From contig NZ_CP007410.1 in assembly GCF_000585995.1 (NCBI RefSeq), forward strand, positions 1,391,430-1,455,429: a stretch of 64,000 nt of DNA, in the 5' to 3' direction. The DNA is from Pseudomonas brassicacearum (GTDB lineage Bacteria > Pseudomonadota > Gammaproteobacteria > Pseudomonadales > Pseudomonadaceae). Position numbers and translations under genes: made by a program. Shown here one piece after another: positions 1 through 64,000 of the stretch (its first letter is position 1; each line of letters begins with the position of its first letter). The notes below the pieces were generated by a model, which saw only the letters and a list, made by a program, of their open reading frames with translations, did no database searches and had not been told where the DNA came from.

Positions 1-118
1 GGTCGGACAGACAATTGCCGAAATGGGCTCAACGGGAACGGACCGGGTGAAACTGCACTTTGAGATTCGCCGACAAGGTAAACCTGTAGATCCGCTGCAA
101 TTCCTGCCACGTCGTTGA
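1..118 (+). CDS. nlpD: NlpD C-terminus (partial, 5' end outside window)
   Basis: Only the last 38 codons are present, read from base 2 to a TGA at 116-118. The translated end ([21 protein letters not shown]) is the typical end of an M23/LytM domain of NlpD, the outer-membrane lipoprotein that activates septal amidases. In Pseudomonas nlpD lies directly upstream of rpoS and carries one of the rpoS promoters, and that order is seen here. The upstream LysM and lipobox parts cannot be checked. Confidence 0.85.
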
Positions 119-224
119 TTTGATTGCCAGCCTGTTCCGTCACGTAGAGGGAACAGGCTCCAGCGTTGCCAAGGATAAAGGCGTCGCTTGAGCTTGAGGT
201 CGAACTCACCAAAGGACTATAACA

Positions 225-1232
225 ATGGCTCTCAGTAAAGAAGTGCCGGAGTTTGACATCGACGATGAGGTTCTCCTTATGGAGACCGGCATCGCTATGG
301 ATTCGATGTCGAATGATGAAGGGGCGACTCCACCTTCCGTTCGTGCCAAATCCAAACACTCCGCTTCACTTAAACAACATAAGTACATCGATTACACCCG
401 GGCGCTCGACGCCACTCAGCTGTACCTCAACGAAATCGGTTTCTCGCCGCTGCTCTCTCCCGAGGAAGAAGTTCATTTTGCGCGCCTGTCGCAAAGTGGC
501 GACCCGGCCGGTCGAAAACGCATGATTGAAAGTAACCTGCGCCTGGTGGTGAAAATCGCCCGACGCTACGTCAATCGCGGGCTTTCGCTGCTGGATCTGA
601 TCGAAGAGGGCAACCTGGGCTTGATTCGCGCCGTCGAGAAATTCGACCCCGAACGAGGCTTCCGTTTCTCGACCTACGCCACGTGGTGGATCCGCCAGAC
701 CATCGAACGGGCGATCATGAATCAGACCCGGACGATCCGGTTGCCGATTCACGTGGTCAAGGAGCTGAACGTCTACCTGCGGGCTGCCCGTGAGTTGACC
801 CAGAAACTCGACCATGAACCCTCACCCGAAGAAATCGCCAACCTGCTGGAAAAACCGGTAGGTGAGGTCAAGCGCATGCTTGGGCTCAACGAGCGGGTTT
901 CTTCGGTAGACGTCTCGCTGGGGCCGGACTCGGATAAAACCTTGCTCGACACCCTCACTGACGACCGCCCCACCGACCCGTGCGAGTTGCTTCAGGACGA
1001 TGATCTGTCCCAGAGCATTGACCAATGGCTGTCGGAGCTCACGGACAAGCAACGGGAAGTGGTGATTCGCCGCTTCGGCTTGCGCGGTCATGAAAGCAGC
1101 ACCCTTGAAGATGTAGGCCTGGAGATTGGTTTGACCCGTGAGCGCGTCAGGCAGATCCAGGTGGAAGGCCTCAAGCGTCTCCGGGAGATCCTGGAGAAGA
1201 ATGGCCTCTCGAGTGAGTCGCTGTTCCAGTAA
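225..1232 (+). CDS. rpoS: RNA polymerase sigma factor RpoS (sigma-38)
   Basis: A 335-aa sigma-70-family protein, the master regulator of stationary phase and general stress. An acidic N-terminus (about residues 1-50) is followed by region 1.2 ([17 protein letters not shown]), region 2 with the core-binding and -10 recognition segment ([23 protein letters not shown]...[11 protein letters not shown]), region 3, and a region 4 helix-turn-helix ([20 protein letters not shown]). Length is normal for pseudomonad RpoS. The ATG follows an AAAGGA ribosome site about 8 bases upstream. It sits between nlpD and the rsmZ RNA and ends in a strong hairpin terminator. Confidence 0.97.
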
Positions 1233-1251
1233 CGAACGCAAGTGCAGCAGC

Positions 1252-1280
1252 AAAAGCCCCGACTGGTTCGGGGCTTTTTC
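1252..1280 (+). terminator. rpoS intrinsic terminator
   Basis: AAAAGCCCCGA and TCGGGGCTTTTT form a GC-rich hairpin with a T-run, 20 bases after the rpoS stop codon. Confidence 0.9.
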
Positions 1281-1350
1281 GTTTCTGAGCAGATGTATTG
1301 AGCACTCAACGCTATGCGTTCCTCAGATTTCTCTATTTATAGATTCAGCG

Positions 1351-1368
1351 TGTAAGCCTTTGCCTAGT
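1351..1368 (+). promoter_or_regulatory. Possible GacA-type upstream element of rsmZ
   Basis: TGTAAG-N6-CCTAGT is a half-perfect match to the GacA upstream activating sequence TGTAAG-N6-CTTACA. It lies about 190 bp before the inferred rsmZ start, the usual distance for this box. The left half is exact and the right half matches at only three of six bases, so the call rests largely on position. Confidence 0.5.
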
Positions 1369-1540
1369 GTTGCGTAAGCGTTCGGATTCCCGCGCACGGG
1401 ATAGACGACTATAAAGGCTGTCGTATCTTTTTAACTTGCTGATTTATAAGGTTATTTAGTTTGTGGCTGTATCATGACAGAGACAGTCGACCGAGGCAGG
1501 CGAATTGCGCTCGGCTGGGAAAACACTAATATCAGTCCTG

Positions 1541-1673
1541 TGTCGACGGACAGACACACCCGTCACGGACGATGGGGAAGGAAGGACATCGCAGGACGCG
1601 ATTCATCAGGACGATGAATAGGATTAAAGGGATTAGGGAAAAAATGTGGGCGGGTCAAACCGCCCCTTTTTTT
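1541..1673 (+). ncRNA. rsmZ: RsmZ regulatory RNA (sequesters RsmA/CsrA)
   Basis: A GGA-rich RNA in the conserved rpoS-fdxA gap. A TAATAT -10 box at 1528-1533 places the start at about 1541. The 133-nt stretch holds about nine GGA motifs (for example at 1548, 1567, 1584, 1594, 1609, 1621), several in hairpin loops. It ends in a terminator built from GGGCGGG/CCGCCC plus seven T's. RsmZ (PrrB) titrates the translational repressor RsmA under GacS/GacA control and so affects secondary metabolism and biofilm. The start TGTCGACGGA matches the known RsmZ 5' end. The gene is below ORF size and convergent with fdxA. Confidence 0.92.
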
Positions 1674-1701
1674 GCCTGCGATTTCTTGAGTCCGGAAAAG
1701 C

Positions 1702-1725
1702 AAAAAGGCCCGCAAGGGGCCTTTT
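1702..1725 (-). terminator. fdxA terminator
   Basis: AAAAAGGCCC-GCAAG-GGGCCTTTT hairpin with A/T runs on both sides, just past the fdxA stop. It can also stop leftover rsmZ transcription coming from the other side. Confidence 0.8.
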
Positions 1726-1743
1726 CGATGAGCGCAGGAACGA

Positions 1744-2067
1744 TCAGCGTTCGAGGTCTGCGAGCTTGCCAGTCTTGCCATCCCACTCTTCGGCGCCCGG
1801 CAGCGGGTCTTTCTTCTCGGTGATGTTCGGCCAGATGTCCGCCAGTTCGGCGTTCAGCTCGATGAAATTCTCCATGCCAGCGGGCACTTCATCTTCGGAG
1901 AAGATGGCCACGGCAGGGCATTCCGGCTCACACAGGGCGCAGTCGATGCACTCGTCCGGGTGAATGACCAGAAAGTTCGGGCCTTCGTAGAAGCAGTCCA
2001 CCGGACAGACTTCTACACAATCGGTGTACTTGCACTTGATGCAGTTGTCGGTGACGACGAAGGTCAT
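1744..2067 (-). CDS. fdxA: Ferredoxin FdxA (3Fe-4S/4Fe-4S)
   Basis: A 107-aa seven-iron ferredoxin of the Azotobacter FdI type, a cytosolic electron carrier. The N-terminal cluster residues are in [17 protein letters not shown] and the second set in [12 protein letters not shown]. The C-terminal tail (about residues 60-107) is typical of the family. It is convergent with rsmZ and lies between rsmZ and mutS, as in other pseudomonads. The ATG at 2067 starts [12 protein letters not shown], the usual family start. Confidence 0.95.
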
Positions 2068-2209
2068 TTCTAATTCTCTCCTCAGGCGGCGGCAGCGGAA
2101 CCCCTTTACGGTGGGCTCGCCAGGTTCGGGAGCGATAGTCTGCAGACCAGGCTAATTGCCTGCAGCATCCCAAACCGCGCGAGATTCTAACAGCTTGAAA
2201 GCCTGTGCG

Positions 2210-4789
2210 TTAGATCCGTGTCTTCAATGTATAGAGTAAATCCAATGCCCGACGCGGGGTCAGGTCGTCCAGATCGAGCTTGGCCAGTTCATCGAGCACC
2301 GGGTGCGGCAGGCTGGCGAACATATCGCTTTGCTGCGGTGCGACCGGTTTGCCCTTGGTTGGGCGTGGCGCTTCGTGGGGCAGGCTGGTGGTTTCCAGGC
2401 GGCTCAGGTGCTCGCGGGCACGGCTGATCACTTCGCTGGGTACACCGGCCAGTTGCGCCACCGCCAGGCCGTAGCTCTGGCTGGCCGGGCCGGGCAGCAC
2501 ATGGTGCAGGAACACGATGCGCTCGTTGTGCTCGGTGGCGTTGAGGTGCACGTTGGCCACCAGTGGCTGGCTTTCCGGCAGCACCGTCAGTTCGAAGTAG
2601 TGCGTGGCGAACAGCGTATAGGCCCGCAGGTGCGCCAGCCGTTCGGCCGCCGCCCAGGCCAGGGACAGGCCGTCGAAGGTGCTGGTGCCGCGCCCGACTT
2701 CGTCCATCAGCACCAGGCTGCGTTCGGTGGCGTTGTGCAGGATGTTCGCTGTTTCGCTCATTTCCACCATGAAGGTCGAGCGCCCGCCGGCCAGGTCATC
2801 ACTGGAGCCGATCCGGGTGAAGATCCGGTCCACCAGGGACAATTCGCAACTGGCCGCCGGCACGAAGCTGCCGATGTGGGCCAGCAGCACGATCAATGCG
2901 GTCTGGCGCATGTAGGTGGATTTACCGCCCATGTTCGGGCCGGTGATCACCAGCATGCGCGTGTTGTCGTCCAGGCTCAGGTCGTTGGCCACGAACGGCG
3001 TGGTCAGCACCTGCTCGACCACCGGGTGACGACCCTGGCTGATACGCATGCACGGCTCACTGACGAAGCGCGGGCAGTTGAGGTCCAGGTTTAGCGCGCG
3101 TTCGGCCAGGTTACTCAGCACGTCCAGTTCCGCCAGGGCACCGGCGGTGTCCTGCAACGGCGGCAATTGGCTGATCAGGTCTTCGAGCAGCGCTTCGTAG
3201 AGCATTTTTTCCCGGGCCAGGGCACGGCTCTTGGCCGACAGCGCCTTGTCTTCGAAGGCCTTGAGCTCCGGGGTGATGAAACGCTCGGCGCCCTTGAGGG
3301 TCTGCCGGCGGATGTAATCGGCCGGGGCCTGTTCGGCCTGCTTGCTCGGCAATTCGATGAAATAACCGTGGATACGGTTGTAGCCGACCTTGAGGTTGGC
3401 CAGGCCCGTACGGGCTTTTTCCCGGGCTTCGAGGTCGATCAGGAACTGGCCGGCGTTTTCGCTCAGCGACTGCAGCTCGTCGAGTTCGGCGTCATAGCCG
3501 GTTTTCAGCACGCCACCGTCGCGGATCACCGCCGGCGGGTTGTCGATGATGGCTTTTTCCAGCAGCGCGGCCAGGTCCGGGTAGGTGCTGGTGGTGCGCG
3601 CCAGTTGCTGCAGGTGCGGCGCTTCGAGGTCGGTCATCGCCACTTGCAGCTCGGGCAAGGCGCCGAGGGCATCGCGCAGGCGCGCCAGGTCTCGGGGGCG
3701 GGCGTTACGCAGGCCGATACGGGCGAGGATCCGCTCGATATCACCGATTTCCTTGAGCTGCGGTTGCAGTTGCTCGAAGCGATAACGGTCCAGCAGGCAG
3801 GTGATGGAGGTCTGGCGCGCCAGCAGCACCGTCAGGTCCCGCAGCGGACGGTTCAGCCAGCGGGTGAGCAGTCGGCTGCCCATGGCGGTCTGACAGCGGT
3901 CGACCACCGATTGCAGGGTGTTGTCGCGCCCGCCGGCCAGGTTGGTGTCCAGTTCCAGGTTGCGGCGGCTTGCGCCGTCCAATACCACCGTGTCGTCCAG
4001 GCGCTCGTGACGCAGGCTGCGCAAGTGCGGGAGGGCGGTGCGTTGGGTTTCCTTGGCGTAGGCCAGCAGGCAGCCGGCAGCGCCGATGGCCAGGGTCAGG
4101 TTCTCGCAACCGAAGCCCTTGAGGTCCTGGGTGGAAAACTGTTGGCAGAGACTTTTCAGCGCCGAATCACGCTCAAAATCCCACGGCGCCCGACGACGCA
4201 CGCCACGGCGTTTTTCCGCCGGCAGGTCTTTGGGCCAGTCGTCCGGGATCAGCAGTTCCACCGGGTTGACCCGCTCCAGCTCCGCCAGCAGGTTTTCCCA
4301 GCCCTTGATCTCCAGCACCGAGAAGTTGCCGCTGGTGATGTCCAGCACCGCCAGGCCGAACAAGCGTTCATCCCCCAGGACTGCGGCGATCAGGTTGTCC
4401 CGGCGTTCATCCAGCAAGGCCTCATCGCTGACCGTACCCGGGGTGATGATCCGCACGACTTGGCGTTCTACTGGCCCTTTGCTGGTGGCCGGGTCGCCGA
4501 CTTGCTCACAAATCACTACGGACTCGCCGAGCTTGACCAGCTTCGCCAGGTAACCTTCCGCCGCGTGGTAAGGAATCCCACACATCGGAATCGCCATGCC
4601 TGCCGATTGCCCACGCGCCGTCAGGGTAATGTCCAACAACTTGGCGGCCTTCTTCGCGTCCTCGTAGAAGATCTCGTAGAAGTCGCCCATGCGGTAGAAC
4701 ATCAGCTGATCGGGGTGCTGATTCTTCAGGCGCCAGTATTGCTGCATCATGGGCGTGTGGGAGGACAGATCGTTCACGGCTGTATTCAT
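2210..4789 (-). CDS. mutS: DNA mismatch repair ATPase MutS
   Basis: An 859-aa protein that finds base mismatches and small loops and recruits MutL. The mismatch-reading F-x-E motif is in MGDFYEIF near the N-terminus. The C-terminal ATPase shows Walker A (GPNMGGKST), Walker B ([16 protein letters not shown]) and the helix-turn-helix tail. I chose the ATG at 4789 ([17 protein letters not shown]), the usual family start. An in-frame ATG at 4837 would add 16 unconserved residues, and neither has a clear ribosome site. It marks the left border of the mutS-cinA tailocin locus. Confidence 0.97.
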
Positions 4790-5047
4790 CGGTGTCAGGG
4801 AAGCTCGTTGAAAGGTGTGGGGCAAAAGGAGGGGCATTGGCCCGGCTTTTCCGCGATGGGCGCAAGGTTAACATGGGTGGTCGGGGGGGACCCAGGCGTG
4901 AGTGGTTTTTGGGATTGTGTGAATATCCGTTGCTGCGGTAATGGCTGCTGACGGTTCCGCTCTTACAGCGGCTCACTTTTGAGAAGCGCAAAAGTAAGCA
5001 AAACGCTTTAGCCCCACCACTCGGTGCCTCGCCTAGGCTCGGCATGC

Positions 5048-5155
5048 CTGAACGAAGGCATTGCTCCGTGGGCCGCCGCGAAGGGCCATCCATGGCCCAG
5101 CGCGGCTAACCCGGCATCCATGCCGGGTTGCCCACTGCGCAATACCTTCGTTCAG
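5048..5155. repeat. 108-bp inverted-repeat element with two inner hairpins
   Basis: Outer 16-nt arms CTGAACGAAGGCATTG (5048-5063) and CAATACCTTCGTTCAG (5140-5155) pair at 15 of 16 positions. Inside are two tight palindromes, GGGCCAT-CC-ATGGCCC (5083-5098) and CCCGGCAT-CC-ATGCCGGG (5110-5127), which share the core CATCCATG. The result is a cloverleaf-like fold. I believe similar sequence recurs between genes in fluorescens-group genomes, but I could not check that here. Confidence 0.6.
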
Positions 5156-5242
5156 CCAGCGTGGTTAACGGGGCGCCGAGATCAACGTCCACCGCGAGGC
5201 GGCCTGATAGCCGACCTGGTTCTTGGTGGGACCGCGTTCCCC

Positions 5243-5273
5243 CTGTGGGAGCGGGCTTGCTCGCGAAGGCGGC
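5243..5273 (+). repeat. REP element (GTGGGAGCGGGCTTGCTCGCGA type)
   Basis: Single REP palindrome, GAGCGGGC/GCTCGC core with the TGTGGGAG head, between the cruciform element and the small ORF at 5339. Confidence 0.8.
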
Positions 5274-5338
5274 ACCGCAGACGATGAAAATGTTGGACGG
5301 CATTACGACACTTGATCGGGCTCTCTTGAACCTGGAGA

Positions 5339-5506
5339 TCAGGCTCGTTTTACCTCGGCTTGCATCATCACCAGATTCTGCTGCTTGGTAGCCTCGGCCA
5401 ATACCTTGCGGTAAACACGCTTCTTTTCCTTCGATTTTGCGTTACGAATGAAATCAGCAAAGGGGCGTTTGACTCCTTTAGACAAGCCTTGCTTGATCGA
5501 AATCAT
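5339..5506 (-). CDS. Small basic protein of unknown function
   Basis: A 55-aa Lys/Arg-rich protein (MISIKQGLSKGVKRPFADF...QAEVKRA). I recognise no family, and it is not ribosomal protein S21. I chose ATG 5506 because GGGAGCGC lies 3-10 bases before it; an in-frame ATG at 5530 (MNSHRERT...) is possible. Its upstream DNA on the same strand is the highly structured region 5575-5649, which would sit in its leader. The composition suggests nucleic-acid binding, but that is only inference. Confidence 0.55.
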   Translation of the reverse strand: MISIKQGLSKGVKRPFADFIRNAKSKEKKRVYRKVLAEATKQQNLVMMQAEVKRA

Positions 5507-5530
5507 AGTGCGCTCCCGATGGCTGTTCAT

Positions 5531-5913
5531 TGGCGCTCCAGCGCGAAGCGCTCACTCGCGACTAAACGAGGGGTGGCAGCTGTACGCAGGTTAGTCGACC
5601 GGGGATCCAAGGAACCGGCGCGCCCGAGGGCGCCCTGCGCACAGCTACCATCAAGTGCAGGAATAGAAGTACCTGACTGAATGGAGCAATGAGCACCTTG
5701 GAATACCGAGCGACTAAACCCGATCACTGATGGGCAGTGACGAGAATCAAAGTACCGATGGGATCCAAGGTGGACAAGCCGGCGGATTCTGGCGTAGTCG
5801 TAGGCAGAGGCGCAAGGCGATGTAGCCTGGTGTCGCACATTTGAAGGAAGCGGATCGAGGGATTTCCCAAGAAGTTGTAGGGGAAATTCCCCAATTCAAG
5901 GATTGAATTGAAC
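5531..5913 (-). other. Structured leader or candidate RNA upstream of the small basic ORF
   Basis: No credible ORF. On the minus strand a 16-bp stem, GGTAGCTGTGCGCAGG (5649-5634) with CCTGCGTACAGCTGCC (5590-5575), pairs fully if two G-U pairs are allowed. It encloses a GC-rich hairpin (GCGCC/GGCGC, about 5617-5632). A further small hairpin, CACTG/CAGTG, lies near 5726-5740. The sequence ends in the region preceding ATG 5506, so it could be a 5' leader or an independent RNA. Confidence 0.45.
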
Positions 5914-6050
5914 CTGTGGCGAGGGAGCTTGCTCCCGCTGGCGTGCGGAGCGCGCCCAAAAGGACTGAGCTCAATTCGCCGAATGCTCAGTGATTGGAGG
6001 TTTTTTGGGGCTGCTGCGCAGCCCAGCGGGAGCAAGCTCCCTCGCCACGG
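5914..6050. repeat. REPIN: inverted pair of GTGGCGAGGGAGC REPs
   Basis: CTGTGGCGAGGGAGCTTGCT at the left and its inverse (AGCAAGCTCCCTCGCCAC) at the right flank about 95 bp, the usual doublet form of this mobile repeat. It lies just upstream of the tailocin repressor gene. Confidence 0.85.
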
Positions 6051-6100
6051 TGGATCGGGCCGACCTTGAGTGAGTGGTTTCTTCATCGATATGCATGATT

Positions 6101-6114
6101 ATGCAAAACAGCAT
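6101..6114. promoter_or_regulatory. Candidate repressor operator (ATGC-N6-GCAT), copy 1
   Basis: ATGC-AAAACA-GCAT, 28 bp before the chosen repressor start. Three more copies of the same half-site arrangement lie upstream of the tailocin operon. A 7-of-8 match (ATGC-N6-GCAA) is at 6151-6164, and a lone ATGCAT at 6091-6096. The position suggests autoregulation of the repressor. Confidence 0.6.
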
Positions 6115-6141
6115 TTGTCTTCTGCGAAAAGAACAAGCACT

Positions 6142-6885
6142 ATGCGCGTTATGCAAAAACGCAACGTTTCATCCGTATTAAGAGCATTGCTCGATCAGCA
6201 CGGGATCTCCCCCACGGAGCTTCACCGGCGCACTGGCGTGCCTCAGTCCACCCTCTCGCGGATTCTCAGCGGCAAGATCGTCGATCCTTCGGATAAACAC
6301 ATCTCGAAGATCGCCGAGTACTTCGCCGTGAGCACCGACCAGTTGCGCGGGCGCGCGGACGTTGCGCTCGCTGGCAATAGCCGCCGCGTCGAGTCGCATT
6401 CCGAACTCAAGGACATAAGCCTGTGGGATGACGAAACGCCCGTCGAGGAAGACGAGGTGTCGGTCCCTTTTCTGCGTGAGGTTGAATTGGCTGCTGGATC
6501 AGGAAGATTCGTCATCGAGGAAAGCGAGCGCTCAAGCCTGCGCTTTGGCAAGCGCAGCCTGCGGCATAACGGCGTGCAGTTCGACCAGGCCAAATGCGTG
6601 ACGGTACGCGGCAACAGCATGTTGCCGGTGCTGCGCGACGGTGCCACGGTCGGAGTGAATGCGGGCAAGTGTGGGATCGGCGACATCGTCGACGGTGACC
6701 TCTACGCCATCAACCACAACGGCCAACTGCGGGTGAAGCAGCTTTACCGCTTGCCTACCGGCATTCGACTGCGCAGTTTCAACCGCGATGAGCATCCGGA
6801 TGAGGACTACACCTTCCAGGAAATGCAGGATGAGCAAATCGTCATCCTCGGCCACGTCTTCTGGTGGGGCATGTACGCCCGTTAA
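6142..6885 (+). CDS. Tailocin repressor, HTH plus S24 self-cleaving peptidase (PrtR/CI-like)
   Basis: A 247-aa LexA/CI-type regulator with an N-terminal helix-turn-helix of about 55 residues (SPTELHRRTGVPQSTLSRILSG). The C-terminal S24 domain has catalytic Ser159 in GNSMLPV and Lys199 in LRVKQLYR. An Ala-Gly pair in VELAAGSG (about residues 118-119) is the likely RecA-stimulated cleavage site. The start is uncertain: ATG 6142 is used, but ATG 6151, ATG 6091 and GTG 6070 are in frame and none has a strong ribosome site. It is the first gene of the tailocin locus and should hold it silent until DNA damage. It plays the part of pyocin PrtR, but no prtN neighbour was found. Confidence 0.85.
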   Translation: MRVMQKRNVSSVLRALLDQHGISPTELHRRTGVPQSTLSRILSGKIVDPSDKHISKIAEYFAVSTDQLRGRADVALAGNSRRVESHSELKDISLWDDETPVEEDEVSVPFLREVELAAGSGRFVIEESERSSLRFGKRSLRHNGVQFDQAKCVTVRGNSMLPVLRDGATVGVNAGKCGIGDIVDGDLYAINHNGQLRVKQLYRLPTGIRLRSFNRDEHPDEDYTFQEMQDEQIVILGHVFWWGMYAR

Positions 6886-6902
6886 CCCCTTCGCTGTCAG
6901 AT

Positions 6903-6929
6903 AAAACCCGCCACCGTGCGGGTTTTTTT
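6903..6929 (+). terminator. Repressor gene terminator
   Basis: AAAACCCGC-CACCGT-GCGGGTTTTTTTT hairpin with a long T-run, 18 bases after the repressor stop. It separates the repressor transcript from the tailocin operon. Confidence 0.9.
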
Positions 6930-6972
6930 TCGCCCCTGAAAATCGCCTAACCCCCGTATCCATTGAGTGGTG

Positions 6973-6986
6973 ATGCGCTGATGCAT
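6973..6986. promoter_or_regulatory. Candidate repressor operator, copy 2
   Basis: ATGC-GCTGAT-GCAT, upstream of the tailocin promoter. It matches the four-base half sites of the other copies exactly. Confidence 0.6.
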
Positions 6987-7003
6987 TAGTCGCGCATAAA
7001 TAA

Positions 7004-7017
7004 ATGCATTTGCGCAT
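7004..7017. promoter_or_regulatory. Candidate repressor operator, copy 3
   Basis: ATGC-ATTTGC-GCAT. It touches the first base of the -35 hexamer at 7017 and lies 23 bp from copy 4, about two helical turns. Confidence 0.65.
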
Positions 7018-7045
7018 TGACTGTGTATGCATCCATGCATATTCT
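7017..7045 (+). promoter_or_regulatory. Probable sigma-70 promoter of the tailocin operon
   Basis: TTGACT (7017-7022), a 17-bp spacer, then TATTCT (7040-7045), predicting a start near 7052. The spacer is filled by operator copy 4, so a bound repressor would directly block polymerase. Confidence 0.65.
7027..7040. promoter_or_regulatory. Candidate repressor operator, copy 4 (inside the promoter)
   Basis: ATGC-ATCCAT-GCAT, placed between the -35 and -10 boxes and sharing the first -10 base. Confidence 0.7.
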
Positions 7046-7051
7046 GTGTCC

Positions 7052-7293
7052 AAGCCGCTCGACAAAGCGGCTGGCAACAAAGCTCTTTAGTTCCACCAAC
7101 AGGCAGCGATGAACCGGCCTTAACGGTTCAGAGGGTTGGCAACTGACCCGGGTGTGCAGCGTAAAGCACCAGAAGCAGTTATCCGGCGGGCAGGGACCGC
7201 GGTCGGAAAAACAATTTGAATGGATCCGTACCGCGCCAGTCGCGCCGAAAGATCAAGCGCATTACTGAAAAGCCTGGGCAACCGGGCTTTTTG
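7052..7293 (+). ncRNA. Candidate terminated leader RNA of the tailocin operon
   Basis: About 240 nt between the predicted promoter and an intrinsic terminator, without a plausible coding frame. It begins with a 7-bp hairpin (AGCCGCT-N6-AGCGGCT, 7053-7072). It contains GAACCG-N7-CGGTTC (7111-7129) and a GGGT/ACCC hairpin near 7133-7149, and ends at the terminator 7268-7293. It could be an attenuator, an antitermination leader or a stand-alone sRNA; nothing here distinguishes these. Confidence 0.4.
7268..7293 (+). terminator. Terminator inside the tailocin leader
   Basis: AAAGCCTGG-GCAA-CCGGGCTTT is a 9-bp stem (one T-G pair) closed by a GCAA tetraloop and followed by T's. It lies before all structural genes, so transcription starting at 7052 would have to pass it. 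Confidence 0.8.
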
Positions 7294-7338
7294 GAATGCC
7301 TCTGTCGTGAGGCACTTCAAATTAGTAAGGAGATTTCC

Positions 7339-7377
7339 ATGCGCTCGCTTGTGAAGGCTAAGGAGGTGTTCAGATAA
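7339..7377 (+). CDS. Possible 12-codon leader peptide
   Basis: ATG at 7339 encodes MRSLVKAKEVFR and stops with TAA at 7375. A good ribosome site (TAAGGAG) lies 6 bases upstream, and a second AAGGAGG sits inside the ORF. It falls between the leader terminator and the secreted-protein gene. It may be a leader peptide or a chance ORF. Confidence 0.35.
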   Translation: MRSLVKAKEVFR

Positions 7378-7430
7378 AAACGTGTATCGACGTTCTCAAA
7401 AAATCCACTCATTTAAAGGGAAGTAAACTA

Positions 7431-7859
7431 ATGAAAAAATTGTTCAGCGTGTTGATCGCAGCCGTCCTGGCTACCCAAGCCATCCAAGCCATTGCCGAAA
7501 CCTCACCTGTCGGTTCCTGGCAATTCGCTTCCTACCATGTTCCGGGCGGCGGTTTTTATGCCAACCAAACGATCTGTTTCAAAGAAGACAATACCTGGTA
7601 CTCGAGCTCCCAGGCCGGCTGGAAGGGCGCATGGTTCCAGAACGGGGACGATCTCCAATGGAACGGGAGTGTGCCAATGCCGGGTGCAGGGAGCGCCAAC
7701 AATCTCGCGACCATTGCCATGGGTAAGTTCGTTGTCGCAGGTTCGATGTCGGGTAACTACGCGGAATGGGCAGCACCCAGTGCGCTACCGCTGCCTTGGG
7801 ACAAGCACTACACCTACACCATGACTTACAAAGGCGTGACCTGCGCTGCGCCAAAGTGA
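7431..7859 (+). CDS. Secreted protein of unknown function in the tailocin locus
   Basis: A 142-aa protein with a clear signal peptide (MKKLFSVLIAAVLATQAIQAIA, likely cut before ETSP). The mature part is Gly/Trp/Tyr-rich with two Cys (ICFK near the middle and VTCAAPK at the end), suggesting one disulfide. I recognise no family. The ribosome site GGGAAG precedes the ATG by 8 bases. It lies between the regulator and the lysis/structural genes, where a cargo, immunity or surface-acting protein would be conceivable. No evidence chooses among these. Confidence 0.75.
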   Translation: MKKLFSVLIAAVLATQAIQAIAETSPVGSWQFASYHVPGGGFYANQTICFKEDNTWYSSSQAGWKGAWFQNGDDLQWNGSVPMPGAGSANNLATIAMGKFVVAGSMSGNYAEWAAPSALPLPWDKHYTYTMTYKGVTCAAPK

Positions 7860-7989
7860 TGTCAGCCTTCAATGGCCTGACAAACGTTTGAACGGCGTTT
7901 CTAGTGACTTAATGGGTTGCAACGCCCCACCTCTCTTTCAACTTCAAACAACTTCCCCGCCCAATCTTAATCACCCCAGGAAACGAGAC

Positions 7990-8340
7990 ATGACAAACGA
8001 GCAACAAGCGTTGCTGGACATGCCGATCTGGCTGGTCATCGTGCTCGCCCTGGTGGGCGGGGTGTCCGGCGAGATGTGGCGCGCCGACAAGGAGGGCGCT
8101 CGTGGCTGGCCGTTGCTGCGCCGCGTGGTTCTGCGCTCCGGCGCCTGCGTGGTCTGCGGGGTTTCGGCAACCATGCTGTTGTACGCCCTCGGCATGTCGA
8201 TCTGGAGCGCCTGCGCCCTGGGTTGCCTGACTGCCATGGCCGGTGCCGATGTGGCCATCGGTCTATACGAACGCTGGGTCGCCAAGCGGATCGGCGTTTG
8301 CGAGGTGCCACCGCGAGACCTTCCGCCCGATCAGCCGTGA
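7990..8340 (+). CDS. Holin, pyocin/phage type
   Basis: A 116-aa small membrane protein with hydrophobic segments at about residues 9-28 (MPIWLVIVLALVGGVSGEM), 45-65 (VLRSGACVVCGVSATMLLYAL) and 68-88. It is the right size and position for the holin that opens the inner membrane to the endolysin encoded at 20289. The ATG at 7990 follows AACGAGAC; an upstream in-frame start at 7888 has no support. Holin early and endolysin late is the usual Pseudomonas R-tailocin order. Confidence 0.8.
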   Translation: MTNEQQALLDMPIWLVIVLALVGGVSGEMWRADKEGARGWPLLRRVVLRSGACVVCGVSATMLLYALGMSIWSACALGCLTAMAGADVAIGLYERWVAKRIGVCEVPPRDLPPDQP

Positions 8341-8376
8341 ATCGACATCGTTGATCCATACAAAAGGAGGCGATCA

Positions 8377-8889
8377 ATGCCCGTCCTCATCGAAAAACCG
8401 TCGCAGCTGTTCGCCGCCATTGCCCAGATGCTGCGCGCCACTCACCCCACCTTGAAAGTCGGCAGTCCCCAGGATTTCGATGGCACCGACGACCAACCCT
8501 GGGTGCTGATTGCCATTGAGCGTGATGCGTCCGGCAACCGCGCCAATGACGGGCGTATCGCCCATGTCCTGACGGTTTCCTTGCAAGTGGTCATGGCCGT
8601 TCCAGGATGGGAGGCCTGCGATCTGGCCGGTGAATTGAAGCACCTGGTCGTGGATAACCGCTGGGGCCTGTCGGGCGATCAATGCGATCTGCCCTCGGAA
8701 ATCGATGGCATCGCATCCACGTTCATCCACGAAGCCCGGGTGTACAGCGCCTGGACCCTTTCCTTCAACCAAACCCTGTACCTCGGCCCAACGCTGCTGG
8801 AGGACCCGCTGGGCATCCCGAAATTTGCCCGTACCTGGGAAGTGTCGGACATCGACGACCCGGATCAATACACAACACTCGAGGCCTGA
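8377..8889 (+). CDS. Tail completion or terminator-like protein (Mu Gp37-like)
   Basis: A 170-aa protein without membrane segments or signal. A β-rich layout (HVLTVSLQVVMAVPG..., YSAWTLSFNQTLYLG) resembles tail-terminator/joining proteins of Mu-type contractile phages. It sits between the holin and the baseplate spike with an AAAGGAGG ribosome site. If this is right it caps the tail tube and sheath, where a phage would join a head. Family assignment is by general pattern and neighbourhood only. Confidence 0.55.
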   Translation: MPVLIEKPSQLFAAIAQMLRATHPTLKVGSPQDFDGTDDQPWVLIAIERDASGNRANDGRIAHVLTVSLQVVMAVPGWEACDLAGELKHLVVDNRWGLSGDQCDLPSEIDGIASTFIHEARVYSAWTLSFNQTLYLGPTLLEDPLGIPKFARTWEVSDIDDPDQYTTLEA

Positions 8890-8892
8890 CCC

Positions 8893-9504
8893 ATGTTCGA
8901 TGCGCTTTTGAGTCTGCATCTGGGGCCGATCATCGAGCGTCTGGCCGAGATGGAGACCGAGCTGGAAGACCTGCATCGGCGTGCCGACAGTTTCTGTCGC
9001 ATCGGCGTTTGTCAGGAGGTCGATGCCGCCAGCAACACCTGCAAGGTCAGCCACGGTGGGCTGCTCACCCCAGCGATCCGCTTTTTCAATCCCAGTGCCG
9101 GCGCCCAGAGCGAGTCGCGGATTCCCTCCGTGGGCGAGCAGTGCCTATTGCTGAACCATGGCGGCGGCGAGGGCGGTGGGCAGTCGGTGGCGTTGTTCGG
9201 CCTCAACGGCGGTCAGTTCCCGCCCGTCTCGACACAGGCCTCGCTGACGCGTCGCCTCTATCAGGACGGTTCGGAAAACGGCTACGACCACGCCAGTCAT
9301 GTCCTGTATTGGAAAAACGGTCCGGCGGCGTTCACCGGTTCCCGTGAAGCCCTGCAACTGAACTTCGGCCCGTCGCGGTTGGCGATGACAGCCGAGGCCA
9401 TCGAATTGCAAGTTGGCGCCGTCGGCCTGCGGCTCGATGCTTCCGGTGTGCACCTGAGCGGCCCGGTGGTGGATCACCAGGGTCGCGTCATCAGTACCGC
9501 ATAA
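8893..9504 (+). CDS. Baseplate assembly protein V (central spike)
   Basis: A 203-aa gpV-like protein. It has an N-terminal helix (LGPIIERLAEMETELEDLHRRAD), an OB-like domain (CRIGVCQEVDAASNTCKVSHGG, then IPSVGEQCLLLNHGGGEGGGQSVALFGL) and a C-terminal β-repeat tail (AIELQVGAVGLRLDASGVHLSG). This is the membrane-piercing spike at the tip of the contractile tail. It lies four bases after the preceding stop. Confidence 0.85.
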   Translation: MFDALLSLHLGPIIERLAEMETELEDLHRRADSFCRIGVCQEVDAASNTCKVSHGGLLTPAIRFFNPSAGAQSESRIPSVGEQCLLLNHGGGEGGGQSVALFGLNGGQFPPVSTQASLTRRLYQDGSENGYDHASHVLYWKNGPAAFTGSREALQLNFGPSRLAMTAEAIELQVGAVGLRLDASGVHLSGPVVDHQGRVISTA

Positions 9505-9515
9505 GAGATTTCCTC

Positions 9516-9848
9516 ATGATTGGAATCGATCGAAATACCGGCGCCACGGTCGACGACTGGCTGCAGTTCGTGCAGCGCGCCACCCGGGCGTTGACCACGC
9601 CTTTAGGCACTCGTCAGAAGCGTCCTCTATATGGCTGCGCACTCACCCAGCTACTCGGGCAGAACCTCGGCGACGACTTGCTGATCCTTGCCCAAAGCCA
9701 CGCCGCTCAAGCGTTCTACAACCCACAAAACGGCATCAGTGATTTCGAGCCACAGGTCATTGTCGCCAGCCGACACGGCGCCGGCTTGCTGTTGCGCTTC
9801 GCCGGCACCTGGAAAAACCGTAAGCAAACCTTCGAGGTGGTGACATGA
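9516..9848 (+). CDS. Baseplate protein W (gp25-like)
   Basis: A 110-aa protein of the GPW/gp25 family (MIGIDRNTGATVDDWLQFVQRATRALTTPLGTRQKRPLYG), a baseplate wedge component that starts sheath assembly. It overlaps the next gene by four bases (ATGA), so translation is probably coupled. Confidence 0.88.
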   Translation: MIGIDRNTGATVDDWLQFVQRATRALTTPLGTRQKRPLYGCALTQLLGQNLGDDLLILAQSHAAQAFYNPQNGISDFEPQVIVASRHGAGLLLRFAGTWKNRKQTFEVVT

Positions 9849-10840
9849 GCATGTTGATACCCGGCCAGAACCAGTTGGCCGAACCGGCCATCGTCACCGT
9901 CGACGCGTTCGAGGACCTGCTCGCAGAGTTCAAGACTTTCGTTATCGAGTACGTCGGCGCCCGCTCTCCCGGGAGTGCGGCCAAGCTGGTGGACAGCCTC
10001 GAGAACGAAAGCGAACTGCTGACCCTGGCCCTTGAGGCGTTCTGCGTACGGCTGCAAACCCATGAACGCAAATACAACGCTCGCATCAAGCAGATGCTGG
10101 CGTGGTGGGCCACCGGGACCAACCTTGATGCTCGCCTGGCGGACATGGGGCTCGAACGTCAGTTGCTCGATCCGGGCGATCCGGCGGCTTTCCCGCCCAT
10201 CGCTCCGGTCTACGAGAGTGACGATGATGCCCGCTTGCGCTACTACCTTGCGCCCCATGCTCCGGCGGCGGGCTCGCGCATGCAGTATCGGCGGGAGATC
10301 TTCACCCTCGGCGAACGGCCTGCGGTGAAGGTGGAAAGTGCCGCTGGCGGTGTCGTGAACGTGACCTACACCTTCGATCCGGACGGTCTCGCCGCGCAAG
10401 TCAAGGACGGCAACGGACGCCGGACCGCACCGGGCGAAGTCACGGTCACGGTGCTTTCCCGCGAGGGCGACGGCACACCGTCCGAAGCGCTGCTGAACGG
10501 TGTTCGCCAGCACTTCTCCCGGCCTGATGTGCGACCGGAAACCGACCTGGTCATCGTGCAGGCCGCGCAAATCAAACCCTACAAAATCCGTGTCGTGGCG
10601 AAGATCAATGCCGGTCCGGATTCGGGTTTGACCCAAGTTGCCGCAGAGCAGCAATTACAGGCGTACGCCGAGGCCTGTCACCGCCTGGAAGGTCGGGTGG
10701 ACCCGAGCTGGATCGACTACACGTTGCACAGCGCGGGCGCAGTTCAACTGCAGATTCTCGAACCGCTGGCGCCGATTGTGACGACGGCTTTCCAAGCCCC
10801 GTACTGCACGGGCGTCGAGGTCGAGGTGGACACGTTATGA
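9845..10840 (+). CDS. Baseplate J protein
   Basis: A 331-aa baseplate J/gp47-family protein. The central segment PAVKVESAAGGVVNVTYTFDP followed by PGEVTVTVLSREGDGTPS is typical. It forms the wedge periphery that carries the fibres. It is coupled by ATGA overlaps to W upstream and I downstream. Confidence 0.9.
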   Translation: MSMLIPGQNQLAEPAIVTVDAFEDLLAEFKTFVIEYVGARSPGSAAKLVDSLENESELLTLALEAFCVRLQTHERKYNARIKQMLAWWATGTNLDARLADMGLERQLLDPGDPAAFPPIAPVYESDDDARLRYYLAPHAPAAGSRMQYRREIFTLGERPAVKVESAAGGVVNVTYTFDPDGLAAQVKDGNGRRTAPGEVTVTVLSREGDGTPSEALLNGVRQHFSRPDVRPETDLVIVQAAQIKPYKIRVVAKINAGPDSGLTQVAAEQQLQAYAEACHRLEGRVDPSWIDYTLHSAGAVQLQILEPLAPIVTTAFQAPYCTGVEVEVDTL

Positions 10841-11472
10841 GTGACGACACACCGCGCCCGAGTTTGCTGCCGGCCAACAGTTCACCGCTGGAAAGGGCGC
10901 TTGACCTGGGTTTCGCCCGCTTGCTTGAACGCATCGATCCGCCGTTTCCCGAGCTGATGAATCCGCTCTCGACGCCCCAGGCCTTTCTGCCGTACCTCGC
11001 GGCGGATCGCGGGGTCAGTGAGTGGAGCTCCGCGGCGGGCGAGACTGAAAAGCGTCTGACGGTGGAACTCGCCTGGCCCACCGCTCGGCAAGCCGGGACA
11101 CGAAAGGCGCTGGAAAATGCCGCCAAGGGCTTGCAGCTCATGCCCGAGGTGCGCGCCTGGTATGAGCAAACGCCACCCGGCCCGCCCTACAGTTTTTCCG
11201 TCAGGGCTTTTACCGAACAACCCTATAGCGAAGCCATCGACGCCCGCCTTGATCGTCGGCTGGCCGATGCCAAAAGCGAGCGCGACACCTTGACGGTTTC
11301 GGTCGGCTTGAGTGCCTTCGGCCGTCACGTCATCGGCGCCGCCACGCTGTGCGGCGAGCTGACCACGGTTTATCCGATTGTCATCGACGGGCTCGAAGCC
11401 TCGGGCCAGGCCTTCATGGCCGCCGGGCTCTACAGCGTCGAAACCTCCACTATTTATCCACAGGGGTCCTAA
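10837..11472 (+). CDS. Tail protein I (baseplate-fibre connector)
   Basis: A 211-aa P2 gpI-like protein. The N-terminal signature LLPANSSPLERALDLGFARL, followed by the FLPYLAADRGVSEW segment, marks the family. It links baseplate J and the tail fibre, whose gene starts at the next base after its stop. Confidence 0.9.
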   Translation: MSDDTPRPSLLPANSSPLERALDLGFARLLERIDPPFPELMNPLSTPQAFLPYLAADRGVSEWSSAAGETEKRLTVELAWPTARQAGTRKALENAAKGLQLMPEVRAWYEQTPPGPPYSFSVRAFTEQPYSEAIDARLDRRLADAKSERDTLTVSVGLSAFGRHVIGAATLCGELTTVYPIVIDGLEASGQAFMAAGLYSVETSTIYPQGS

Positions 11473-13020
11473 ATGGCCGACTACTACACCCTGCTCACCG
11501 ATGCGGGGATCGCCTACGAAACCGCCTGCAAGGCGGCGGGCACACCCATCAAGCTGTCGCAGATTTCCGTCGGTGACGGCGGCGGCGCGGTCTACAACCC
11601 CGCGGCCACCGCCACGGCGCTGAAACGCGAAGTGTGGCGCGGGCCGCTCAATGCGCTGTTCCAGGATGAGAAAAACTCGAGCTGGTTACTGGCCGAAGTG
11701 ACCATCCCGCCGGAAGTGGGCGGCTGGTATGTGCGCGAGGCCGGGATCTGGACCGATACCGGGATCCTGTACGCAATTGTTAAATATCCGGAGTCGTTCA
11801 AACCGGTGTTGGCGACTTCCGGTTCGGGGAAAGAGTTTTATATCCGGTCGATTTTCGAGACCAGTAATGCTGAGTCGGTGACGTTGCTGATTGACGACAC
11901 TGTGGTCAAGGCGACGCGGGCTTGGGTGGCGAGTTATGTGGCTGATGAGCTTGCCAAGCTCGATGGAAAGCAATCTGTGCGGGTGGCGACGACGGCCAAC
12001 ATTGCCCTGAGTGGCGCGCAGACGATTGATGGTATTGCTGTGGTCGCGGGAGATCGAGTTCTCGTTAAGTCCCAGACGTTGGCGAAGGACAACGGTATTT
12101 ATGTCGCCACAAACAGCGCTTGGATACGAGCAAAGGATGCCGACGCAAGTGTCGAAGTCACCTCGGGGCTGATTGTCTCGGTTGAGGAAGGGACGACGCT
12201 TGCCAATACGATCTGGCAGTTGGTGACAGATGGTGTGATCGTGCTGGGTACTACGGGGCTGAGTTTTCAGAACGTCACTCAAGGGTTTGCGCCGATTAAT
12301 TCCCCAGCTTTCCAAGGAATGCCTACAGCTCAAACGGGGGCTCAGTTTGATAACACGAACAAGCTAGCTACAAACCTGTTTGTGCAACGAGCTCTGGGTA
12401 ATCTTAGTGCCGCTATAGCTATTACCGATACGATCAGCCTAACGGCTGCGCATTGTGGCTTCTTACTGGTAGGGTCCGTTGGACTTCTTGGTAAAACTGT
12501 TACGTTGCCACCCATCAGTGGGCTGCCTACCGGCGCGACGATCCATTTTTCTGCCGGTGTGGCTGAGACCACTATTGCGGCGGCAGGGTCCGACATCATA
12601 GGTCCGAATGTAGGTGCAACGGGGTCAACCATCACCTCATTTTTAATTGACGCGCTTGATTCAGTCACTCTTGTGAACGTCGGATCAGGCTGGCGAATGG
12701 TAGGTGGTTCTCACCTTAACAAACACAGCGGCCAGTTTGGTGCTGGTCTCGTTGCCAATGGCTATCAGAGACTCCCGAGCGGTTTGATCATTCAGTGGGG
12801 CACTGCCGGGAACACAAACGGATTCGGAACATGGACTTACCCAATAGCATTTCCAAATGCAGTTTTTCGTGTGTTTGCCAGTAACGACGCCACGGCTTCT
12901 GGTGCCAGCATGTACGCATGTGGTGCTCATCCTTCTGGAACGCCTAAAGTATCAGCCACCATCGCGAGTCAGTTGGCGACTGGGGGAGATGCCATCTTCC
13001 TGTTTGCCATCGGTTACTGA
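11473..13020 (+). CDS. Tail fibre (receptor-binding protein)
   Basis: A 515-aa fibre. The N-terminus (about residues 1-150, MADYYTLLTDAGIAYE...) is the conserved baseplate-attaching domain of P2-type fibres. The middle has a repeat-type segment (SGAQTIDGIAVVAGDRVLVKSQ) and the collar-like motif APINSPAFQGMPTAQTGAQ. The C-terminus (GLIIQWGTAG...IAFPNAVFRVF...FLFAIGY) resembles gp53-type receptor-binding tips. The second half is visibly lower in GC than its neighbours, as expected of a module exchanged between strains. It sets the killing spectrum. Confidence 0.9.
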   Translation: MADYYTLLTDAGIAYETACKAAGTPIKLSQISVGDGGGAVYNPAATATALKREVWRGPLNALFQDEKNSSWLLAEVTIPPEVGGWYVREAGIWTDTGILYAIVKYPESFKPVLATSGSGKEFYIRSIFETSNAESVTLLIDDTVVKATRAWVASYVADELAKLDGKQSVRVATTANIALSGAQTIDGIAVVAGDRVLVKSQTLAKDNGIYVATNSAWIRAKDADASVEVTSGLIVSVEEGTTLANTIWQLVTDGVIVLGTTGLSFQNVTQGFAPINSPAFQGMPTAQTGAQFDNTNKLATNLFVQRALGNLSAAIAITDTISLTAAHCGFLLVGSVGLLGKTVTLPPISGLPTGATIHFSAGVAETTIAAAGSDIIGPNVGATGSTITSFLIDALDSVTLVNVGSGWRMVGGSHLNKHSGQFGAGLVANGYQRLPSGLIIQWGTAGNTNGFGTWTYPIAFPNAVFRVFASNDATASGASMYACGAHPSGTPKVSATIASQLATGGDAIFLFAIGY

Positions 13021-13101
13021 CTTTCAAGACAAGGAACTTCTACCAAAATAAAACTACTTCATCAGTCCTGGATGCTGGGACTGTGAACATAAGGTGAGGA
13101 A

Positions 13102-13539
13102 ATGACTCTTTTTTCAAGCAAGACAACGGGTGGTTTCTACGATGACTCCATTCACTCTGCTGCGCAGATTCCCGAAGATGTAGTCGAAATAACCCAAGAG
13201 CGACATATGGAGCTTCTTGAGGGACAGTCCATGGGGAAGCGGATTTCAAGTGGCGAGGATGGTTATCCAATACTTATCGATCCACCTGAACAGTCGCCTG
13301 AGTCTTTAGCAGCGATTGAGCGTGTATGGCGTGACGGCCAGCTTGTTGTGACCGATGGCATGGTTGCCCGGCATCGCGACGAGTTGGAGGAGGGGCGAGA
13401 GACCACTCTTCCTGTCGAACAATACTCGGAGCTTCAAACGTATCGACGAACGCTACGCAACTGGCCGGAGGGGAAAGATTTCCCGCTGGTCGATCACCGT
13501 CCGATAACACCGTCTTGGCTGCTTAAACAGCCCCAATAA
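13102..13539 (+). CDS. Tail fibre assembly chaperone (Tfa-like)
   Basis: A 145-aa protein with the C-terminal pattern of phage/pyocin Tfa proteins (RDELEEGRETTLPVEQYSELQTYRRTL...WPEGKDFPLVDHRPITPSWL). It folds or matures the cognate fibre and usually travels with it. Codon and GC character follow the fibre tip. Ribosome site GGTGAGGAA. Confidence 0.85.
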   Translation: MTLFSSKTTGGFYDDSIHSAAQIPEDVVEITQERHMELLEGQSMGKRISSGEDGYPILIDPPEQSPESLAAIERVWRDGQLVVTDGMVARHRDELEEGRETTLPVEQYSELQTYRRTLRNWPEGKDFPLVDHRPITPSWLLKQPQ

Positions 13540-13565
13540 ACGCCCCGCACCGACGGGGCGTTTTC
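13538..13565 (+). terminator. Terminator after the fibre module (first of two)
   Basis: AACGCCCCG-CACCGA-CGGGGCGTTTTC hairpin overlapping the Tfa stop codon. Confidence 0.8.
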
Positions 13566-13585
13566 TTATCCGTCCAACACCCAAC

Positions 13586-13609
13586 AGCCCCTTCTCAAGG
13601 GGCTTTTTC
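13586..13609 (+). terminator. Terminator after the fibre module (second of two)
   Basis: AGCCCCTTCTCAAGGGGCTTTTTC, a compact hairpin plus T-run 20 bases before the next gene. Confidence 0.75.
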
Positions 13610-13628
13610 GCATCTGGAGAACCCAAAA

Positions 13629-13838
13629 ATGGCACCACGCCAAACCTACACCGTACTCCTCCCATTCCCCACCGGCGGCGGTCATTGGTCGACCACCGGC
13701 CAGGAACTCGACCTGCTCGACGTCGAGGCCAACGCCTTGCGCAGCGCCGGTCGCCTGGAACTGAAAAAAACCGAGGCCGGTGAATCGGTCTCTACATCCA
13801 CCGCGGCCAAAAAAGCCGCTGCCAAGAAGGCTGAATAA
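13629..13838 (+). CDS. Small DUF2635-like protein (Mu Gp38-like)
   Basis: A 69-aa protein directly before the sheath gene, as in Mu-like tail clusters. The N-terminal half is β-like (TYTVLLPFPTGGGHWSTTGQ) and the C-terminus is an Ala/Lys tail (STAAKKAAAKKAE). Its role is unknown. Family placement rests on size, position and the WSTTGQELDL-type motif. Confidence 0.65.
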   Translation: MAPRQTYTVLLPFPTGGGHWSTTGQELDLLDVEANALRSAGRLELKKTEAGESVSTSTAAKKAAAKKAE

Positions 13839-13840
13839 CC

Positions 13841-15007
13841 ATGGCTGAGGTTTTGAACTTCGAGCACAACGGCATTACCGTCAATGCCACTGAATCTCCC
13901 GAGGCCATGGGTGGCCTGGGTGACAACGTCATCGGGCTGGTCGGCACCGCGCCGAATGCCAATCCGCTGATTCCCAAGAACACGCCGTTCCGCATCAACA
14001 GCTTCACCACCCAGGCCCAGTTGGATCCGACCGGTGCCGAGGCGGGGACCTTGTTCCAGGCGGTGTTCCAGATCCTCAAAGTGGTCAAGGTGCCGGTCTA
14101 TGTGGTCATCGTCGAAGAGGGCGCCACACCGGCTGATACCCAGAACAACGTCATCGGCGGCATCGAGGCGCAGACCGGTCGCAAGTTGGGCTTGGCCGCG
14201 TTGAGTGGGGTCGCTGAAGACCTGACCATCATCGGCGCGCCAGGCTTCACCGGCACCAAGGCCGTGGCCGGCGAGTTCGCCTCGTTCGGCAAACGCATCA
14301 AGGCGCGGGTGGTGCTCGATGGCAAGGACGCCTCGGTCGCCGACCAAGTGACCTACAGCCAGGAACTGGGCGGCGCGGACCTCGGTTTCGACCGCTGCCT
14401 GGTGGTACACAACATGCCAGCGGTGTACTCCAAGGCCGCGAAGAAAAACGTCTTCCTGGCGCCGTCGAGCCTGGCCATCGCCGCGCTCGCCAAGGTCAAG
14501 CAATGGGAGAGCCCGGGCAACCAGGTCACCTACGCCGAAGACGTCTCGCGCACCGTGGAATACAACATCCTCGACACCTCCACCGAAGGCGATCTGCTCA
14601 ACCGCTACGGCGTCAGCTACTACGCCCGGACCATCCTCGGTGGCTTCTCGCTGCTGGGTAACCGCTCCATCACCGGCAAGTTCATCAGCTACGTTGGCCT
14701 GGAAGATGCCATCAGCCGCAAGCTGGTCAAGGCCGGCCAGAAAGCCATGGCCAAGAACTTGACCAAGTCGTTCATGGACCAAGAGGTCAAGCGCATCAAC
14801 GACTGGCTGCAAACCCTGGTCGCCGACGAAACCATCCCGGGCGGCAGCGTGTACCTGCACCCGGAATTGAACAGCGTCGAGAAGTACAAGAACGGCACCT
14901 GGTACGTGGTCATCGACTACGGCCGCTACGCGCCGAACGAACACATGATTTATCAACTCAACGCCCGCGATGAAATCATCGAGCAGTTCCTGGAGGACGT
15001 TCTCTAA
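13841..15007 (+). CDS. Contractile tail sheath protein
   Basis: A 388-aa P2 FI-type sheath. The N-terminus HNGITVNATESPEAMGGLGDNVIGLVGTAP and the C-terminal GGSVYLHPELNSVEKYKNGTWYVVIDYGRYAPNEHMIYQ are characteristic. It contracts to drive the tube through the target envelope. It overlaps the tube gene start by one base. Confidence 0.95.
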   Translation: MAEVLNFEHNGITVNATESPEAMGGLGDNVIGLVGTAPNANPLIPKNTPFRINSFTTQAQLDPTGAEAGTLFQAVFQILKVVKVPVYVVIVEEGATPADTQNNVIGGIEAQTGRKLGLAALSGVAEDLTIIGAPGFTGTKAVAGEFASFGKRIKARVVLDGKDASVADQVTYSQELGGADLGFDRCLVVHNMPAVYSKAAKKNVFLAPSSLAIAALAKVKQWESPGNQVTYAEDVSRTVEYNILDTSTEGDLLNRYGVSYYARTILGGFSLLGNRSITGKFISYVGLEDAISRKLVKAGQKAMAKNLTKSFMDQEVKRINDWLQTLVADETIPGGSVYLHPELNSVEKYKNGTWYVVIDYGRYAPNEHMIYQLNARDEIIEQFLEDVL

Positions 15008-15513
15008 TGTTTACCAACCGCGTAAGACAGGCCATCGCGGCCACCCTGCAAGGCCTGCCGTTGTCGGCGACCGTGGAAAGCTTCACCCCACCGAAGATCG
15101 AGTTCGCCATGGAGACGATGACCGGCGGGCGCTTTATTGGCGAGGAAATGGCCAAGAGTGGCAACGTGCTTGGGGCCACGTTGGTGCTACAAGGCGTGGG
15201 ACCGGAAATCATGCTGGCCCTAGGGGTGGGCGTGGGCGACGACATTCTGCTGAACGTGCGCGAGGCCGGTCAGGATCAGGATGGCAATACCTGGTTCACC
15301 TACCACACCGTCGGCGGGAAGTTGAAATCCTTGACCGAAGCGCCGCTGAAAATGGGTGATAAATCGACCACCACGTTGGACCTCTCCTGCCGCACCTACA
15401 GCCGTCTCGAAAACGGCATTCCGGTGATCGACATCGACGTACGCACCCAGAAGTTCGTGCTCAACGGCGTCGATATTCTCGGCGATGCTCGCCGTGCGGT
15501 GTTGTTGCCCTAA
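15007..15513 (+). CDS. Tail tube protein
   Basis: A 168-aa FII-type major tube protein (MFTNRVRQAIAATLQGLPLSATVESFTPPKIEF...RTYSRLENGIPVIDIDVRTQKFVLNGVD). It polymerises as the inner tube. Its start overlaps the sheath stop. A REPIN follows before the chaperone gene. Confidence 0.92.
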   Translation: MFTNRVRQAIAATLQGLPLSATVESFTPPKIEFAMETMTGGRFIGEEMAKSGNVLGATLVLQGVGPEIMLALGVGVGDDILLNVREAGQDQDGNTWFTYHTVGGKLKSLTEAPLKMGDKSTTTLDLSCRTYSRLENGIPVIDIDVRTQKFVLNGVDILGDARRAVLLP

Positions 15514-15552
15514 TCACTGCAGCATTCGCAATGCCAGTCAGTTAAACGCAGT

Positions 15553-15649
15553 CCCTGTGGGAGCGGGCTTGCTCGCGAATGCGTCAGCACATCCAACATT
15601 AATGTTGCCTGACCCACCGCTTTCGCGAGCAAGCCCGCTCCCACAGGGG
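15553..15649. repeat. REPIN inside the tailocin operon
   Basis: CCTGTGGGAGCGGGCTTGCT and its inverse flank about 55 bp between the tube and tail-chaperone genes. It is a strong hairpin in the transcript. Confidence 0.9.
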
Positions 15650-15723
15650 AATCCGCCCAGCCAGAGATTTGCGATAACTGCCCCGTGTTGCGCCTCCCCA
15701 GTATTCACCAAGGAACTGATTCC

Positions 15724-16299
15724 ATGTCCTGGACGCCTCCCGTTCACGTCTTGCTGTCGCCGATCACCGGTGACGACGAAACGCAGATCAAGCAACTCCA
15801 ACTCAAGCCGCTGTACTACGCCGCGCAGAAAGACGCCCTGGCCCGTGCCGGCGATGACGAAGACGATCAGTTCTTCGAGCTGGCCAAATTGGCCACCGGC
15901 CTGTCGGTCAAGGAACTCGACCAGCTCAAACGCCCGGACTACGTGAGCATTGCGCAATACGTGCATGAAATGTCGACCCGTCTGACGTCCCACTTCCTGG
16001 AACAGGTGGACGGCGCACCCGCCGACCCCGACCAGGTGCAACTGCTGCAACCGCTCAACGCAGCGGGTCGCAGCGTGACGTCGCTGAGCCTGGAGATGCC
16101 GATACTGCGCGCCACCAAAGCGATGAAAAAACTGAAGACGGCCAAGGAACGCGCCGAGTTCATCACGGCTCATTGCACCGGCCTGATGCTTCCCGACCTG
16201 GACCTGCTGACCGTGCCCGACTGGACGCAACTGCAGGTACGCATCGACGATTTTTTAAACAAACCGGCGGACTTCTTTCGGAGCGCGACATCGAAGTGA
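15724..16299 (+). CDS. Tail assembly chaperone, unshifted form (P2 E-like)
   Basis: A 191-aa protein (MSWTPPVHVLLSPITGDDETQIKQLQLKPLYY) between the tube and tape-measure genes, the constant place of tail chaperones. It coats the tape measure during assembly. ATG 15724 follows AAGGAACTG; the upstream in-frame start at 15685 is less likely. Codon 176 onward holds a slippery heptamer, giving a longer second product (see next entry). Confidence 0.85.
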   Translation: MSWTPPVHVLLSPITGDDETQIKQLQLKPLYYAAQKDALARAGDDEDDQFFELAKLATGLSVKELDQLKRPDYVSIAQYVHEMSTRLTSHFLEQVDGAPADPDQVQLLQPLNAAGRSVTSLSLEMPILRATKAMKKLKTAKERAEFITAHCTGLMLPDLDLLTVPDWTQLQVRIDDFLNKPADFFRSATSK

Positions 16300-16421
16300 T
16301 CCTCGATGTGGTGCCGCTCATTTACCCGGTAAGTGAAGCGGAAATTCTGGAGTGGGACGCCGGCAAGGCCTTGCGCCGTTACGACATCGCGATCACTCGC
16401 CTTGGCGTGAAACAGGAGTAG
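16173..16421 (+). CDS. Tail assembly chaperone -1 frameshift extension (P2 E'-like)
   Basis: The frame overlaps the chaperone end and lacks its own ribosome site. The heptamer T-TTT-TTA (16251-16257) is in the exact reading phase for a -1 slip. The fused product would be about 232 aa: 178 codons of the first frame, then KQTGGLLSERDIEVILDVVPLIYP... to 16421. P2 phage makes its E+E' chaperone at the closely related T-TTT-TTG. Treat as one gene with two products; only the part from 16257 is expected to be translated in this frame. Confidence 0.8.
   Translation: MHRPDASRPGPADRARLDATAGTHRRFFKQTGGLLSERDIEVILDVVPLIYPVSEAEILEWDAGKALRRYDIAITRLGVKQE
16251..16257 (+). promoter_or_regulatory. Programmed -1 ribosomal frameshift site
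   Basis: T-TTT-TTA slippery heptamer in phase with the chaperone codons GAT TTT TTA. The -1 frame is open for 54 more codons. No strong downstream stimulatory hairpin was recognised by eye. Confidence 0.8.
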
Positions 16422-16427
16422 AGCGGG

Positions 16428-18602
16428 ATGGCGGACGATAGATATTCGCTCAAATACGCAGCCTTCAATGAGAGTGGGTTGGCGTTTGGTAATACCAGCC
16501 TCGCGAGTGGTGTTTCAGCGCAAGGCACAGGTGCGTCCGCCAGGGAACAGCTGTCTGGCCTCGGTCTGGCGCTGGAGAACCTCGGACTCAAGCTCGGTCT
16601 GCTGACGACGGCTGTCGAGTCATTGACCTTGAAGCTTTCGGCGCAACGGACGATGGGGGCCGCAGCCAAGGCTGAGACGGCCAAGGATCCGAAGGGTCGA
16701 TCAGGTGGCGGTATCGAACCGCCGGAGCTGCTGAAGCCGGCGATAGCGATGGATTTGGCCATGGCCGATCTGAAGCAGGCGGGCCGATTTAGCCCTCGTC
16801 AGATCGCAGAAATGGCTGAGCCAACTCAGCAGATCGCCATCGCTCCGCTAGTGGCAGCCGGTGGGACCAAAGCGGTCGATCTGGTGAGGATCGAAAGTAT
16901 GGCGGCCAGGGCGGGAATCGGGAGCGATCTGCCCAACGCTTCAGACCGACAGTTCGAGTTGCTGCGCTTCGCCAGTGATGCTGGCGTCGCTGCCTCGGCA
17001 TTCAGGCTGCCGGCCATGGAGGTCGCCGAAATGATGGTCGGCTGGCGCACCTCCATGAAGCTCAGCGGCGCTCAAGCCTTTGACCTGGCGGATGCCTCCA
17101 GCCATCTGGGCAAGATCCCCGGTGGCGCGAAAGCGGGTGACATCGGCGCCGTCTTGCAGCGTGACGGTGCGGCGGCGACGGCGGCGGGGCTGGCCCCTGC
17201 GCAAGCCGCCGCGTTGACAGCGGCATTGCTCAATACCGGTTCGCAACAAACTGAAGCCAGCGTAGCGCTCAATACTTTCACGACTGCCATGGGCAAGGGT
17301 GATCAAGCCTCCGCCACTGAGCAAGCGGCCTGGAAGCAGTTGGGACTGGAGCCGAACGCGGTGGCGAGCGGCCTGCGCGGCAAAGACACGGCGCCTGGCA
17401 CAGTGATGTCGGTGCTTGCGGCTTTGAACGCGCAACCTGCCGAGAAGCGCCCGGCGCTGGCCTCCACGTTGTTTAGCTCCGGTGACGAAGCGGTGCTGCG
17501 CATGGCGCAGAAACTGGCCGATGTGAATGAAGCCTTCGGACAGGTGAACGACCCAGCTCAGTACGCCACGTCGCAGTTGGGTAATGGAGGCTCGGTGAGG
17601 CAGGACGCGTTGGCGCTGTCGAACACTCGGCAAGGTCAGTTGAACGTCCTGGATGCACGCGCTGACAGGCTCTCAGTGACCACGGGCAATGCCCTGGCGC
17701 CCGTCGCGGACATCTCGATTCAGGCGCTTGGTTCGCTGGCGGATGGCATGAGCGAATTGGCTGAGTCTTCACCTAAAGCCACCGCTGCCATTGTATTGGT
17801 TGCCGCCGCGATCAAACCGCTGGTGGGCATGCTGCTCAAGGCCGTAGTGGATGAGATGTCCAATCAGGTGGCCAAGCGGGTGTTGGGCAAGGCCGCTCCG
17901 CACCTTCCCGGCCGACTGGGTGAGGTGATCTCCGAAGACTTCAGGAAAAATCCTCGTGGGGACAAGCTGGATACAAGCAATGCCAGCCAGCGTCCCGAAT
18001 CCACGAGAGGACCGAAAATACGCGTCAGTACACGAGGCTCGCGGGGGACCGCAGGGCGTTATCCACTCGGACCAACGGCCTCATTACGCTCGATGACGCG
18101 CAACGCGCCCGGCCCATTGAAAGTGGTCGGCGCCGTCGCTGATGTGGCCGAGGGTGTGCTGACCGGCGACAAACAGATGATGGGCGCAGGCCTGGGAGCC
18201 GCGGGTGGCGGCTGGGCAGGCGCGGCTGCGGGGTCTGCGGCCGGTGCCGCTTTGGGCAGTGTCGTTCCGGTGATCGGCACTGCCATTGGGGGGCTGGTTG
18301 GCGGACTGCTGGGCGGCTGGCTGGGGAGTGATGCCGGCGCCTCCCTGGGTGAAAAACTCGTCGCCCCCGCCGACAGGCTCGCTGCTCCAGACCAGGTCAG
18401 CAAAGACCTGGCCAGCACCCAGACAACCACACAGCAGAACACCATGACCGCCAACATCTACATCAACGGCCAGGACCAGGCCAGCGCCAGTCAGCTGGCC
18501 AACCTGGTCGTGCAGCAGCTCTCGGGCCAATTCGGCTTAACGACCGTGCCCAACTCACTGGCCATGCGCAGTGATGCGGCCCTGACCGACGGAGGTACGT
18601 GA
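16428..18602 (+). CDS. Tail tape measure protein
   Basis: A 724-aa protein rich in Ala and helices, typical of tape measures, which fix tail length. A Gly/Ala hydrophobic stretch near residues 580-640 (GAGLGAAGGGWAGAAAG ... GLVGGLLGGWLG) could insert in the target membrane. The last part contains TANIYINGQDQASASQLANLV, a common tape-measure ending. By the rule of about 1.5 Å per residue the tail would be near 110 nm. It overlaps the next gene (TGATG). Confidence 0.9.
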   Translation: MADDRYSLKYAAFNESGLAFGNTSLASGVSAQGTGASAREQLSGLGLALENLGLKLGLLTTAVESLTLKLSAQRTMGAAAKAETAKDPKGRSGGGIEPPELLKPAIAMDLAMADLKQAGRFSPRQIAEMAEPTQQIAIAPLVAAGGTKAVDLVRIESMAARAGIGSDLPNASDRQFELLRFASDAGVAASAFRLPAMEVAEMMVGWRTSMKLSGAQAFDLADASSHLGKIPGGAKAGDIGAVLQRDGAAATAAGLAPAQAAALTAALLNTGSQQTEASVALNTFTTAMGKGDQASATEQAAWKQLGLEPNAVASGLRGKDTAPGTVMSVLAALNAQPAEKRPALASTLFSSGDEAVLRMAQKLADVNEAFGQVNDPAQYATSQLGNGGSVRQDALALSNTRQGQLNVLDARADRLSVTTGNALAPVADISIQALGSLADGMSELAESSPKATAAIVLVAAAIKPLVGMLLKAVVDEMSNQVAKRVLGKAAPHLPGRLGEVISEDFRKNPRGDKLDTSNASQRPESTRGPKIRVSTRGSRGTAGRYPLGPTASLRSMTRNAPGPLKVVGAVADVAEGVLTGDKQMMGAGLGAAGGGWAGAAAGSAAGAALGSVVPVIGTAIGGLVGGLLGGWLGSDAGASLGEKLVAPADRLAAPDQVSKDLASTQTTTQQNTMTANIYINGQDQASASQLANLVVQQLSGQFGLTTVPNSLAMRSDAALTDGGT

Positions 18603-18985
18603 TGCGTCAACAAATGGCACTCGGCAGTTTCATCTTTGGCCTGTCCAGGCATTTCGCTTACCACAACCTGGTGCACACCTCGAATGGCGGCTGGAAGAGC
18701 ATCGACATCCTCACCAGCAAACCCAAGTCCAGCCAGGTCGGCCAAGGCCTGCAAGGGCTGACGATCACGGGCAAGTCGATGTATGCGACCGCTATGGATC
18801 GACTCGATGAGCTGCGGGCATTGCAGGCCCAGCGCATCCCCCTGCCGCTGGTGGATGGCATCGGTCGCAACTGGGGCCTGTGGCAGATCAACAAGGTCAC
18901 GGAAACCCAGACCGAGATCATCGATGACGGCACCGCGATGGTGGTCGGCTGGGTCATTGAATTGACGGAGTTCGCCAATGCGTAG
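18602..18985 (+). CDS. Tail protein U
   Basis: A 127-aa P2 gpU-like protein (MALGSFIFGLSRHFAYHNLVHTSNGGWKSIDILTSKPKSSQ). ATG 18602 overlaps the tape-measure stop as TGATG; GTG 18599 is possible but unneeded. U-family proteins act at a tail end during tube assembly. It overlaps gene X by eight bases. Confidence 0.88.
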   Translation: MRQQMALGSFIFGLSRHFAYHNLVHTSNGGWKSIDILTSKPKSSQVGQGLQGLTITGKSMYATAMDRLDELRALQAQRIPLPLVDGIGRNWGLWQINKVTETQTEIIDDGTAMVVGWVIELTEFANA

Positions 18986-19190
18986 GGTTCGAAGCATCGC
19001 CGGTGATTCGGTGAATCTGTTGCTGTACCGCGAGCTTGAGCGTTGTGACGATGCCACCGAGGAAGCACTTTGGCGGCTCAATCCAACCTTGGCCGAATGG
19101 GGGCCGGTCCTGCCGGCGGGGGTGTGGGTCGTGCTGCCGGAAGTAGACCTCAAGCCCGTTGCAACTGCGCCGGTTTCGGCTTGGGATTAA
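18978..19190 (+). CDS. Tail protein X (LysM-like)
   Basis: A 70-aa P2 gpX-type protein (SIAGDSVNLLLYRELERCD...LNPTLAEWGPVLPAGVWVVLPE). This is the small LysM-like fold that joins spike and tube. It starts inside the end of U and is followed by D after an AAGGAGG site. Confidence 0.9.
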   Translation: MRRVRSIAGDSVNLLLYRELERCDDATEEALWRLNPTLAEWGPVLPAGVWVVLPEVDLKPVATAPVSAWD

Positions 19191-19199
19191 GGAGGCGAC

Positions 19200-20216
19200 A
19201 TGTCACTGGGTTTCACCCCCGCGGTAGAAATTTACGGCGCGAACGCCGCGTTGCTCAACGAACGTTTGCTCAGTTGGACCCACGTCGATGCAGCGGGAAT
19301 CGAGTCCGATCAACTGGCGCTGACGATCAGCCTGGAGGGGCTTGAAGGCTTGCCCAGCCTGGGCGGTAAAATCGGTCTGCGGGTCGGCTACCTGGAGTCG
19401 GGGCTGGTGGATAAGGGCGAGTTCGTCATTACCCGGCGCACGCCGACGCTGTTCCCGTTGCGCCTGACATTGGTGGCCATGGCCGCGCCGTTCAGTGCGG
19501 CGGACCAGACCGGATTCAAGCAGCGCCGCTCCGTCAGCCATGGCCCGACGACCTTGGGCGCGCTGTTTCGTCAATTGACCTCCAGGCACGGCTTTTCTCC
19601 CCGTGTGGCGCCGGACTTGTCGCTGATAAAGATCGAACACATCGACCAGTCCAACGAAACCGACATGGGTTTCCTGACGCGCCTGGCCCACCGTTACGAC
19701 GCGGTCGCCAAGCCGGTCAACGAGTTGTATGTACTGGCGCGGCGCGGTCAGGCGAAGTCGTTGTCTGGCAAAGTCCTGCCGCAGATCCAACTGTCGGTGA
19801 CGACGAACAATCGTCCGGGCGACCAGGCTTTTATCTCGGCTGTCCTTGATGAAACCGCCCGGGCGAAATACCAGGGTTGCAAGACCCGTTGGTGGGACGC
19901 GGCAACCGGCACATTGCGAGTGGAGGAGAGCGGCATCGCGCCGTTCAAGTCCCTTCGCCAGCGTTTCCAGAGCGCCAACGACGCCCGCGCCGCCGGTGAA
20001 GGGGAGGTGCGTCGGATGATGCGCGAAGCACTCAAGGTGAAGATCGAATGCCCGGGCAACCCGGGGCTGTCCGCTGAAGGCATCGTGCTGCTGGACCCCA
20101 CCTGGCCGGACTTCATGCGCGGTCGCTGGTCGATCGACAAAGTCATCGCCTCTGGTGATCGGGCAACCAGCTATCGCTGCAAGATTGATGCGACGTGCCT
20201 GGATGCCAGGGCCTGA
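19200..20216 (+). CDS. Phage late control/tail hub protein D
   Basis: A 338-aa gpD family protein (FTPAVEIYGANAALLNERLLSWTHVDAAGIESDQLALTI... DMGFLTRLAHRYDAVAKPV). Despite its historic name it forms the hub under the tube that holds the spike. A good ribosome site (AAGGAGG) precedes the ATG by five bases. Confidence 0.92.
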   Translation: MSLGFTPAVEIYGANAALLNERLLSWTHVDAAGIESDQLALTISLEGLEGLPSLGGKIGLRVGYLESGLVDKGEFVITRRTPTLFPLRLTLVAMAAPFSAADQTGFKQRRSVSHGPTTLGALFRQLTSRHGFSPRVAPDLSLIKIEHIDQSNETDMGFLTRLAHRYDAVAKPVNELYVLARRGQAKSLSGKVLPQIQLSVTTNNRPGDQAFISAVLDETARAKYQGCKTRWWDAATGTLRVEESGIAPFKSLRQRFQSANDARAAGEGEVRRMMREALKVKIECPGNPGLSAEGIVLLDPTWPDFMRGRWSIDKVIASGDRATSYRCKIDATCLDARA

Positions 20217-20227
20217 CACCTGCCCCT

Positions 20228-20253
20228 TATGGACGCGAGCTTGCTCGCGAAAA
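20228..20253. repeat. REP remnant
   Basis: TGGACGCGAGCTTGCTCGCGAA, a half REP with its GAGC/GCTC core, lies between D and the endolysin. It creates a false in-frame ATG at 20229. Confidence 0.6.
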
Positions 20254-20288
20254 GGGCAACACCCATAACGAATTTCGATGACCTGACT

Positions 20289-20852
20289 ATGGACGTTACC
20301 CAACAGCAACTCATAAAAATCATGCCCAACGCCCGCAGCCAAGCGGGCGTTTTTGTTTCCGCGCTTAACAGCGCCATGTCCCGCTACCGTATCGAAACCC
20401 CCAAACGCGTCGCCGCATTTCTGGCGCAGGTCGGTCACGAATCGGGGCAATTGCGCTATGTGCGCGAGCTCGGCGGTGAGCAATACCTCAGCCAGTACGA
20501 CACGGGACCGTTGGCCGCGCGCCTGGGCAATACGCCCCAGGCCGACGGGGACGGTCAGAAGTACCGAGGCCGGGGGTTGATTCAGATAACCGGGCACGAC
20601 AACTATCTTCGTTGCAGCCTGGGTTTGTTTGGCGACGAACGCCTGCTGGCTTTGCCCGAGCTGCTGGAGCAACCGCAATGGGCCGCTGAATCCGCGGCGT
20701 GGTTCTGGGAGCAGAACGGCTTGAACGAACTGGCTGATCGCGACCAGTTCAACAGCATCACCCGACGCATCAACGGCGGCTTGAACGGTTTGGAGGATCG
20801 CCTGCAACTCTGGGCGCGGGCGAGGGCGGTGTTATGCCAGTCTTCGACCTGA
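20289..20852 (+). CDS. Endolysin, GH19 chitinase-like
   Basis: A 187-aa glycoside hydrolase 19 family lysozyme. The catalytic helix is AAFLAQVGHESGQLRYVREL, with the acid Glu in HES. YRGRGLIQITGHDNY and ITRRINGGLNGLEDR are family signatures. It cuts peptidoglycan for tailocin release after the holin acts. The ATG at 20289 (MDVTQQQLIKIMPNAR) is chosen, since the upstream start comes from a REP remnant. Confidence 0.92.
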   Translation: MDVTQQQLIKIMPNARSQAGVFVSALNSAMSRYRIETPKRVAAFLAQVGHESGQLRYVRELGGEQYLSQYDTGPLAARLGNTPQADGDGQKYRGRGLIQITGHDNYLRCSLGLFGDERLLALPELLEQPQWAAESAAWFWEQNGLNELADRDQFNSITRRINGGLNGLEDRLQLWARARAVLCQSST

Positions 20853-21370
20853 TGCCTTTCTCTGCTCGCACCCTGGGTATTGTCGTTTTACTGGCAGTGT
20901 TGGCAGGTGGTCCGGCGATGCTCGCGTGGCGACTCCAGGATTGGCGTTATGGCCAACAGTTAGCGCAATTGGCGCAATCCCAGGCCGCGACATTGAATCA
21001 GATAACCCAGGCAGCAGCGATGCAGCAAAAGGCCGAGCAAGACAAACGCCAAGCCCTGGAACAACAACTCTCCACCAGCGAATACACCCATTACCGAGCC
21101 TTGAGCGATGCCCAACGTGACCAGGATCGCCTGCGCGATCGCCTTGCTACTGCCGATGTCCGGTTGTCAGTCCTCCTCGACGCCGACGATGTTGCCGCCG
21201 GTTGTGCAGTGCCTGCCGCCGCCGGCACCGGCGGCGTGGATCATGGCGCCCCACGCGCCCGACTTGACCCGGCGCATGCTCAACGAATTATCGCCATCAC
21301 CGACGCCGGTGATCGCGGATTGATCGCCTTGCAGGCGTGTCAGGCCTACGTCAGGGCGCTGAGCCGGTAA
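20834..21370 (+). CDS. Inner-membrane spanin Rz
   Basis: A 178-aa protein with an N-terminal membrane anchor (LGIVVLLAVLAGGPAMLAW) and a long Gln/Glu-rich coiled coil (about residues 40-115). It is the i-spanin that works with Rz1 to fuse inner and outer membranes. Its start overlaps the endolysin; a second in-frame ATG at 20852 forms a TGATG junction. Its second half encloses Rz1 in another frame. Confidence 0.88.
   Translation: MPVFDLMPFSARTLGIVVLLAVLAGGPAMLAWRLQDWRYGQQLAQLAQSQAATLNQITQAAAMQQKAEQDKRQALEQQLSTSEYTHYRALSDAQRDQDRLRDRLATADVRLSVLLDADDVAAGCAVPAAAGTGGVDHGAPRARLDPAHAQRIIAITDAGDRGLIALQACQAYVRALSR
21108..21323 (+). CDS. Outer-membrane spanin lipoprotein Rz1, nested in Rz
   Basis: A 71-aa lipoprotein wholly inside Rz in a different frame. 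It has a signal peptide and lipobox (IACAIALLLPMSGCQSS, Cys20) and a Pro-rich mature part (PTMLPPVVQCLPPPAPAAW), as in lambda Rz1. The outer-membrane partner of Rz. Nested coding is a known arrangement of this pair. Confidence 0.88.
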   Translation: MPNVTRIACAIALLLPMSGCQSSSTPTMLPPVVQCLPPPAPAAWIMAPHAPDLTRRMLNELSPSPTPVIAD

Positions 21371-21441
21371 TCCGTCGAGCCTTGCAAGCTTGGCATGCTC
21401 GTGTACGGTAGGCCCCACTTGCGACGAATCAGGAGAGCCTC

Positions 21442-21942
21442 ATGGACGACATTACCGAGCTGGCCGCTGAACTGGGCAGGCGCCTGCAGTTGCTCAATGC
21501 CCATGTGACCACGGCCGAGTCCTGTACTGGCGGCGGGATTGCCGAGGCGATCACGCGCATTCCAGGGAGTTCGGCCTGGTTCGAGGCTGGCTACATCACT
21601 TATTCCAACCGCCAGAAGACCCAGCAATTGAATGTGCCGGCCGAATTGTTCGGGACGGTGGGGGCGGTCAGCCGCGAGGTGGTCGAGGCCATGGTACGGG
21701 GCGCTCAGCACCAGAGCCTGGCGCGGTTTGCCGTGGCGGTCAGTGGTGTGGCCGGGCCGGACGGTGGTTCGCCGAATAAACCGGTGGGCACAGTGTGGCT
21801 CGCCTGGGGCATTGGCGAGACAGTGCTCAGCGAGCAACGATTCTTTCCGGGCAACCGCGATGAGGTCCGCCGACAAACGGTGAAGGCCGCGCTAGAGGGG
21901 CTGTTACAACATGCCTCTGTAGAAATCTCAAATCAGGGGTAG
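21442..21942 (+). CDS. CinA-family nicotinamide-nucleotide amidohydrolase (PncC-like)
   Basis: A 166-aa stand-alone CinA C-terminal domain ([53 protein letters not shown]). This domain deamidates NMN to NaMN, recycling the by-product of NAD-dependent DNA ligase. It lies directly upstream of recA, as usual in pseudomonads, and is the right border of the tailocin locus. GGAGAG ribosome site. Confidence 0.92.
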
Positions 21943-21969
21943 GCGATCCTCAATCGCTGTGGAATAATA

Positions 21970-21985
21970 CTGGCTACTTATACAG
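21970..21985. promoter_or_regulatory. LexA box of recA
   Basis: CTGGCTACTTATACAG, a CTG-N10-CAG SOS operator 41 bp upstream of the recA start. Confidence 0.88.
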
Positions 21986-22025
21986 GTGTTGGCCGTCAGG
22001 CCTTATTGATTACGTGAGGACTTTA

Positions 22026-23078
22026 ATGGACGACAACAAGAAGAAAGCCTTGGCTGCGGCCTTGGGTCAGATCGAACGTCAATTCGGCAAGGGTGCCGTA
22101 ATGCGTATGGGCGATCAGGACCGTCAGGCTATTCCTTCCATCTCCACCGGCTCCCTGGGCCTGGACATCGCGCTTGGCATTGGCGGCCTGCCGAAAGGTC
22201 GTATCGTTGAAATCTACGGTCCTGAATCGTCGGGTAAAACCACACTGACCCTGTCTGTGATCGCCCAGGCTCAAAAAGCCGGCGCGACCTGCGCCTTCGT
22301 CGACGCCGAACACGCCCTGGACCCGGAATACGCCGGCAAACTGGGTGTCAACGTCGATGACCTGCTGGTTTCCCAGCCGGACACCGGTGAGCAGGCCCTG
22401 GAAATCACCGACATGCTGGTGCGTTCCAATGCGGTCGACGTGATCATCGTCGACTCCGTGGCGGCACTGGTGCCAAAAGCTGAAATCGAAGGTGAAATGG
22501 GCGACATGCACGTGGGCCTCCAGGCTCGCCTGATGTCCCAGGCGTTGCGCAAGATCACCGGTAACATCAAGAACGCCAACTGCCTGGTGATCTTCATCAA
22601 CCAGATCCGTATGAAGATCGGCGTGATGTTCGGTAGCCCGGAAACCACCACCGGTGGTAACGCACTGAAGTTCTACGCCTCGGTTCGCCTGGACATCCGT
22701 CGTACTGGCGCGGTGAAAGAAGGTGATGAGGTTGTCGGCAGCGAAACCCGCGTCAAGGTCGTGAAGAACAAGGTGGCTTCGCCGTTCCGTCAGGCTGAAT
22801 TCCAGATTCTTTACGGCAAGGGCATCTACCTCAATGGCGAGATGATCGACCTGGGTGTGTTGCACGGTTTCGTCGAGAAATCCGGCGCCTGGTATGCCTA
22901 CAACGGCACCAAGATCGGTCAGGGCAAGGCCAACTCGGCCAAGTTCCTGGCGGACAACCCGGAAGTTGCCGCAGCCCTCGAGAAGCAACTGCGTGACAAG
23001 CTGCTGAGCCCAGTGGCGGACGTCAAGGCAGTGGCGAATCGCGAAACCGTTGATGACCTGGCTGACGCTGACCTCTGA
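22026..23078 (+). CDS. recA: Recombinase RecA
   Basis: A 350-aa RecA with Walker A (GPESSGKT), Walker B ([12 protein letters not shown]) and the L2 loop ([17 protein letters not shown]). It drives strand exchange and acts as coprotease for LexA and for S24 phage repressors, so it should also trigger the tailocin repressor at 6142. The ATG at 22026 ([13 protein letters not shown]) is the family start; the GTG at 22014 is ignored. SOS-controlled through the LexA box upstream. Confidence 0.98.
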
Positions 23079-23086
23079 TTGATTCG

Positions 23087-23554
23087 ATGACCGTCGTACT
23101 CGATACCCTCGTCGCGGTGCGACGAACCGCGATGGACCTGCTCGCCAGACGCGAGCATGGTCGGGTCGAGCTGACGCGTAAACTACGTCAGCGCGGTGCT
23201 CCCGATGAGCTGATCGACTCGGCACTCGACCGTTTGACGGAAGAGGGTCTTTTATCAGAGTCCCGCTACCTTGAGAGCTTTGTCTCTTATCGTGCCCGCT
23301 CTGGGTACGGTCCGTTGCGAATTCGCGAGGAGCTCGGGCAGCGTGGCTTGCAACGCCCGGATATCGAACTCGCGCTGCGCGAAAGTGGGATCGATTGGCA
23401 AGCGCAGCTGACGGACACTTGGCGTCGCAAGTTCTCAGGGCATTTGCCCATTGATGCACGAGAGCGTGCTAAGCAAGGGCGTTTCCTGGCGTACCGAGGG
23501 TACTCCATGGAAATGATCAACCGATTGTTCAGCGGTCGCGGCACGGATGATTAA
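23087..23554 (+). CDS. recX: RecA regulator RecX
   Basis: A 155-aa protein of three-helix repeats ([58 protein letters not shown]). It limits RecA filament growth. It lies eight bases after recA and is probably co-transcribed. Confidence 0.95.
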
Positions 23555-23560
23555 ACAAGA

Positions 23561-23594
23561 ACGGCCCGCTATTTCGATAGCGGGCCGTTTTTTT
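23561..23594 (+). terminator. recA-recX terminator
   Basis: ACGGCCCGCTA-N6-TAGCGGGCCGT hairpin with seven T's, also usable in reverse for the convergent LOG gene. Confidence 0.9.
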
Positions 23595-23600
23595 ATGGGC

Positions 23601-24719
23601 TCAGGTTGCCTTGATCGGTTCCCACGTGAGCGGATGGGGTTCGGGAGTGGGCTGGGCCCAGTTTTCCGACAGGTTGATGTAGTCCACCAATTCCCTTAAG
23701 CGGCCGTGATCGCGGGCGTTGAAGGTAAACGCCAGTCGTGTCAAATGACTGAACCGGGCTTCGTCGTGCTCCTCGCCGCTGTAGTCATGTTGATGAAAAC
23801 AGTCGTTCAGGCACAGGTCGGCAAATTCTCCCTGCATTTGCTGCAGCGCCTGCTCGCTGAGCTTGTGATTCATGCGAATCACGAACTGGTGCTTGAGCCA
23901 GCGGCTGGAGTGGAAGTTGCGATAGAACTGGTTGATCTCCTCCACGGCTTCTTCGGCGTTGTACACCAGGCGCATCAATTTCATGTCAGTGGGCAGGATG
24001 TAGCGGTTTTCCTCCAGTTGCTCGCGGATGAAATCCAGGGCGCCTTGCCAGAACTTGCCCCCTGGAACATCCAGCAGTACCACCGGCACCAAGGGGCTTT
24101 TGCCCGTCTGTACCAGCGTCAGGACTTCCAACGCTTCATCGAGGGTGCCAAAGCCGCCCGGGCAGAGCACCAGTGCATCGGCCTCCTTGACGAAGAACAG
24201 TTTGCGGGTGAAGAAGAAGTGGAACGGCAGAAGGTTCGGCGTGCCTTCCACGGTCGGGTTGGCGTGTTGTTCGAAGGGCAGGGTGATGTTGAAGCCCAGG
24301 CTGTGGTCGCGCCCCGCGCCTTCATGGGCGGCGGCCATGATGCCACCGCCGGCACCGGTGATGACCATCATGTCCGAACGGGCCAGCGCCGCCCCCAGCT
24401 CTCGAGCCAGGCCGTACAGCGGGTGTTCGATGGGTGTGCGGGCCGAGCCAAAGACCGTGACCTTGCGTCGGCCCTTGAACTGTTCGAGCGTGCGGAACGC
24501 GTGCTCCAGTTCTCGTAGGGCCTGCAAGGTGATCTTGGCATTCCAGCGGTTGTGATCTTCCTGGGCCATGCGCAGCACGGTCAGGATCATGTCGCGGTAG
24601 ATGGGGAGGTTCGGGCTGTTGGGTGATACCAGGTTGAGTTGCTCTTCGACCTTGCGGGTGAGGTCGTGGCCATGGCTCTCAAAATGACGACTGAGCAGGT
24701 CATTCGGTTTATAAGGCAT
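23601..24719 (-). CDS. LOG-family Rossmann protein
   Basis: A 372-aa protein with the LOG/TIGR00730 core: VTVFGSART, ITGAGGGIMAAAHEGA, and the nucleotide-binding PGGFGTLDEALE. The extra N-terminal (about 90 residues) and C-terminal parts are longer than in the small cytokinin-activating LOGs. Members cleave ribose-5-phosphate from nucleotides. Which substrate this larger form uses is unknown. It ends convergently with recX. Confidence 0.8.
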   Translation of the reverse strand: MPYKPNDLLSRHFESHGHDLTRKVEEQLNLVSPNSPNLPIYRDMILTVLRMAQEDHNRWNAKITLQALRELEHAFRTLEQFKGRRKVTVFGSARTPIEHPLYGLARELGAALARSDMMVITGAGGGIMAAAHEGAGRDHSLGFNITLPFEQHANPTVEGTPNLLPFHFFFTRKLFFVKEADALVLCPGGFGTLDEALEVLTLVQTGKSPLVPVVLLDVPGGKFWQGALDFIREQLEENRYILPTDMKLMRLVYNAEEAVEEINQFYRNFHSSRWLKHQFVIRMNHKLSEQALQQMQGEFADLCLNDCFHQHDYSGEEHDEARFSHLTRLAFTFNARDHGRLRELVDYINLSENWAQPTPEPHPLTWEPIKAT

Positions 24720-25159
24720 TCAACTTCTCCTTCTTAACAGGACCCCGGCCCGAACGAGAGATTCGTCAGGGCCACGACACACCGTGTGTCGTTGTCGGCC
24801 CAGGCCCGTGCCTGGACGTTCGACCTGGCTCGACGCGATCTATGGCAGGCGATCAAGCCATCCTGCGGGTCCTGCTTTTTCCTTGAATGAAAGAACAATC
24901 ACACAGCAAGGTGTTGGCGGGGCAGCCTCGGTCTGCCCGATGAAAAACAGATACTTCTGAATCTAGCTGATCTTCGCTGTCTTGATCATGGCGCTCAAAA
25001 GTGACCGTTGGCAACCGCTGGCTACACGCGCTGAAATACCCCGCCGCTCGTCAGATGGCCGACCGGGCAGGTGCCGCTCTGATTTACTGATAATAAGCGT
25101 GCCAATGCAATTCGGCGCTCAGGGCTGGGCGCCACGCGATGGACTGAACGGGATCGGGC
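24720..25159. other. Intergenic region, no gene seen
   Basis: 440 bp without a convincing ORF. It contains a perfect 8-bp stem palindrome, ACGACACA-CCG-TGTGTCGT, at 24774-24792, and a GGCCCAGGC-type inverted repeat just after it. These may belong to the leader of the LOG gene. Confidence 0.5.
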
Positions 25160-25174
25160 ATGGAGGCGGGAGAG

Positions 25175-25369
25175 ATGACCAGGGTGACTCTGGAACTCGA
25201 CAGGCAGTTGTACCTGACATTGCTGGAAGCGGCTCAAGCCAATCAGGTAAGTCTTGAAGAGGAATGCTGCCGACGGCTGGAAGGCCGGGCATGGCGCTCG
25301 CGTTATTTGCAGGCGTTGGTGGCGGAACTGCGCGCCGACGATGAACAGCGGCGCGCTCGCTCGGGTTGA
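25175..25369 (+). CDS. Small ribbon-helix-helix-like protein
   Basis: A 64-aa protein (MTRVTLELDRQLYLTLLEAAQANQVSLEEECCRRLEG): one β-strand and two helices, the pattern of Arc/MetJ-type DNA-binding proteins. ATG 25175 is preferred because GGAGG lies 8 bases upstream; ATG 25160 would add five residues. No toxin gene is adjacent. Function unknown. Confidence 0.6.
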   Translation: MTRVTLELDRQLYLTLLEAAQANQVSLEEECCRRLEGRAWRSRYLQALVAELRADDEQRRARSG

Positions 25370-25792
25370 TTACTTCTTCGTCTTGGCCGGTTTCGGGCAG
25401 TCCGATTCCTGGAAGCGTTCGGTCGCGACCGGGCGATTGGTTTTAACCTCGGTGAACTCGTAGCGCATGGTGGCGCCCTTGGCCATCAGCTTACGGAAGC
25501 CTGGGTTGGTGCACACTGTAGAGCCCAGCTGGAAATACACGGCCTTGGGGTCGGCGCGCATTTTCTGGGCATGGCTGCTTTGCACACTGAGGTGATTGAT
25601 CAGCTCGGTGCCTTCGACGGTATAACCCTGGTCGAGAATGTCTTCGTTGATCGCCCGTGGCGTGCCGACGCTGCTTTGCGTGGCCACATTCTGCAGCATC
25701 TTGTTCAGTTCGAGTTCTTTCAGCGAAGCAGCCTGAGCGCTGAGGGACGTCGCCAGCAGAACGGCAACGGTAGGGACGATAAGGCGCAGCAT
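25370..25792 (-). CDS. Secreted PA3611-like protein (QS-regulated virulence factor family)
   Basis: A 140-aa protein with a signal peptide (MLRLIVPTVAVLLATSLSAQA). The mature domain begins SLKELELNKMLQNVATQSSVGTPRAINEDILD and keeps two Cys (STVCTNPGF and ESDCPKP). It resembles P. aeruginosa PA3611, a small periplasmic or secreted protein of unclear function, in the same genomic neighbourhood relative to recA. The adjacent gene's stop abuts its end. Confidence 0.75.
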   Translation of the reverse strand: MLRLIVPTVAVLLATSLSAQAASLKELELNKMLQNVATQSSVGTPRAINEDILDQGYTVEGTELINHLSVQSSHAQKMRADPKAVYFQLGSTVCTNPGFRKLMAKGATMRYEFTEVKTNRPVATERFQESDCPKPAKTKK

Positions 25793-25976
25793 GAAACTCT
25801 CCTGGTTCAGTGACTGGTGGTTCGACCGATCACATGACTGTGCGTTCAGTGGCGGGAAATTATAGGGGAGCTCGGGCGGACGGTACAGGCTTGCGCGCTC
25901 TGGTAGACTGCCGGCCTCAATTGCCTTGCCGAGTGTTGTTCGTGTCGAGTTTTCCTGTCTGTCGGCGTCGCCCCCG

Positions 25977-26723
25977 ATGAATCATGCCCCTAACGCCGTA
26001 GCCCGCCTGCGCGACCAGCGCATCGATGAGGGTATCAAGCCGATTCAGGCCCGTGGTTGGCGCGCTCCCCGTTGCAGCGCCTGCCGGGTGATCGAGAGTC
26101 ATTGCCTGTGTGCCTGGCGTCCAAGCGTTGAGACCCGCTCCGGGATCTGCCTGATCATGACCAACAAGGAAGTGTTCAAGCCGAGCAACACCGGTTGGTT
26201 GATTGCCGACGTGGTGCGCGACAATCACGCCTTCATCTGGTCACGCACCGACGTCGACGCGCAACTGCTGGCGCTGCTGAATGACCCGCAATGGCAGCCG
26301 TACCTGGTGTTTCCTGGCGAATACGTAGAGCCATCGCGGGTCACCCACACGGTTGAACTCGATTCTTCCAAGCGTCCGCTGTTCATTCTGCTGGACGCGA
26401 CCTGGACCGAGGCGCGGAAGATTTTCCGTAAAAGTCCCTATTTTGACCGACTGCCGATCCTGAGCCTGTTGCCCGACAAGTTGTCGCGCTACCGCTTGCG
26501 CCGTTCCACCCGCAGTGAGCACCTGTGCACCGCCGAAGTGGCGGCGTTATGCCTGGAACTGGCAGGGGACAGCGATGCCGCGTCGGCCCTGGACGCCTAT
26601 TTCGATGTGTTCAGCCAGCATTACCTGGGCGCCAAACGCCAGCAGGAGGTGAATGTATCGACCCCGGCCCATGCCGAGTTGCAACCCTTTATCCGTACGG
26701 CGCAAGCAGTGTTGGCCCAATAG
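25977..26723 (+). CDS. tapT: tRNA uridine aminocarboxypropyltransferase (DTW domain)
   Basis: A 248-aa DTW-domain protein. It has the Cys cluster CSACRVIESHCLC, MTNKEVFKPSNTGWLI, and the signature DATWTEARKIF. The family adds a 3-amino-3-carboxypropyl group from SAM to tRNA U47. ATG 25977 (MNHAPNAVARLR) is used; the 25926 in-frame start reads through upstream non-conserved sequence. Confidence 0.85.
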   Translation: MNHAPNAVARLRDQRIDEGIKPIQARGWRAPRCSACRVIESHCLCAWRPSVETRSGICLIMTNKEVFKPSNTGWLIADVVRDNHAFIWSRTDVDAQLLALLNDPQWQPYLVFPGEYVEPSRVTHTVELDSSKRPLFILLDATWTEARKIFRKSPYFDRLPILSLLPDKLSRYRLRRSTRSEHLCTAEVAALCLELAGDSDAASALDAYFDVFSQHYLGAKRQQEVNVSTPAHAELQPFIRTAQAVLAQ

Positions 26724-26937
26724 TGGCCCATACTGCACGCAGCGGTGGCGGTGCTGCTTGACCACCCTGGCTTCGCTGGGCATGCTGGGCGCCGACCAGG
26801 GTGCGGCCAAAGTTTGAAACGCTGTGTTTGGCGTTGAACATGCCCCTGTGGATACTGCTGCCGGGCGGTATCTTGAGTGGTTTTGGCGAGGCGCGAATGC
26901 ATCGGGCCTGCCATTAAAAAACAGGATCATTTTAAAA

Positions 26938-27591
26938 ATGGCCACATACGAAATCCTGATTGCTGATGATCACCCGCTCTTTCGCAGTGCGTTACATCAG
27001 GCAGTGACCCTGGGCCTTGGCCCGGATGTCCGGCTGACGGAAGTGGCCAGTATTGCGGAACTGGAGATCCGGTTGACCGAAAAGGCTGACTGGGACCTGG
27101 TGCTGCTGGACTTGAATATGCCGGGTGCCTATGGTTTTTCCGGTTTGGTGCTGTTGCGTGGTCAATACCCGCAGATCCCCGTGGTGATGGTTTCAGCCCA
27201 GGAAGAAGCGTCGGTGATGGTCAAGGCCCGGGAGTTCGGCGCCAGCGGCTTCATTCCCAAATCCAGCTCTCTGGAACAGATCCAAAAAGCCGTGAAGGCT
27301 GTGTTGGATGGCGATGTGTCCTGGCCGCCCCAGGCGTTCGAAGCAGTCAGCGTGTCCGCCGAAGCCAAAGCCGCCAGCGAAGGCCTGGCCAGCCTCACGC
27401 CGCAGCAGTTCCGGGTGTTGACCATGGTCTGCGAAGGCTTGCTGAACAAGCAGATTGCCTATGAGCTGAGCGTGTCGGAAGCCACCATCAAGGCCCACGT
27501 AACGGCCATCTTTCGTAAACTGAACGTGCGCACCCGGACCCAGGCGGCTTTGCTGTTGCAACAACTTGAGTCAATTTCACCGCAGCCTTAA
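26938..27591 (+). CDS. erdR: Response regulator ErdR (NarL/LuxR type)
   Basis: A 217-aa regulator. The receiver domain has DDH, the phospho-acceptor Asp in LLDLNMPG and Lys in IPKSS. The C-terminal LuxR helix-turn-helix is LTPQQFRVLTMVCEGLLNKQIAYELSVSEATIKAHVTAIFRKL. ErdR controls acetate and ethanol metabolism genes in pseudomonads, where it also lies next to dgkA. ATG 26938 is the family start. Confidence 0.85.
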   Translation: MATYEILIADDHPLFRSALHQAVTLGLGPDVRLTEVASIAELEIRLTEKADWDLVLLDLNMPGAYGFSGLVLLRGQYPQIPVVMVSAQEEASVMVKAREFGASGFIPKSSSLEQIQKAVKAVLDGDVSWPPQAFEAVSVSAEAKAASEGLASLTPQQFRVLTMVCEGLLNKQIAYELSVSEATIKAHVTAIFRKLNVRTRTQAALLLQQLESISPQP

Positions 27592-27663
27592 CGCTCTTGT
27601 TCACGCTTTTTTGACCGGTTATGAATTAGCTTCTCCACTCCTTTCGATCAGTTGCCTACTCAT

Positions 27664-28026
27664 ATGTCACCTTTTAAAGGCCAAACGGGCCTGAAACGCA
27701 TCCTCAACGCCTCTGGATATTCTCTGGATGGGCTGCGTGCAGCGTTTGTCGGCGAAGCGGCTTTCCGTCAGTTGGTGCTGCTCAATGCCGTGCTGATTCC
27801 GTTGTCGTTTTTCCTGAATGTCAGCCGCGTCGAGCAGGCGCTGTTGATTGCGGTCTGCCTGCTGGCGTTGATTGTGGAGTTGCTCAACTCTGCGGTGGAG
27901 GCGGCCATCGACCGCATCTCGCTGGAACTGCACCCACTGTCAAAAAACGCCAAGGACATGGGCAGCGCCGCCCAGTTGGTCGCGCTGACGATGATCGCGT
28001 TGGTGTGGGGAGTGGTGCTGCTTTAA
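27664..28026 (+). CDS. dgkA: Diacylglycerol kinase DgkA
   Basis: A 120-aa inner-membrane kinase with three hydrophobic segments and the signature ELLNSAVEAAIDRISLELHPLSKNAKDMGSAAQ. It phosphorylates diacylglycerol to phosphatidate, recycling lipid left by periplasmic glucan or LPS modification. ATG 27664 (MSPFKGQTGLKRI) is preferred over the ATG four codons upstream. Confidence 0.93.
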   Translation: MSPFKGQTGLKRILNASGYSLDGLRAAFVGEAAFRQLVLLNAVLIPLSFFLNVSRVEQALLIAVCLLALIVELLNSAVEAAIDRISLELHPLSKNAKDMGSAAQLVALTMIALVWGVVLL

Positions 28027-28038
28027 GCGTCCAGGCGC

Positions 28039-28965
28039 TCAGGCAATGGCCGGCAGTACGATTTCATCGCTACGCTGGACCCCGGCGGTGAAGGCTCGGC
28101 ACAGTTCGAGGAACTCACGCATGGCCGATGTCTGATATTTCTGTTTGTGCCAGATGAAATAAAACTGCCGGGCCAGGTCCATGTCCGGGGTCTCCACCGC
28201 GACGAGGCTGCCACGGCGGAAAGCGTCGCGCAGGGCCAGGCGTGAGATGCAGCCAATCCCCAGGCCGGACTCCACGGCGCGCTTGATGGCTTCGGTGTGC
28301 TCCAGCTCCAGGCGGATATTCAACGCGCTGCGATGGTGGCGCATGGCTTGGTCGAAGGTCAGGCGTGTGCCAGAGCCCTGTTCCCGAAGAATCCACGCTT
28401 CATGGGTTAGCTCCTCCATGGTCGCTTGGCCGCGCTTGGCCAGGGGGTGTTGAGGTGCACAGAACACCACCAGTTCGTCCTCGACCCAGCTCTGCACTTC
28501 GATGTCCGGATGGCTGCAATCGCCTTCGATTAGACCCAGATCAATTTCATAGTGGGCAACCTGTTGCACGATATTGGCAGTGTTCTGCACGTGCAGCTTC
28601 ACCTGGCTTTCCGGATGGCGCTGCATGAAGCCGCCGATCAACAGGGTCGCCAGGTAATTGCCAATGGTCAGGGTCGCGCCGACCGCCAGTGAGCCGAAAC
28701 CGGACTTGCCGTTGAGCAGGTCTTCGATCTCCTTGGCCTGGTCCAGCAGCGCCACCGCCTGGGGCAGCAGCTGTTTGCCGAGGGCATTGAGACTCAGGCG
28801 TTTGCCGGCGCGGTCGAACAATTGGCAGCTGGATTGACGCTCCAGTTCGGTGATGGAGGTGCTGGCGGCCGACTGCGAAAGATTGAGCAGGCCCGCAGCA
28901 CGGGACACACTCTCTTGCTGAGCGACGGCGACGAAGACTTGAAGTTGACGTAGAGTAAATCGCAT
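28039..28965 (-). CDS. finR: LysR regulator FinR
   Basis: A 308-aa LysR-type activator. It has an N-terminal winged helix (MRFTLRQLQVFVAVAQQESVSRAAGLLNLSQSAAST) and a C-terminal co-inducer domain. It is divergent from fpr across 121 bp, the conserved arrangement in which FinR activates fpr under oxidative stress. ATG 28965 is the family start; the longer ORF runs into the shared promoter. Confidence 0.9.
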   Translation of the reverse strand: MRFTLRQLQVFVAVAQQESVSRAAGLLNLSQSAASTSITELERQSSCQLFDRAGKRLSLNALGKQLLPQAVALLDQAKEIEDLLNGKSGFGSLAVGATLTIGNYLATLLIGGFMQRHPESQVKLHVQNTANIVQQVAHYEIDLGLIEGDCSHPDIEVQSWVEDELVVFCAPQHPLAKRGQATMEELTHEAWILREQGSGTRLTFDQAMRHHRSALNIRLELEHTEAIKRAVESGLGIGCISRLALRDAFRRGSLVAVETPDMDLARQFYFIWHKQKYQTSAMREFLELCRAFTAGVQRSDEIVLPAIA

Positions 28966-29086
28966 ATCGATATAACCGATAACCCTTATCTTAATAATCC
29001 ATTTAACAGATATTGTCGCCGCCATTAGAATGCGATGCAATTGCGCACATTGACGACGCAGGCATCATTCCCAGGAGTCCCCGTAC

Positions 29087-29866
29087 ATGAGCAACATGAA
29101 CCACGAGCGTGTCCTCAGTGTTCATCACTGGAACGACACTCTGTTCAGCTTCAAGTGCACCCGCGATCCGGGCCTGCGCTTCGAGAACGGTCAGTTCGTG
29201 ATGATCGGCCTGCAGCAGCCCAATGGCCGCCCGCTTATGCGCGCTTACTCGATTGCCAGCCCGAACTGGGAAGAGCATCTCGAATTCTTCAGCATCAAGG
29301 TGCCTGACGGTCCACTGACTTCCCAGTTGCAGCATCTGAAGGAAGGCGACGAGATCATCATCAGCAAGAAGCCCACCGGCACGCTGGTGCTGGACGACCT
29401 CAAGCCTGGCAAGCATTTGTACCTGCTCAGCACCGGCACCGGTCTGGCGCCGTTCATGAGCGTCATCCAGGATCCGGAAACCTATGAGCGTTTCGAAAAA
29501 GTGATCCTGTGCCACGGCGTGCGTTACGTCAATGAAGTCGCCTACCGCGAGTTCATCACCGAGCACTTGCCCCAGAATGAGTTCTTCGGCGAAGCGCTGC
29601 GGGAAAAGCTGATCTACTACCCGACCGTGACTCGCGAGCCGTTCGAAAACGAAGGCCGCCTGACCGACCTGATGCGCAGTGGCAAGCTGTTCCGCGACAT
29701 CGGCCTGCCACCGATCAACCCGCAGGACGACCGTGCGATGTTGTGCGGCAGCCCGAGCATGCTCGACGAAACCAGTGAAGTGCTCAACAGCTTCGGCCTG
29801 ACCGTTTCGCCGCGCATGCGTGAGCCGGGTGATTACCTGATCGAGCGGGCGTTTGTAGAGAAGTAA
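29087..29866 (+). CDS. fpr: Ferredoxin-NADP+ reductase
   Basis: A 259-aa flavoprotein with FAD motif RAYSIASP, NADP motif GTGLAPFMSV and the bacterial subclass I C-terminus ERAFVEK. It moves electrons between NADPH and ferredoxin or flavodoxin. Probably switched on by the divergent FinR. Confidence 0.95.
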   Translation: MSNMNHERVLSVHHWNDTLFSFKCTRDPGLRFENGQFVMIGLQQPNGRPLMRAYSIASPNWEEHLEFFSIKVPDGPLTSQLQHLKEGDEIIISKKPTGTLVLDDLKPGKHLYLLSTGTGLAPFMSVIQDPETYERFEKVILCHGVRYVNEVAYREFITEHLPQNEFFGEALREKLIYYPTVTREPFENEGRLTDLMRSGKLFRDIGLPPINPQDDRAMLCGSPSMLDETSEVLNSFGLTVSPRMREPGDYLIERAFVEK

Positions 29867-29888
29867 GGTGTTGTGGTGACTGATAGAT

Positions 29889-29983
29889 CGCCATCGCGAG
29901 CAAGCTCGCTCCCACATGGGGATTTGGATTGAATCCAAACGCGTGAACAACCTGTGGGAGCGAGCTTGCTCGCGATGGCAGCG
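29889..29983. repeat. REPIN (GTGGGAGCGAGCTTGCTCGCGATGG type)
   Basis: GCCATCGCGAGCAAGCTCGC and its inverse flank about 35 bp between fpr and its terminator. Confidence 0.9.
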
Positions 29984-30006
29984 ACTCGGTCCAACTGACA
30001 GAGCAT

Positions 30007-30049
30007 AAAAAAGCCCGCGCCGCCTGATAAAGGCCGCGCGGGCTTTTTC
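30007..30049. terminator. Bidirectional terminator between fpr and trmO
   Basis: AAAAAAGCCCGCGC ... GCGCGGGCTTTTT hairpin with A- and T-runs, between convergent genes. Confidence 0.9.
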
Positions 30050-30060
30050 GTTTCCGGGTT

Positions 30061-30759
30061 TTATTTAACGACAGGAACGACTTCCAACACACGGATCAAC
30101 CCCGGCTGCGGGTAATGCCAGCGAACGTCCAGGTCCCAGAACTGTGCGCCGTATTCCCGTTCGACGGTAGGAATCTGGTACGCCGGGCGTGGGTCTTGGG
30201 CCAGGCACTGTTCGATCAGCTCCACCAAGGGCTCTGCCAGGCGCGTGGCGTGAGCCCGGGCTTGTAGCAGGGCTGTGTCCGCCCATTGCACGGGGATCAG
30301 CTCAGGCGCCGCACTGGCGATGTTGTTGGAGGCCGCGCCGATGATGTCGGCGTAAGGCACGTAGGGCTTGATGTCCAGCACCGGCGTGCCGTCCAGCAGG
30401 TCGATGCCCGAGATCCAGAGCCGACCGGCCTCGACCCGTTCCAGCTTAACCACCGACTGGCCGATGCCATTGGGGCGGTGGGTGGCGCGGGTGGCGAATA
30501 CGCCCATGGACTTATTGCCGCCCAAGCGCGGCGGACGGACCTTCAACCGTGGCTTGTCTTCCAGTGCCTGATGGAACAGGAACAGCAGCCAGACATGACT
30601 GACCTGCTCCAAGCCCTGCACCGCATCACCCTGATCGAACGGCGCCACCAGCTCCAGCACTCCGCGTGCGGCCGGGGCCAGTTGCGGTTGGCGAGGGATG
30701 GCGAACTTCTCCTTGAAACAGGAGCGGACGAAGCCGATGGGAGAGACGCTGTAGGTCAT
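30061..30759 (-). CDS. trmO: tRNA t6A37 methyltransferase TrmO
   Basis: A 232-aa protein of the YaeB/TsaA family (MTYSVSPIGFVRSCFKEKFAIPRQPQLAP; NKSMGVFATRATHRPNGIGQSVVKL; LDGTPVLDIKPYVPYAD). It uses SAM to methylate N6-threonylcarbamoyl-A37 of tRNA. The start at 30759 is the family start; the longer in-frame ORF reads into a REPIN. Confidence 0.92.
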   Translation of the reverse strand: MTYSVSPIGFVRSCFKEKFAIPRQPQLAPAARGVLELVAPFDQGDAVQGLEQVSHVWLLFLFHQALEDKPRLKVRPPRLGGNKSMGVFATRATHRPNGIGQSVVKLERVEAGRLWISGIDLLDGTPVLDIKPYVPYADIIGAASNNIASAAPELIPVQWADTALLQARAHATRLAEPLVELIEQCLAQDPRPAYQIPTVEREYGAQFWDLDVRWHYPQPGLIRVLEVVPVVK

Positions 30760-30824
30760 GGGTTGGGATCGAGGCGAGGTTGAAAGGGCATCATAGCGCG
30801 AGAGCTGAAATCGACACGGTCCTC

Positions 30825-30934
30825 TGTGGCGAGGGAGCTTGCTCCCGCTGGGCTGCGAAGCGCCCCCCCTGGTGTTGTCTGACACACCGCGAGGGGACGC
30901 TGCACGTCCAGCGGGAGCAAGCTCCCTCGCCACA
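30825..30934. repeat. REPIN (GTGGCGAGGGAGC type)
   Basis: TGTGGCGAGGGAGCTTGCTC at the left and its inverse at the right, upstream of trmO. Confidence 0.9.
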
Positions 30935-30998
30935 AAAGCCCCCAGGATTCAGCGGTTCTTCAAAACAAAAGTTTTCAGGATTCAGCTGTCCTTCAAAG

Positions 30999-31460
30999 TC
31001 AGCCGCGAACGCGCAGCGTCAGGCCCTTGAGGAAGTTGCGCAGCAACTGGTCGCCGCACGGGCGATAGTTGGTATGACCGAATTTGCGGAACAGTGCACT
31101 CAATTCCGGCTTGGACACCGGGAACTCGGCGGCCTTGAGGATGGCGTGCATGTCGTCTTCCTTAAGCTCGAAGGCCACCCGCAGTTTCTTGAGAATGATG
31201 TTGTTGGTCACCGGCACTTCGATTGGTTGCGGCGCACGGCTTTCGTCCTTGCCACGCTTGAAGATCACCAGGCCATCGAGAAAATGCGCCATGACGTCAT
31301 CAGGGCAGAACACAAAACCTTCTTCTTCATCTTTCTTGAGGTAGCCCGCCAGGTCCGCCAGGGACACGTCCAGGCCGCCAAGCTTGATGATCTCGATGAC
31401 TTTCTTGTCGCTGATGTCGAGCATGTAGCGCACGCTGCGCAGTACGTCGTTGTGAACCAT
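30999..31460 (-). CDS. DUF1456 family protein (YehS-like)
   Basis: A 153-aa cytosolic protein made of two related helical halves of about 68 residues: VLRSVRYMLDISDKKVIEIIKLGGLDVSLADLAGYL and ILKKLRVAFELKEDDMHAILKAAEFPVSKPELSALF. This is the internal duplication of DUF1456. Function unknown. Its end (FRKFGHTNYRPCGDQLLRNFLKGL) is conserved in the family. Confidence 0.85.
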   Translation of the reverse strand: MVHNDVLRSVRYMLDISDKKVIEIIKLGGLDVSLADLAGYLKKDEEEGFVFCPDDVMAHFLDGLVIFKRGKDESRAPQPIEVPVTNNIILKKLRVAFELKEDDMHAILKAAEFPVSKPELSALFRKFGHTNYRPCGDQLLRNFLKGLTLRVRG

Positions 31461-31517
31461 GTGTGCAATCCTGATTAATCGGCAGTGGGCGCCCCAACTC
31501 GGTGCGGCGCCGGAAAA

Positions 31518-32228
31518 TTAGAATTTCTCTTTGGTAGACAGGTAGCGCCACTGGCCCAACGGCACCTTGCCGATGGACACGCCGCCGATGCGGATGCGAC
31601 GGATGGCGACCACCTTGAGGCCGACCGCCTGGCAGAACAGCGCGATCACGCCCGGTTGCGGGTTCTTCATGGCAAAGCGCAGGCGGTTCTCGTTTTGCCA
31701 GCTGGCCTTGACCGCTGGCAGCTCTTTGCCTTTGTAGGTCAGGCCATGGTTCAAACGATTGAGACCATGGGCGACCATCTCGCCTTCGACTTCCACCACG
31801 TATTCCTGCTCGATCTTGGCGGCATCGGCGGTGAGCTTGCGCAAGATCTTCCAGTCCTGGGTGAACACCAGCAGCCCACTGGCGTTGGCCTGCAGGTCGG
31901 CGCTGGCGGTCAGGCGCAGGAAGTGGCCCTTGAGCGGTCGCTTGCCGAAGCGGTGCTCCTCGCTCAGGGTCTGCGGCCCAAGGGACGCCATCGCGGTGTC
32001 CACATCCATGCCCACCGGGGCGTTCAGTAGAAGGGTCACCGGTTCCGGCGCGGTGGCCTTGGCCTCGGGGTCCAGTTCAACTGTCTGGGTGGTGACCTTG
32101 AATTGCGGCTCGTCGATCACTTCGCCATCCACGGTGACCCAGCCGCCCTCGATGAACAGCTCAGCCTCCCGACGGGAACAGCCGACGAGTTCGATGAGGC
32201 GTTTGGAGAGACGAATCGGGTCAGTCAT
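31518..32228 (-). CDS. RsuA-family pseudouridine synthase homologue lacking the catalytic Asp
   Basis: A 236-aa protein. It has an N-terminal S4 RNA-binding domain (RLSKRLIELVGCSRREAELFIEGGWVTVDG) and an RsuA/RluB-type synthase domain ending RRIRIGGVSIGKVPLGQWRYL. The catalytic segment normally reads RLD-x3-EGLL; here it reads DLQANASGLLVFT, so Gln113 stands where Asp is expected. It may bind RNA without isomerising it, or use a different residue. ATG 32228 is chosen; the longer frame is not conserved. Confidence 0.75.
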   Translation of the reverse strand: MTDPIRLSKRLIELVGCSRREAELFIEGGWVTVDGEVIDEPQFKVTTQTVELDPEAKATAPEPVTLLLNAPVGMDVDTAMASLGPQTLSEEHRFGKRPLKGHFLRLTASADLQANASGLLVFTQDWKILRKLTADAAKIEQEYVVEVEGEMVAHGLNRLNHGLTYKGKELPAVKASWQNENRLRFAMKNPQPGVIALFCQAVGLKVVAIRRIRIGGVSIGKVPLGQWRYLSTKEKF

Positions 32229-32310
32229 GACAGGGCCGTAACAAAAAGAGGGTGGGCATTGTACCTGCCTGGCGCCGGTTAATCGCGGGTCCATTTGCCT
32301 TGTGTGGCTT

Positions 32311-32784
32311 TTAGCCGCGTCGGGCCTTGAGGTCCGGCTGTTTGTAGCGCATGTGCAGCAGCGGGTAAGGCTGGTTCATGCCGTCCCGTTCCGAGCGGCC
32401 GACCACTTCGAAGCCTTGCTTGAGGTAAAAGCCCAGGGCTTGCGGGTTCTGTTCGTTGACATCCAGTTGATCGGCGTTCAGCTGTTCCATGGCGTAGCGC
32501 AGCAGTTGCTTGCCCAGGCCCTGGCCGCGGTGCTGCGGGTCGATGAAGAGCATCTCGATCTTGCCGGCCGCGACGCCGGCGAAACCGGTGATTCGCTGGC
32601 GAGCGTCGCGGGTGCAAATGAGCATCACCGCGTCCAGGTAGCGGGTCAGCACCAGGTTCTTCAGCAGCTCGATGTAGCTGTCCGGCAGAAAATCATGGGT
32701 GGCCCGCACCGACGCCTCCCAGACCCGGGTCAGTTCCTCATAGTCGCTCGGTTTCGGTGTATGGATGACCGAATGCTGCCGCAT
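32311..32784 (-). CDS. GNAT-family N-acetyltransferase
   Basis: A 157-aa acetyltransferase. The acetyl-CoA loop is IDPQHRGQGLGKQLLRYAM, followed by LDVNEQNPQALGFYLKQGFEVVGR. It resembles the YjaB subgroup. The substrate cannot be told. Confidence 0.82.
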   Translation of the reverse strand: MRQHSVIHTPKPSDYEELTRVWEASVRATHDFLPDSYIELLKNLVLTRYLDAVMLICTRDARQRITGFAGVAAGKIEMLFIDPQHRGQGLGKQLLRYAMEQLNADQLDVNEQNPQALGFYLKQGFEVVGRSERDGMNQPYPLLHMRYKQPDLKARRG

Positions 32785-32836
32785 GCCCGCCTGTTCCTTA
32801 TGCTGGATGTCCGGTGTTTCTCCATACGATAGCCGT

Positions 32837-32873
32837 AAAAAAGCCCCGCATCTTGTCGCAAGGCGGGGCTTTT
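32837..32873 (-). terminator. rimO terminator
   Basis: AAAAAAGCCCCGC ... GCGGGGCTTTT hairpin beyond the REPIN that follows the rimO stop. Confidence 0.75.
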
Positions 32874-32916
32874 AAAATTTTTGAGGTGGGCGAGTTAATA
32901 GCTGTAAGCACAGAAC

Positions 32917-33012
32917 CTGTGGCGAGGGAGCTTGCTCCCGCTGGGCAGCGCAGCGGCCCCCGCTTTTTGCGATTGCTGCGCAATCGAGCGGGAGCAAGCT
33001 CCCTCGCCACAA
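32917..33012. repeat. REPIN (GTGGCGAGGGAGC type)
   Basis: CTGTGGCGAGGGAGCTTGCT and its inverse lie between rimO and its terminator. Confidence 0.9.
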
Positions 33013-33042
33013 AAGCCCGCTCGGCTTAAGCCCAGGCCTGGA

Positions 33043-34383
33043 TCAACCGATCTGTTCAGCCCACAAGTCATATTCGTCGGCGTCGGTCACCTTGCACCAG
33101 ACCTTGTCGCCTGGCTTGAGGTTGCTGCCGTTGTCGATGAAGACGTTGCCATCGATTTCCGGCGCGTCGAAGAAGCAACGGCCCACGGCACCTTGCTCGT
33201 CCACTTCATCCACCAAGACTTCGATTTCACGGCCGATGCGCATTTGCAGGCGCGCGGAGCTGATGGCTTGCTGGTGCGCCATGAAACGCTCCCAACGGTC
33301 CTGCTTGACGTCATCCGGTACCACGTCAAGGTCCAGGTCGTTGGCCGGTGCGCCTTCGACGGGGGAATACTGGAAGCAGCCGACACGGTCGAGCTGGGCT
33401 TCGGTCAGCCAGTCCAGCAGGTACTGGAAGTCTTCTTCGGTCTCGCCGGGGAAGCCGACGATGAAGGTCGAACGGATGATCAGGTCCGGGCAGATTTCGC
33501 GCCAGTTCTTGATGCGGGCCAGGGTCTTGTCTTCGAAAGCCGGGCGCTTCATGGCCTTGAGGACTTTCGGGCTGGCGTGCTGGAACGGGATGTCCAGGTA
33601 CGGCAGGATCTTGCCGGCCGCCATCAGCGGGATCAGCTCGTCGACATGCGGGTACGGGTAGACGTAATGCAAGCGGACCCAGACGCCGAGGGTGCTGAGG
33701 GCTTCGCACAGTTCGGTCATGCGGGTTTTCACCGGCGCGCCGTTCCAGAAACCGGTGCGGTATTTCACGTCGACGCCGTAGGCGCTGGTGTCCTGGGAAA
33801 TCACCAGCAACTCTTTGACGCCGGCCTTGACCAGGCGCTGGGCCTCGTCGAGCACATCGCCCACCGGGCGGCTCACCAGTTTGCCGCGCATCGACGGGAT
33901 AATGCAGAAGCTGCAGCTGTGGTTGCAGCCTTCGGAGATCTTCAGGTAGGCGTAGTGGCGCGGGGTCAGCTTGATGCCCTGTGGCGGCACCAGGTCGATC
34001 AGCGGGTTATGGTCCTGGCGTGGCGGCACTGCGTCGTGCACGGCGTTGACCACCTGCTCGTACTGCTGCGGGCCGGTCACGGCCAACACGCTCGGGTGCA
34101 CGTTGCGGATGTTGCCTTCTTCCACGCCCATGCAGCCGGTGACGATGACCTTGCCGTTTTCCTTGATGGCTTCGCCGATCACTTCCAGGGATTCAGCCTT
34201 GGCCGAGTCGATGAAGCCGCAGGTGTTGACCACTACCACGTCGGCGTCCTGGTACGTGGACACAACGTCATAGCCTTCCATGCGCAGCTGGGTCAGGATG
34301 CGCTCGGAGTCGACCAGAGCTTTCGGGCAACCCAGGGATACGAAGCCAACCTTCGGATTGGCTGGCGCGGTAGTGGTGGACAT
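33043..34383 (-). CDS. rimO: Ribosomal protein S12 methylthiotransferase RimO
   Basis: A 446-aa radical-SAM enzyme. It has the N-terminal UPF0004 domain with Cys residues ([31 protein letters not shown]), the radical-SAM CxxxCxxC in [13 protein letters not shown], and a C-terminal TRAM domain. It methylthiolates Asp88 of S12. ATG 34383 ([19 protein letters not shown]) is chosen over the 5' extension. Confidence 0.96.
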
Positions 34384-34658
34384 GTCTAACCTCGGTGTAG
34401 GGGGGATCGTCTCTTGCCGAGACAGGGCGCCTGGCGCGCCTCTGATCAAAAAGTGCGCAATTCTATCCATGGTCGACGCACTTGACCAGCTTTATACCGG
34501 GAAATACGACGAGTGCTGCGCTATGCTTCGCGCCTTTACGTTCTGTAGATTTCTATAGTCAACAAAACGTCTGTAACAACACGTAAAACAGCGCATGCTG
34601 CTTCAACAAGGCAAAGTGCTTCGTTCAAGCAGGCAGGTTTGGCAATCAGGAGTGTTGG

Positions 34659-36560
34659 ATGGGTCATGCAAGTAGTCAGGCGGCGGGTGCCGAGCATTCG
34701 GCAGCGAAGCCGGTGAGCATGCTGGTCGCGGCGGTCGGAGTGGTTTATGGCGACATCGGCACGAGCCCGTTATACACCCTCAAAGAAGTGTTTTCCGGCG
34801 GTTATGGCGTACCTGTCAGTCACGACGGGGTGCTGGGGATTCTGTCGCTGATTTTCTGGTCGCTGATCTGGGTCGTGTCGATCAAGTACATGATGTTCGT
34901 CCTGCGCGCCGACAACCAGGGCGAGGGCGGGATCATGGCGCTCACCGCCCTGGCGCGGCGAGCCGCGGCGGGAAGGGCGCGACTGCGGACATTCCTGGTG
35001 GTCTGCGGCTTGATCGGCGCGGCGCTGTTCTACGGCGACAGCATGATCACGCCGGCGATTTCCGTACTCTCGGCCATTGAAGGCCTGGGCCTGGCGTTCG
35101 AAGGCATCGACCACTGGGTGGTGCCGCTGTCGTTGGTGGTGCTGGTTGGGCTGTTTCTGATCCAGCGCCACGGCACGGCACGGATCGGCACCCTATTCGG
35201 CCCGATCATGGTGACCTGGTTCCTGGTGCTCGCCGCCTTGGGTGTGTACGGCATCATTCAACACCCGGAAGTGATGCAGGCGGTGAACCCGGCCTGGGCC
35301 GTGCGTTTCTTTGTCGTTCATCCGGGCATGGGCGTGGCGATCCTCGGTGCCGTGGTACTGGCACTGACCGGCGCCGAAGCGCTGTACGCCGACATGGGCC
35401 ACTTCGGCCGCAAGCCGATCGCTCGCGCCTGGTTCATCCTGGTGTTGCCGGCGCTGGTGCTCAACTATTTCGGTCAGGGTGCGTTGCTGCTGGGTGACCC
35501 GGAAGCGGCGCGTAACCCATTCTATCTGCTGGCGCCGAGCTGGGCGCTGATCCCGCTGGTGGGGCTGTCGACCCTGGCCACGGTGATCGCTTCGCAAGCG
35601 GTGATCTCCGGCGCGTTCTCCCTCACGCGTCAGGCGATTCAGCTCGGTTACATCCCGCGCATGTACATCCAGCACACCTCCAGCGCCGAGCAGGGCCAGA
35701 TCTACATCGGCGCGGTGAACTGGTCGCTGATGGTCGGCGTGGTGCTGCTGGTGCTGGGTTTCGAGTCCTCGGGCGCATTGGCTTCGGCCTATGGCGTGGC
35801 CGTGACCGGCACCATGCTGATGACCACGATCCTGGTTTCGGCGGTCATGCTGCTGTTGTGGAAATGGCCACCGCTGCTGGCGGTGCCGGTGTTGATCGGT
35901 TTCCTTTTGGTGGACGGCCTGTATTTTGCCGCCAACGTGCCGAAGATCGTCCAAGGCGGCGCTTTCCCGGTCATCGCCGGCATTGCCTTGTTCGTGTTGA
36001 TGACCACCTGGAAGCGCGGCAAGCAATTGTTGGTGGATCGCCTGGACGAAGGGGCGCTGCCGCTGCCGATCTTCATCAGCAGTATTCGCGTGCAACCACC
36101 CCATCGTGTCCAAGGTACGGCTGTGTTCCTGACCGCACGCTCGGACGCGGTGCCCCACGCGCTGTTGCACAACCTGCTGCACAACCAGGTGTTGCATGAA
36201 CAAGTGGTGCTGCTGACCGTGGTGTACGAAGACATCCCCCGGGTACCGCCGCAGCGGCGCTTCGAGGTCGATGCCTACGGCGAAGGCTTCTTCCGGGTGA
36301 TCCTGCATTTTGGCTTCACCGACGAGCCGGATGTCCCGCAGGCGCTCAAGCTTTGCCATTTGGATGACCTGGACTTCAGTCCGATGCGGACCACTTACTT
36401 CCTTAGCCGCGAAACGGTCATCGCTTCGAAACTCGAAGGCATGGCCCGCTGGCGCGAGGCCTTGTTCGCCTTCATGCTGAAGAACGCCAACGGCAATCTG
36501 CGCTTCTTCAATCTGCCGCTGAACCGGGTGATTGAGCTGGGGACGCAGGTCGAGATGTAG
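34659..36560 (+). CDS. kup: Low-affinity potassium transporter Kup
   Basis: A 633-aa inner-membrane K+ uptake protein of the KUP/HAK family ([59 protein letters not shown]). It has about 12 membrane segments and a soluble C-terminal domain of about 180 residues. Ribosome site AGGAGTG precedes the ATG. Confidence 0.96.
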
Positions 36561-36569
36561 GCCTGGACC

Positions 36570-36608
36570 AAAAAGCCCCCGTTGCCTTGTGGCAGCGGGG
36601 GCTTTTTT
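36570..36608 (+). terminator. kup terminator
   Basis: AAAAAGCCCCCGTTGCC ... GGCAGCGGGGGCTTTTTT hairpin, ten bases after the stop. Confidence 0.92.
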
Positions 36609-36642
36609 GTGGGGCGCACAAATGCTGAAGGTGGGGTGTGCC

Positions 36643-36733
36643 TTGTGGGAGCGAGCTTGCTCGCGATGGCGGTGGCATATCCAGCATTGGGGCAAGCTGA
36701 CCCGACGCTATCGCGAGCAAGCTCGCTCCCACA
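36643..36733. repeat. REPIN (GTGGGAGCGAGCTTGCTCGCGA type)
   Basis: TTGTGGGAGCGAGCTTGCTC and its inverse lie between two terminators. Confidence 0.9.
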
Positions 36734-36762
36734 TGAGGGGCCTGTGTAAACCCTGCAGCGAC

Positions 36763-36802
36763 AAAAAAGCCCCGGCAACCGCAAGGCTGCCGGGGCTTTT
36801 TT
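36763..36802 (-). terminator. virJ/mprF operon terminator
   Basis: AAAAAAGCCCCGGCA ... TGCCGGGGCTTTTTT hairpin just past the virJ-like stop. Confidence 0.9.
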
Positions 36803-36817
36803 CAGGCTTGCATCAGA

Positions 36818-38107
36818 TCACTGTTCAGCAGCCTTGTTCTGCCGCTCGTTGATCTCGTCCACCAGGCGCTTGGCCAGGGCCGGGTAGTTTTCGTCGAAGT
36901 GATGGCCGCCAGGCAGCTTGATCGCTTCCCCGACGGCAGTCTTCTCGGTGCAGCCGCTTTCGTCCGCTTCTTCGCCGCCGTAGATGCACACCACTTTGTC
37001 CGCCGGCAGCTTGGCCATTTCCGGGCCGGTGGCGGCTTCGGTACCGGCGTTGCCGAGCCAGCCTTCGACTTCGATCTCGAAACTGCCGGTGCGGGCGAAG
37101 GCCAGCAGGATAATCGCATCGACCCGTTGTTGTTCGGTGGCCGGCAGACGATTGTAGATCGCTGGCAGCACGTCGGCGCCGAAGGAATAGCCGGTCAGGA
37201 TGAAGCGCTTGGTGCCCCAGATCTGGCGGTAGTGCTGCATCAGTTCCGTCAGGTCCGCCGCGCTTTGCTCCGGGCTCTTGTGCTGCCAGTAGTAGCGCAG
37301 GGTGTCGATGCCGACCACGGGGTAGCCGATCTTGGCCATTTCATCCGCCACGTCGCGGTCCAGGTCACGCCAGCCGCCGTCTCCGGAGAGGAACAGGGTC
37401 ACGGTGTCCCGCGCCTGGCTGGCGGGAACTTCCACCACAGGGATGCTCAGGCCGCCCTTGGCCTTATCGGTGCCCACCAGGATTTTGCGCAGTTCGTTGT
37501 TCAGCACCTGCGGCAGGTTGATGTCGTAGTCGCTGATGCTGGTTTCGGCATTCGACTGATCCCGTACGAAACCGGCGCTGGTGTCGTCAGGGTTATCGTT
37601 CCAGGCCACCAGCCAGTGGCCGTGGGCTGCGCTCTTGGGCAGCAAGTGCGTGCAGCCGGGCTTTTCCAGGGCCAGGTCCACTGAAACGGCCTTGGCCTTG
37701 TCGTCCTTCTGCTCCGCCAGCCAGCGCCAGGCCAGCACGGCGCCCGGGCCGATACCGCTGACCAGCGTGGCCGGCCCCTGGAGCTGCCGCAGGCCTGCCT
37801 GTAGGGCACGACCTTGCAGCATGCAGTCCTTGGGCAGGATTACCTGGACGATCTGCGCCGAGCCGCTGCGGCTGAGGGTCGTCAACTGCGTGTCGCTGAG
37901 CTTCTGGTCTTCATTGACGGCCACCAGCACTTGGGCGCGAGCCTTGGTGCCGGGGATGACCCGGGTCATCGGCACGCCGTCGGCGGGTTCCAGTTGTTCA
38001 AGGGTGGGTTGTGGGGCCGGGCGGTTCCAGTACCAATAACCGCCGCCGAGAATCACTGCCAGCACCAGCAGGGCGGCCACTATGTATCGCCAGGAGCGTT
38101 GCATCAT
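36818..38107 (-). CDS. AcvB/VirJ-like periplasmic hydrolase
   Basis: A 429-aa protein with an N-terminal membrane anchor/signal (YIVAALLVLAVILGGGYWYW). The VirJ α/β-hydrolase domain has TLFLSGDGGWRDLDRDVADEM and the nucleophile elbow GYSFGAD. In P. aeruginosa the orthologue next to mprF cleaves alanyl-phosphatidylglycerol in the periplasm. Here its start overlaps the mprF stop, so synthesis and removal of aminoacyl lipids are translationally linked. Confidence 0.88.
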   Translation of the reverse strand: MMQRSWRYIVAALLVLAVILGGGYWYWNRPAPQPTLEQLEPADGVPMTRVIPGTKARAQVLVAVNEDQKLSDTQLTTLSRSGSAQIVQVILPKDCMLQGRALQAGLRQLQGPATLVSGIGPGAVLAWRWLAEQKDDKAKAVSVDLALEKPGCTHLLPKSAAHGHWLVAWNDNPDDTSAGFVRDQSNAETSISDYDINLPQVLNNELRKILVGTDKAKGGLSIPVVEVPASQARDTVTLFLSGDGGWRDLDRDVADEMAKIGYPVVGIDTLRYYWQHKSPEQSAADLTELMQHYRQIWGTKRFILTGYSFGADVLPAIYNRLPATEQQRVDAIILLAFARTGSFEIEVEGWLGNAGTEAATGPEMAKLPADKVVCIYGGEEADESGCTEKTAVGEAIKLPGGHHFDENYPALAKRLVDEINERQNKAAEQ

Positions 38108-40752
38108 CAGCGTTTCACCAATCCAGTCAGGCCGCCTGCAATCAGGGCGGCGGTATCGGCCAGGGCCACCAGCGGATCGAGTCCGGCGGGCACAGCCATG
38201 TAACGAGGTTCCCAGTCAGGCTGGAATTTGTCTTTGAAGCGGCGCAGCCCTTGGAAGTTGTAGAGCTGCTCGCCACGGCGGAACACCATCGAACCCAGGC
38301 GTTGGGTCAGTGGCGCGCCGCGACGTGGTTGCAGGCCCGACAACGGGACCATGCCGAGGCTGAAGCGGGTGTAGTCATGGTTTTTATAATGCTGGATCAG
38401 GCCGACCATCATGAATTCCATGGTCAGCTTCGGGGCTTCGGGGTGGGCGCGCATCAGGTCGAGGCTGGCCAGCTCGTGGCTGTGGGTTTCCAGCAGGTTG
38501 GCGAATGCCACCGGACGGCCTTCGAAACGGATCACCGCGATGCGGAAATGCTTGAGGTAGTCATCGCTGAAACGGCCCAGGGAGAAGCCTTTCTCGCGCA
38601 CGTTCTTGCCCGTCAACCAGGCATCGGAAATGACCTTGAGCTCATCCATCGGCGCCTGGCCCGGCTCGTGGATCTCCAGCGACAGGCCGTCGCGGGTGCC
38701 ACGGTTCCAGGTGTAGCGCAAATCCTTCATCTCTTTGCCCTTGGCCTCGAGATCGAAACGCTTGAGGTCGACCCGCGCTTCTTCCCCCAATTTGATCGCC
38801 GTCAGGCCGATGTCCATGTAGTACGGCAGGTTCTCGGCGCGCACCTGATAGAACACTGGGCGAGCGTGGTGGATGTCGCACAGGTCGCGGAATTGCCAGA
38901 TCATTTCGGCCCGTTGCTGGGTGGGCCCGATCGGGTCGTACAGCGCCACCAGGCTACGGCCACGGCGGGCGTACATCAGGAACGCTTCGTCGTTGGGGTG
39001 AAACAGCAACGCCTTGTCACCGGTCAGGGACAGGCCGCCGTCGGGTTGCGACGACGCCATGAGGATCGTCTTGGCCCGCTCCAGCTCTTCAGCCGTCGGC
39101 AAGTGGATCACCGGCCGCGCGGTACGTAGTAGCCAGGTCAGAGACACCACCACCAGCAGGACCGCGGCGCCCAGCAGCGAGCGCAGGCCGCGAGGGGCGT
39201 CGGCATCGAGGGTGAACTGCCACCAGAGTTGATGGCTGTAGGGCACGTCCTGGTAGGCAAACAGCAGCAGCCAGATCGACGCGCCGAGCACACAGAGGCT
39301 GGCGATCAGGAACAGTGGGGAAAATGGCAGCTCGGTCAGGCGACTCGCTCGATAAAAGGAGCGCCGGAATACCGCCAGCAGCGCGGCGGTCAAGGTCAGC
39401 AGCGTGGCTTCTTCCCAGTCGAAACCCTTGAGCAGCGAGAGCAGGGCGCCCACCAGCAGCAGCACGGTGGTCAGCATCCAGGCGGCCGACAGGCGACGGC
39501 GCAAGCCCTGGGCGAGCAACAGGCACAGCACGCCCACCAGGCTGGCGCCGAAGTGCGATGCGTCGACCAAACGATGAGGGATCAGAAAACCAATGTGTTC
39601 CAGGCGCGTGTCGATCTCCGGTGTCACGCCGGAAAACAGCAGCACCACGCCAGACAGGAACACCAGCACCGCCAGGATCGGTGCCGCGAAACCTGACGCT
39701 ACCCGCAGGGTCTGGCGCGTCTGGAATAGCCGCTGTGCCTCGTTGATCAGCAGCAGTACGCAGGCGACCAGCATCGGCAGCAGCACATAGATCAAGCGAT
39801 ACAGCAGCAGGGCGGCGGCCAGTGGCGCGGCCCCCAGTTTGTCGGCAAACGCGGCCAGCAGGATCGCTTCGAATACCCCGACCCCGCCCGGCACGTGACT
39901 GAGCACACCGGCGGCCAGCGCCAGCAGGTATACCAGCAGGAACGGGCCGAAGGGCGGTGCTTCAGGCAGCAGCAGATAAAGCACCGTAGCGGCCGCCGCG
40001 ACATCCAGGGCAGTGATGACCAATTGCAGAAAAGTCAGGCGTCGGCCTGGCATACGCAGCGTCCGGCGCCCGGCCTTGACCAGCAGGGCGTCGCGATAGG
40101 GCTGCTCCGGCAGGCGTCGGCGATAAATGCCGATGGCCAGCACGCAGGTGAGCAGCAGCACCGCCACGGCAATCGCCCCCAGCAAGGTGGCTGGCAGGTG
40201 CAGCGCGGCAGACGCGGCGGGCAAGTTGCTGAGTGTTGCCAGGGCCGCCAGTGGCGGTAACGCGCAGCCCAGTGACAGGCTGGCGAACAGGGTCATGTGG
40301 GCGACATCCGACGCCCCCAAGCCATGACGCGCATACAAGCGGTACCGAACCGAACCGCCCGACAGCAACGACAGACCGATGGCGTTGCCGATGGCAAACG
40401 CAGTGAACCCGCCCAGGACCATGGTTTGCGGTGGCAGCGTCACGCCGGCATAGCGACTGGCGGACCATTCATAACCCAACAGAATGATGAAACCAGCCAC
40501 CGTGGCGGCGATCGCGCCAAGCAGGGCAGGCCGGGGCACTTCCAGAATCGAGTCGTGCAGGGCGTACAGGTCGAGTTCGCTCAGCAGGTGGCGGCAGGCA
40601 ATTAATGCAATCGCAAACAACAGCAGCGTGACGGCGAGGCCGATTGGCTGGCGGTATTGACTGATCCGATCCAGCCAGCGCAATCGCTCGGCCTTGATCG
40701 GTTGTGTCGCAGTAACGGAGTCTTGCGGGTCAGACGAGTGAGCGCGCATCAA
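38107..40752 (-). CDS. mprF: Phosphatidylglycerol aminoacyl-transferase/flippase MprF
   Basis: An 881-aa protein. The N-terminal flippase region has about 14 membrane segments (to about residue 550). The C-terminal DUF2156 synthase domain (KTILMASSQPDGGLSLTGDKALLF; YMDIGLTAIKLGEEARVDLKRFDLEAKGKEMKDLR) transfers an amino acid from tRNA to phosphatidylglycerol. This lowers the negative charge of the membrane and gives tolerance of cationic peptides. Overlaps the virJ-like gene downstream. Confidence 0.95.
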   Translation of the reverse strand: MMRAHSSDPQDSVTATQPIKAERLRWLDRISQYRQPIGLAVTLLLFAIALIACRHLLSELDLYALHDSILEVPRPALLGAIAATVAGFIILLGYEWSASRYAGVTLPPQTMVLGGFTAFAIGNAIGLSLLSGGSVRYRLYARHGLGASDVAHMTLFASLSLGCALPPLAALATLSNLPAASAALHLPATLLGAIAVAVLLLTCVLAIGIYRRRLPEQPYRDALLVKAGRRTLRMPGRRLTFLQLVITALDVAAAATVLYLLLPEAPPFGPFLLVYLLALAAGVLSHVPGGVGVFEAILLAAFADKLGAAPLAAALLLYRLIYVLLPMLVACVLLLINEAQRLFQTRQTLRVASGFAAPILAVLVFLSGVVLLFSGVTPEIDTRLEHIGFLIPHRLVDASHFGASLVGVLCLLLAQGLRRRLSAAWMLTTVLLLVGALLSLLKGFDWEEATLLTLTAALLAVFRRSFYRASRLTELPFSPLFLIASLCVLGASIWLLLFAYQDVPYSHQLWWQFTLDADAPRGLRSLLGAAVLLVVVSLTWLLRTARPVIHLPTAEELERAKTILMASSQPDGGLSLTGDKALLFHPNDEAFLMYARRGRSLVALYDPIGPTQQRAEMIWQFRDLCDIHHARPVFYQVRAENLPYYMDIGLTAIKLGEEARVDLKRFDLEAKGKEMKDLRYTWNRGTRDGLSLEIHEPGQAPMDELKVISDAWLTGKNVREKGFSLGRFSDDYLKHFRIAVIRFEGRPVAFANLLETHSHELASLDLMRAHPEAPKLTMEFMMVGLIQHYKNHDYTRFSLGMVPLSGLQPRRGAPLTQRLGSMVFRRGEQLYNFQGLRRFKDKFQPDWEPRYMAVPAGLDPLVALADTAALIAGGLTGLVKR

Positions 40753-40862
40753 TCACCTCTTGAGCTATGCGCGACAGGATGGGGCTATCCAGCCAAGTTA
40801 CCAATCCCTGCGGAAGAAAATAATTACAAAATCTTTGTAATGTAGTCTTTTTCGACACACAC

Positions 40863-40894
40863 AAAAAAGGCCACTCTTTCGAGTAGCCTTTCTT
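40863..40894 (-). terminator. Terminator of tRNA-fMet copy 1
   Basis: AAAAAAGGCCACTC-TTTC-GAGTAGCCTTTCTT, on the minus strand directly after the tRNA 3' end. Confidence 0.85.
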
Positions 40895-40900
40895 GGTATT

Positions 40901-40977
<77 letters not shown>

Positions 40978-41158
40978 TCTGTGTGGCGGCATTCTACAGG
41001 CGAACGCTCGAGTGTCAACCGTTAAAAGGTCGTGGGGTCAAATAAGTGTCCCATCGGCCTTGGGGCGGTATAAATGCGCGAAATCAAAAGGAAATTGTCC
41101 TACAGCTTTCACGCGAGGTAGGCCGCGATGGAGCCACTGTGACAAAACAGGCACGCAC

Positions 41159-41190
41159 AAAAAAGGCCACTCTTTCGAGTAGCCTTTCTT
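41159..41190 (-). terminator. Terminator of tRNA-fMet copy 2
   Basis: Same hairpin as copy 1 (GGCCACTC-TTTC-GAGTAGCC). Confidence 0.85.
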
Positions 41191-41196
41191 GATGTT

Positions 41197-41273
<77 letters not shown>

Positions 41274-41490
41274 TCTGTGTGGCGGCATTCTACAGAGGAT
41301 CGAGCTGCTGTCAACCCTAGCGTGATAAAAATCTGTTCCGCTTCAAGCGCTTAGCCTTCGCTCAAGGCATTGTGACAGCGCTGTGACGCAGGCCTGGCAA
41401 GGGCTGGCGCTCTATTGAGCGGTTCGTTGCGATTGAAGAAGTAAATTTATGTAGGTTCTTTCCGGGCTCAGCGAAGGATCTTTCAAACTA

Positions 41491-41506
41491 CTGGTGCTAT
41501 ATACAG
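41491..41506. promoter_or_regulatory. LexA box of dinB
   Basis: CTGGTGCTATATACAG, a CTG-N10-CAG SOS operator 50 bp before the dinB start. Confidence 0.9.
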
Positions 41507-41555
41507 GTGTCGATGCGATACTGGTGGCCCGATTCGTCGCACGCTCCGCTCTTCT

Positions 41556-42617
41556 ATGACGCAACGTAAAATCATCCACGTCGACTGTGACTGTTTCTAT
41601 GCCGCTATCGAGATGCGCGATGACCCGCGGCTGGCTGGCAAACCCCTGGCGGTCGGGGGATCGGCGGATCGGCGGGGGGTGATTGCCACTTGTAACTACG
41701 AAGCGCGGGCCTACGGTGTGCGCTCGGCCATGTCCTCCGGTCACGCCTTGAAACTTTGCCCGGACCTGACCATCGTCAAACCTCGAATGGATGCCTATCG
41801 GGAAGCGTCGAAGGAAATTCATACGATTTTCAGCGATTACACCGACCTGATCGAGCCGCTGTCCTTGGACGAAGCCTACCTGGATGTCTCCGCCAGCGAC
41901 CATTTTGGCGGCAGTGCCACGCGCATCGCCCAGGACATTCGTCGGCGGGTTTCCAATCAGTTGCACATCACCGTTTCCGCCGGTGTCGCGCCGAATAAGT
42001 TTCTGGCCAAGATCGCCAGCGATTGGAAAAAGCCCAACGGGCTGTTCGTCATCACTCCTGATCAGGTCGAGGACTTCGTCTCGGCCCTGCCGGTGAGCAA
42101 GCTCCATGGTGTGGGCAAGGTCACCGCCGACAAGCTGAACAGGCTTGGTATTGTCGATTGCCAGCATTTGCGTCAATGGGACAAGTTGGCGCTGGTGCGT
42201 GAATTCGGCAGTTTCGGTGAGCGGCTGTGGAGCCTGGCCCGTGGGATCGATGAGCGCCTGGTGCATAACGACAGCCGGCGGCAGTCCATCAGTGTGGAAA
42301 ACACCTACGACGTCGACCTGCCCGACCTGGTGAGTTGCCTCGACAAACTGCCGGAACTGATGGAAACCCTCAGCGGACGCATGGCGCGCATCGATAGCAG
42401 TTATCGACCGGGCAAGCCGTTCGTCAAAGTGAAATTCCATGACTTTACCCAGACCACGTTGGAGCAGGCCGGGGCAGGGCGGGACTTGGGCAGCTATCAG
42501 CTGTTACTGACCCAGGCGTTCAACCGTGGCGGTAAGCCGGTGCGGTTGTTGGGGATCGGGGTGCGGTTGGAAGATTTGCGGGGCGGGTTTGAGCAGTTGG
42601 AGTTGTTTGAGCGGTGA
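41556..42617 (+). CDS. dinB: DNA polymerase IV
   Basis: A 353-aa Y-family polymerase. MTQRKIIHVDCDCFYAAIEMRDDP carries the first catalytic Asp. SLDEAYLDVS carries the Asp-Glu pair. The finger, little-finger and HhH parts follow (KLHGVGKVTADKLNRLGI). It performs error-prone bypass synthesis. SOS-controlled by the upstream LexA box. I see no clear β-clamp motif beyond the QLELFER end, which fits one. Confidence 0.96.
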   Translation: MTQRKIIHVDCDCFYAAIEMRDDPRLAGKPLAVGGSADRRGVIATCNYEARAYGVRSAMSSGHALKLCPDLTIVKPRMDAYREASKEIHTIFSDYTDLIEPLSLDEAYLDVSASDHFGGSATRIAQDIRRRVSNQLHITVSAGVAPNKFLAKIASDWKKPNGLFVITPDQVEDFVSALPVSKLHGVGKVTADKLNRLGIVDCQHLRQWDKLALVREFGSFGERLWSLARGIDERLVHNDSRRQSISVENTYDVDLPDLVSCLDKLPELMETLSGRMARIDSSYRPGKPFVKVKFHDFTQTTLEQAGAGRDLGSYQLLLTQAFNRGGKPVRLLGIGVRLEDLRGGFEQLELFER

Positions 42618-42627
42618 GGGGTTGGCT

Positions 42628-42660
42628 TTTGTGGCGAGGGAGCAAGCTCCCTCGCCACAG
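42628..42660. repeat. Tight REP palindrome
   Basis: TGTGGCGAGGGAG-CAAG-CTCCCTCGCCACA, two REP heads fused into a nearly perfect hairpin without spacer. It may serve as the dinB transcript end. Confidence 0.85.
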
Positions 42661-42672
42661 GGGGGGCTCGCT

Positions 42673-43626
42673 CTAGTTCGCCCCCGGATCCGCCACCAAC
42701 CGCCCGCCATCCTTGGTCAGTGCTTTCAGGAACTCAGTCTGCAACTCTGGATCATTGCGGGTCAGTTCGATCAGGCTCTGTTCCAGCTCGCTGGCCTCTT
42801 CTTCAAGCCCTAGCTCCGACAGGCGCTTGACCCGGTGAACCCATTGGCTCACTTCGTCGTCTTCCAGGTCGTCGTAGATCAAGGCGTGGGCTTCCACCAG
42901 CTTGCTGCGCAAGGTGCTGCTGATGCTCAGGGATGAGTCGGAGTGCACCTCGTCCTGGGCGTCTGTCACGCTGATCTGCAATTTGCCGAATTGGCTCAGG
43001 TCCTGCTCGGCGAACGGGCTTTCCAGCAGGTTCAAGCGCAGTACGCCACTGCGGTCGGTACTCAGTTCGAAGGTCTGCCGGGCGGCCTTGACCTCCACTG
43101 GGCGTTCGCTCCAGGGCAGGCTCGAATGTTCCGTGCGTTTGTCGCGTTGGACTTCGTCGATACCTGCCAGGTTCTGCTGGGCACGGCCATGGGAAGGCGC
43201 GTTCATGAAGGGGTTGAGCCCGGCGAAGCCGTAGCTTATCCAGTCGCGGGTGACGCTGTCCGGCAGGCTGCCGAGGGCGAACACATTGACCACGTTGGCG
43301 CCGACGCCGGCCACCACCGCCACCGCGCCCAGGGGGATCTCGTAAACCTCCCGCCAGGGTTGGTAGGGCGTGTAGCGATCGTAACGGCGGGTGACCTCGA
43401 ACTCAGTGACTTCGAAGGTCTTCTGCTCGTTGATCCGTACGCGACGCTGCGGCAGGTCGAGCACCTTGGGTTCGCCCACATCAATCTGCAGGCTGTGGTC
43501 GAGCAGTTTGCGCTCGACCCGCTCTTCGTGCTCGCTGCGCTGCGACATCTGGTTGGCACAGCCGCTGACCAGCAGGGCGCCGCACAGGGCGGCGCCACCG
43601 AGGCCTAAGGTGTTTCGCTTGAACAT
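42673..43626 (-). CDS. Lipoprotein of unknown function
   Basis: A 317-aa protein with a lipoprotein signal (LCGALLVSGCANQ, lipid on about Cys23). The mature part has a β-like region and a single hydrophobic stretch (PLGAVAVVAGVGANVVNVFALG). The C-terminus is helical and charged (LEEEASELEQSLIELTRNDPELQ). I recognise no functional family. It lies between dinB (convergent) and proS, 17 bp after proS and probably co-transcribed with it. Confidence 0.8.
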   Translation of the reverse strand: MFKRNTLGLGGAALCGALLVSGCANQMSQRSEHEERVERKLLDHSLQIDVGEPKVLDLPQRRVRINEQKTFEVTEFEVTRRYDRYTPYQPWREVYEIPLGAVAVVAGVGANVVNVFALGSLPDSVTRDWISYGFAGLNPFMNAPSHGRAQQNLAGIDEVQRDKRTEHSSLPWSERPVEVKAARQTFELSTDRSGVLRLNLLESPFAEQDLSQFGKLQISVTDAQDEVHSDSSLSISSTLRSKLVEAHALIYDDLEDDEVSQWVHRVKRLSELGLEEEASELEQSLIELTRNDPELQTEFLKALTKDGGRLVADPGAN

Positions 43627-43643
43627 GACGTCTCTATCTGGTG

Positions 43644-45359
43644 TCAGCGGCGGATACGGGCCTGGAGGAACGACAGCACGTCGGCGACCGGCAGCGCTTG
43701 TGGCTCGGCCTCGGTGCGGCTCTTGTATTCCAGGTTGCCTTCGGCCAGGCCACGGTCACTGACGACGATCCGATGTGGGATGCCGATCAGTTCCATGTCC
43801 GCGAACTTGATGCCGGGGCTGGTTTTCTTGTCTCGGTCGTCCAGCAACACTTCGAAGCCGGCCGCCGTCAGTTCGGCGTAGAGCTTGTCGGTGGCCTCGC
43901 GAACCAGGTCGGTCTCGTAGCGCAGCGGCACCAGGGCCACCTGGAACGGCGCCAGTGTGTCGCTCCAGATGATGCCTTTGTCGTCGTTGTTCTGCTCGAT
44001 GGCGGCGGCTACCACGCGGGAAACGCCGATGCCGTAGCAGCCCATTTCCAGGGTGACCGGCTTGCCGTTCTCGCCCAGCACTTCGCACTTCATCGCCTTG
44101 CTGTACTTGTTGCCCAGCTGGAAGATGTGCCCGACTTCGATGCCGCGCTTGATTTCCAGGGTGCCCTTGCCGTCCGGGCTCGGATCGCCAGCCACGACGT
44201 TGCGCAGGTCCGCCACGGTTGGAACTGGCAGGTCACGTTCCCAGTTCACGCCGAAATAGTGCTTATCGTCGACGTTGGCGCCGATGGCGAAGTCGCTCAT
44301 CAATTCCACCGAGCGGTCGATGATGATCGGCAGCGGCAGGTTCAGTGGGCCGAGGGAGCCGGCACCGGCGCCGATGGCGTCGCGCAGTTCGGCTTCGGTG
44401 GCCATGACCAGCGGGCTGGCAACGCCTGGCTGGTTACCGGCCTTGATTTCGTTCAGCTCGTGATCGCCACGGATGATCAGGGCGATCAGCTTGCCGGCTT
44501 CTTCCGCCCGCACGATCAGGGTCTTGATGGTGCGCTCGATCGGCAGGTTGTAGCCTTCCACCAGCTGGGCGATGGTCTTGGCATTCGGCGTGTCCACCAG
44601 GCGCAGCTCTTCGGTCGGCGCGGCGCGGGACGTTTCCCGAGGCACGGCTTCGGCTTTCTCGATGTTCGCGGCGTAGTCTGAGCCATTGCTGAAGACGATG
44701 TCGTCTTCGCCAGACTCGGCCAGTACGTGGAACTCGTGGGAGCCGGCGCCGCCGATGGAGCCGTTATCGGCTTCAACCGGGCGGAATTTCAGGCCCAGGC
44801 GGGTGAACACGTTGCAGTATGCCTGGTGCATGCGGTCGTAGGTGACTTGCAGCGAGGCCAGGTCGCTATGGAACGAGTAGGCGTCCTTCATGATGAATTC
44901 GCGACCGCGCATCAGGCCGAAGCGTGGACGGATCTCATCGCGGAATTTGGTCTGGATCTGGTACAGGTTGATCGGCAGCTGCTTATAGCTGCTCAACTCG
45001 TTGCGCATCAGGTCGGTGATCACTTCTTCGTGGGTCGGGCCTGCACAGAAGTCGCGACCGTGACGGTCTTTGATGCGCAGCAGCTCAGGGCCGTATTCTT
45101 CCCAGCGCCCCGATTCCTGCCACAGCTCGGCCGGTTGGGTGCCCGGCATCAATACTTCCAGGGCGCCAGCGGCGTCCATCTCTTCACGAACGATGGCTTC
45201 CACCTTGCGCATGACGCGCAAACCCATCGGCAGCCAGGTGTACAGGCCGGAAGCGAGCTTGCGGATCATGCCGGCACGCAGCATCAGCTGATGGCTGATC
45301 ACGACGGCGTCGGAAGGCGTTTCTTTCTGTGTGGCGAGCAAATATTGACTGGTGCGCAT
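43644..45359 (-). CDS. proS: Prolyl-tRNA synthetase
   Basis: A 571-aa class II synthetase, bacterial ProS form with the INS editing domain between motifs 2 and 3. Motif 1 is around [16 protein letters not shown]. Motif 2 is [26 protein letters not shown]. Motif 3 is [16 protein letters not shown]. It charges tRNA-Pro. Confidence 0.97.
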
Positions 45360-45488
45360 GGTTGGCCGTTGTCGGTTGCTGATGACGAGAAGTGACGGAG
45401 CATTGTACGGGCGAGATGCCCTGGCGTACAGGCGCGTGGCCGCTCGCCAGGTGCAAGCGCCGGTTTCTTCGGCGCCTGCTGAAGTTTC

Positions 45489-47048
45489 CTACGACTCTTC
45501 CGCGGGTCGGGTCGGCGCCGGTTCGCTGGCCGGTTCCAGGTCTTGGCGGCGGTTCTCCTGGAACCAGTGCAAGGCAATCAGGAGCAAGGTCGGAACGCCC
45601 AGCAGCGCGGTAATCAGGAAGAAATTGTGATAGCCGAATTTCTCCACCATCACCCCGGAATAGCCACCGATCAGGCGTGGCAGCAACAGCATGATCGAGC
45701 TGAGCAGGGCGTATTGGGTGGCGGAGAACTTCAGGTTGGTCAGGCTCGACAGGTAGGCGACGAACGCCGAGGTGGCGAGGCCGGAGCTGAAGTTGTCCAG
45801 GGAGATGGTGACAATCAGCATCTTCACGTTGGCGCCCATGTCGGTGAGCATCAGGAAGAGGATGTTGGTGCCGGCCGAGGCGACGCCGCCGATGAACAGG
45901 ATGGGCAGGATGCCGAAGCGCACGATCAGCAAGCCGCCCATGCCCGCGCCGACGAGGGTCATGATCAACCCGAAAATCTTGCTGACGCTGGCGATCTGGT
46001 CCTTGGTGAAGCCTTGGTCGATGTAGAAGACGTTGGCCATGACGCCCATGACCGTGTCGGACATCCGGTAGGTCGCGATCAGCCCGAGCAGCAGAAGGGC
46101 CTGCCAGCGGTAGCGCAGGATGAAGTCGTTGACGGGCGTCAGCACCGGCGCCAGCCCACGGCGGCCCACGGCGGACAGGCACAAGGCCGTGAGGAGGATA
46201 TAGAGGATGGCTCGCAGGAACGCGCGGTCCTGGAGCAACAGGTCGAGCAGGCTGACGCCTTCGAACAGCACGCTGGCGAAGTCGGTGTTGTAGAGCTGGG
46301 TGAACATCGCGGGCACCGACACCAGCAGCACGATCAGCACAAACACCGAGGCCAGTTGGTGAGCGAACGTGTAGCGGCCGGCCTGCAATTGAGTGCGCAG
46401 CGGCACTGGCGGTTCACGCATGAACAGGGAGGTGAGCAGCGCCGGGACCATCAATACGCCGAACAGCAGGTACGTACCGGCCCAGGCCGAGTGCTTATAG
46501 TTGAAGCCGGTGGAGCCGAAGCCTTCGGCGAAGAACAGGGCGCCAGCGGTGGCCAGCAGTGCGGCGATGCGGTAACCGGACATGTAGCTGGCGGCGAGTG
46601 CAGCCTGGCGGGTGTCGTCGGCGATCTCCAGGCGATAGGCGTCGACGGCGATGTCCTGGGTAGCCGAGGCGAAGGCTACGATCACGGCGATGGCAATCAA
46701 CCATGACAAGTGTTTTTGGGGATCGCAGAAGCCCATGCCGATCAGGCCAAGGATCACCAGGCCCTGGGAAAGCACCAGCCATGAACGCCGACGCCCGAGT
46801 TTTCCCAGCAGCGGCAGGCGCCATTGGTCAAGCAGCGGCGACCAGACCCATTTAAAGGCGTATGCCAGGCCGATCAGGCTTGCGTATCCGATGGTTTCGC
46901 GGGCCACGCCGGCCTCGCGCAACCAGACTGACAGCGTGGAAAACACCAGCATGTATGGCAAGCCGGCGGCGAAGCCAAGCAGCAACAGCACGAGCGTCGA
47001 GGGACTGGCATAGGCGGCGAGGGCGGCGCGCCAGGTTTTACGGGGCAT
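45489..47048 (-). CDS. AmpG-like muropeptide MFS permease
   Basis: A 519-aa major-facilitator protein with about 14 membrane segments. The start PSTLVLLLLGFAAGLPYMLVFSTLSVWLREAGVARETIGYASLIGLAYAFKWVWSPLLDQW... is typical of AmpG (FSSGLPL-type and KW-W/SP-LD motifs). It likely imports anhydro-muropeptides for wall recycling. Pseudomonads have two AmpG-like genes, so I do not assign which. Confidence 0.82.
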   Translation of the reverse strand: MPRKTWRAALAAYASPSTLVLLLLGFAAGLPYMLVFSTLSVWLREAGVARETIGYASLIGLAYAFKWVWSPLLDQWRLPLLGKLGRRRSWLVLSQGLVILGLIGMGFCDPQKHLSWLIAIAVIVAFASATQDIAVDAYRLEIADDTRQAALAASYMSGYRIAALLATAGALFFAEGFGSTGFNYKHSAWAGTYLLFGVLMVPALLTSLFMREPPVPLRTQLQAGRYTFAHQLASVFVLIVLLVSVPAMFTQLYNTDFASVLFEGVSLLDLLLQDRAFLRAILYILLTALCLSAVGRRGLAPVLTPVNDFILRYRWQALLLLGLIATYRMSDTVMGVMANVFYIDQGFTKDQIASVSKIFGLIMTLVGAGMGGLLIVRFGILPILFIGGVASAGTNILFLMLTDMGANVKMLIVTISLDNFSSGLATSAFVAYLSSLTNLKFSATQYALLSSIMLLLPRLIGGYSGVMVEKFGYHNFFLITALLGVPTLLLIALHWFQENRRQDLEPASEPAPTRPAEES

Positions 47049-47092
47049 GGGCTGGAGTCTGCCTCAAAAATTGCGAAAACAAAGCGCGCACT

Positions 47093-47446
47093 CTAACCGC
47101 TGTGCTCTACCGGGCGCCAGCCATGGCGCTGAATATCAACACGATTATTCAGGACACTGATCCCTTCCGTGCGCAAGCGTGCGCGCTGTTCGTCCCCCGA
47201 GGCGCTCCCCGCCGGCAGACTGATCCGACCGCCGGCACCCAACACCCGATGCCAGGGCAGCTTCGTGTCGTTCGGCAACTGGCTGAGGGTGCGCCCTACC
47301 CAGCGCGCGGCGCGGCCCAGGCCGGCCATTTCGGCGAGCTGACCGTAAGTGACCACCTTGCCGGCCGGCACTTGTGCCAGGGTCAGGTAAAGGGTGGTGC
47401 GGCGGATTTGCGCGGCGTTTTCGGTGGCCGCTGGGGTGTCACTCAT
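47093..47446 (-). CDS. Alkyltransferase-like protein (Atl), MGMT family
   Basis: A 117-aa protein with the MGMT DNA-binding fold (VPAGKVVTYGQLAEMAGLGRAARWVGRTL). The active-site motif PCHRV is PWHRV here, so the alkyl-accepting Cys is Trp. Such Atl proteins bind O6-alkylguanine without repairing it and pass it to nucleotide excision repair. Downstream of ampG-like on the same strand. Confidence 0.92.
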   Translation of the reverse strand: MSDTPAATENAAQIRRTTLYLTLAQVPAGKVVTYGQLAEMAGLGRAARWVGRTLSQLPNDTKLPWHRVLGAGGRISLPAGSASGDEQRARLRTEGISVLNNRVDIQRHGWRPVEHSG

Positions 47447-47601
47447 AAGAGGTTCCTGAAAGGATGTCCGTCCGTAGATTAATTCCTACAAGGCTGGTTG
47501 AGAAATGAACTCATCACCCATACGCGGGTCAGTCGTTGCTGAGGTGTCATCCTGGGGGATAATGCCGCCTTTTCACTGAAAACTTGAGCCCATTATCGCT
47601 T

Positions 47602-48609
47602 ATGTTGTCTAGAACCCTGCTTTGCCTAGCTGTTACCAGCGCCTCCATGCCTTTGCTTGCCGATACCGTCTGGTTGAAGAACGGCGACAAGCTCACCGGT
47701 AAGATCACCGTTTTCGATGGCGGCAAATTGCTGATCCAGACCGATTACGCCGGCGCGATTCCCATCGACTGGAAACAGGTCAAGACCCTTGAGAGCGACC
47801 AGCAACTGCTGGTCAAGCAGGATGCCTACACGGGTGAGAAAGCCAAGGCCCTGCACGCCGCCGAGGACGGCAAGGTCACGCTAGCCAACGGCGATGCGCC
47901 CAAGACCGTCGAGCTGGCCAGCATCCAGCAAATCCTCAAGCCCAAGCCGGTGGTCGAGGACCTGGTGTGGAAGGGCAATATCGATGCCGCCCTGGATTAT
48001 CAGCGCGCGGAAAACGATACCGATGATTACGACATCGATTTCAAGACCTCGGCACGCCACGGTAGATGGCGGCATACCGCCGAAGGCGAATATAACCGTG
48101 AGTTCCAGGACGACGTGGTTTCGGCCGACAACTGGAGGCTGGAGTATTCCCTTGATCGGTTTTTCACCGATAAATGGTTTTGGCAAGGTCGCTTGAACTA
48201 CAAGCGCGACAAGGTTGAAGACCTGGCGCGTCAGCGCGTCGTGGGTACCGGTCCGGGCTATCAATTCTGGGATGACGAGCTGGGCGCGTTCTCGCTGGGC
48301 TCGCTGCTCAACCGCACCGACTATGAGTACCGCGATGGCGGTAAGGATAACTTCTATTCCGTGGCCATGAAGTGGGATTACAACCGCTACCTGATTGGCA
48401 AGCGCGTCGAGTTCTTCACCAACGGCGAAGTGGGTAAGCCGCTGTCCGACGTTGCGGATTATGCCTACGACGCAGAGATCGGGTTGCGCTACAAGGTGAC
48501 CGATTGGGCCTCGCTCAATCTCAAGGCCGAGAAGGATGTCATCGAAGGCACTGAAGACAGTGACTTGAGCAAGACGCGGTACACGGCTGGATTTGGCGTC
48601 ACCTGGTAA
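47602..48609 (+). CDS. DUF481 outer-membrane protein (YdiY-like)
   Basis: A 335-aa protein with a signal peptide (MLSRTLLCLAVTSASMPLLA). An N-terminal SH3-like region (DTVWLKNGDKLTGKITVFDGGKLLIQTDYAG) is followed by a β-barrel-type DUF481 domain ending in aromatic GFGVTW. Predicted outer-membrane barrel; function unknown. ATG 47602 is chosen over a TTG at 47584. Confidence 0.85.
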   Translation: MLSRTLLCLAVTSASMPLLADTVWLKNGDKLTGKITVFDGGKLLIQTDYAGAIPIDWKQVKTLESDQQLLVKQDAYTGEKAKALHAAEDGKVTLANGDAPKTVELASIQQILKPKPVVEDLVWKGNIDAALDYQRAENDTDDYDIDFKTSARHGRWRHTAEGEYNREFQDDVVSADNWRLEYSLDRFFTDKWFWQGRLNYKRDKVEDLARQRVVGTGPGYQFWDDELGAFSLGSLLNRTDYEYRDGGKDNFYSVAMKWDYNRYLIGKRVEFFTNGEVGKPLSDVADYAYDAEIGLRYKVTDWASLNLKAEKDVIEGTEDSDLSKTRYTAGFGVTW

Positions 48610-48632
48610 TTCCAGGCCAACACAGACCTTAA

Positions 48633-48722
48633 TGTGGGAGCGGGCTTGCTCGCGAAAGCGATGTGCCAGTCACTATATAGGTGACTGATACGACGCCTTC
48701 GCGAGCAAGCCCGCTCCCACAG
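48633..48722. repeat. REPIN (GTGGGAGCGGGCTTGCTCGCGAA type)
   Basis: TGTGGGAGCGGGCTTGCTCG and its inverse flank about 45 bp between the DUF481 gene and the cold-shock terminator. Confidence 0.9.
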
Positions 48723-48754
48723 TTTTTTGTGCGCCGGGGAAAATTGACAGGCAC

Positions 48755-48788
48755 AAAAAAGCCCCGCTTTTGAGGGCGGGGCTTTTTA
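48755..48788 (-). terminator. Cold-shock gene terminator
   Basis: AAAAAAGCCCCGC-N9-GCGGGGCTTTTT hairpin past the stop at 48805. Confidence 0.88.
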
Positions 48789-48804
48789 CTAAAGCAAGGA
48801 CAAG

Positions 48805-49014
48805 TTAGATAACTTGAACTTCTTCAGCTTGCATGCCTTTCTGACCGCGGGTAGCGATGAAAGAAACCTGTTGGCCTTCTTTCAGGCTTTTGAAGCCGTC
48901 GGATTGGATAGCTTTGAAGTGAACAAACAGGTCGTCACCGGATTGTGGGGTGATGAAGCCGAAGCCTTTTTCATCGTTGAACCACTTAACGGTACCAGTT
49001 TGGCGATTAGACAT
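48805..49014 (-). CDS. Cold-shock domain protein
   Basis: A 69-aa OB-fold RNA chaperone ([36 protein letters not shown]). RNP1 is KGFGFI and RNP2 is LFVHF. Belongs to the CapB/CspA class of Pseudomonas. The long 5' region to 49368 may hold a temperature-responsive leader. Confidence 0.95.
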
Positions 49015-49368
49015 GGTGTAACTCCTTGAACAAAGATAACTGCGACTCAGGAAGAACCCTGGCCGAGACTGAGTGCAAAGAGCAGGAAAAATTCTTGTAG
49101 ATGGTTGGATCGAAATTCAACATATCGTGTAGAGATTCTCAGTGACACAAGCAGCACAGTGGCGCCACCTTAACCCTTTTTCCGGAACGTGCCAATGGTC
49201 TTCGCGAAGGTTTCTCAGAATTAGTGACTGGCGGCGCGTGGTATTGCCGTCAGGACCCGGAAATCAAGGTGGATCGGCGAGAATTGCGTCCGGCGCTTTG
49301 AACCCGGCCCCGCGCCCCGGTAAGATGCCGGACGTATTTTTTCCACCTCGCTATTCAGGAAACCCGCC
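49015..49368. other. Cold-shock/dcd divergent intergenic region
   Basis: 354 bp, no gene seen. The half next to the cold-shock gene is AT-rich and probably carries its promoter and long leader. The dcd promoter must lie in the right part. Confidence 0.5.
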
Positions 49369-49935
49369 ATGAGCATCAAATCGGACAAGTGGATTCGCCG
49401 CATGGCGCAAGAGCACGGCATGATCGAGCCCTTCGTCGAGCGCCAGATGCGTGGCGAAGGCGCCGACCGGTTGATTTCCTTCGGCGTCTCCAGCTATGGC
49501 TACGACGTGCGCTGCGCCGATGAATTCAAGGTGTTTACCAACATCAATTCGGCCACCGTCGACCCGAAGAACTTCGACGAGAAGAGCTTCGTCGACGTCA
49601 AGAGTGACGTTTGCATCATCCCGCCGAACTCTTTCGCCCTGGCCCGCACCGTCGAGTACTTCCGTATTCCGCGCAACGTGCTGACCATCTGCCTGGGCAA
49701 AAGCACCTATGCCCGTTGCGGCATCATCGTCAACGTCACGCCGCTGGAGCCGGAGTGGGAAGGCCACGTGACCCTGGAATTCTCCAACACCACGACCCTG
49801 CCGGCGAAAATCTACGCCAACGAGGGCGTGGCGCAGATGCTGTTCCTGGAGTCCGATGAAGAGTGTGAAGTGTCCTACAAAGACCGTGGCGGTAAGTACC
49901 AGGGCCAGCGCGGCGTGACGCTACCGCGTACCTGA
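49369..49935 (+). CDS. dcd: dCTP deaminase
   Basis: A 188-aa Dcd ([56 protein letters not shown]). It deaminates dCTP to dUTP for thymidylate synthesis. The catalytic Glu lies in [12 protein letters not shown]. Confidence 0.97.
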
Positions 49936-50034
49936 TTCAGACGAACTGTTGGAATTCCTGGGCGGGCAGACACTCTATTGCGTGTACTGCCCGTTTTTGC
50001 GTCAGCGCACCGGGCTTCGCCCAGGAGTTGTTCT

Positions 50035-50250
50035 ATGAAGATCGATCCGCGAATCAGTGCCGAACTGGCAAAGCTTGAGCCCAATCAGATCGGCGTGATG
50101 GCCTGGTCATTGCTGGCCCATCCTGCCGAAGTGGCGGGCGGCATTCCCGGCCAGCCCGATCCCGATACCCCCAACGAACAACCTAACGAACCCACTGAAC
50201 CCGGTGAACCGACCCTGCCGGACGAGCCGCCTCCTGCGCCTGTTGCCTGA
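50035..50250 (+). CDS. Small Pro/Glu-rich protein
   Basis: A 71-aa protein. The N-terminal half (MKIDPRISAELAKLEPNQIG...) is ordinary; the C-terminal half is an acidic, proline-rich tail (PDTPNEQPNEPTEPGEPTLPDEPP) and likely disordered. CAGGAG lies 8 bases before the ATG. A hairpin (CGGGCAG...CTGCCCG) precedes it. Function unknown. Confidence 0.6.
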   Translation: MKIDPRISAELAKLEPNQIGVMAWSLLAHPAEVAGGIPGQPDPDTPNEQPNEPTEPGEPTLPDEPPPAPVA

Positions 50251-50277
50251 TGAGATCATGGTCCGTTGCCTGGTTGT

Positions 50278-50934
50278 TCAGTTAACGGGCCATATTTCGT
50301 TATCGCCGATGACAAATATCCTGCAGTCATTGTCCTGCTCGACCTGATAGCCGCCCGTAAAAGCTCCAAAGGCCGGCAGCAGGCTGACTTCGCCGCCCAG
50401 CCGGAAACACGGCAGCCGCAGGCGTTGCCGGCCCTTACCGCTGAGGCGATAGACCGGGTGCACATGGCCAGCCAGCACATGGCGGCAGGGGTGTGGGTCT
50501 GGTTCGTGCTGCACGGCGAATGGCCCCAGCAGCATAGGCTCCGGCACGACGCGAATATCCAGCGCTGACGGTGGATCGCCGGCGCGCTTGTCATGGTTGC
50601 CTCGAATTAACGTCATGGCCAGGTGCTGATGTCGTTCACGCCAATCGGAAAGGGCCTTCAAGGTACCTGGCGCATGAGAGCCGGGGCCGTGAAGAAAATC
50701 TCCCAGAAAAATCAGTTGTCGACACGACAGACTCGCCAGTAGCGCATCCAGTACCGCGATGTTGCTGGCGGTCGTACCGTGGGGCACCGGTTGCCCCAGG
50801 CTTCGATAAGCGGCGGCCTTGCCGAAGTGGACATCGGCCACCATCAGGGTTTCCTGGGCGGGCCAGTACAGGGCTTTCTCCGGTAGCAACCAAAGTTCTT
50901 CGCCGGCCAGGTTGACGGGATAAGGCGCGGGCAT
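50278..50934 (-). CDS. pdeM: Ligase-associated phosphodiesterase PdeM
   Basis: A 218-aa calcineurin-like phosphoesterase with DVHFGK, GDFLHG and RGNHD metal motifs and the LAGHVHP histidines. PdeM is one of four enzymes of the ligase-associated DNA-repair cluster. It overlaps the helicase stop and start exactly (50934), so the two are coupled. Confidence 0.9.
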   Translation of the reverse strand: MPAPYPVNLAGEELWLLPEKALYWPAQETLMVADVHFGKAAAYRSLGQPVPHGTTASNIAVLDALLASLSCRQLIFLGDFLHGPGSHAPGTLKALSDWRERHQHLAMTLIRGNHDKRAGDPPSALDIRVVPEPMLLGPFAVQHEPDPHPCRHVLAGHVHPVYRLSGKGRQRLRLPCFRLGGEVSLLPAFGAFTGGYQVEQDNDCRIFVIGDNEIWPVN

Positions 50935-53420
50935 CAGCGGGCACCGCGATCGGCGGTTTTTTCCAGCTCGCTGACCATCCGTCGGATCCTGTCGGCAAGT
51001 TTTTCCGAGCTCATGCTTTCCCTGAACCGCTCCACCAGCAACGGAAATCCGAGCGGGGTGGGGCGCTTGATGACATGCAGGTCCAGTTTCAAGGTGTTGA
51101 GGCGTTCCAAGGTCTGCTCCAATCGACGAATATCCAATTCTTCCCGCAAGACTTCCTCCCCGGCCTGGGCAAGCAGGAGGTTGTCGGCGTCATATTGCTT
51201 GAACACTTGAAAGAACAAGCCGCTGGAGGCCTGGACTTGTCGGGTGCTTTTCGGGGCTCCGGGGTAGCCGGCGAATACCAGCCCGGCGATCCGGGCGATT
51301 TCGCGAAAGCGCCTGAGGGCCAGCTCCCCGGCATTCAGGCTCGCGAGCACGTCGGACAGCAAGTTGTCGGCTCTTAGCAGCGCCGGGTTCAGGTGCCGAG
51401 ACCAATCCACTGCCGTGGCGCTGAGCAATTCCAGGCCGTAGTCGTTGACCGCAATGGAAAAGGTCAGCGGTTGTTGCTGACTGACGCGCCAAGCCAGCAG
51501 GCTGGCCAGCCCCAGATGAACCTGGCGCCCGGCAAATGGGTACAGGAACAGATGCCAGCCTTCCCGGGACTTCAGTGCTTCGGCCAACAGCGTGGTTTGC
51601 GTGGGCAAGCCGGACCAGCGCTGTTGGGTCAACAGCAACGGTTGCACGGCTTGCATCTCCGGCCCTTCGAAGCGGCCCATGGCGGCCTCGCTCAGGCGCG
51701 CTACCACCGCTGCCGCCAGTTCGCTGGAAAGCGGCATCCGTCCGCCGTTCCAGCGCGGCACAGCGGCTTTTTTCGCCTGGCTGCGACGCACGTAGGCGGT
51801 CATGTCTTCGACGCGGACCAATTCCAGCAATCGTCCGGCGAACAGGAAGCCATCGCCGGGCCGCAGGCGGGCAATGAAACCTTCTTCCACACTGCCCAGG
51901 GTCTTACCGCCACCGCCCTTGCTCCAGAATTTCAATTGCAGGCTGGCATCGCTGACGATGGTGCCGATGCTCATGCGGTGACGTCGGGCCAGGCGCGCGT
52001 CGGGGACGCGCCAGATCCCGTGTTCATCCGGTTCGACCCTTCGGTAGTCGGGATAGGCGGTCAAGGACAGGCCGCCGTGGCGCACGAACGCCAGGGCCCA
52101 GGCCCATTCGGCTTCGTTCAGGTCACGATAGGCCCAGGCGCCGCGCACTTCCTCGAGCAATTCTTCGGGAACGAAGCCGCCGCCCAGGGCCATGCTGACC
52201 AGATGCTGCACCAGCACATCCAGGGGTTTGTGGGGCGACTCACGGGGTTCGATGCGCCGTTGGGCCACGGCATCCTGGGCGGCGGCGGCTTCGATCAGTT
52301 CCAGGCTATGGGTCGGCACCAGCGTTACCCGCGAGGTCCGTCCCGGCGCATGACCGGAACGCCCGGCACGTTGCATCAGCCGGGCCACGCCCTTGGCCGA
52401 GCCAATCTGCAGCACCCGCTCCACCGGCAGAAAATCCACCCCCAGGTCCAGGCTGGACGTGCAGACCACGGCTTTAAGCTGACCGTCCTTGAGCGCGCGT
52501 TCCACCCAGTCGCGAGTGTCCCGGGACAATGAACTGTGGTGCAGCGCGATCAGCCCGGCCCAATCCGGTCTTGCTTCGAGAATGGCCTGGTACCAGATTT
52601 CCGCTTGCGCCCGGGTGTTGGTGAACACCAGGCAACTGCGGCTGGCGTCGATTTGCGCGACGACCTGAGGCAGCATCTTCAGACCGATGTGCCCGGCCCA
52701 CGGAAAGCGCTCGAGGGCCGGGGGCAGCAGCGTGTCGACCTGCAGCGTCTTGTCGTTGGCCCCTTGCACGCTGACCCCGTTGCCTTGGGGGATCAATACC
52801 TGTTCGGCGTGGGCCTGGTTTCCCAACGTGGCGGAGATGCCCCAGACGATGAGTCCGGGATGCCAGTGCCGCAAGCGGGCCAAGGCCAGTTGCAATTGCA
52901 CACCGCGCTTGTTGCCGAGCAACTCGTGCCATTCGTCCACCACGACCATGCGCAGGGTCGAGACGGCGGTTTGCGCATCGGCACGGGCGAGCATCAGGGT
53001 CAGGCTTTCGGGGGTAGTGATCAGTGCGGTGGGCAGGCGCCGGCCTTGGCGAGCACGTTCGCTGGCGCTGGTATCGCCGGTGCGCAGGCCGACGCTCCAG
53101 GGCAGCTGCAGGTCCGCCAGCGGAGCTTCGAGGGCTTTGCCGGTGTCGGCGGCCAGCGCTCGCATCGGGGTGATCCACAGGACGGTCAGTGGTTCGGCCG
53201 GTGGTTTGCGTTTGCGCGGTTTGTCCGTAGGAGGGGCGGGGCGGGCGAAACGATTGAGAGCCGCGAACCATACGGCGTAGGTCTTGCCGGCACCGGTGTT
53301 GGCATGCAGCAACCCGGACTCACCACGCTTGACGGCGGTCCAGACCTGCTTCTGAAAAGCGAACGGCTTCCAGCCGCGGACGCTGAACCACTGGTTTGCG
53401 AAGTTGTTGGATGTCGCCAT
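50934..53420 (-). CDS. Ligase-associated Lhr-type DNA helicase
   Basis: An 828-aa DEXH helicase of the Lhr-Core family. Q/I motif [12 protein letters not shown], Ia [27 protein letters not shown], and [12 protein letters not shown] in domain 2. It translocates 3' to 5' on single-stranded DNA. The partner ligase and exonuclease genes lie 6-9 kb away, beyond the aot operon. Confidence 0.92.
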
Positions 53421-53513
53421 GCCTGCCGCGTGCGTCCTGAAGGTCCTTCTTCAGTGACCACGGCGAGATATGAAAGGTTTTATGCCCAAGGGGATCGTCT
53501 GGCCGGAAGGCTC

Positions 53514-53623
53514 TTGTGGCGAGGGAGCTTGCTCCCGCTGGGCTGCGAAGCGGCCCCCTGGTTCTGGCTGACACACCGCAGGGGGCCGCTTCGCGCCCCA
53601 GCGGGAGCAAGCTCCCTCGCCAC
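53514..53623. repeat. REPIN (GTGGCGAGGGAGC type)
   Basis: TTGTGGCGAGGGAGCTTGCT and its inverse flank about 75 bp between the helicase and aotP. Confidence 0.9.
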
Positions 53624-53640
53624 GGGGCTTGCCAGGGAGT

Positions 53641-54405
53641 TTATTTCAGGTTGCCACTGAGAAACTGCTTGAGCCGTTCGCTCGTGGGGTTGCCCAGCAC
53701 GTCTTCCGGCGCGCCTTCTTCTTCCACCAGGCCCTGGTGCAGGAAGAGCACCTGGTTCGAGACTTTCCGGGCGAAGCTCATTTCGTGGGTCACCATGATC
53801 ATGGTCCGGCCTTCTTCGGCCAGGCCCTGGATCACTTTCAAGACTTCGCCCACCAGTTCCGGGTCCAGGGCCGAGGTGGGTTCGTCGAACAGCATGACCT
53901 CGGGTTCCATGGCCAGCGCCCGGGCAATCGCCACGCGCTGTTGCTGGCCGCCGGACAGGAACGCCGGGTATTGCTCGGCCACCCGTGCCGCCAGGCCGAC
54001 CTTGTCGAGGTAGCGGCGGGCACGGTCGTCGGCTTCCTGTTTGCTGATACCCAATACCCGGCGTGGCGCCATGGTGATGTTTTCCAGCACGGTCATGTGG
54101 CTCCACAAATTGAAGTGTTGGAACACCATGGCCAGGCGCGTGCGGATGCGTTGCAGCTCATCGGCGTCGGCCACGTGCATGCCGTGGCGGTCCTTGATCA
54201 TCTGGATTGCCTGGCCATCCAGGCTCATGGCGCCGTCGTTGGGTTGCTCCAGGAAATTGATGCAGCGCAAGAAGGTACTTTTGCCCGAGCCGCTGGCGCC
54301 AATCAGGCTGATGACGTCGCCGGTCTTGGCCTTGAGCGAAACGCCTTTGAGCACCTGATGTTCGCCATAGCTTTTATGCAGGCCTTCGATGGTCAGTTTG
54401 TACAT
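53641..54405 (-). CDS. aotP: Arginine/ornithine ABC transporter ATPase AotP
   Basis: A 254-aa ABC ATPase. Walker [10 protein letters not shown], signature [15 protein letters not shown], Walker [13 protein letters not shown]. It matches HisP/AotP of basic-amino-acid importers. ATG 54405 ([14 protein letters not shown]) is the family start. Last gene of aotJ-Q-M-O-P; argR, which follows aotP in P. aeruginosa, is not here. Confidence 0.93.
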
Positions 54406-54418
54406 GGAACGGGCATCC

Positions 54419-55537
54419 TCAAGGCGAAAGTAGGTAGCCACTGCGGTAGGCTTCGGTGCCAGCGACATGGGCGATCACCATGCCGGCAGTGGCCATGCGG
54501 CGCAGCGAACGGGCGTATAGCAGGCCGGCATTGCGGCAATGAACGGGCGTGACGGTGTCGTTGACCGGGTCGATAATCTCAGCCACCAGTTGCCCGGCCT
54601 CCAGGTACTCGCCGGGTAGGGCGCTGTAGACCAGCAGCCCACCCACAGGTGTGGCGACCGGTTCCACGCCGGCCAGCGGCGTGGCCGGGTAGGGCAGGTC
54701 GGGCAAGGGCATCGGTTCGCCGTCGATGGCGCCGAAGCGGATCAGGTATTCGATCAGGGCCTGGCAGTCGAGGCTCGCCAGGCCATGGTTGACGTCGCCC
54801 TGGCCGCGCAACTCCACGGTGACCGAAAAGCTGCCCAAGGGAATCTCGAAGCGCTCGCCGAAGCGTTCCTTGAGCTGCCACCAGAGCAGCGTGAAGCACT
54901 CATCGAACGACTGGCCCCCCGAGTCGGTGGCGAGCAAACTGGCCTCGGCACCGATGTAGCGCGCCAAGGGCTCGACCTGCGGCCAGGCTTCCGGCGTGGT
55001 GTACAAGTGGGCCACGGCTTCGAAGTCGCAGTGCAGGTCCAGCACCATGTCGGCGTCGCAGGCCAGCCGTTGCAGGGCCAGGCGCAGGGATTGCAGCTGC
55101 GTGCTGGCGGTTTGTCGGGAAAGGGCATCGCGCAGGCTGGTGCGGATCAGCATCAGGTTGTGCTGCGGATCGTCGGTGAGCAGGCCTTCGATTTCGTTGC
55201 CGATTTCTTCGCTCAGGTCGACGAACCGACGGTTGAAGTTCTGTCCGCTCTCCATTTCATAGCGCCCCAGGGGCACGTCCATCAGCACTTGTTCAAGGCC
55301 GATAGGGTTGGCGACGGGCACCAGCACGATCTCGTGCCGCAGATGCCCGGACGCCTCGAGTTCGGCCAGGCGCTGCTTGAGGTGCCAGGACACCAGCATG
55401 CCGGGCAGCTCATCGGCGTGCAGGGACGACTGGATGTAGATTTTGCCGACGGCTTTTTCCGGGCCGAAGTGGAAGCTGTGGATCTTGCGTGCGGTCCCCG
55501 GCAGCGGGGCCAGCAGGTCATGAATCTGGTGGCGCAT
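54419..55537 (-). CDS. aotO: AotO, succinylglutamate desuccinylase/aspartoacylase family
   Basis: A 372-aa Zn-carboxypeptidase-like protein. Zinc motif [11 protein letters not shown] (HxxE), Arg region [12 protein letters not shown], and [12 protein letters not shown]. It sits between aotM and aotP as in P. aeruginosa. Its role in the transporter operon is not established. Confidence 0.88.
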
Positions 55538-55563
55538 TGCTTGTGTGTCCTGGAACAGAAGCC

Positions 55564-56274
55564 CTAGTGAGTCGGCCCGAGAAAGGCCAGCCAGCGGCGT
55601 TCGGCGAGGCGGAAGAGGCCCACCAGTGCAAAGGTGACGGTCAGGTAGATCAGCGCGGCGATCCCGAACGACTGGAAGGTCAGGAACGTGGCCGAGTTAG
55701 CGTCCCGGGCGACTTTTAGCACGTCAGGAACGGTAGCGGTGAACGCCACGGTCGTCGAGTGCAGCATCAAAATCACTTCGTTGCTGTAATACGGCAGCGA
55801 GCGCCGCAGCGCCGAGGGCATGATCACATAGGCGTAGAGCTTCCAGCCGGTCAGGCCGTAGGCCTTGGCCGCTTCGACTTCGCCATGGTTCATGCTGCGA
55901 ATCGCCCCGGCGAAAATTTCCGTGGTGTAGGCGCAGGTGTTCAAGGCGAAGGCCAGGATCGTGCAGTTCATCGCATCGCGAAAGAAACTGTCGAGCATTG
56001 GCTGGGCGCGCACCGCCGCGATGCTGTAGATGCCGGTGTAGCAGATCAGCAACTGGATATAGAGCGGCGTGCCACGGAACAGGTAGGTGTAGAACTGCAC
56101 GGGCCAACGCACGTAGATCTTGGGCGAAACCCGGGCGATGGACAGCGGGATCGACACCAGGAAACCGATCAGCAGCGAGGCGCTGAGCAGCCACAGGGTC
56201 ATTGCCAGGCCAGTGACGTTGACGCCGTCGCTGTACAGGAACGGCCGCCAGTATTCTTGCAGAAGTTCGATCAT
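55564..56274 (-). CDS. aotM: Arginine/ornithine ABC transporter permease AotM
   Basis: A 236-aa permease with about five membrane segments and the EAA loop (GEVEAAKAYGLTGWKLYAYVIMPSALR). Pairs with AotQ. Start overlaps aotQ's end by four bases. Confidence 0.93.
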   Translation of the reverse strand: MIELLQEYWRPFLYSDGVNVTGLAMTLWLLSASLLIGFLVSIPLSIARVSPKIYVRWPVQFYTYLFRGTPLYIQLLICYTGIYSIAAVRAQPMLDSFFRDAMNCTILAFALNTCAYTTEIFAGAIRSMNHGEVEAAKAYGLTGWKLYAYVIMPSALRRSLPYYSNEVILMLHSTTVAFTATVPDVLKVARDANSATFLTFQSFGIAALIYLTVTFALVGLFRLAERRWLAFLGPTH

Positions 56275-56999
56275 CGCACGGCCTCCCGGGCGCCGGCGGC
56301 GTAGCGACGTTCAAGCCAACGCAGGATGAAATTGGACGCGCTGGTGATCAGCAGATAAATCAGCGCCGCCAGCACCAGGAAGTAAAACAGCTGGTAGGTG
56401 CTCTTGCCCGCGTCCTGGGCGGCCTTGACCAAGTCGGCCAGGCCAATGATCGACACCAGCGCGGTGGCCTTGAGCATGACCATCCAGTTGTTGCCGATAC
56501 CCGGCAGGGCAAAGCGCATCATTTGCGGGAACACCACGAAGCGGAAGCGCTGGCCACGCTTGAGGCCATACGCTGTGGCGGCTTCGACCTGGCCCCGGGG
56601 CACCGCGAGGATCGCGCCGCGAAAGGTTTCGGTGAAGTACGCGCCATAGATGAAGCCCAGGGTAATCACCCCGGCGCCGAATGGGTCGATCTCGATGTAT
56701 TCCCATTCCATGAAGTCGGTAAAAGAGGTCAGCCAGGTTTGCAGGCTGTAGAAAATCAGCAACATCAGCACCAGGTCCGGCACGCCACGAATCAGCGTGG
56801 TGTAGAGCTGGGCAGGGATTCGCAGCAGTTTGACACTGGACAGCTTGGCGCTGGCACCCAGCAGGCCGAGCAAGACGCTCAGTAACAAGGACAGGGCAGA
56901 CAGCTTGATGGTCATCCAGGTGCCTTGCATCAGCAACGGGCCAAAGCCCTGCAGGCTGAAGGCCGAGAGCCCCAGATTTTGTAGGAGTTGTTCGAACAT
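56271..56999 (-). CDS. aotQ: Arginine/ornithine ABC transporter permease AotQ
   Basis: A 242-aa permease with the EAA loop GQVEAATAYGLKRGQRFRFVVFPQMMR and typical QXXX-type membrane spans. ATG 56999 (MFEQLLQNLGLSAFSLQG) is preferred; the longer ORF continues into the aotJ spacer. Confidence 0.92.
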   Translation of the reverse strand: MFEQLLQNLGLSAFSLQGFGPLLMQGTWMTIKLSALSLLLSVLLGLLGASAKLSSVKLLRIPAQLYTTLIRGVPDLVLMLLIFYSLQTWLTSFTDFMEWEYIEIDPFGAGVITLGFIYGAYFTETFRGAILAVPRGQVEAATAYGLKRGQRFRFVVFPQMMRFALPGIGNNWMVMLKATALVSIIGLADLVKAAQDAGKSTYQLFYFLVLAALIYLLITSASNFILRWLERRYAAGAREAVR

Positions 57000-57056
57000 G
57001 AAAGAGGCCTTTGGCAGGAAGAAAGCGCCCATCCGAGACCGGATGGGCGCAGCGCA

Positions 57057-57839
57057 TTATTTGCCGCTGTACAGATTCAGATCGCCAAAGTGTTTTTTCT
57101 GGATTTCGGCGTACTTGCCGTCATCGTGTAACGCTTTGATACCTTTATCCAAAAGTGCCTTCAGCTCGTTGTTACCTTTCTTGATACCGATCGCGGTCTT
57201 GGCCGGCAGCAGTTCGCTGTCCACGGGCTTGCTGACTTCATAGTCGGCGCCTTTGGGCGATTTCAGGAAGCCCAGCTCGGCTTGCAGCATGTCCTGGATG
57301 GCGGCATCGAGGCGGCCGGAGGTCAGGTCGGCATAAACCTGGTCCTGGTTCTGGTAGGCCTGGGTCTTGACGCCGGCCTTGTCCAGCACGGCTTTGGCGT
57401 AGGCTTCCTGGATGGTGCCTTGCTCGTAGCCGACGGTTTTGCCTTTGAGCGAAGCGGGATCTTCGTTCAGGCCCGAGCCTTTTTTGAACACGTACGCCGT
57501 CGGGCCGGAGAACAGCTCGCTGGAGAAGTCGATGACTTTCTCGCGGGCCGGAGTCACGGTCATGGACGAGATCACACCGTCGAACTTATTGGCCTTGAGG
57601 CCCGGGATCATGCCGTCGAAATCGCTTTCGACCCATTTGCATTTGACCTTCAGCTCCGCGCAGATCGCATTGCCCAGGTCGATGTCGAAACCGACCAGGC
57701 TGCCGTCGGCGGCCTTGGATTCAAACGGGGCGTAGGACGGGTCGACACCAAAACGCAATTCCTTGTATTCCTTGGCCGTGGCGACGCCGGCGGCCATGCA
57801 CAACGCCAGTGCAGAAAGGGTCAGCAGTGCTTTTTTCAT
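57057..57839 (-). CDS. aotJ: Arginine/ornithine periplasmic binding protein AotJ
   Basis: A 260-aa solute-binding protein of family 3. It has a signal peptide (MKKALLTLSALALCMAAGVATA) and mature KEYKELRFGVDPSYAPFESKAADGSLVGFDIDLGNAICAELKVKC. First gene of the operon. A sigma-54-like promoter and NtrC-like sites lie upstream. Confidence 0.93.
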   Translation of the reverse strand: MKKALLTLSALALCMAAGVATAKEYKELRFGVDPSYAPFESKAADGSLVGFDIDLGNAICAELKVKCKWVESDFDGMIPGLKANKFDGVISSMTVTPAREKVIDFSSELFSGPTAYVFKKGSGLNEDPASLKGKTVGYEQGTIQEAYAKAVLDKAGVKTQAYQNQDQVYADLTSGRLDAAIQDMLQAELGFLKSPKGADYEVSKPVDSELLPAKTAIGIKKGNNELKALLDKGIKALHDDGKYAEIQKKHFGDLNLYSGK

Positions 57840-57927
57840 TATTCAATCCCTAAAACCAATATGAGCGCTTGTGGCGCGTAAGTATTGTTACCGGTGAAGG
57901 CGAGAACGGTATGACGGCATAAAGGTA

Positions 57928-57941
57928 GCAATTTCCGAACC
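57928..57941 (-). promoter_or_regulatory. Sigma-54-type promoter of aotJ
   Basis: On the minus strand CTGG-TTCG-GAAA-TTGCT fits the -24/-12 consensus, with exactly ten bases between GG and GC. It is about 90 bp before the aotJ ATG, predicting a start near 57916. Confidence 0.7.
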
Positions 57942-57983
57942 AGAGTGCCGAACAAGTGTTTTAAAAGCTTCGGCGGCAGGTCG

Positions 57984-58041
57984 CGGAGCGCAATGGTGCG
58001 CGGGTACGAGCGTACCTTAAAAGGTGCACCAATATAGCGCC
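57984..58041 (-). promoter_or_regulatory. NtrC-like enhancer sites of the aot operon
   Basis: Two half-conserved matches to TGCACCA-N3-TGGTGCA. One has a good half TGGTGCG (57994-58000) and the other TGCACCA (58025-58031). Their centres are about 40 bp apart and about 75-120 bp upstream of the predicted start, the usual NtrC enhancer distance. Confidence 0.5.
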
Positions 58042-58168
58042 GACTCTGCGTTCTGAGCTCAAGTGGCGGGGGAATGGCCGCTGCTCAAAACATCGGTGTG
58101 CCGACCGCGCTGGAACAGGCCCTTCCCAGGAAAGCCGTAGCGGCTTGAAGGTTTTAATCGCGTTCTTT
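58042..58168. other. Spacer between the acyltransferase and aotJ control region
   Basis: No gene or clear site seen; no strong terminator for the acyltransferase was recognised. Confidence 0.4.
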
Positions 58169-59317
58169 TCAAACCTCAGTATCAGGTCTCAATACCGGAC
58201 TGCTGCGCGCGGGGGGGGTACTAAGCGCTCGGCCAAGGGATTGCCCGGTCATTTCGATATATCGGTAGGTGAACATCGACACCAGGACGACCGATCCCGC
58301 TATCAGTAAAGCGATGAGGTTATTAAGCGGCACATTACCGAGGTCCAGGTAACGAGTCCCGTCGATCACCGGTGCAATGTCAATGCCTACGATTTTTCTC
58401 GCCACCATGAACACCGACACTACGCAAAACAGAACCGCTGCGTGGGTCAGGTAGATGGAATAAGACAATTTGCCGAGAAAACCGAAGCCACGGCCCGCCA
58501 ACAACCGTGACACAGCGCCGCGATCAAAGGCGAATATCACCACGATGGCACCGAACAACGGGCTGGCCCACAACTGCTTCGCTGCAAAATCGTTGATCAC
58601 GAAAACCAGCGCCACTACCACCGCTACCACTTCAAAGGTTGTCAGCAACCAGGTTTGGGCCTGGGCGGGGTGGGGGAGCTTAAGATACACGGCGTAAGCC
58701 AGGCAGCCGGTGAAAAAGTAGGCGAGGCCCCGAAGCGACTCGACGGTAAAGAAGGTATTGTCTGCATACATCAACGCCAGGGCTACGAACACCACCGTTA
58801 CCCATACCCACGTCCTGACGCCGAAAGCGATGCCCAGGATCAGGGCGAAGATCATGTAGGTGTAATACTCGATACTAATGCTCCAAGACGGATAGTTGAA
58901 TGACAGTGGGTTAGTCAAATGCGTCCAGGATTGCAACAGCAGTGCATTCGGCAGGATTTCAGACGGGGCAAACTTCCCGGAAAAGGGAGAGTTGTTGAAG
59001 TCCATGCCTTTTTGGGCTGCCATGTATCGCCCGCATTCTAACAGTATAAAAATACTCAGCATAAAGAGGTGCAGGGGTAGCAAGCGGAATGTTCGTGTGA
59101 TGAAGAACTTTCGAAAATTAAACTGCACCGAGCTGCCATAAGCGTGCGTCAATACAAAACCACTCAATACAAAGAAGAAAGATACAAATACTTCGGCATG
59201 GCGAAATAACAACCATTCGGTAAAGCTGCCGCTGACGCGTAAGTGATAGAGCATCACTGAAATGGCCATCAACCCCCTGAAGCTGTCTAGCGACTGAAAC
59301 CGCTTCTCTGCGCGCAT
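58169..59317 (-). CDS. Acyltransferase family 3 membrane protein
   Basis: A 382-aa multi-spanning acyltransferase of the OafA/NodX type. The N-terminus KRFQSLDSFRGLMAISVMLYHL carries the R/H motif, followed by about ten membrane segments. Such enzymes O-acetylate or acylate LPS, O-antigen or exopolysaccharide. Its flanks are AT-rich and it interrupts a DNA-repair neighbourhood, so it may be a later arrival. The substrate is unknown. Confidence 0.85.
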   Translation of the reverse strand: MRAEKRFQSLDSFRGLMAISVMLYHLRVSGSFTEWLLFRHAEVFVSFFFVLSGFVLTHAYGSSVQFNFRKFFITRTFRLLPLHLFMLSIFILLECGRYMAAQKGMDFNNSPFSGKFAPSEILPNALLLQSWTHLTNPLSFNYPSWSISIEYYTYMIFALILGIAFGVRTWVWVTVVFVALALMYADNTFFTVESLRGLAYFFTGCLAYAVYLKLPHPAQAQTWLLTTFEVVAVVVALVFVINDFAAKQLWASPLFGAIVVIFAFDRGAVSRLLAGRGFGFLGKLSYSIYLTHAAVLFCVVSVFMVARKIVGIDIAPVIDGTRYLDLGNVPLNNLIALLIAGSVVLVSMFTYRYIEMTGQSLGRALSTPPARSSPVLRPDTEV

Positions 59318-59861
59318 GGCAGGCTCCCTACTCGTGTGGGTGGCACGTCCTGGATGTCACTCCGATCAACACGCCATTGGGGGCGGTCCCGCTCGGCTTC
59401 ATCCTGAGAAGGTGCTGCCGCTCCCCGAATGATTGCATCCCTTTCACGGTTGCATAATGGGCCAGGGGCAGGATCTGGACGATTGGAGAAACTTAAATAA
59501 AATGACCGATCTGATGTCACGTTAGCAGTGCGCTTTAAAAGAGCAAGTCGGTTTTTTCTTGTCGTGATGAATGCACGGATGACGCAATTACGGCGTCAGA
59601 AAAACTGCCAGTGCGCGGGGCGTCAATAGTTTTTTAAAAACGCATGAATCAGAACTTGATTACATATTCTTAAATGCCGTTCATCGACGATTCAAACTAT
59701 TTTTCTCACCCCTGTTACATGGTGACTATTGAGTAGTCGTGATGCCCCTGTCGAGTGCTGGGATGGACGCATTCGTTTGAAGTACCGTTTGAAGCATTTT
59801 CGCCTTGATGTGGAGAGCGTCCTGACGCCGGCAGAAGCTGACGCTGACCGGAGGAGGGCGG
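59318..59861. other. AT-rich intergenic region
   Basis: 544 bp, with the stretch 59580-59720 clearly richer in A/T than the rest of the window. No credible ORF. It probably carries the acyltransferase promoter. A GCTGACC-N10-GGTCAGC hairpin (59843-59866) overlaps the ligase stop and may be part of its transcript end. Confidence 0.5.
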
Positions 59862-61553
59862 TCAGCATTTCAACAGATCCTGAAGCGTCGCCAGTGTGTC
59901 CGCCTCGTCGGCGCTCTTGTCCTGGCGCCAGCGCAACATCCGTGGAAACCGCACGGCGATCCCGCTCTTGTGGCGCTTGGACAAGGCGATGCCCTCGAAA
60001 CCCAGCTCGAACACGAGGGTGGGCGTGACACTGCTCACCGGGCCGAACTTTTCCACGGTGGTCTTGCGCACGATGCTGTCGACCTGACGCATTTCTTCAT
60101 CGGTCAGCCCTGAATAGGCCTTGGCGAATGGCACCAGGGTGCGTTCGCGACTGCCCGGTGGGTTGTCCCACACGGCGAAGGTGTAGTCGCTGTAGAGGCT
60201 GGCGCGCCGGCCGTGGCCGCGTTGGGCATAGATCAGCACCGCGTCGACGCTGAACGGGTCGATCTTCCATTTCCACCAAACGCCCATGTCCTTGGTCCGC
60301 CCGACGCCGTATAGCGCATCGCGGGCCTTGAGCATCATGCCCTCGACACCCAGGCTACGTGAGGCCTCGCGCTGCCGGGCGAGGTCGGACCAATCATCCC
60401 CGATGACAATCGGCGACGGCAGCAGCACTGGACTGCGGCTACGAGCAATCAGTGCTTCCAGTTGCCCGCGACGCTCGGTTTGCGGACGACTGCGCCAATC
60501 TTCGCCTTGCCATTCCAGCAGGTCGTAGGCCATCACCACCACGGGCGCGTCTTCGAGGATTTTCTTGCCCAGGGTCTTGCGGCCGATGCGCTGCTGCAAG
60601 AGGGCGAACGGTTGTACGGCCGGTTGCATCGGCGTTTCCGGATCGAAGGCGTCCTCGGTCACCGGTTGCGAGGTTTTCCACACCACGATTTCCCCGTCGA
60701 TCACCGTGCCGTCTGGCAGCGCCTGCGCCAGGACATGCAGTTCGGGGAAACGCTCGGTCACCAGTTCCTCGCCCCGCGACCAGACCCACAAATGACCGTC
60801 GCGCTTGACCACCTGAGCACGAATGCCGTCCCACTTCCATTCCACCTGCCAGTCACTGGCCGGGCCCAGCAACGTGTCGAATTGCTCCAGCGGTTGCGAT
60901 AAGGCGTGGGCCAGGAAGAACGGGTAGGGCTGGCCGCCCCGTTGGGCATGTTCGTCGTCCGATTCGGCCGCGATCAGCTTGAGGTAGCCGGCCGCCGTCG
61001 GCCGATGGGACAGGTCGGTGTAACCCACCAGGCGCTGGGCCACCCGTTTGCTGTCCAGCCCGGCCATGCCAGCGAGGGCCCGGGTCACCAGCAGTTTGGA
61101 TACACCGACCCGGAAGCTGCCGGTGATGAGCTTGATGCAGAGCATCAGGCTTGGCCGGTCGAGTTGCGCCCACAACGCCGGTAACCGCTGTGCCAACACC
61201 TCGGGTGACTCACCGCGCAGGGGTAGCAGTTTCTCCTCGATCCACAGCGCCAGGCCCTCGTCGGAGCTATGGGGCGACTCCGGCAACACCAGCGAGATGG
61301 TTTCGGCCAGGTCGCCCACGGCCTGATAGCTTTCTTCGAACAGCCACAATGACAATCCGGACACCTGCACCGCCAGCTCCCGCAGGATTTTTACCGGTAC
61401 CAGTTGCCGTGGGCGGCCACCGGAGAGGAAGTACACGGCCCACGCCGCGTCCTGGGGCGGGGCCTGGGTGAAATAGCCCTGCATGGCGGTCAACTTGGCG
61501 TTGCTGGACGTGGTGGCGTCCAGTTCGGCGTACAACTCGGCGAAGGCCTTCAT
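59862..61553 (-). CDS. Ligase-associated ATP-dependent DNA ligase
   Basis: A 563-aa ligase. The adenylation motif I is EWKWDGIRAQV (active-site Lys). Motif III is VIDGEIVVW, IV is VEGMMLKA and V is WWKWKIDPFSVDAVLIYAQRGHG. An N-terminal helical DNA-binding domain fills about 200 residues. Shuman-type Lig of the four-gene cluster. Overlaps the exonuclease by four bases. Confidence 0.93.
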   Translation of the reverse strand: MKAFAELYAELDATTSSNAKLTAMQGYFTQAPPQDAAWAVYFLSGGRPRQLVPVKILRELAVQVSGLSLWLFEESYQAVGDLAETISLVLPESPHSSDEGLALWIEEKLLPLRGESPEVLAQRLPALWAQLDRPSLMLCIKLITGSFRVGVSKLLVTRALAGMAGLDSKRVAQRLVGYTDLSHRPTAAGYLKLIAAESDDEHAQRGGQPYPFFLAHALSQPLEQFDTLLGPASDWQVEWKWDGIRAQVVKRDGHLWVWSRGEELVTERFPELHVLAQALPDGTVIDGEIVVWKTSQPVTEDAFDPETPMQPAVQPFALLQQRIGRKTLGKKILEDAPVVVMAYDLLEWQGEDWRSRPQTERRGQLEALIARSRSPVLLPSPIVIGDDWSDLARQREASRSLGVEGMMLKARDALYGVGRTKDMGVWWKWKIDPFSVDAVLIYAQRGHGRRASLYSDYTFAVWDNPPGSRERTLVPFAKAYSGLTDEEMRQVDSIVRKTTVEKFGPVSSVTPTLVFELGFEGIALSKRHKSGIAVRFPRMLRWRQDKSADEADTLATLQDLLKC

Positions 61554-62581
61554 GACGCGTCCTGGCCGCTGTCGATGGCCGCGGCGACGTCTTCTTCATC
61601 ATCACCGTATTCGGTGACGAAGCCCTGGGCGTCGAGGCCTTGTTCGCGCAAATGGCGCACCAGCACGCCCACCGAACCGTGGGTGACCATGACCCGCTCG
61701 GCGCCGGTCTGTGCGACGGCCCAGAGCAGCCCGGGCCAGTCGGCATGATCGGACAGCACGAACCCCCGGTCCACCCCGCGCCGCCGCCGGGTGCCGCGCA
61801 AGCGCATCCAACCGCTGGCAAAGGCATCGCTGTAGTCGCCGAACCGGCGCATCCAACTGCTGCCTCCGGCAGAGGGCGGGGCGATCACCAGCGCCCGGCT
61901 CATGATCGGGTCGTTCTTTTTCACGTCGCCGACATAGATCGTCGGCGGCAGGTGAACCCCGGCCTCGCGGTAGACCCGGTTGAGCGGCTCCACCGCGCCG
62001 TGGGCAAGGATGGGGCCAAGGGTTTCGTCGATACCGTGGAGAATCCGCTGGGCCTTGCCGAAGGAATAACAAAACAGCACGCTCGCGCGGCCCGCAGCGA
62101 TGTTGCCGCTCCACCACTGATTGATTTCGTCGAAGACCTGCGACTGTGGCTGCCACCGATAGATCGGCAGGCCGAAGGTGGATTCGGTGATGAACGTATG
62201 GCATTTCACCGGCTCGAACGGCGTACACGTGCCGTCGGGCTCGACTTTGTAATCCCCTGACGCCACCCAGACCTCACCTTGATACTCCAGCCGCACCTGG
62301 GCCGAGCCCAGCACGTGGCCGGCGGGATGAAAACTCAAGGTCACGCCGTGATGCAGCAGGCGTTCGCCATAGGGCAGGGTTTGCAGGTTGATGTCCTGGC
62401 CGAGCCGCGAACGCAGGATGCCTTCGCCAGGTGCCGCTGCCAGGTAGTGTTGGTTGCCGCCACGGGCGTGGTCGCCGTGGGCGTGGGTGATGACCGAGCG
62501 TTCAACCGGACGCCACGGGTCGATGTAGAAATCTCCGGGCGGACAGTACAGGCCTTCGGGGCGGGCAATGACAAGATCCAT
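61550..62581 (-). CDS. Ligase-associated exonuclease (metallo-β-lactamase fold)
   Basis: A 343-aa β-lactamase/β-CASP-type nuclease with HAHGDHARGG and further ligands in SGDYKVE and LSDHADW. Known members are Mn-dependent DNA nucleases. Start codon 62581 (MDLVIARPEGLYCPPGDFYIDP). Coupled to the ligase gene downstream. Confidence 0.92.
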   Translation of the reverse strand: MDLVIARPEGLYCPPGDFYIDPWRPVERSVITHAHGDHARGGNQHYLAAAPGEGILRSRLGQDINLQTLPYGERLLHHGVTLSFHPAGHVLGSAQVRLEYQGEVWVASGDYKVEPDGTCTPFEPVKCHTFITESTFGLPIYRWQPQSQVFDEINQWWSGNIAAGRASVLFCYSFGKAQRILHGIDETLGPILAHGAVEPLNRVYREAGVHLPPTIYVGDVKKNDPIMSRALVIAPPSAGGSSWMRRFGDYSDAFASGWMRLRGTRRRRGVDRGFVLSDHADWPGLLWAVAQTGAERVMVTHGSVGVLVRHLREQGLDAQGFVTEYGDDEEDVAAAIDSGQDAS

Positions 62582-62681
62582 GCAATCACCGGGGCGATGG
62601 GCTTGTCAGGTAGAGGCGGGGGCGGGGAGAGAAGTTCTATTGGGTTTTGATGGAGCAGGATCAGGTGGCTGGATGGGCAAA

Positions 62682-62813
62682 TGTGGCGAGGGGATTTATC
62701 CCCGTTGGGCTGCGAAGCAGCCCTGAAACCAGGCAACTCGGTGTATCAGGCAAATTGAGTTGGCTGCTTTGGGACTGCTTCGCAGTCCAACGGGGATAAA
62801 TCCCCTCACCACA
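62682..62813. repeat. REPIN (GTGGCGAGGGGATTTATCCCCG type)
   Basis: ATGTGGCGAGGGGATTTATC and its inverse, a third REP family in this window, flanking about 90 bp. Confidence 0.88.
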
Positions 62814-62823
62814 GGGGGGCAGT

Positions 62824-64000
62824 CTATTTTCCGGGCACCAGGGTCAACCGCGTCTTGCCATACGCCCGATCGAAATTCTGCGGTTGCAGGGACAGGTTCT
62901 GATACTGCCCCTTGAGCCACGGATCGAGGCCATTGACGTAGTTCGGGCCGGCGGGGTTATCGGACTGGCCGGTGCCTCCCTGCATCATCAATGGCTCAGG
63001 TTGGCCGAAGTCGACGATAAAGCGCATCGCTGGCGCCAGGGCGGTGTTGAGGTCCTGGCCCCAGGCGAACGCCGCGGTATTGAGCGTGGTGGCGTCGCCA
63101 CCGGCCGGTATCGGGCCGCGCACGGTCTGGCCGCTGCTGTTTTTCCAGGCGTAGTGATGCAACGTGCCCCACTGCCAGGCCTTGTGATCGCCGCCCAACT
63201 GGCTGTCACCGGCGCTGATGGCCGCTGCCAGGCTGCGGGCGAGGATGACCGCCTTGTCTTCTTTCTGCGGTGTGCGCACATCGTCCCAGAACGGGCTGTC
63301 CTCGCGACCCAGCAGGTGATCGGCCTGGGCCGAGTAAGACAATTGGCCGTTGGCAACCAGGGCTTTCCACGCCGAGCTGCCGTCCGGGCCCAGCTCGTCG
63401 AGGAAAATCTGCTTCATGCTTTCCTGCAGGAACAGCTCATAAATGGCTGCGTCGGCGGAAGTCGGGCTGAGCCGGCCATCGAACGCCATCAGTCGGGTGT
63501 AAGCCTCGCGAGCCTTGGCCCGCTCAACCACCGGCAGCGCTTCGATCGCTTGCTTGAGCGGCTGGGACATGCCCGGCGCTTCGAAGACTTTCTTGAGCTT
63601 GGCTGCGAACGTCGTGGTCTGGTCGTACTGCATGGCGGTCAGGCTGCGGGCGTCGTGCTTGCCTCCGCCGGCCAGTTCGGCCATGCGCTCGCCACGTTCC
63701 GGCGCGGCCCAGGAATTGGACAGCTGCATCCCGTAGCCGTGGGGAATGACCCGCTGGTTAGCGGTGCCGAGCCAGCCTTGGGCGGGGTCCTGGTCGTACG
63801 GATGCAACATCGGGTCGGCGTAACCGTCCCAGTCGTAGCGACCGTCCCAGCCCGGCGACGGCAACAGGCCTTCGCCTTCGCGGCGGTTCGGATAGCGGCC
63901 AGTGACTTGCCAGCCGATGTTGCTGGCGTCGGCGAACACCATGTTCACCGCCATGGCGCGGATTTCCCGGCTGGCATCGGAGGCTTTCTCGACGTTCTGC
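62824..64000 (-). CDS. Penicillin-acylase-family hydrolase, C-terminal part (partial)
   Basis: At least 391 codons are read without a stop to the right edge, so the start is outside the window. Segments such as [27 protein letters not shown] and the [40 protein letters not shown] end are typical of N-terminal-nucleophile amidases. The family includes acyl-homoserine-lactone acylases (PvdQ, QuiP, HacB) and penicillin acylase; the nucleophile Ser and signal peptide are not in view, so the subgroup is open. Confidence 0.85.

Follow-up and report, generated by a model that had tools for sequence, protein, structure and literature searches.

Predicted operators of an S24 repressor and a structured leader RNA at the mutS-cinA tailocin locus of Pseudomonas brassicacearum

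In the available text of two papers on the pyocins of P. aeruginosa (PMC8609362, PMC10598620), these tailocins are controlled by a two-step relay from the S24 repressor PrtR to the activator PrtN. The tailocin studied here shares with them a PrtR-like S24 repressor, for which cleavage upon DNA damage is expected, and differs in that its genome gave no match to the PrtN family (PF11112) and in that the tailocin promoter itself bears the predicted operators. The same portion of the 2023 review (PMC10598620) states that non-pathogenic plant-associated Pseudomonas possess prtR and lack prtN, and that the regulation of clusters outside the PrtN-PrtR model remains unclear. Tailocins located between mutS and cinA are known from strains of the P. 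fluorescens group, with prophage 01 of Pf-5 and ssh6 of Q8r1-96 (GenBank accession number EU982300) as examples; they occupy the same locus as the one described here, their repressor gene was named prtR, and the examined text of PMC2647930 names neither operators nor a leader for it. A literature search over titles and abstract openings gave, among the matches listed, no paper on the operators or the leader reported below.

A second comparison is offered by the CI repressors of phages lambda and 434, S24 proteins with a helix-turn-helix (HTH) domain that act on several palindromic operators placed on a promoter. In lambda, operator OR2 stands at the promoter PRM in a -42.5-type geometry, with a leaderless cI mRNA, and cI is followed in the same direction by PL and then by a leader; in nutL, as in put of HK022, a boxA-like sequence and hairpins near the 5'-end of the transcript come just after PL. 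All of these features have predicted counterparts at the present locus, including operators 23 and 31 bp apart, one operator at -42.5 and a leaderless repressor start. It differs from lambda and 434 in the operator, a 14-bp ATGC-N6-GCAT element of 434-like length and other sequence, and in the genes driven, which are tailocin lysis and tail genes and not early phage genes; a cro gene was not noticed beside the repressor. From nutL and put it differs in having three hairpins of other sequence, for which a role in antitermination is predicted. We consider it very probable that the palindromes are operators of a CI-type S24 repressor that represses the tailocin promoter directly, with probable self-activation and in what looks like a domesticated lambda-type left arm.

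The tailocin locus and its palindromes

The window analysed, 64,000 nucleotides of the P. brassicacearum genome (assembly GCF_000585995.1, contig NZ_CP007410.1), carries, in this order, mutS (2210-4837, minus strand), the S24 (CI/PrtR-like) repressor gene (6151-6885, plus strand), the holin gene, a lysis gene 3' of the tailocin promoter (7990-8340, plus strand; PF16085, 2.7e-56), the tailocin baseplate, fibre, sheath, tube, tape-measure and, as a weak match, hub genes (8893-20216, plus strand; Pfam and PHROGs), lysis genes, cinA (21442-21942) and recA (22014-23078). Among phage records the closest was EU982300 from P. fluorescens Q8r1-96, with 93% identical DNA over 1230 bases, and it was the sole match when the operator region alone was compared with phages by BLAST. 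The repressor, scanned from 6142, has an HTH domain (PF01381, 2e-11) and an S24 peptidase domain (PF00717, 1.2e-17). Residues A115-G116, S156 and K196 were invariant in all eight repressors aligned, and we take the first two to be the cleavage site and the others the Ser/Lys dyad. A PDB sequence search gave no match for the repressor.

The palindrome ATGC-N6-GCAT was found in four exact copies on the plus-strand reading, as reported in the initial annotation, and nowhere else in the window. One copy (6101-6114, the OR-like upstream operator) precedes the repressor gene. The other three, designated O1 (6973-6986), O2 (7004-7017) and O3 (7027-7040), follow it; the centres of O1 and O2 are 31 bp apart and those of O2 and O3 23 bp. 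EU982300 carries all three downstream operators like the window and, unlike it, has an upstream copy with a gap of 7 bases instead of 6. The predicted tailocin promoter (PL-like, 7017-7045, plus strand) is composed of TTGACT (7017-7022), a 17-bp spacer and TATTCT (7040-7045), an arrangement which shuffled sequences yield 0.7 times by chance. The last base of O2 is the first T of the -35 element, and O3 does fill the spacer between -35 and -10, as previously noted, reaching the first base of the -10 element.

The earlier estimate that one exact match is expected in about 65 kb was somewhat low, the mean being 1.69 in shuffles of the window and the frequency in the genome one per 33 kb (200 copies in 6,652,396 bases; 20 for a reversed-pattern control). 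Four or more copies were reached in 8 of 100 window shuffles; the count of four is unremarkable and a single copy ordinary, and it is the clustering that is remarkable. Genome-wide, copies no more than 30 bp apart occur at this locus alone (two overlapping pairs; control 0). The whole-genome count thus upheld the singularity of the paired copies and not any rarity of single ones, and a chance origin of the palindromes was rejected on this count of paired sites. The stricter pattern ATGCAW-NN-WTGCAT occurs once in the genome, at O3.

Conservation of the sites and the recognition helix

Repressor relatives in named records were represented by the best 80 of 342 stretches, all from Pseudomonas and 89-98% identical. 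Each of these best 80 of 342 loci had the upstream copy (80/80), while three downstream copies were present in 65 of them and two in 15, and the other 790,539 bases of the same set contained 5 copies. A genus survey gave a repressor match in at least 306 of 398 genomes, and 40 loci at 85-90% identity, taken from the listed genus matches, were added together with 30 loci from 30 genomes with weaker best matches. By repressor identity, the final set comprised 122 loci at 80% or above (window and EU982300 included), 10 at about 75% and 20 below 70%. Because the close loci are related by descent and some species may be present in both the named and the unnamed set, the counts refer to sequences and not to independent events.

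Positions of the sites were nearly constant across the 122 loci of the group at 80% or above. The upstream copy was exact in 112 of the 122 and in none of the 10 loci of the 75% group, where the site is degenerate. Within 500 bases downstream, three copies occurred in 89 loci (one of these, L185, being counted through a copy 447 bases away), two in 27 and one in 6; further copies amounted to 15 across 1,171,696 bases. Centres of neighbouring copies were 23 bp apart in 108 pairs and 31 bp apart in 81. The -35 hexamer TTGACT is missing in four of the 122 loci, and where several were present the best-flanked one was chosen by script. In the remaining 118, O3 was exact throughout (118/118) and O2 in 106; in the 75% group O2 was exact in 10/10, and O3 matched at 6-7 of 8 positions in the 10 loci. 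An information profile of 121 of the 122 loci (L101 could not be anchored) gave mostly 1.4-2 bits for O2, O3 and the promoter, with two variable bases at the centre of O3 (0.44 and 0.96 bits). O1 was the least conserved of the three downstream sites, its fixed bases carrying about 1.0-1.2 bits. The full operator consensus is close to ATGCAT-NN-ATGCAT.

The recognition helix of the repressor, GV[PA]QSTLSRILS (GVPQSTLSRILS), was present in 9/9 sequences examined of the 132 close loci. Of the 20 loci below 70%, the motif occurred near the gene in one only, L154, with 58% overall identity and the helix QSTLSRILS retained. Two operators, 22 bp apart, lie upstream of the L154 gene and the downstream side has none; this could be the form that the switch takes in a prophage. 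The other 19 distant S24 loci, presumably encoding prophage repressors, have other helices and contained no copy of the motif anywhere in stretches of 3.5 kb; their identity to the repressor is 8-28% in the N-terminal and 35-62% in the C-terminal part. As the motif is present with the same helix and absent in these 19 relatives, it tracks the DNA-binding half of the protein and not the peptidase half.

The initial annotation had proposed direct repression in place of the PrtR-to-PrtN relay, and this is supported by the outcome of the PrtN search and by the report, in the part of the review available (PMC10598620), of prtR without prtN. PF11112 had no match in this genome. A first search was silent in control genomes as well and was repeated across the family, in which 29 of 99 genomes were positive, and on this basis a PrtN relay at this locus was rejected; the search employed the Pfam PrtN model alone, and another activator could exist. 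An S24 relative was encoded in 6 of 10 PrtN regions, with 38-42% identity along the alignment. Of these repressors, five align from query residue 27 (40-42%), with GVSQNTIHKLTSGK against GVPQSTLSRILSGK of the window, and share 7 of 14 residues of the helix stretch as counted by eye; the sixth (L257, 38%) aligns from residue 56 only, beyond the helix. By this stretch, the HTH of the present repressor may be only partly like that of the PrtN-linked ones; the ten PrtN regions held at most one isolated copy of the motif each. Direct repression by the S24 protein is well supported as a prediction from these comparisons.

Replacement of O3 by a LexA-like box, CTGTATATNCATACAG, was observed in the spacer of 3 of the 10 loci of the 75% group (L144, L149 and L153, some 130-150 bases beyond the stop codon of the repressor gene), as would fit a spacer palindrome that is mainly an SOS box, with LexA and not the S24 protein controlling the tailocin promoter. 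The other seven loci of this group match 13-14 of 16 LexA positions and end in CAT, 28 of 113 scored loci of the group at 80% or above match 13 of 16, and the G after TTGACT (7023 and equivalents), needed by neither operator nor promoter, is kept in 114/120 and 10/10. In the window, however, the spacer site matches 11 of 16 LexA positions and has CAT where the box would have CAG; CTG-N10-CAG is absent from O1, O2 and the upstream site, and it is the recognition helix of the S24 protein that the motif accompanies. A scan allowing up to three mismatches found no near-consensus LexA box in the window, although it also misses a divergent candidate before recA. LexA as the main regulator is disfavoured and in our estimate very improbable; the sole CTGT-N8-ACAG of the window lies at 1538, far from the promoter. 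Control at one site may possibly change between CI and LexA.

A separate observation by eye was the CTG-N10-CAG LexA-like site CTGGCTACTTATACAG at 21970-21985, just before recA, which consensus scans missed.

The leader RNA and its neighbouring promoters

Downstream of the tailocin promoter, the boxA-like sequence GCTCTTTA (7082-7089, plus strand) precedes a predicted structured leader RNA of three hairpins (7102-7191, plus strand). A terminator-like hairpin with a T run (7268-7292, plus strand) lies between this leader and the first gene; it was not listed by the terminator scan. The leader was found in 108 of the 122 close loci and in 0/10 of the 75% group, which suggests that the tailocin can run without it. 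In 93 of the 108 leader-bearing loci GCTCTTTA occurs within 900 bases after the repressor stop, and phages Medea1 and Aurca01 likewise have a boxA-like sequence after the promoter and ahead of the hairpins. The leader is common to the phages PseuP_224, Orimi01, Aurca01, Medea1 and others (11 records), and its model R1 was found in 85 of 149 genus genomes, in some of them two or three times. At E<=1, no Rfam model matched the leader; three hits were obtained (E 0.11-0.89), all at 6843-6931.

Alignment of 34 distinct leader sequences gave 16 pairs in the three hairpins, with 98.9% of cells paired. Two-sided changes affected 7 of the 16 pairs (21 cells), a value as high being reached in 0 of 500 shuffles, and slid controls gave at most 2 pairs. 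Near the start of a PL-type transcript, conserved hairpins with compensatory changes of this kind are what is expected of nut/put-type elements. The minimum-energy fold of 7046-7310 contains hairpins 1 and 3 and not 2, and the centroid structure all three; the fold has a z-score of -2.96, and 1 of 200 shuffles was equally good. Since the order of promoter with operators, boxA-like sequence and hairpins is that of lambda PL-nutL, an antitermination element is proposed.

The leader might instead be an ordinary attenuator, or a remnant of com or of a small ORF, with no role in antitermination, and to this we give a sizeable though lesser probability. In 98 of 108 loci the leader is succeeded by a terminator-like hairpin (G-U pairs allowed, in a count made without shuffle control; 59/108 when a perfect stem is required), as an attenuator would have it; a com-like ORF comes after the leader in EU982300, and the 75% group does without the leader. 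The two-sided changes in 7 of 16 pairs speak against this view, and the same leader is found elsewhere after promoters with differing palindromes, often with a boxA-like sequence before it. Conservation of a protein was considered as well, since the annotation of PseuP_224 places a 42-aa ORF on the leader, and was rejected because in the window a stop codon closes this frame after four codons. Antitermination is the reading retained below.

EU982300 differs from the window in its com-like gene 3' of the leader. In the Q8r1-96 locus the leader is followed by a gene annotated 'translational regulator Com'. When 2025-2333 of this locus (L028) was compared by eye with 7220-7430 of the window, no such gene was seen in the latter, which has there a 142-aa ORF (7431-7859) that Pfam, PHROGs and NCBIfam do not match.

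Twenty further leader copies were fetched, 18 of them placeable, and the leader loci considered number 24. At TTGAC, 15 of the 24 have a pair of 14-bp palindromes sharing one half-site type, the first always at -13..0 and the second starting at +6 to +13, with scores reached by 0 to 5 of 200 shuffles. The pairs are of the ATGC type in five loci (window, L262, L267, L277 and L280) and have other half-sites in ten (ATAAGC, ATGGG, TTACC, AAAGGC and others, several of these loci being nearly identical to one another). Eight of the 24, among them Orimi01, Aurca01 and Medea1, had no significant palindrome pair, and one was without TTGAC. Besides the tailocin loci L277 and L280, a same-direction S24 relative is encoded upstream in 4 of the 18 fetched loci, and an S24 relative also lies upstream of the leader in PseuP_224. 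As differing pairs occupy the same promoter position, ATGC-N6-GCAT sits where such loci carry what appear to be their own immunity operators.

The assignment of the palindromes to the S24 repressor, put forward in the initial annotation, is therefore supported for these predicted sites by their fixed positions, by co-occurrence with the recognition helix and by the other palindromes found elsewhere at equivalent promoter positions. As an alternative, to which most loci, being close relatives, lend some colour, the sites might serve an unknown third regulator or be non-regulatory DNA kept by common descent. Against this stand the site-specific conservation with variable central bases, the survival of the motif to 75% repressor identity and, upstream, to 58%, its absence where the HTH differs and the other palindromes of other leader loci. 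We hold this alternative to be highly unlikely and retain the S24 repressor as the protein that the sites would serve.

The proposed repressor promoter and switch

An ATG equivalent to that at 6151 was present in 132/132 loci, and the in-frame ATG at 6142 in 104/122 of the group at 80% or above and in 0/10 of the 75% group. In 26 of the 28 loci without the latter, AT is retained and the third base changed (12 ATC, 14 ATT); with AT kept while the third base varies, the bases at 6142 are not kept as a start codon. The start codon of the repressor is thus most likely 6151, judged from these alignments. Three conserved islands were found 5' of it in the 122 and 10 loci: the operator (-50..-37), TTG (-36..-34; 2.00, 2.00 and 1.88 bits) and CA--AT (-13..-8). 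From this profile a PRM-like repressor promoter is proposed at 6115-6143 (plus strand), with TTGTCT at 6115-6120, a spacer of 17 bp and CACTAT at 6138-6143; it was not listed by a consensus promoter scan. The transcript would apparently start at about 6150/6151 and be leaderless, and with this geometry the upstream operator is centred at -42.5.

By analogy with lambda OR2 at PRM, the upstream operator may activate the repressor gene. The initial annotation had included this copy in a repressing operator set; repression does fit, and the placement at -42.5 suits activation of the repressor's own promoter at least equally. The 7-of-8 copy described there is present at 6151-6164, reading ATGCAAAAACGCAA, and is doubtful as a weak operator: it overlaps the coding start, where it would span +1 to +14 within codons, is not kept in the 75% group and may be a coding coincidence. 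Simple negative autoregulation, with the upstream site serving to lower and not to raise expression of the repressor gene, has in our view a considerable chance of being correct, yet a smaller one than activation. An operator adjoining a -35 element can also block, and a weak copy at +1 is consistent with feedback repression. On the other hand, relative to the promoter-like element that is best conserved, the centre of the site falls at -42.5, as reckoned from the predicted transcript start; this is the placement of OR2 at PRM in lambda. The -10 element, CACTAT, is far from consensus and would need help. Self-activation is the reading preferred here.

A terminator-like hairpin with a T run was also seen by eye directly 3' of the repressor stop (6903-6930); the terminator scan did not list it.

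In a resting cell, the repressor would occupy O2 and O3, helped by O1, and block RNA polymerase at the -35 element and the spacer, so that the lysis and tail genes would be kept off without a PrtN-type activator. Upon DNA damage, active RecA would lead to self-cleavage of the repressor at Ala-Gly, which would free the promoter. Through the remaining operator, centred at -42.5 of what seems a weak and leaderless promoter, the repressor would most likely boost transcription of its own gene, in the manner of lambda CI at OR2 and PRM. The PRM-like promoter, cI, the OL/PL-like promoter, the boxA-like sequence and the hairpin leader would together represent a domesticated left immunity arm of the lambda type. 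Binding, repression, RecA-dependent cleavage, self-activation, antitermination and the transcription of holin and tail genes as one operon are steps that we infer. The complete combination for P. fluorescens-group tailocins, namely a self-activating leaderless repressor gene, direct repression of the OL/PL kind and a new boxA/three-hairpin leader carrying polymerase past the terminator-like hairpin into an operon of roughly 13 kb, is put forward tentatively, as slightly more apt to fail in one of its parts than to hold in all.

The leader RNA, for which no Rfam family was found, would be a second control element common to tailocins and phages. The operators suggest the start codon of the repressor and both promoters, and they set a one-step, lambda-like logic apart from the relay of the pyocins with its two steps. 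They would provide, for many soil and plant Pseudomonas species, a specific answer to the question of how tailocins are controlled where the known activator is lacking.
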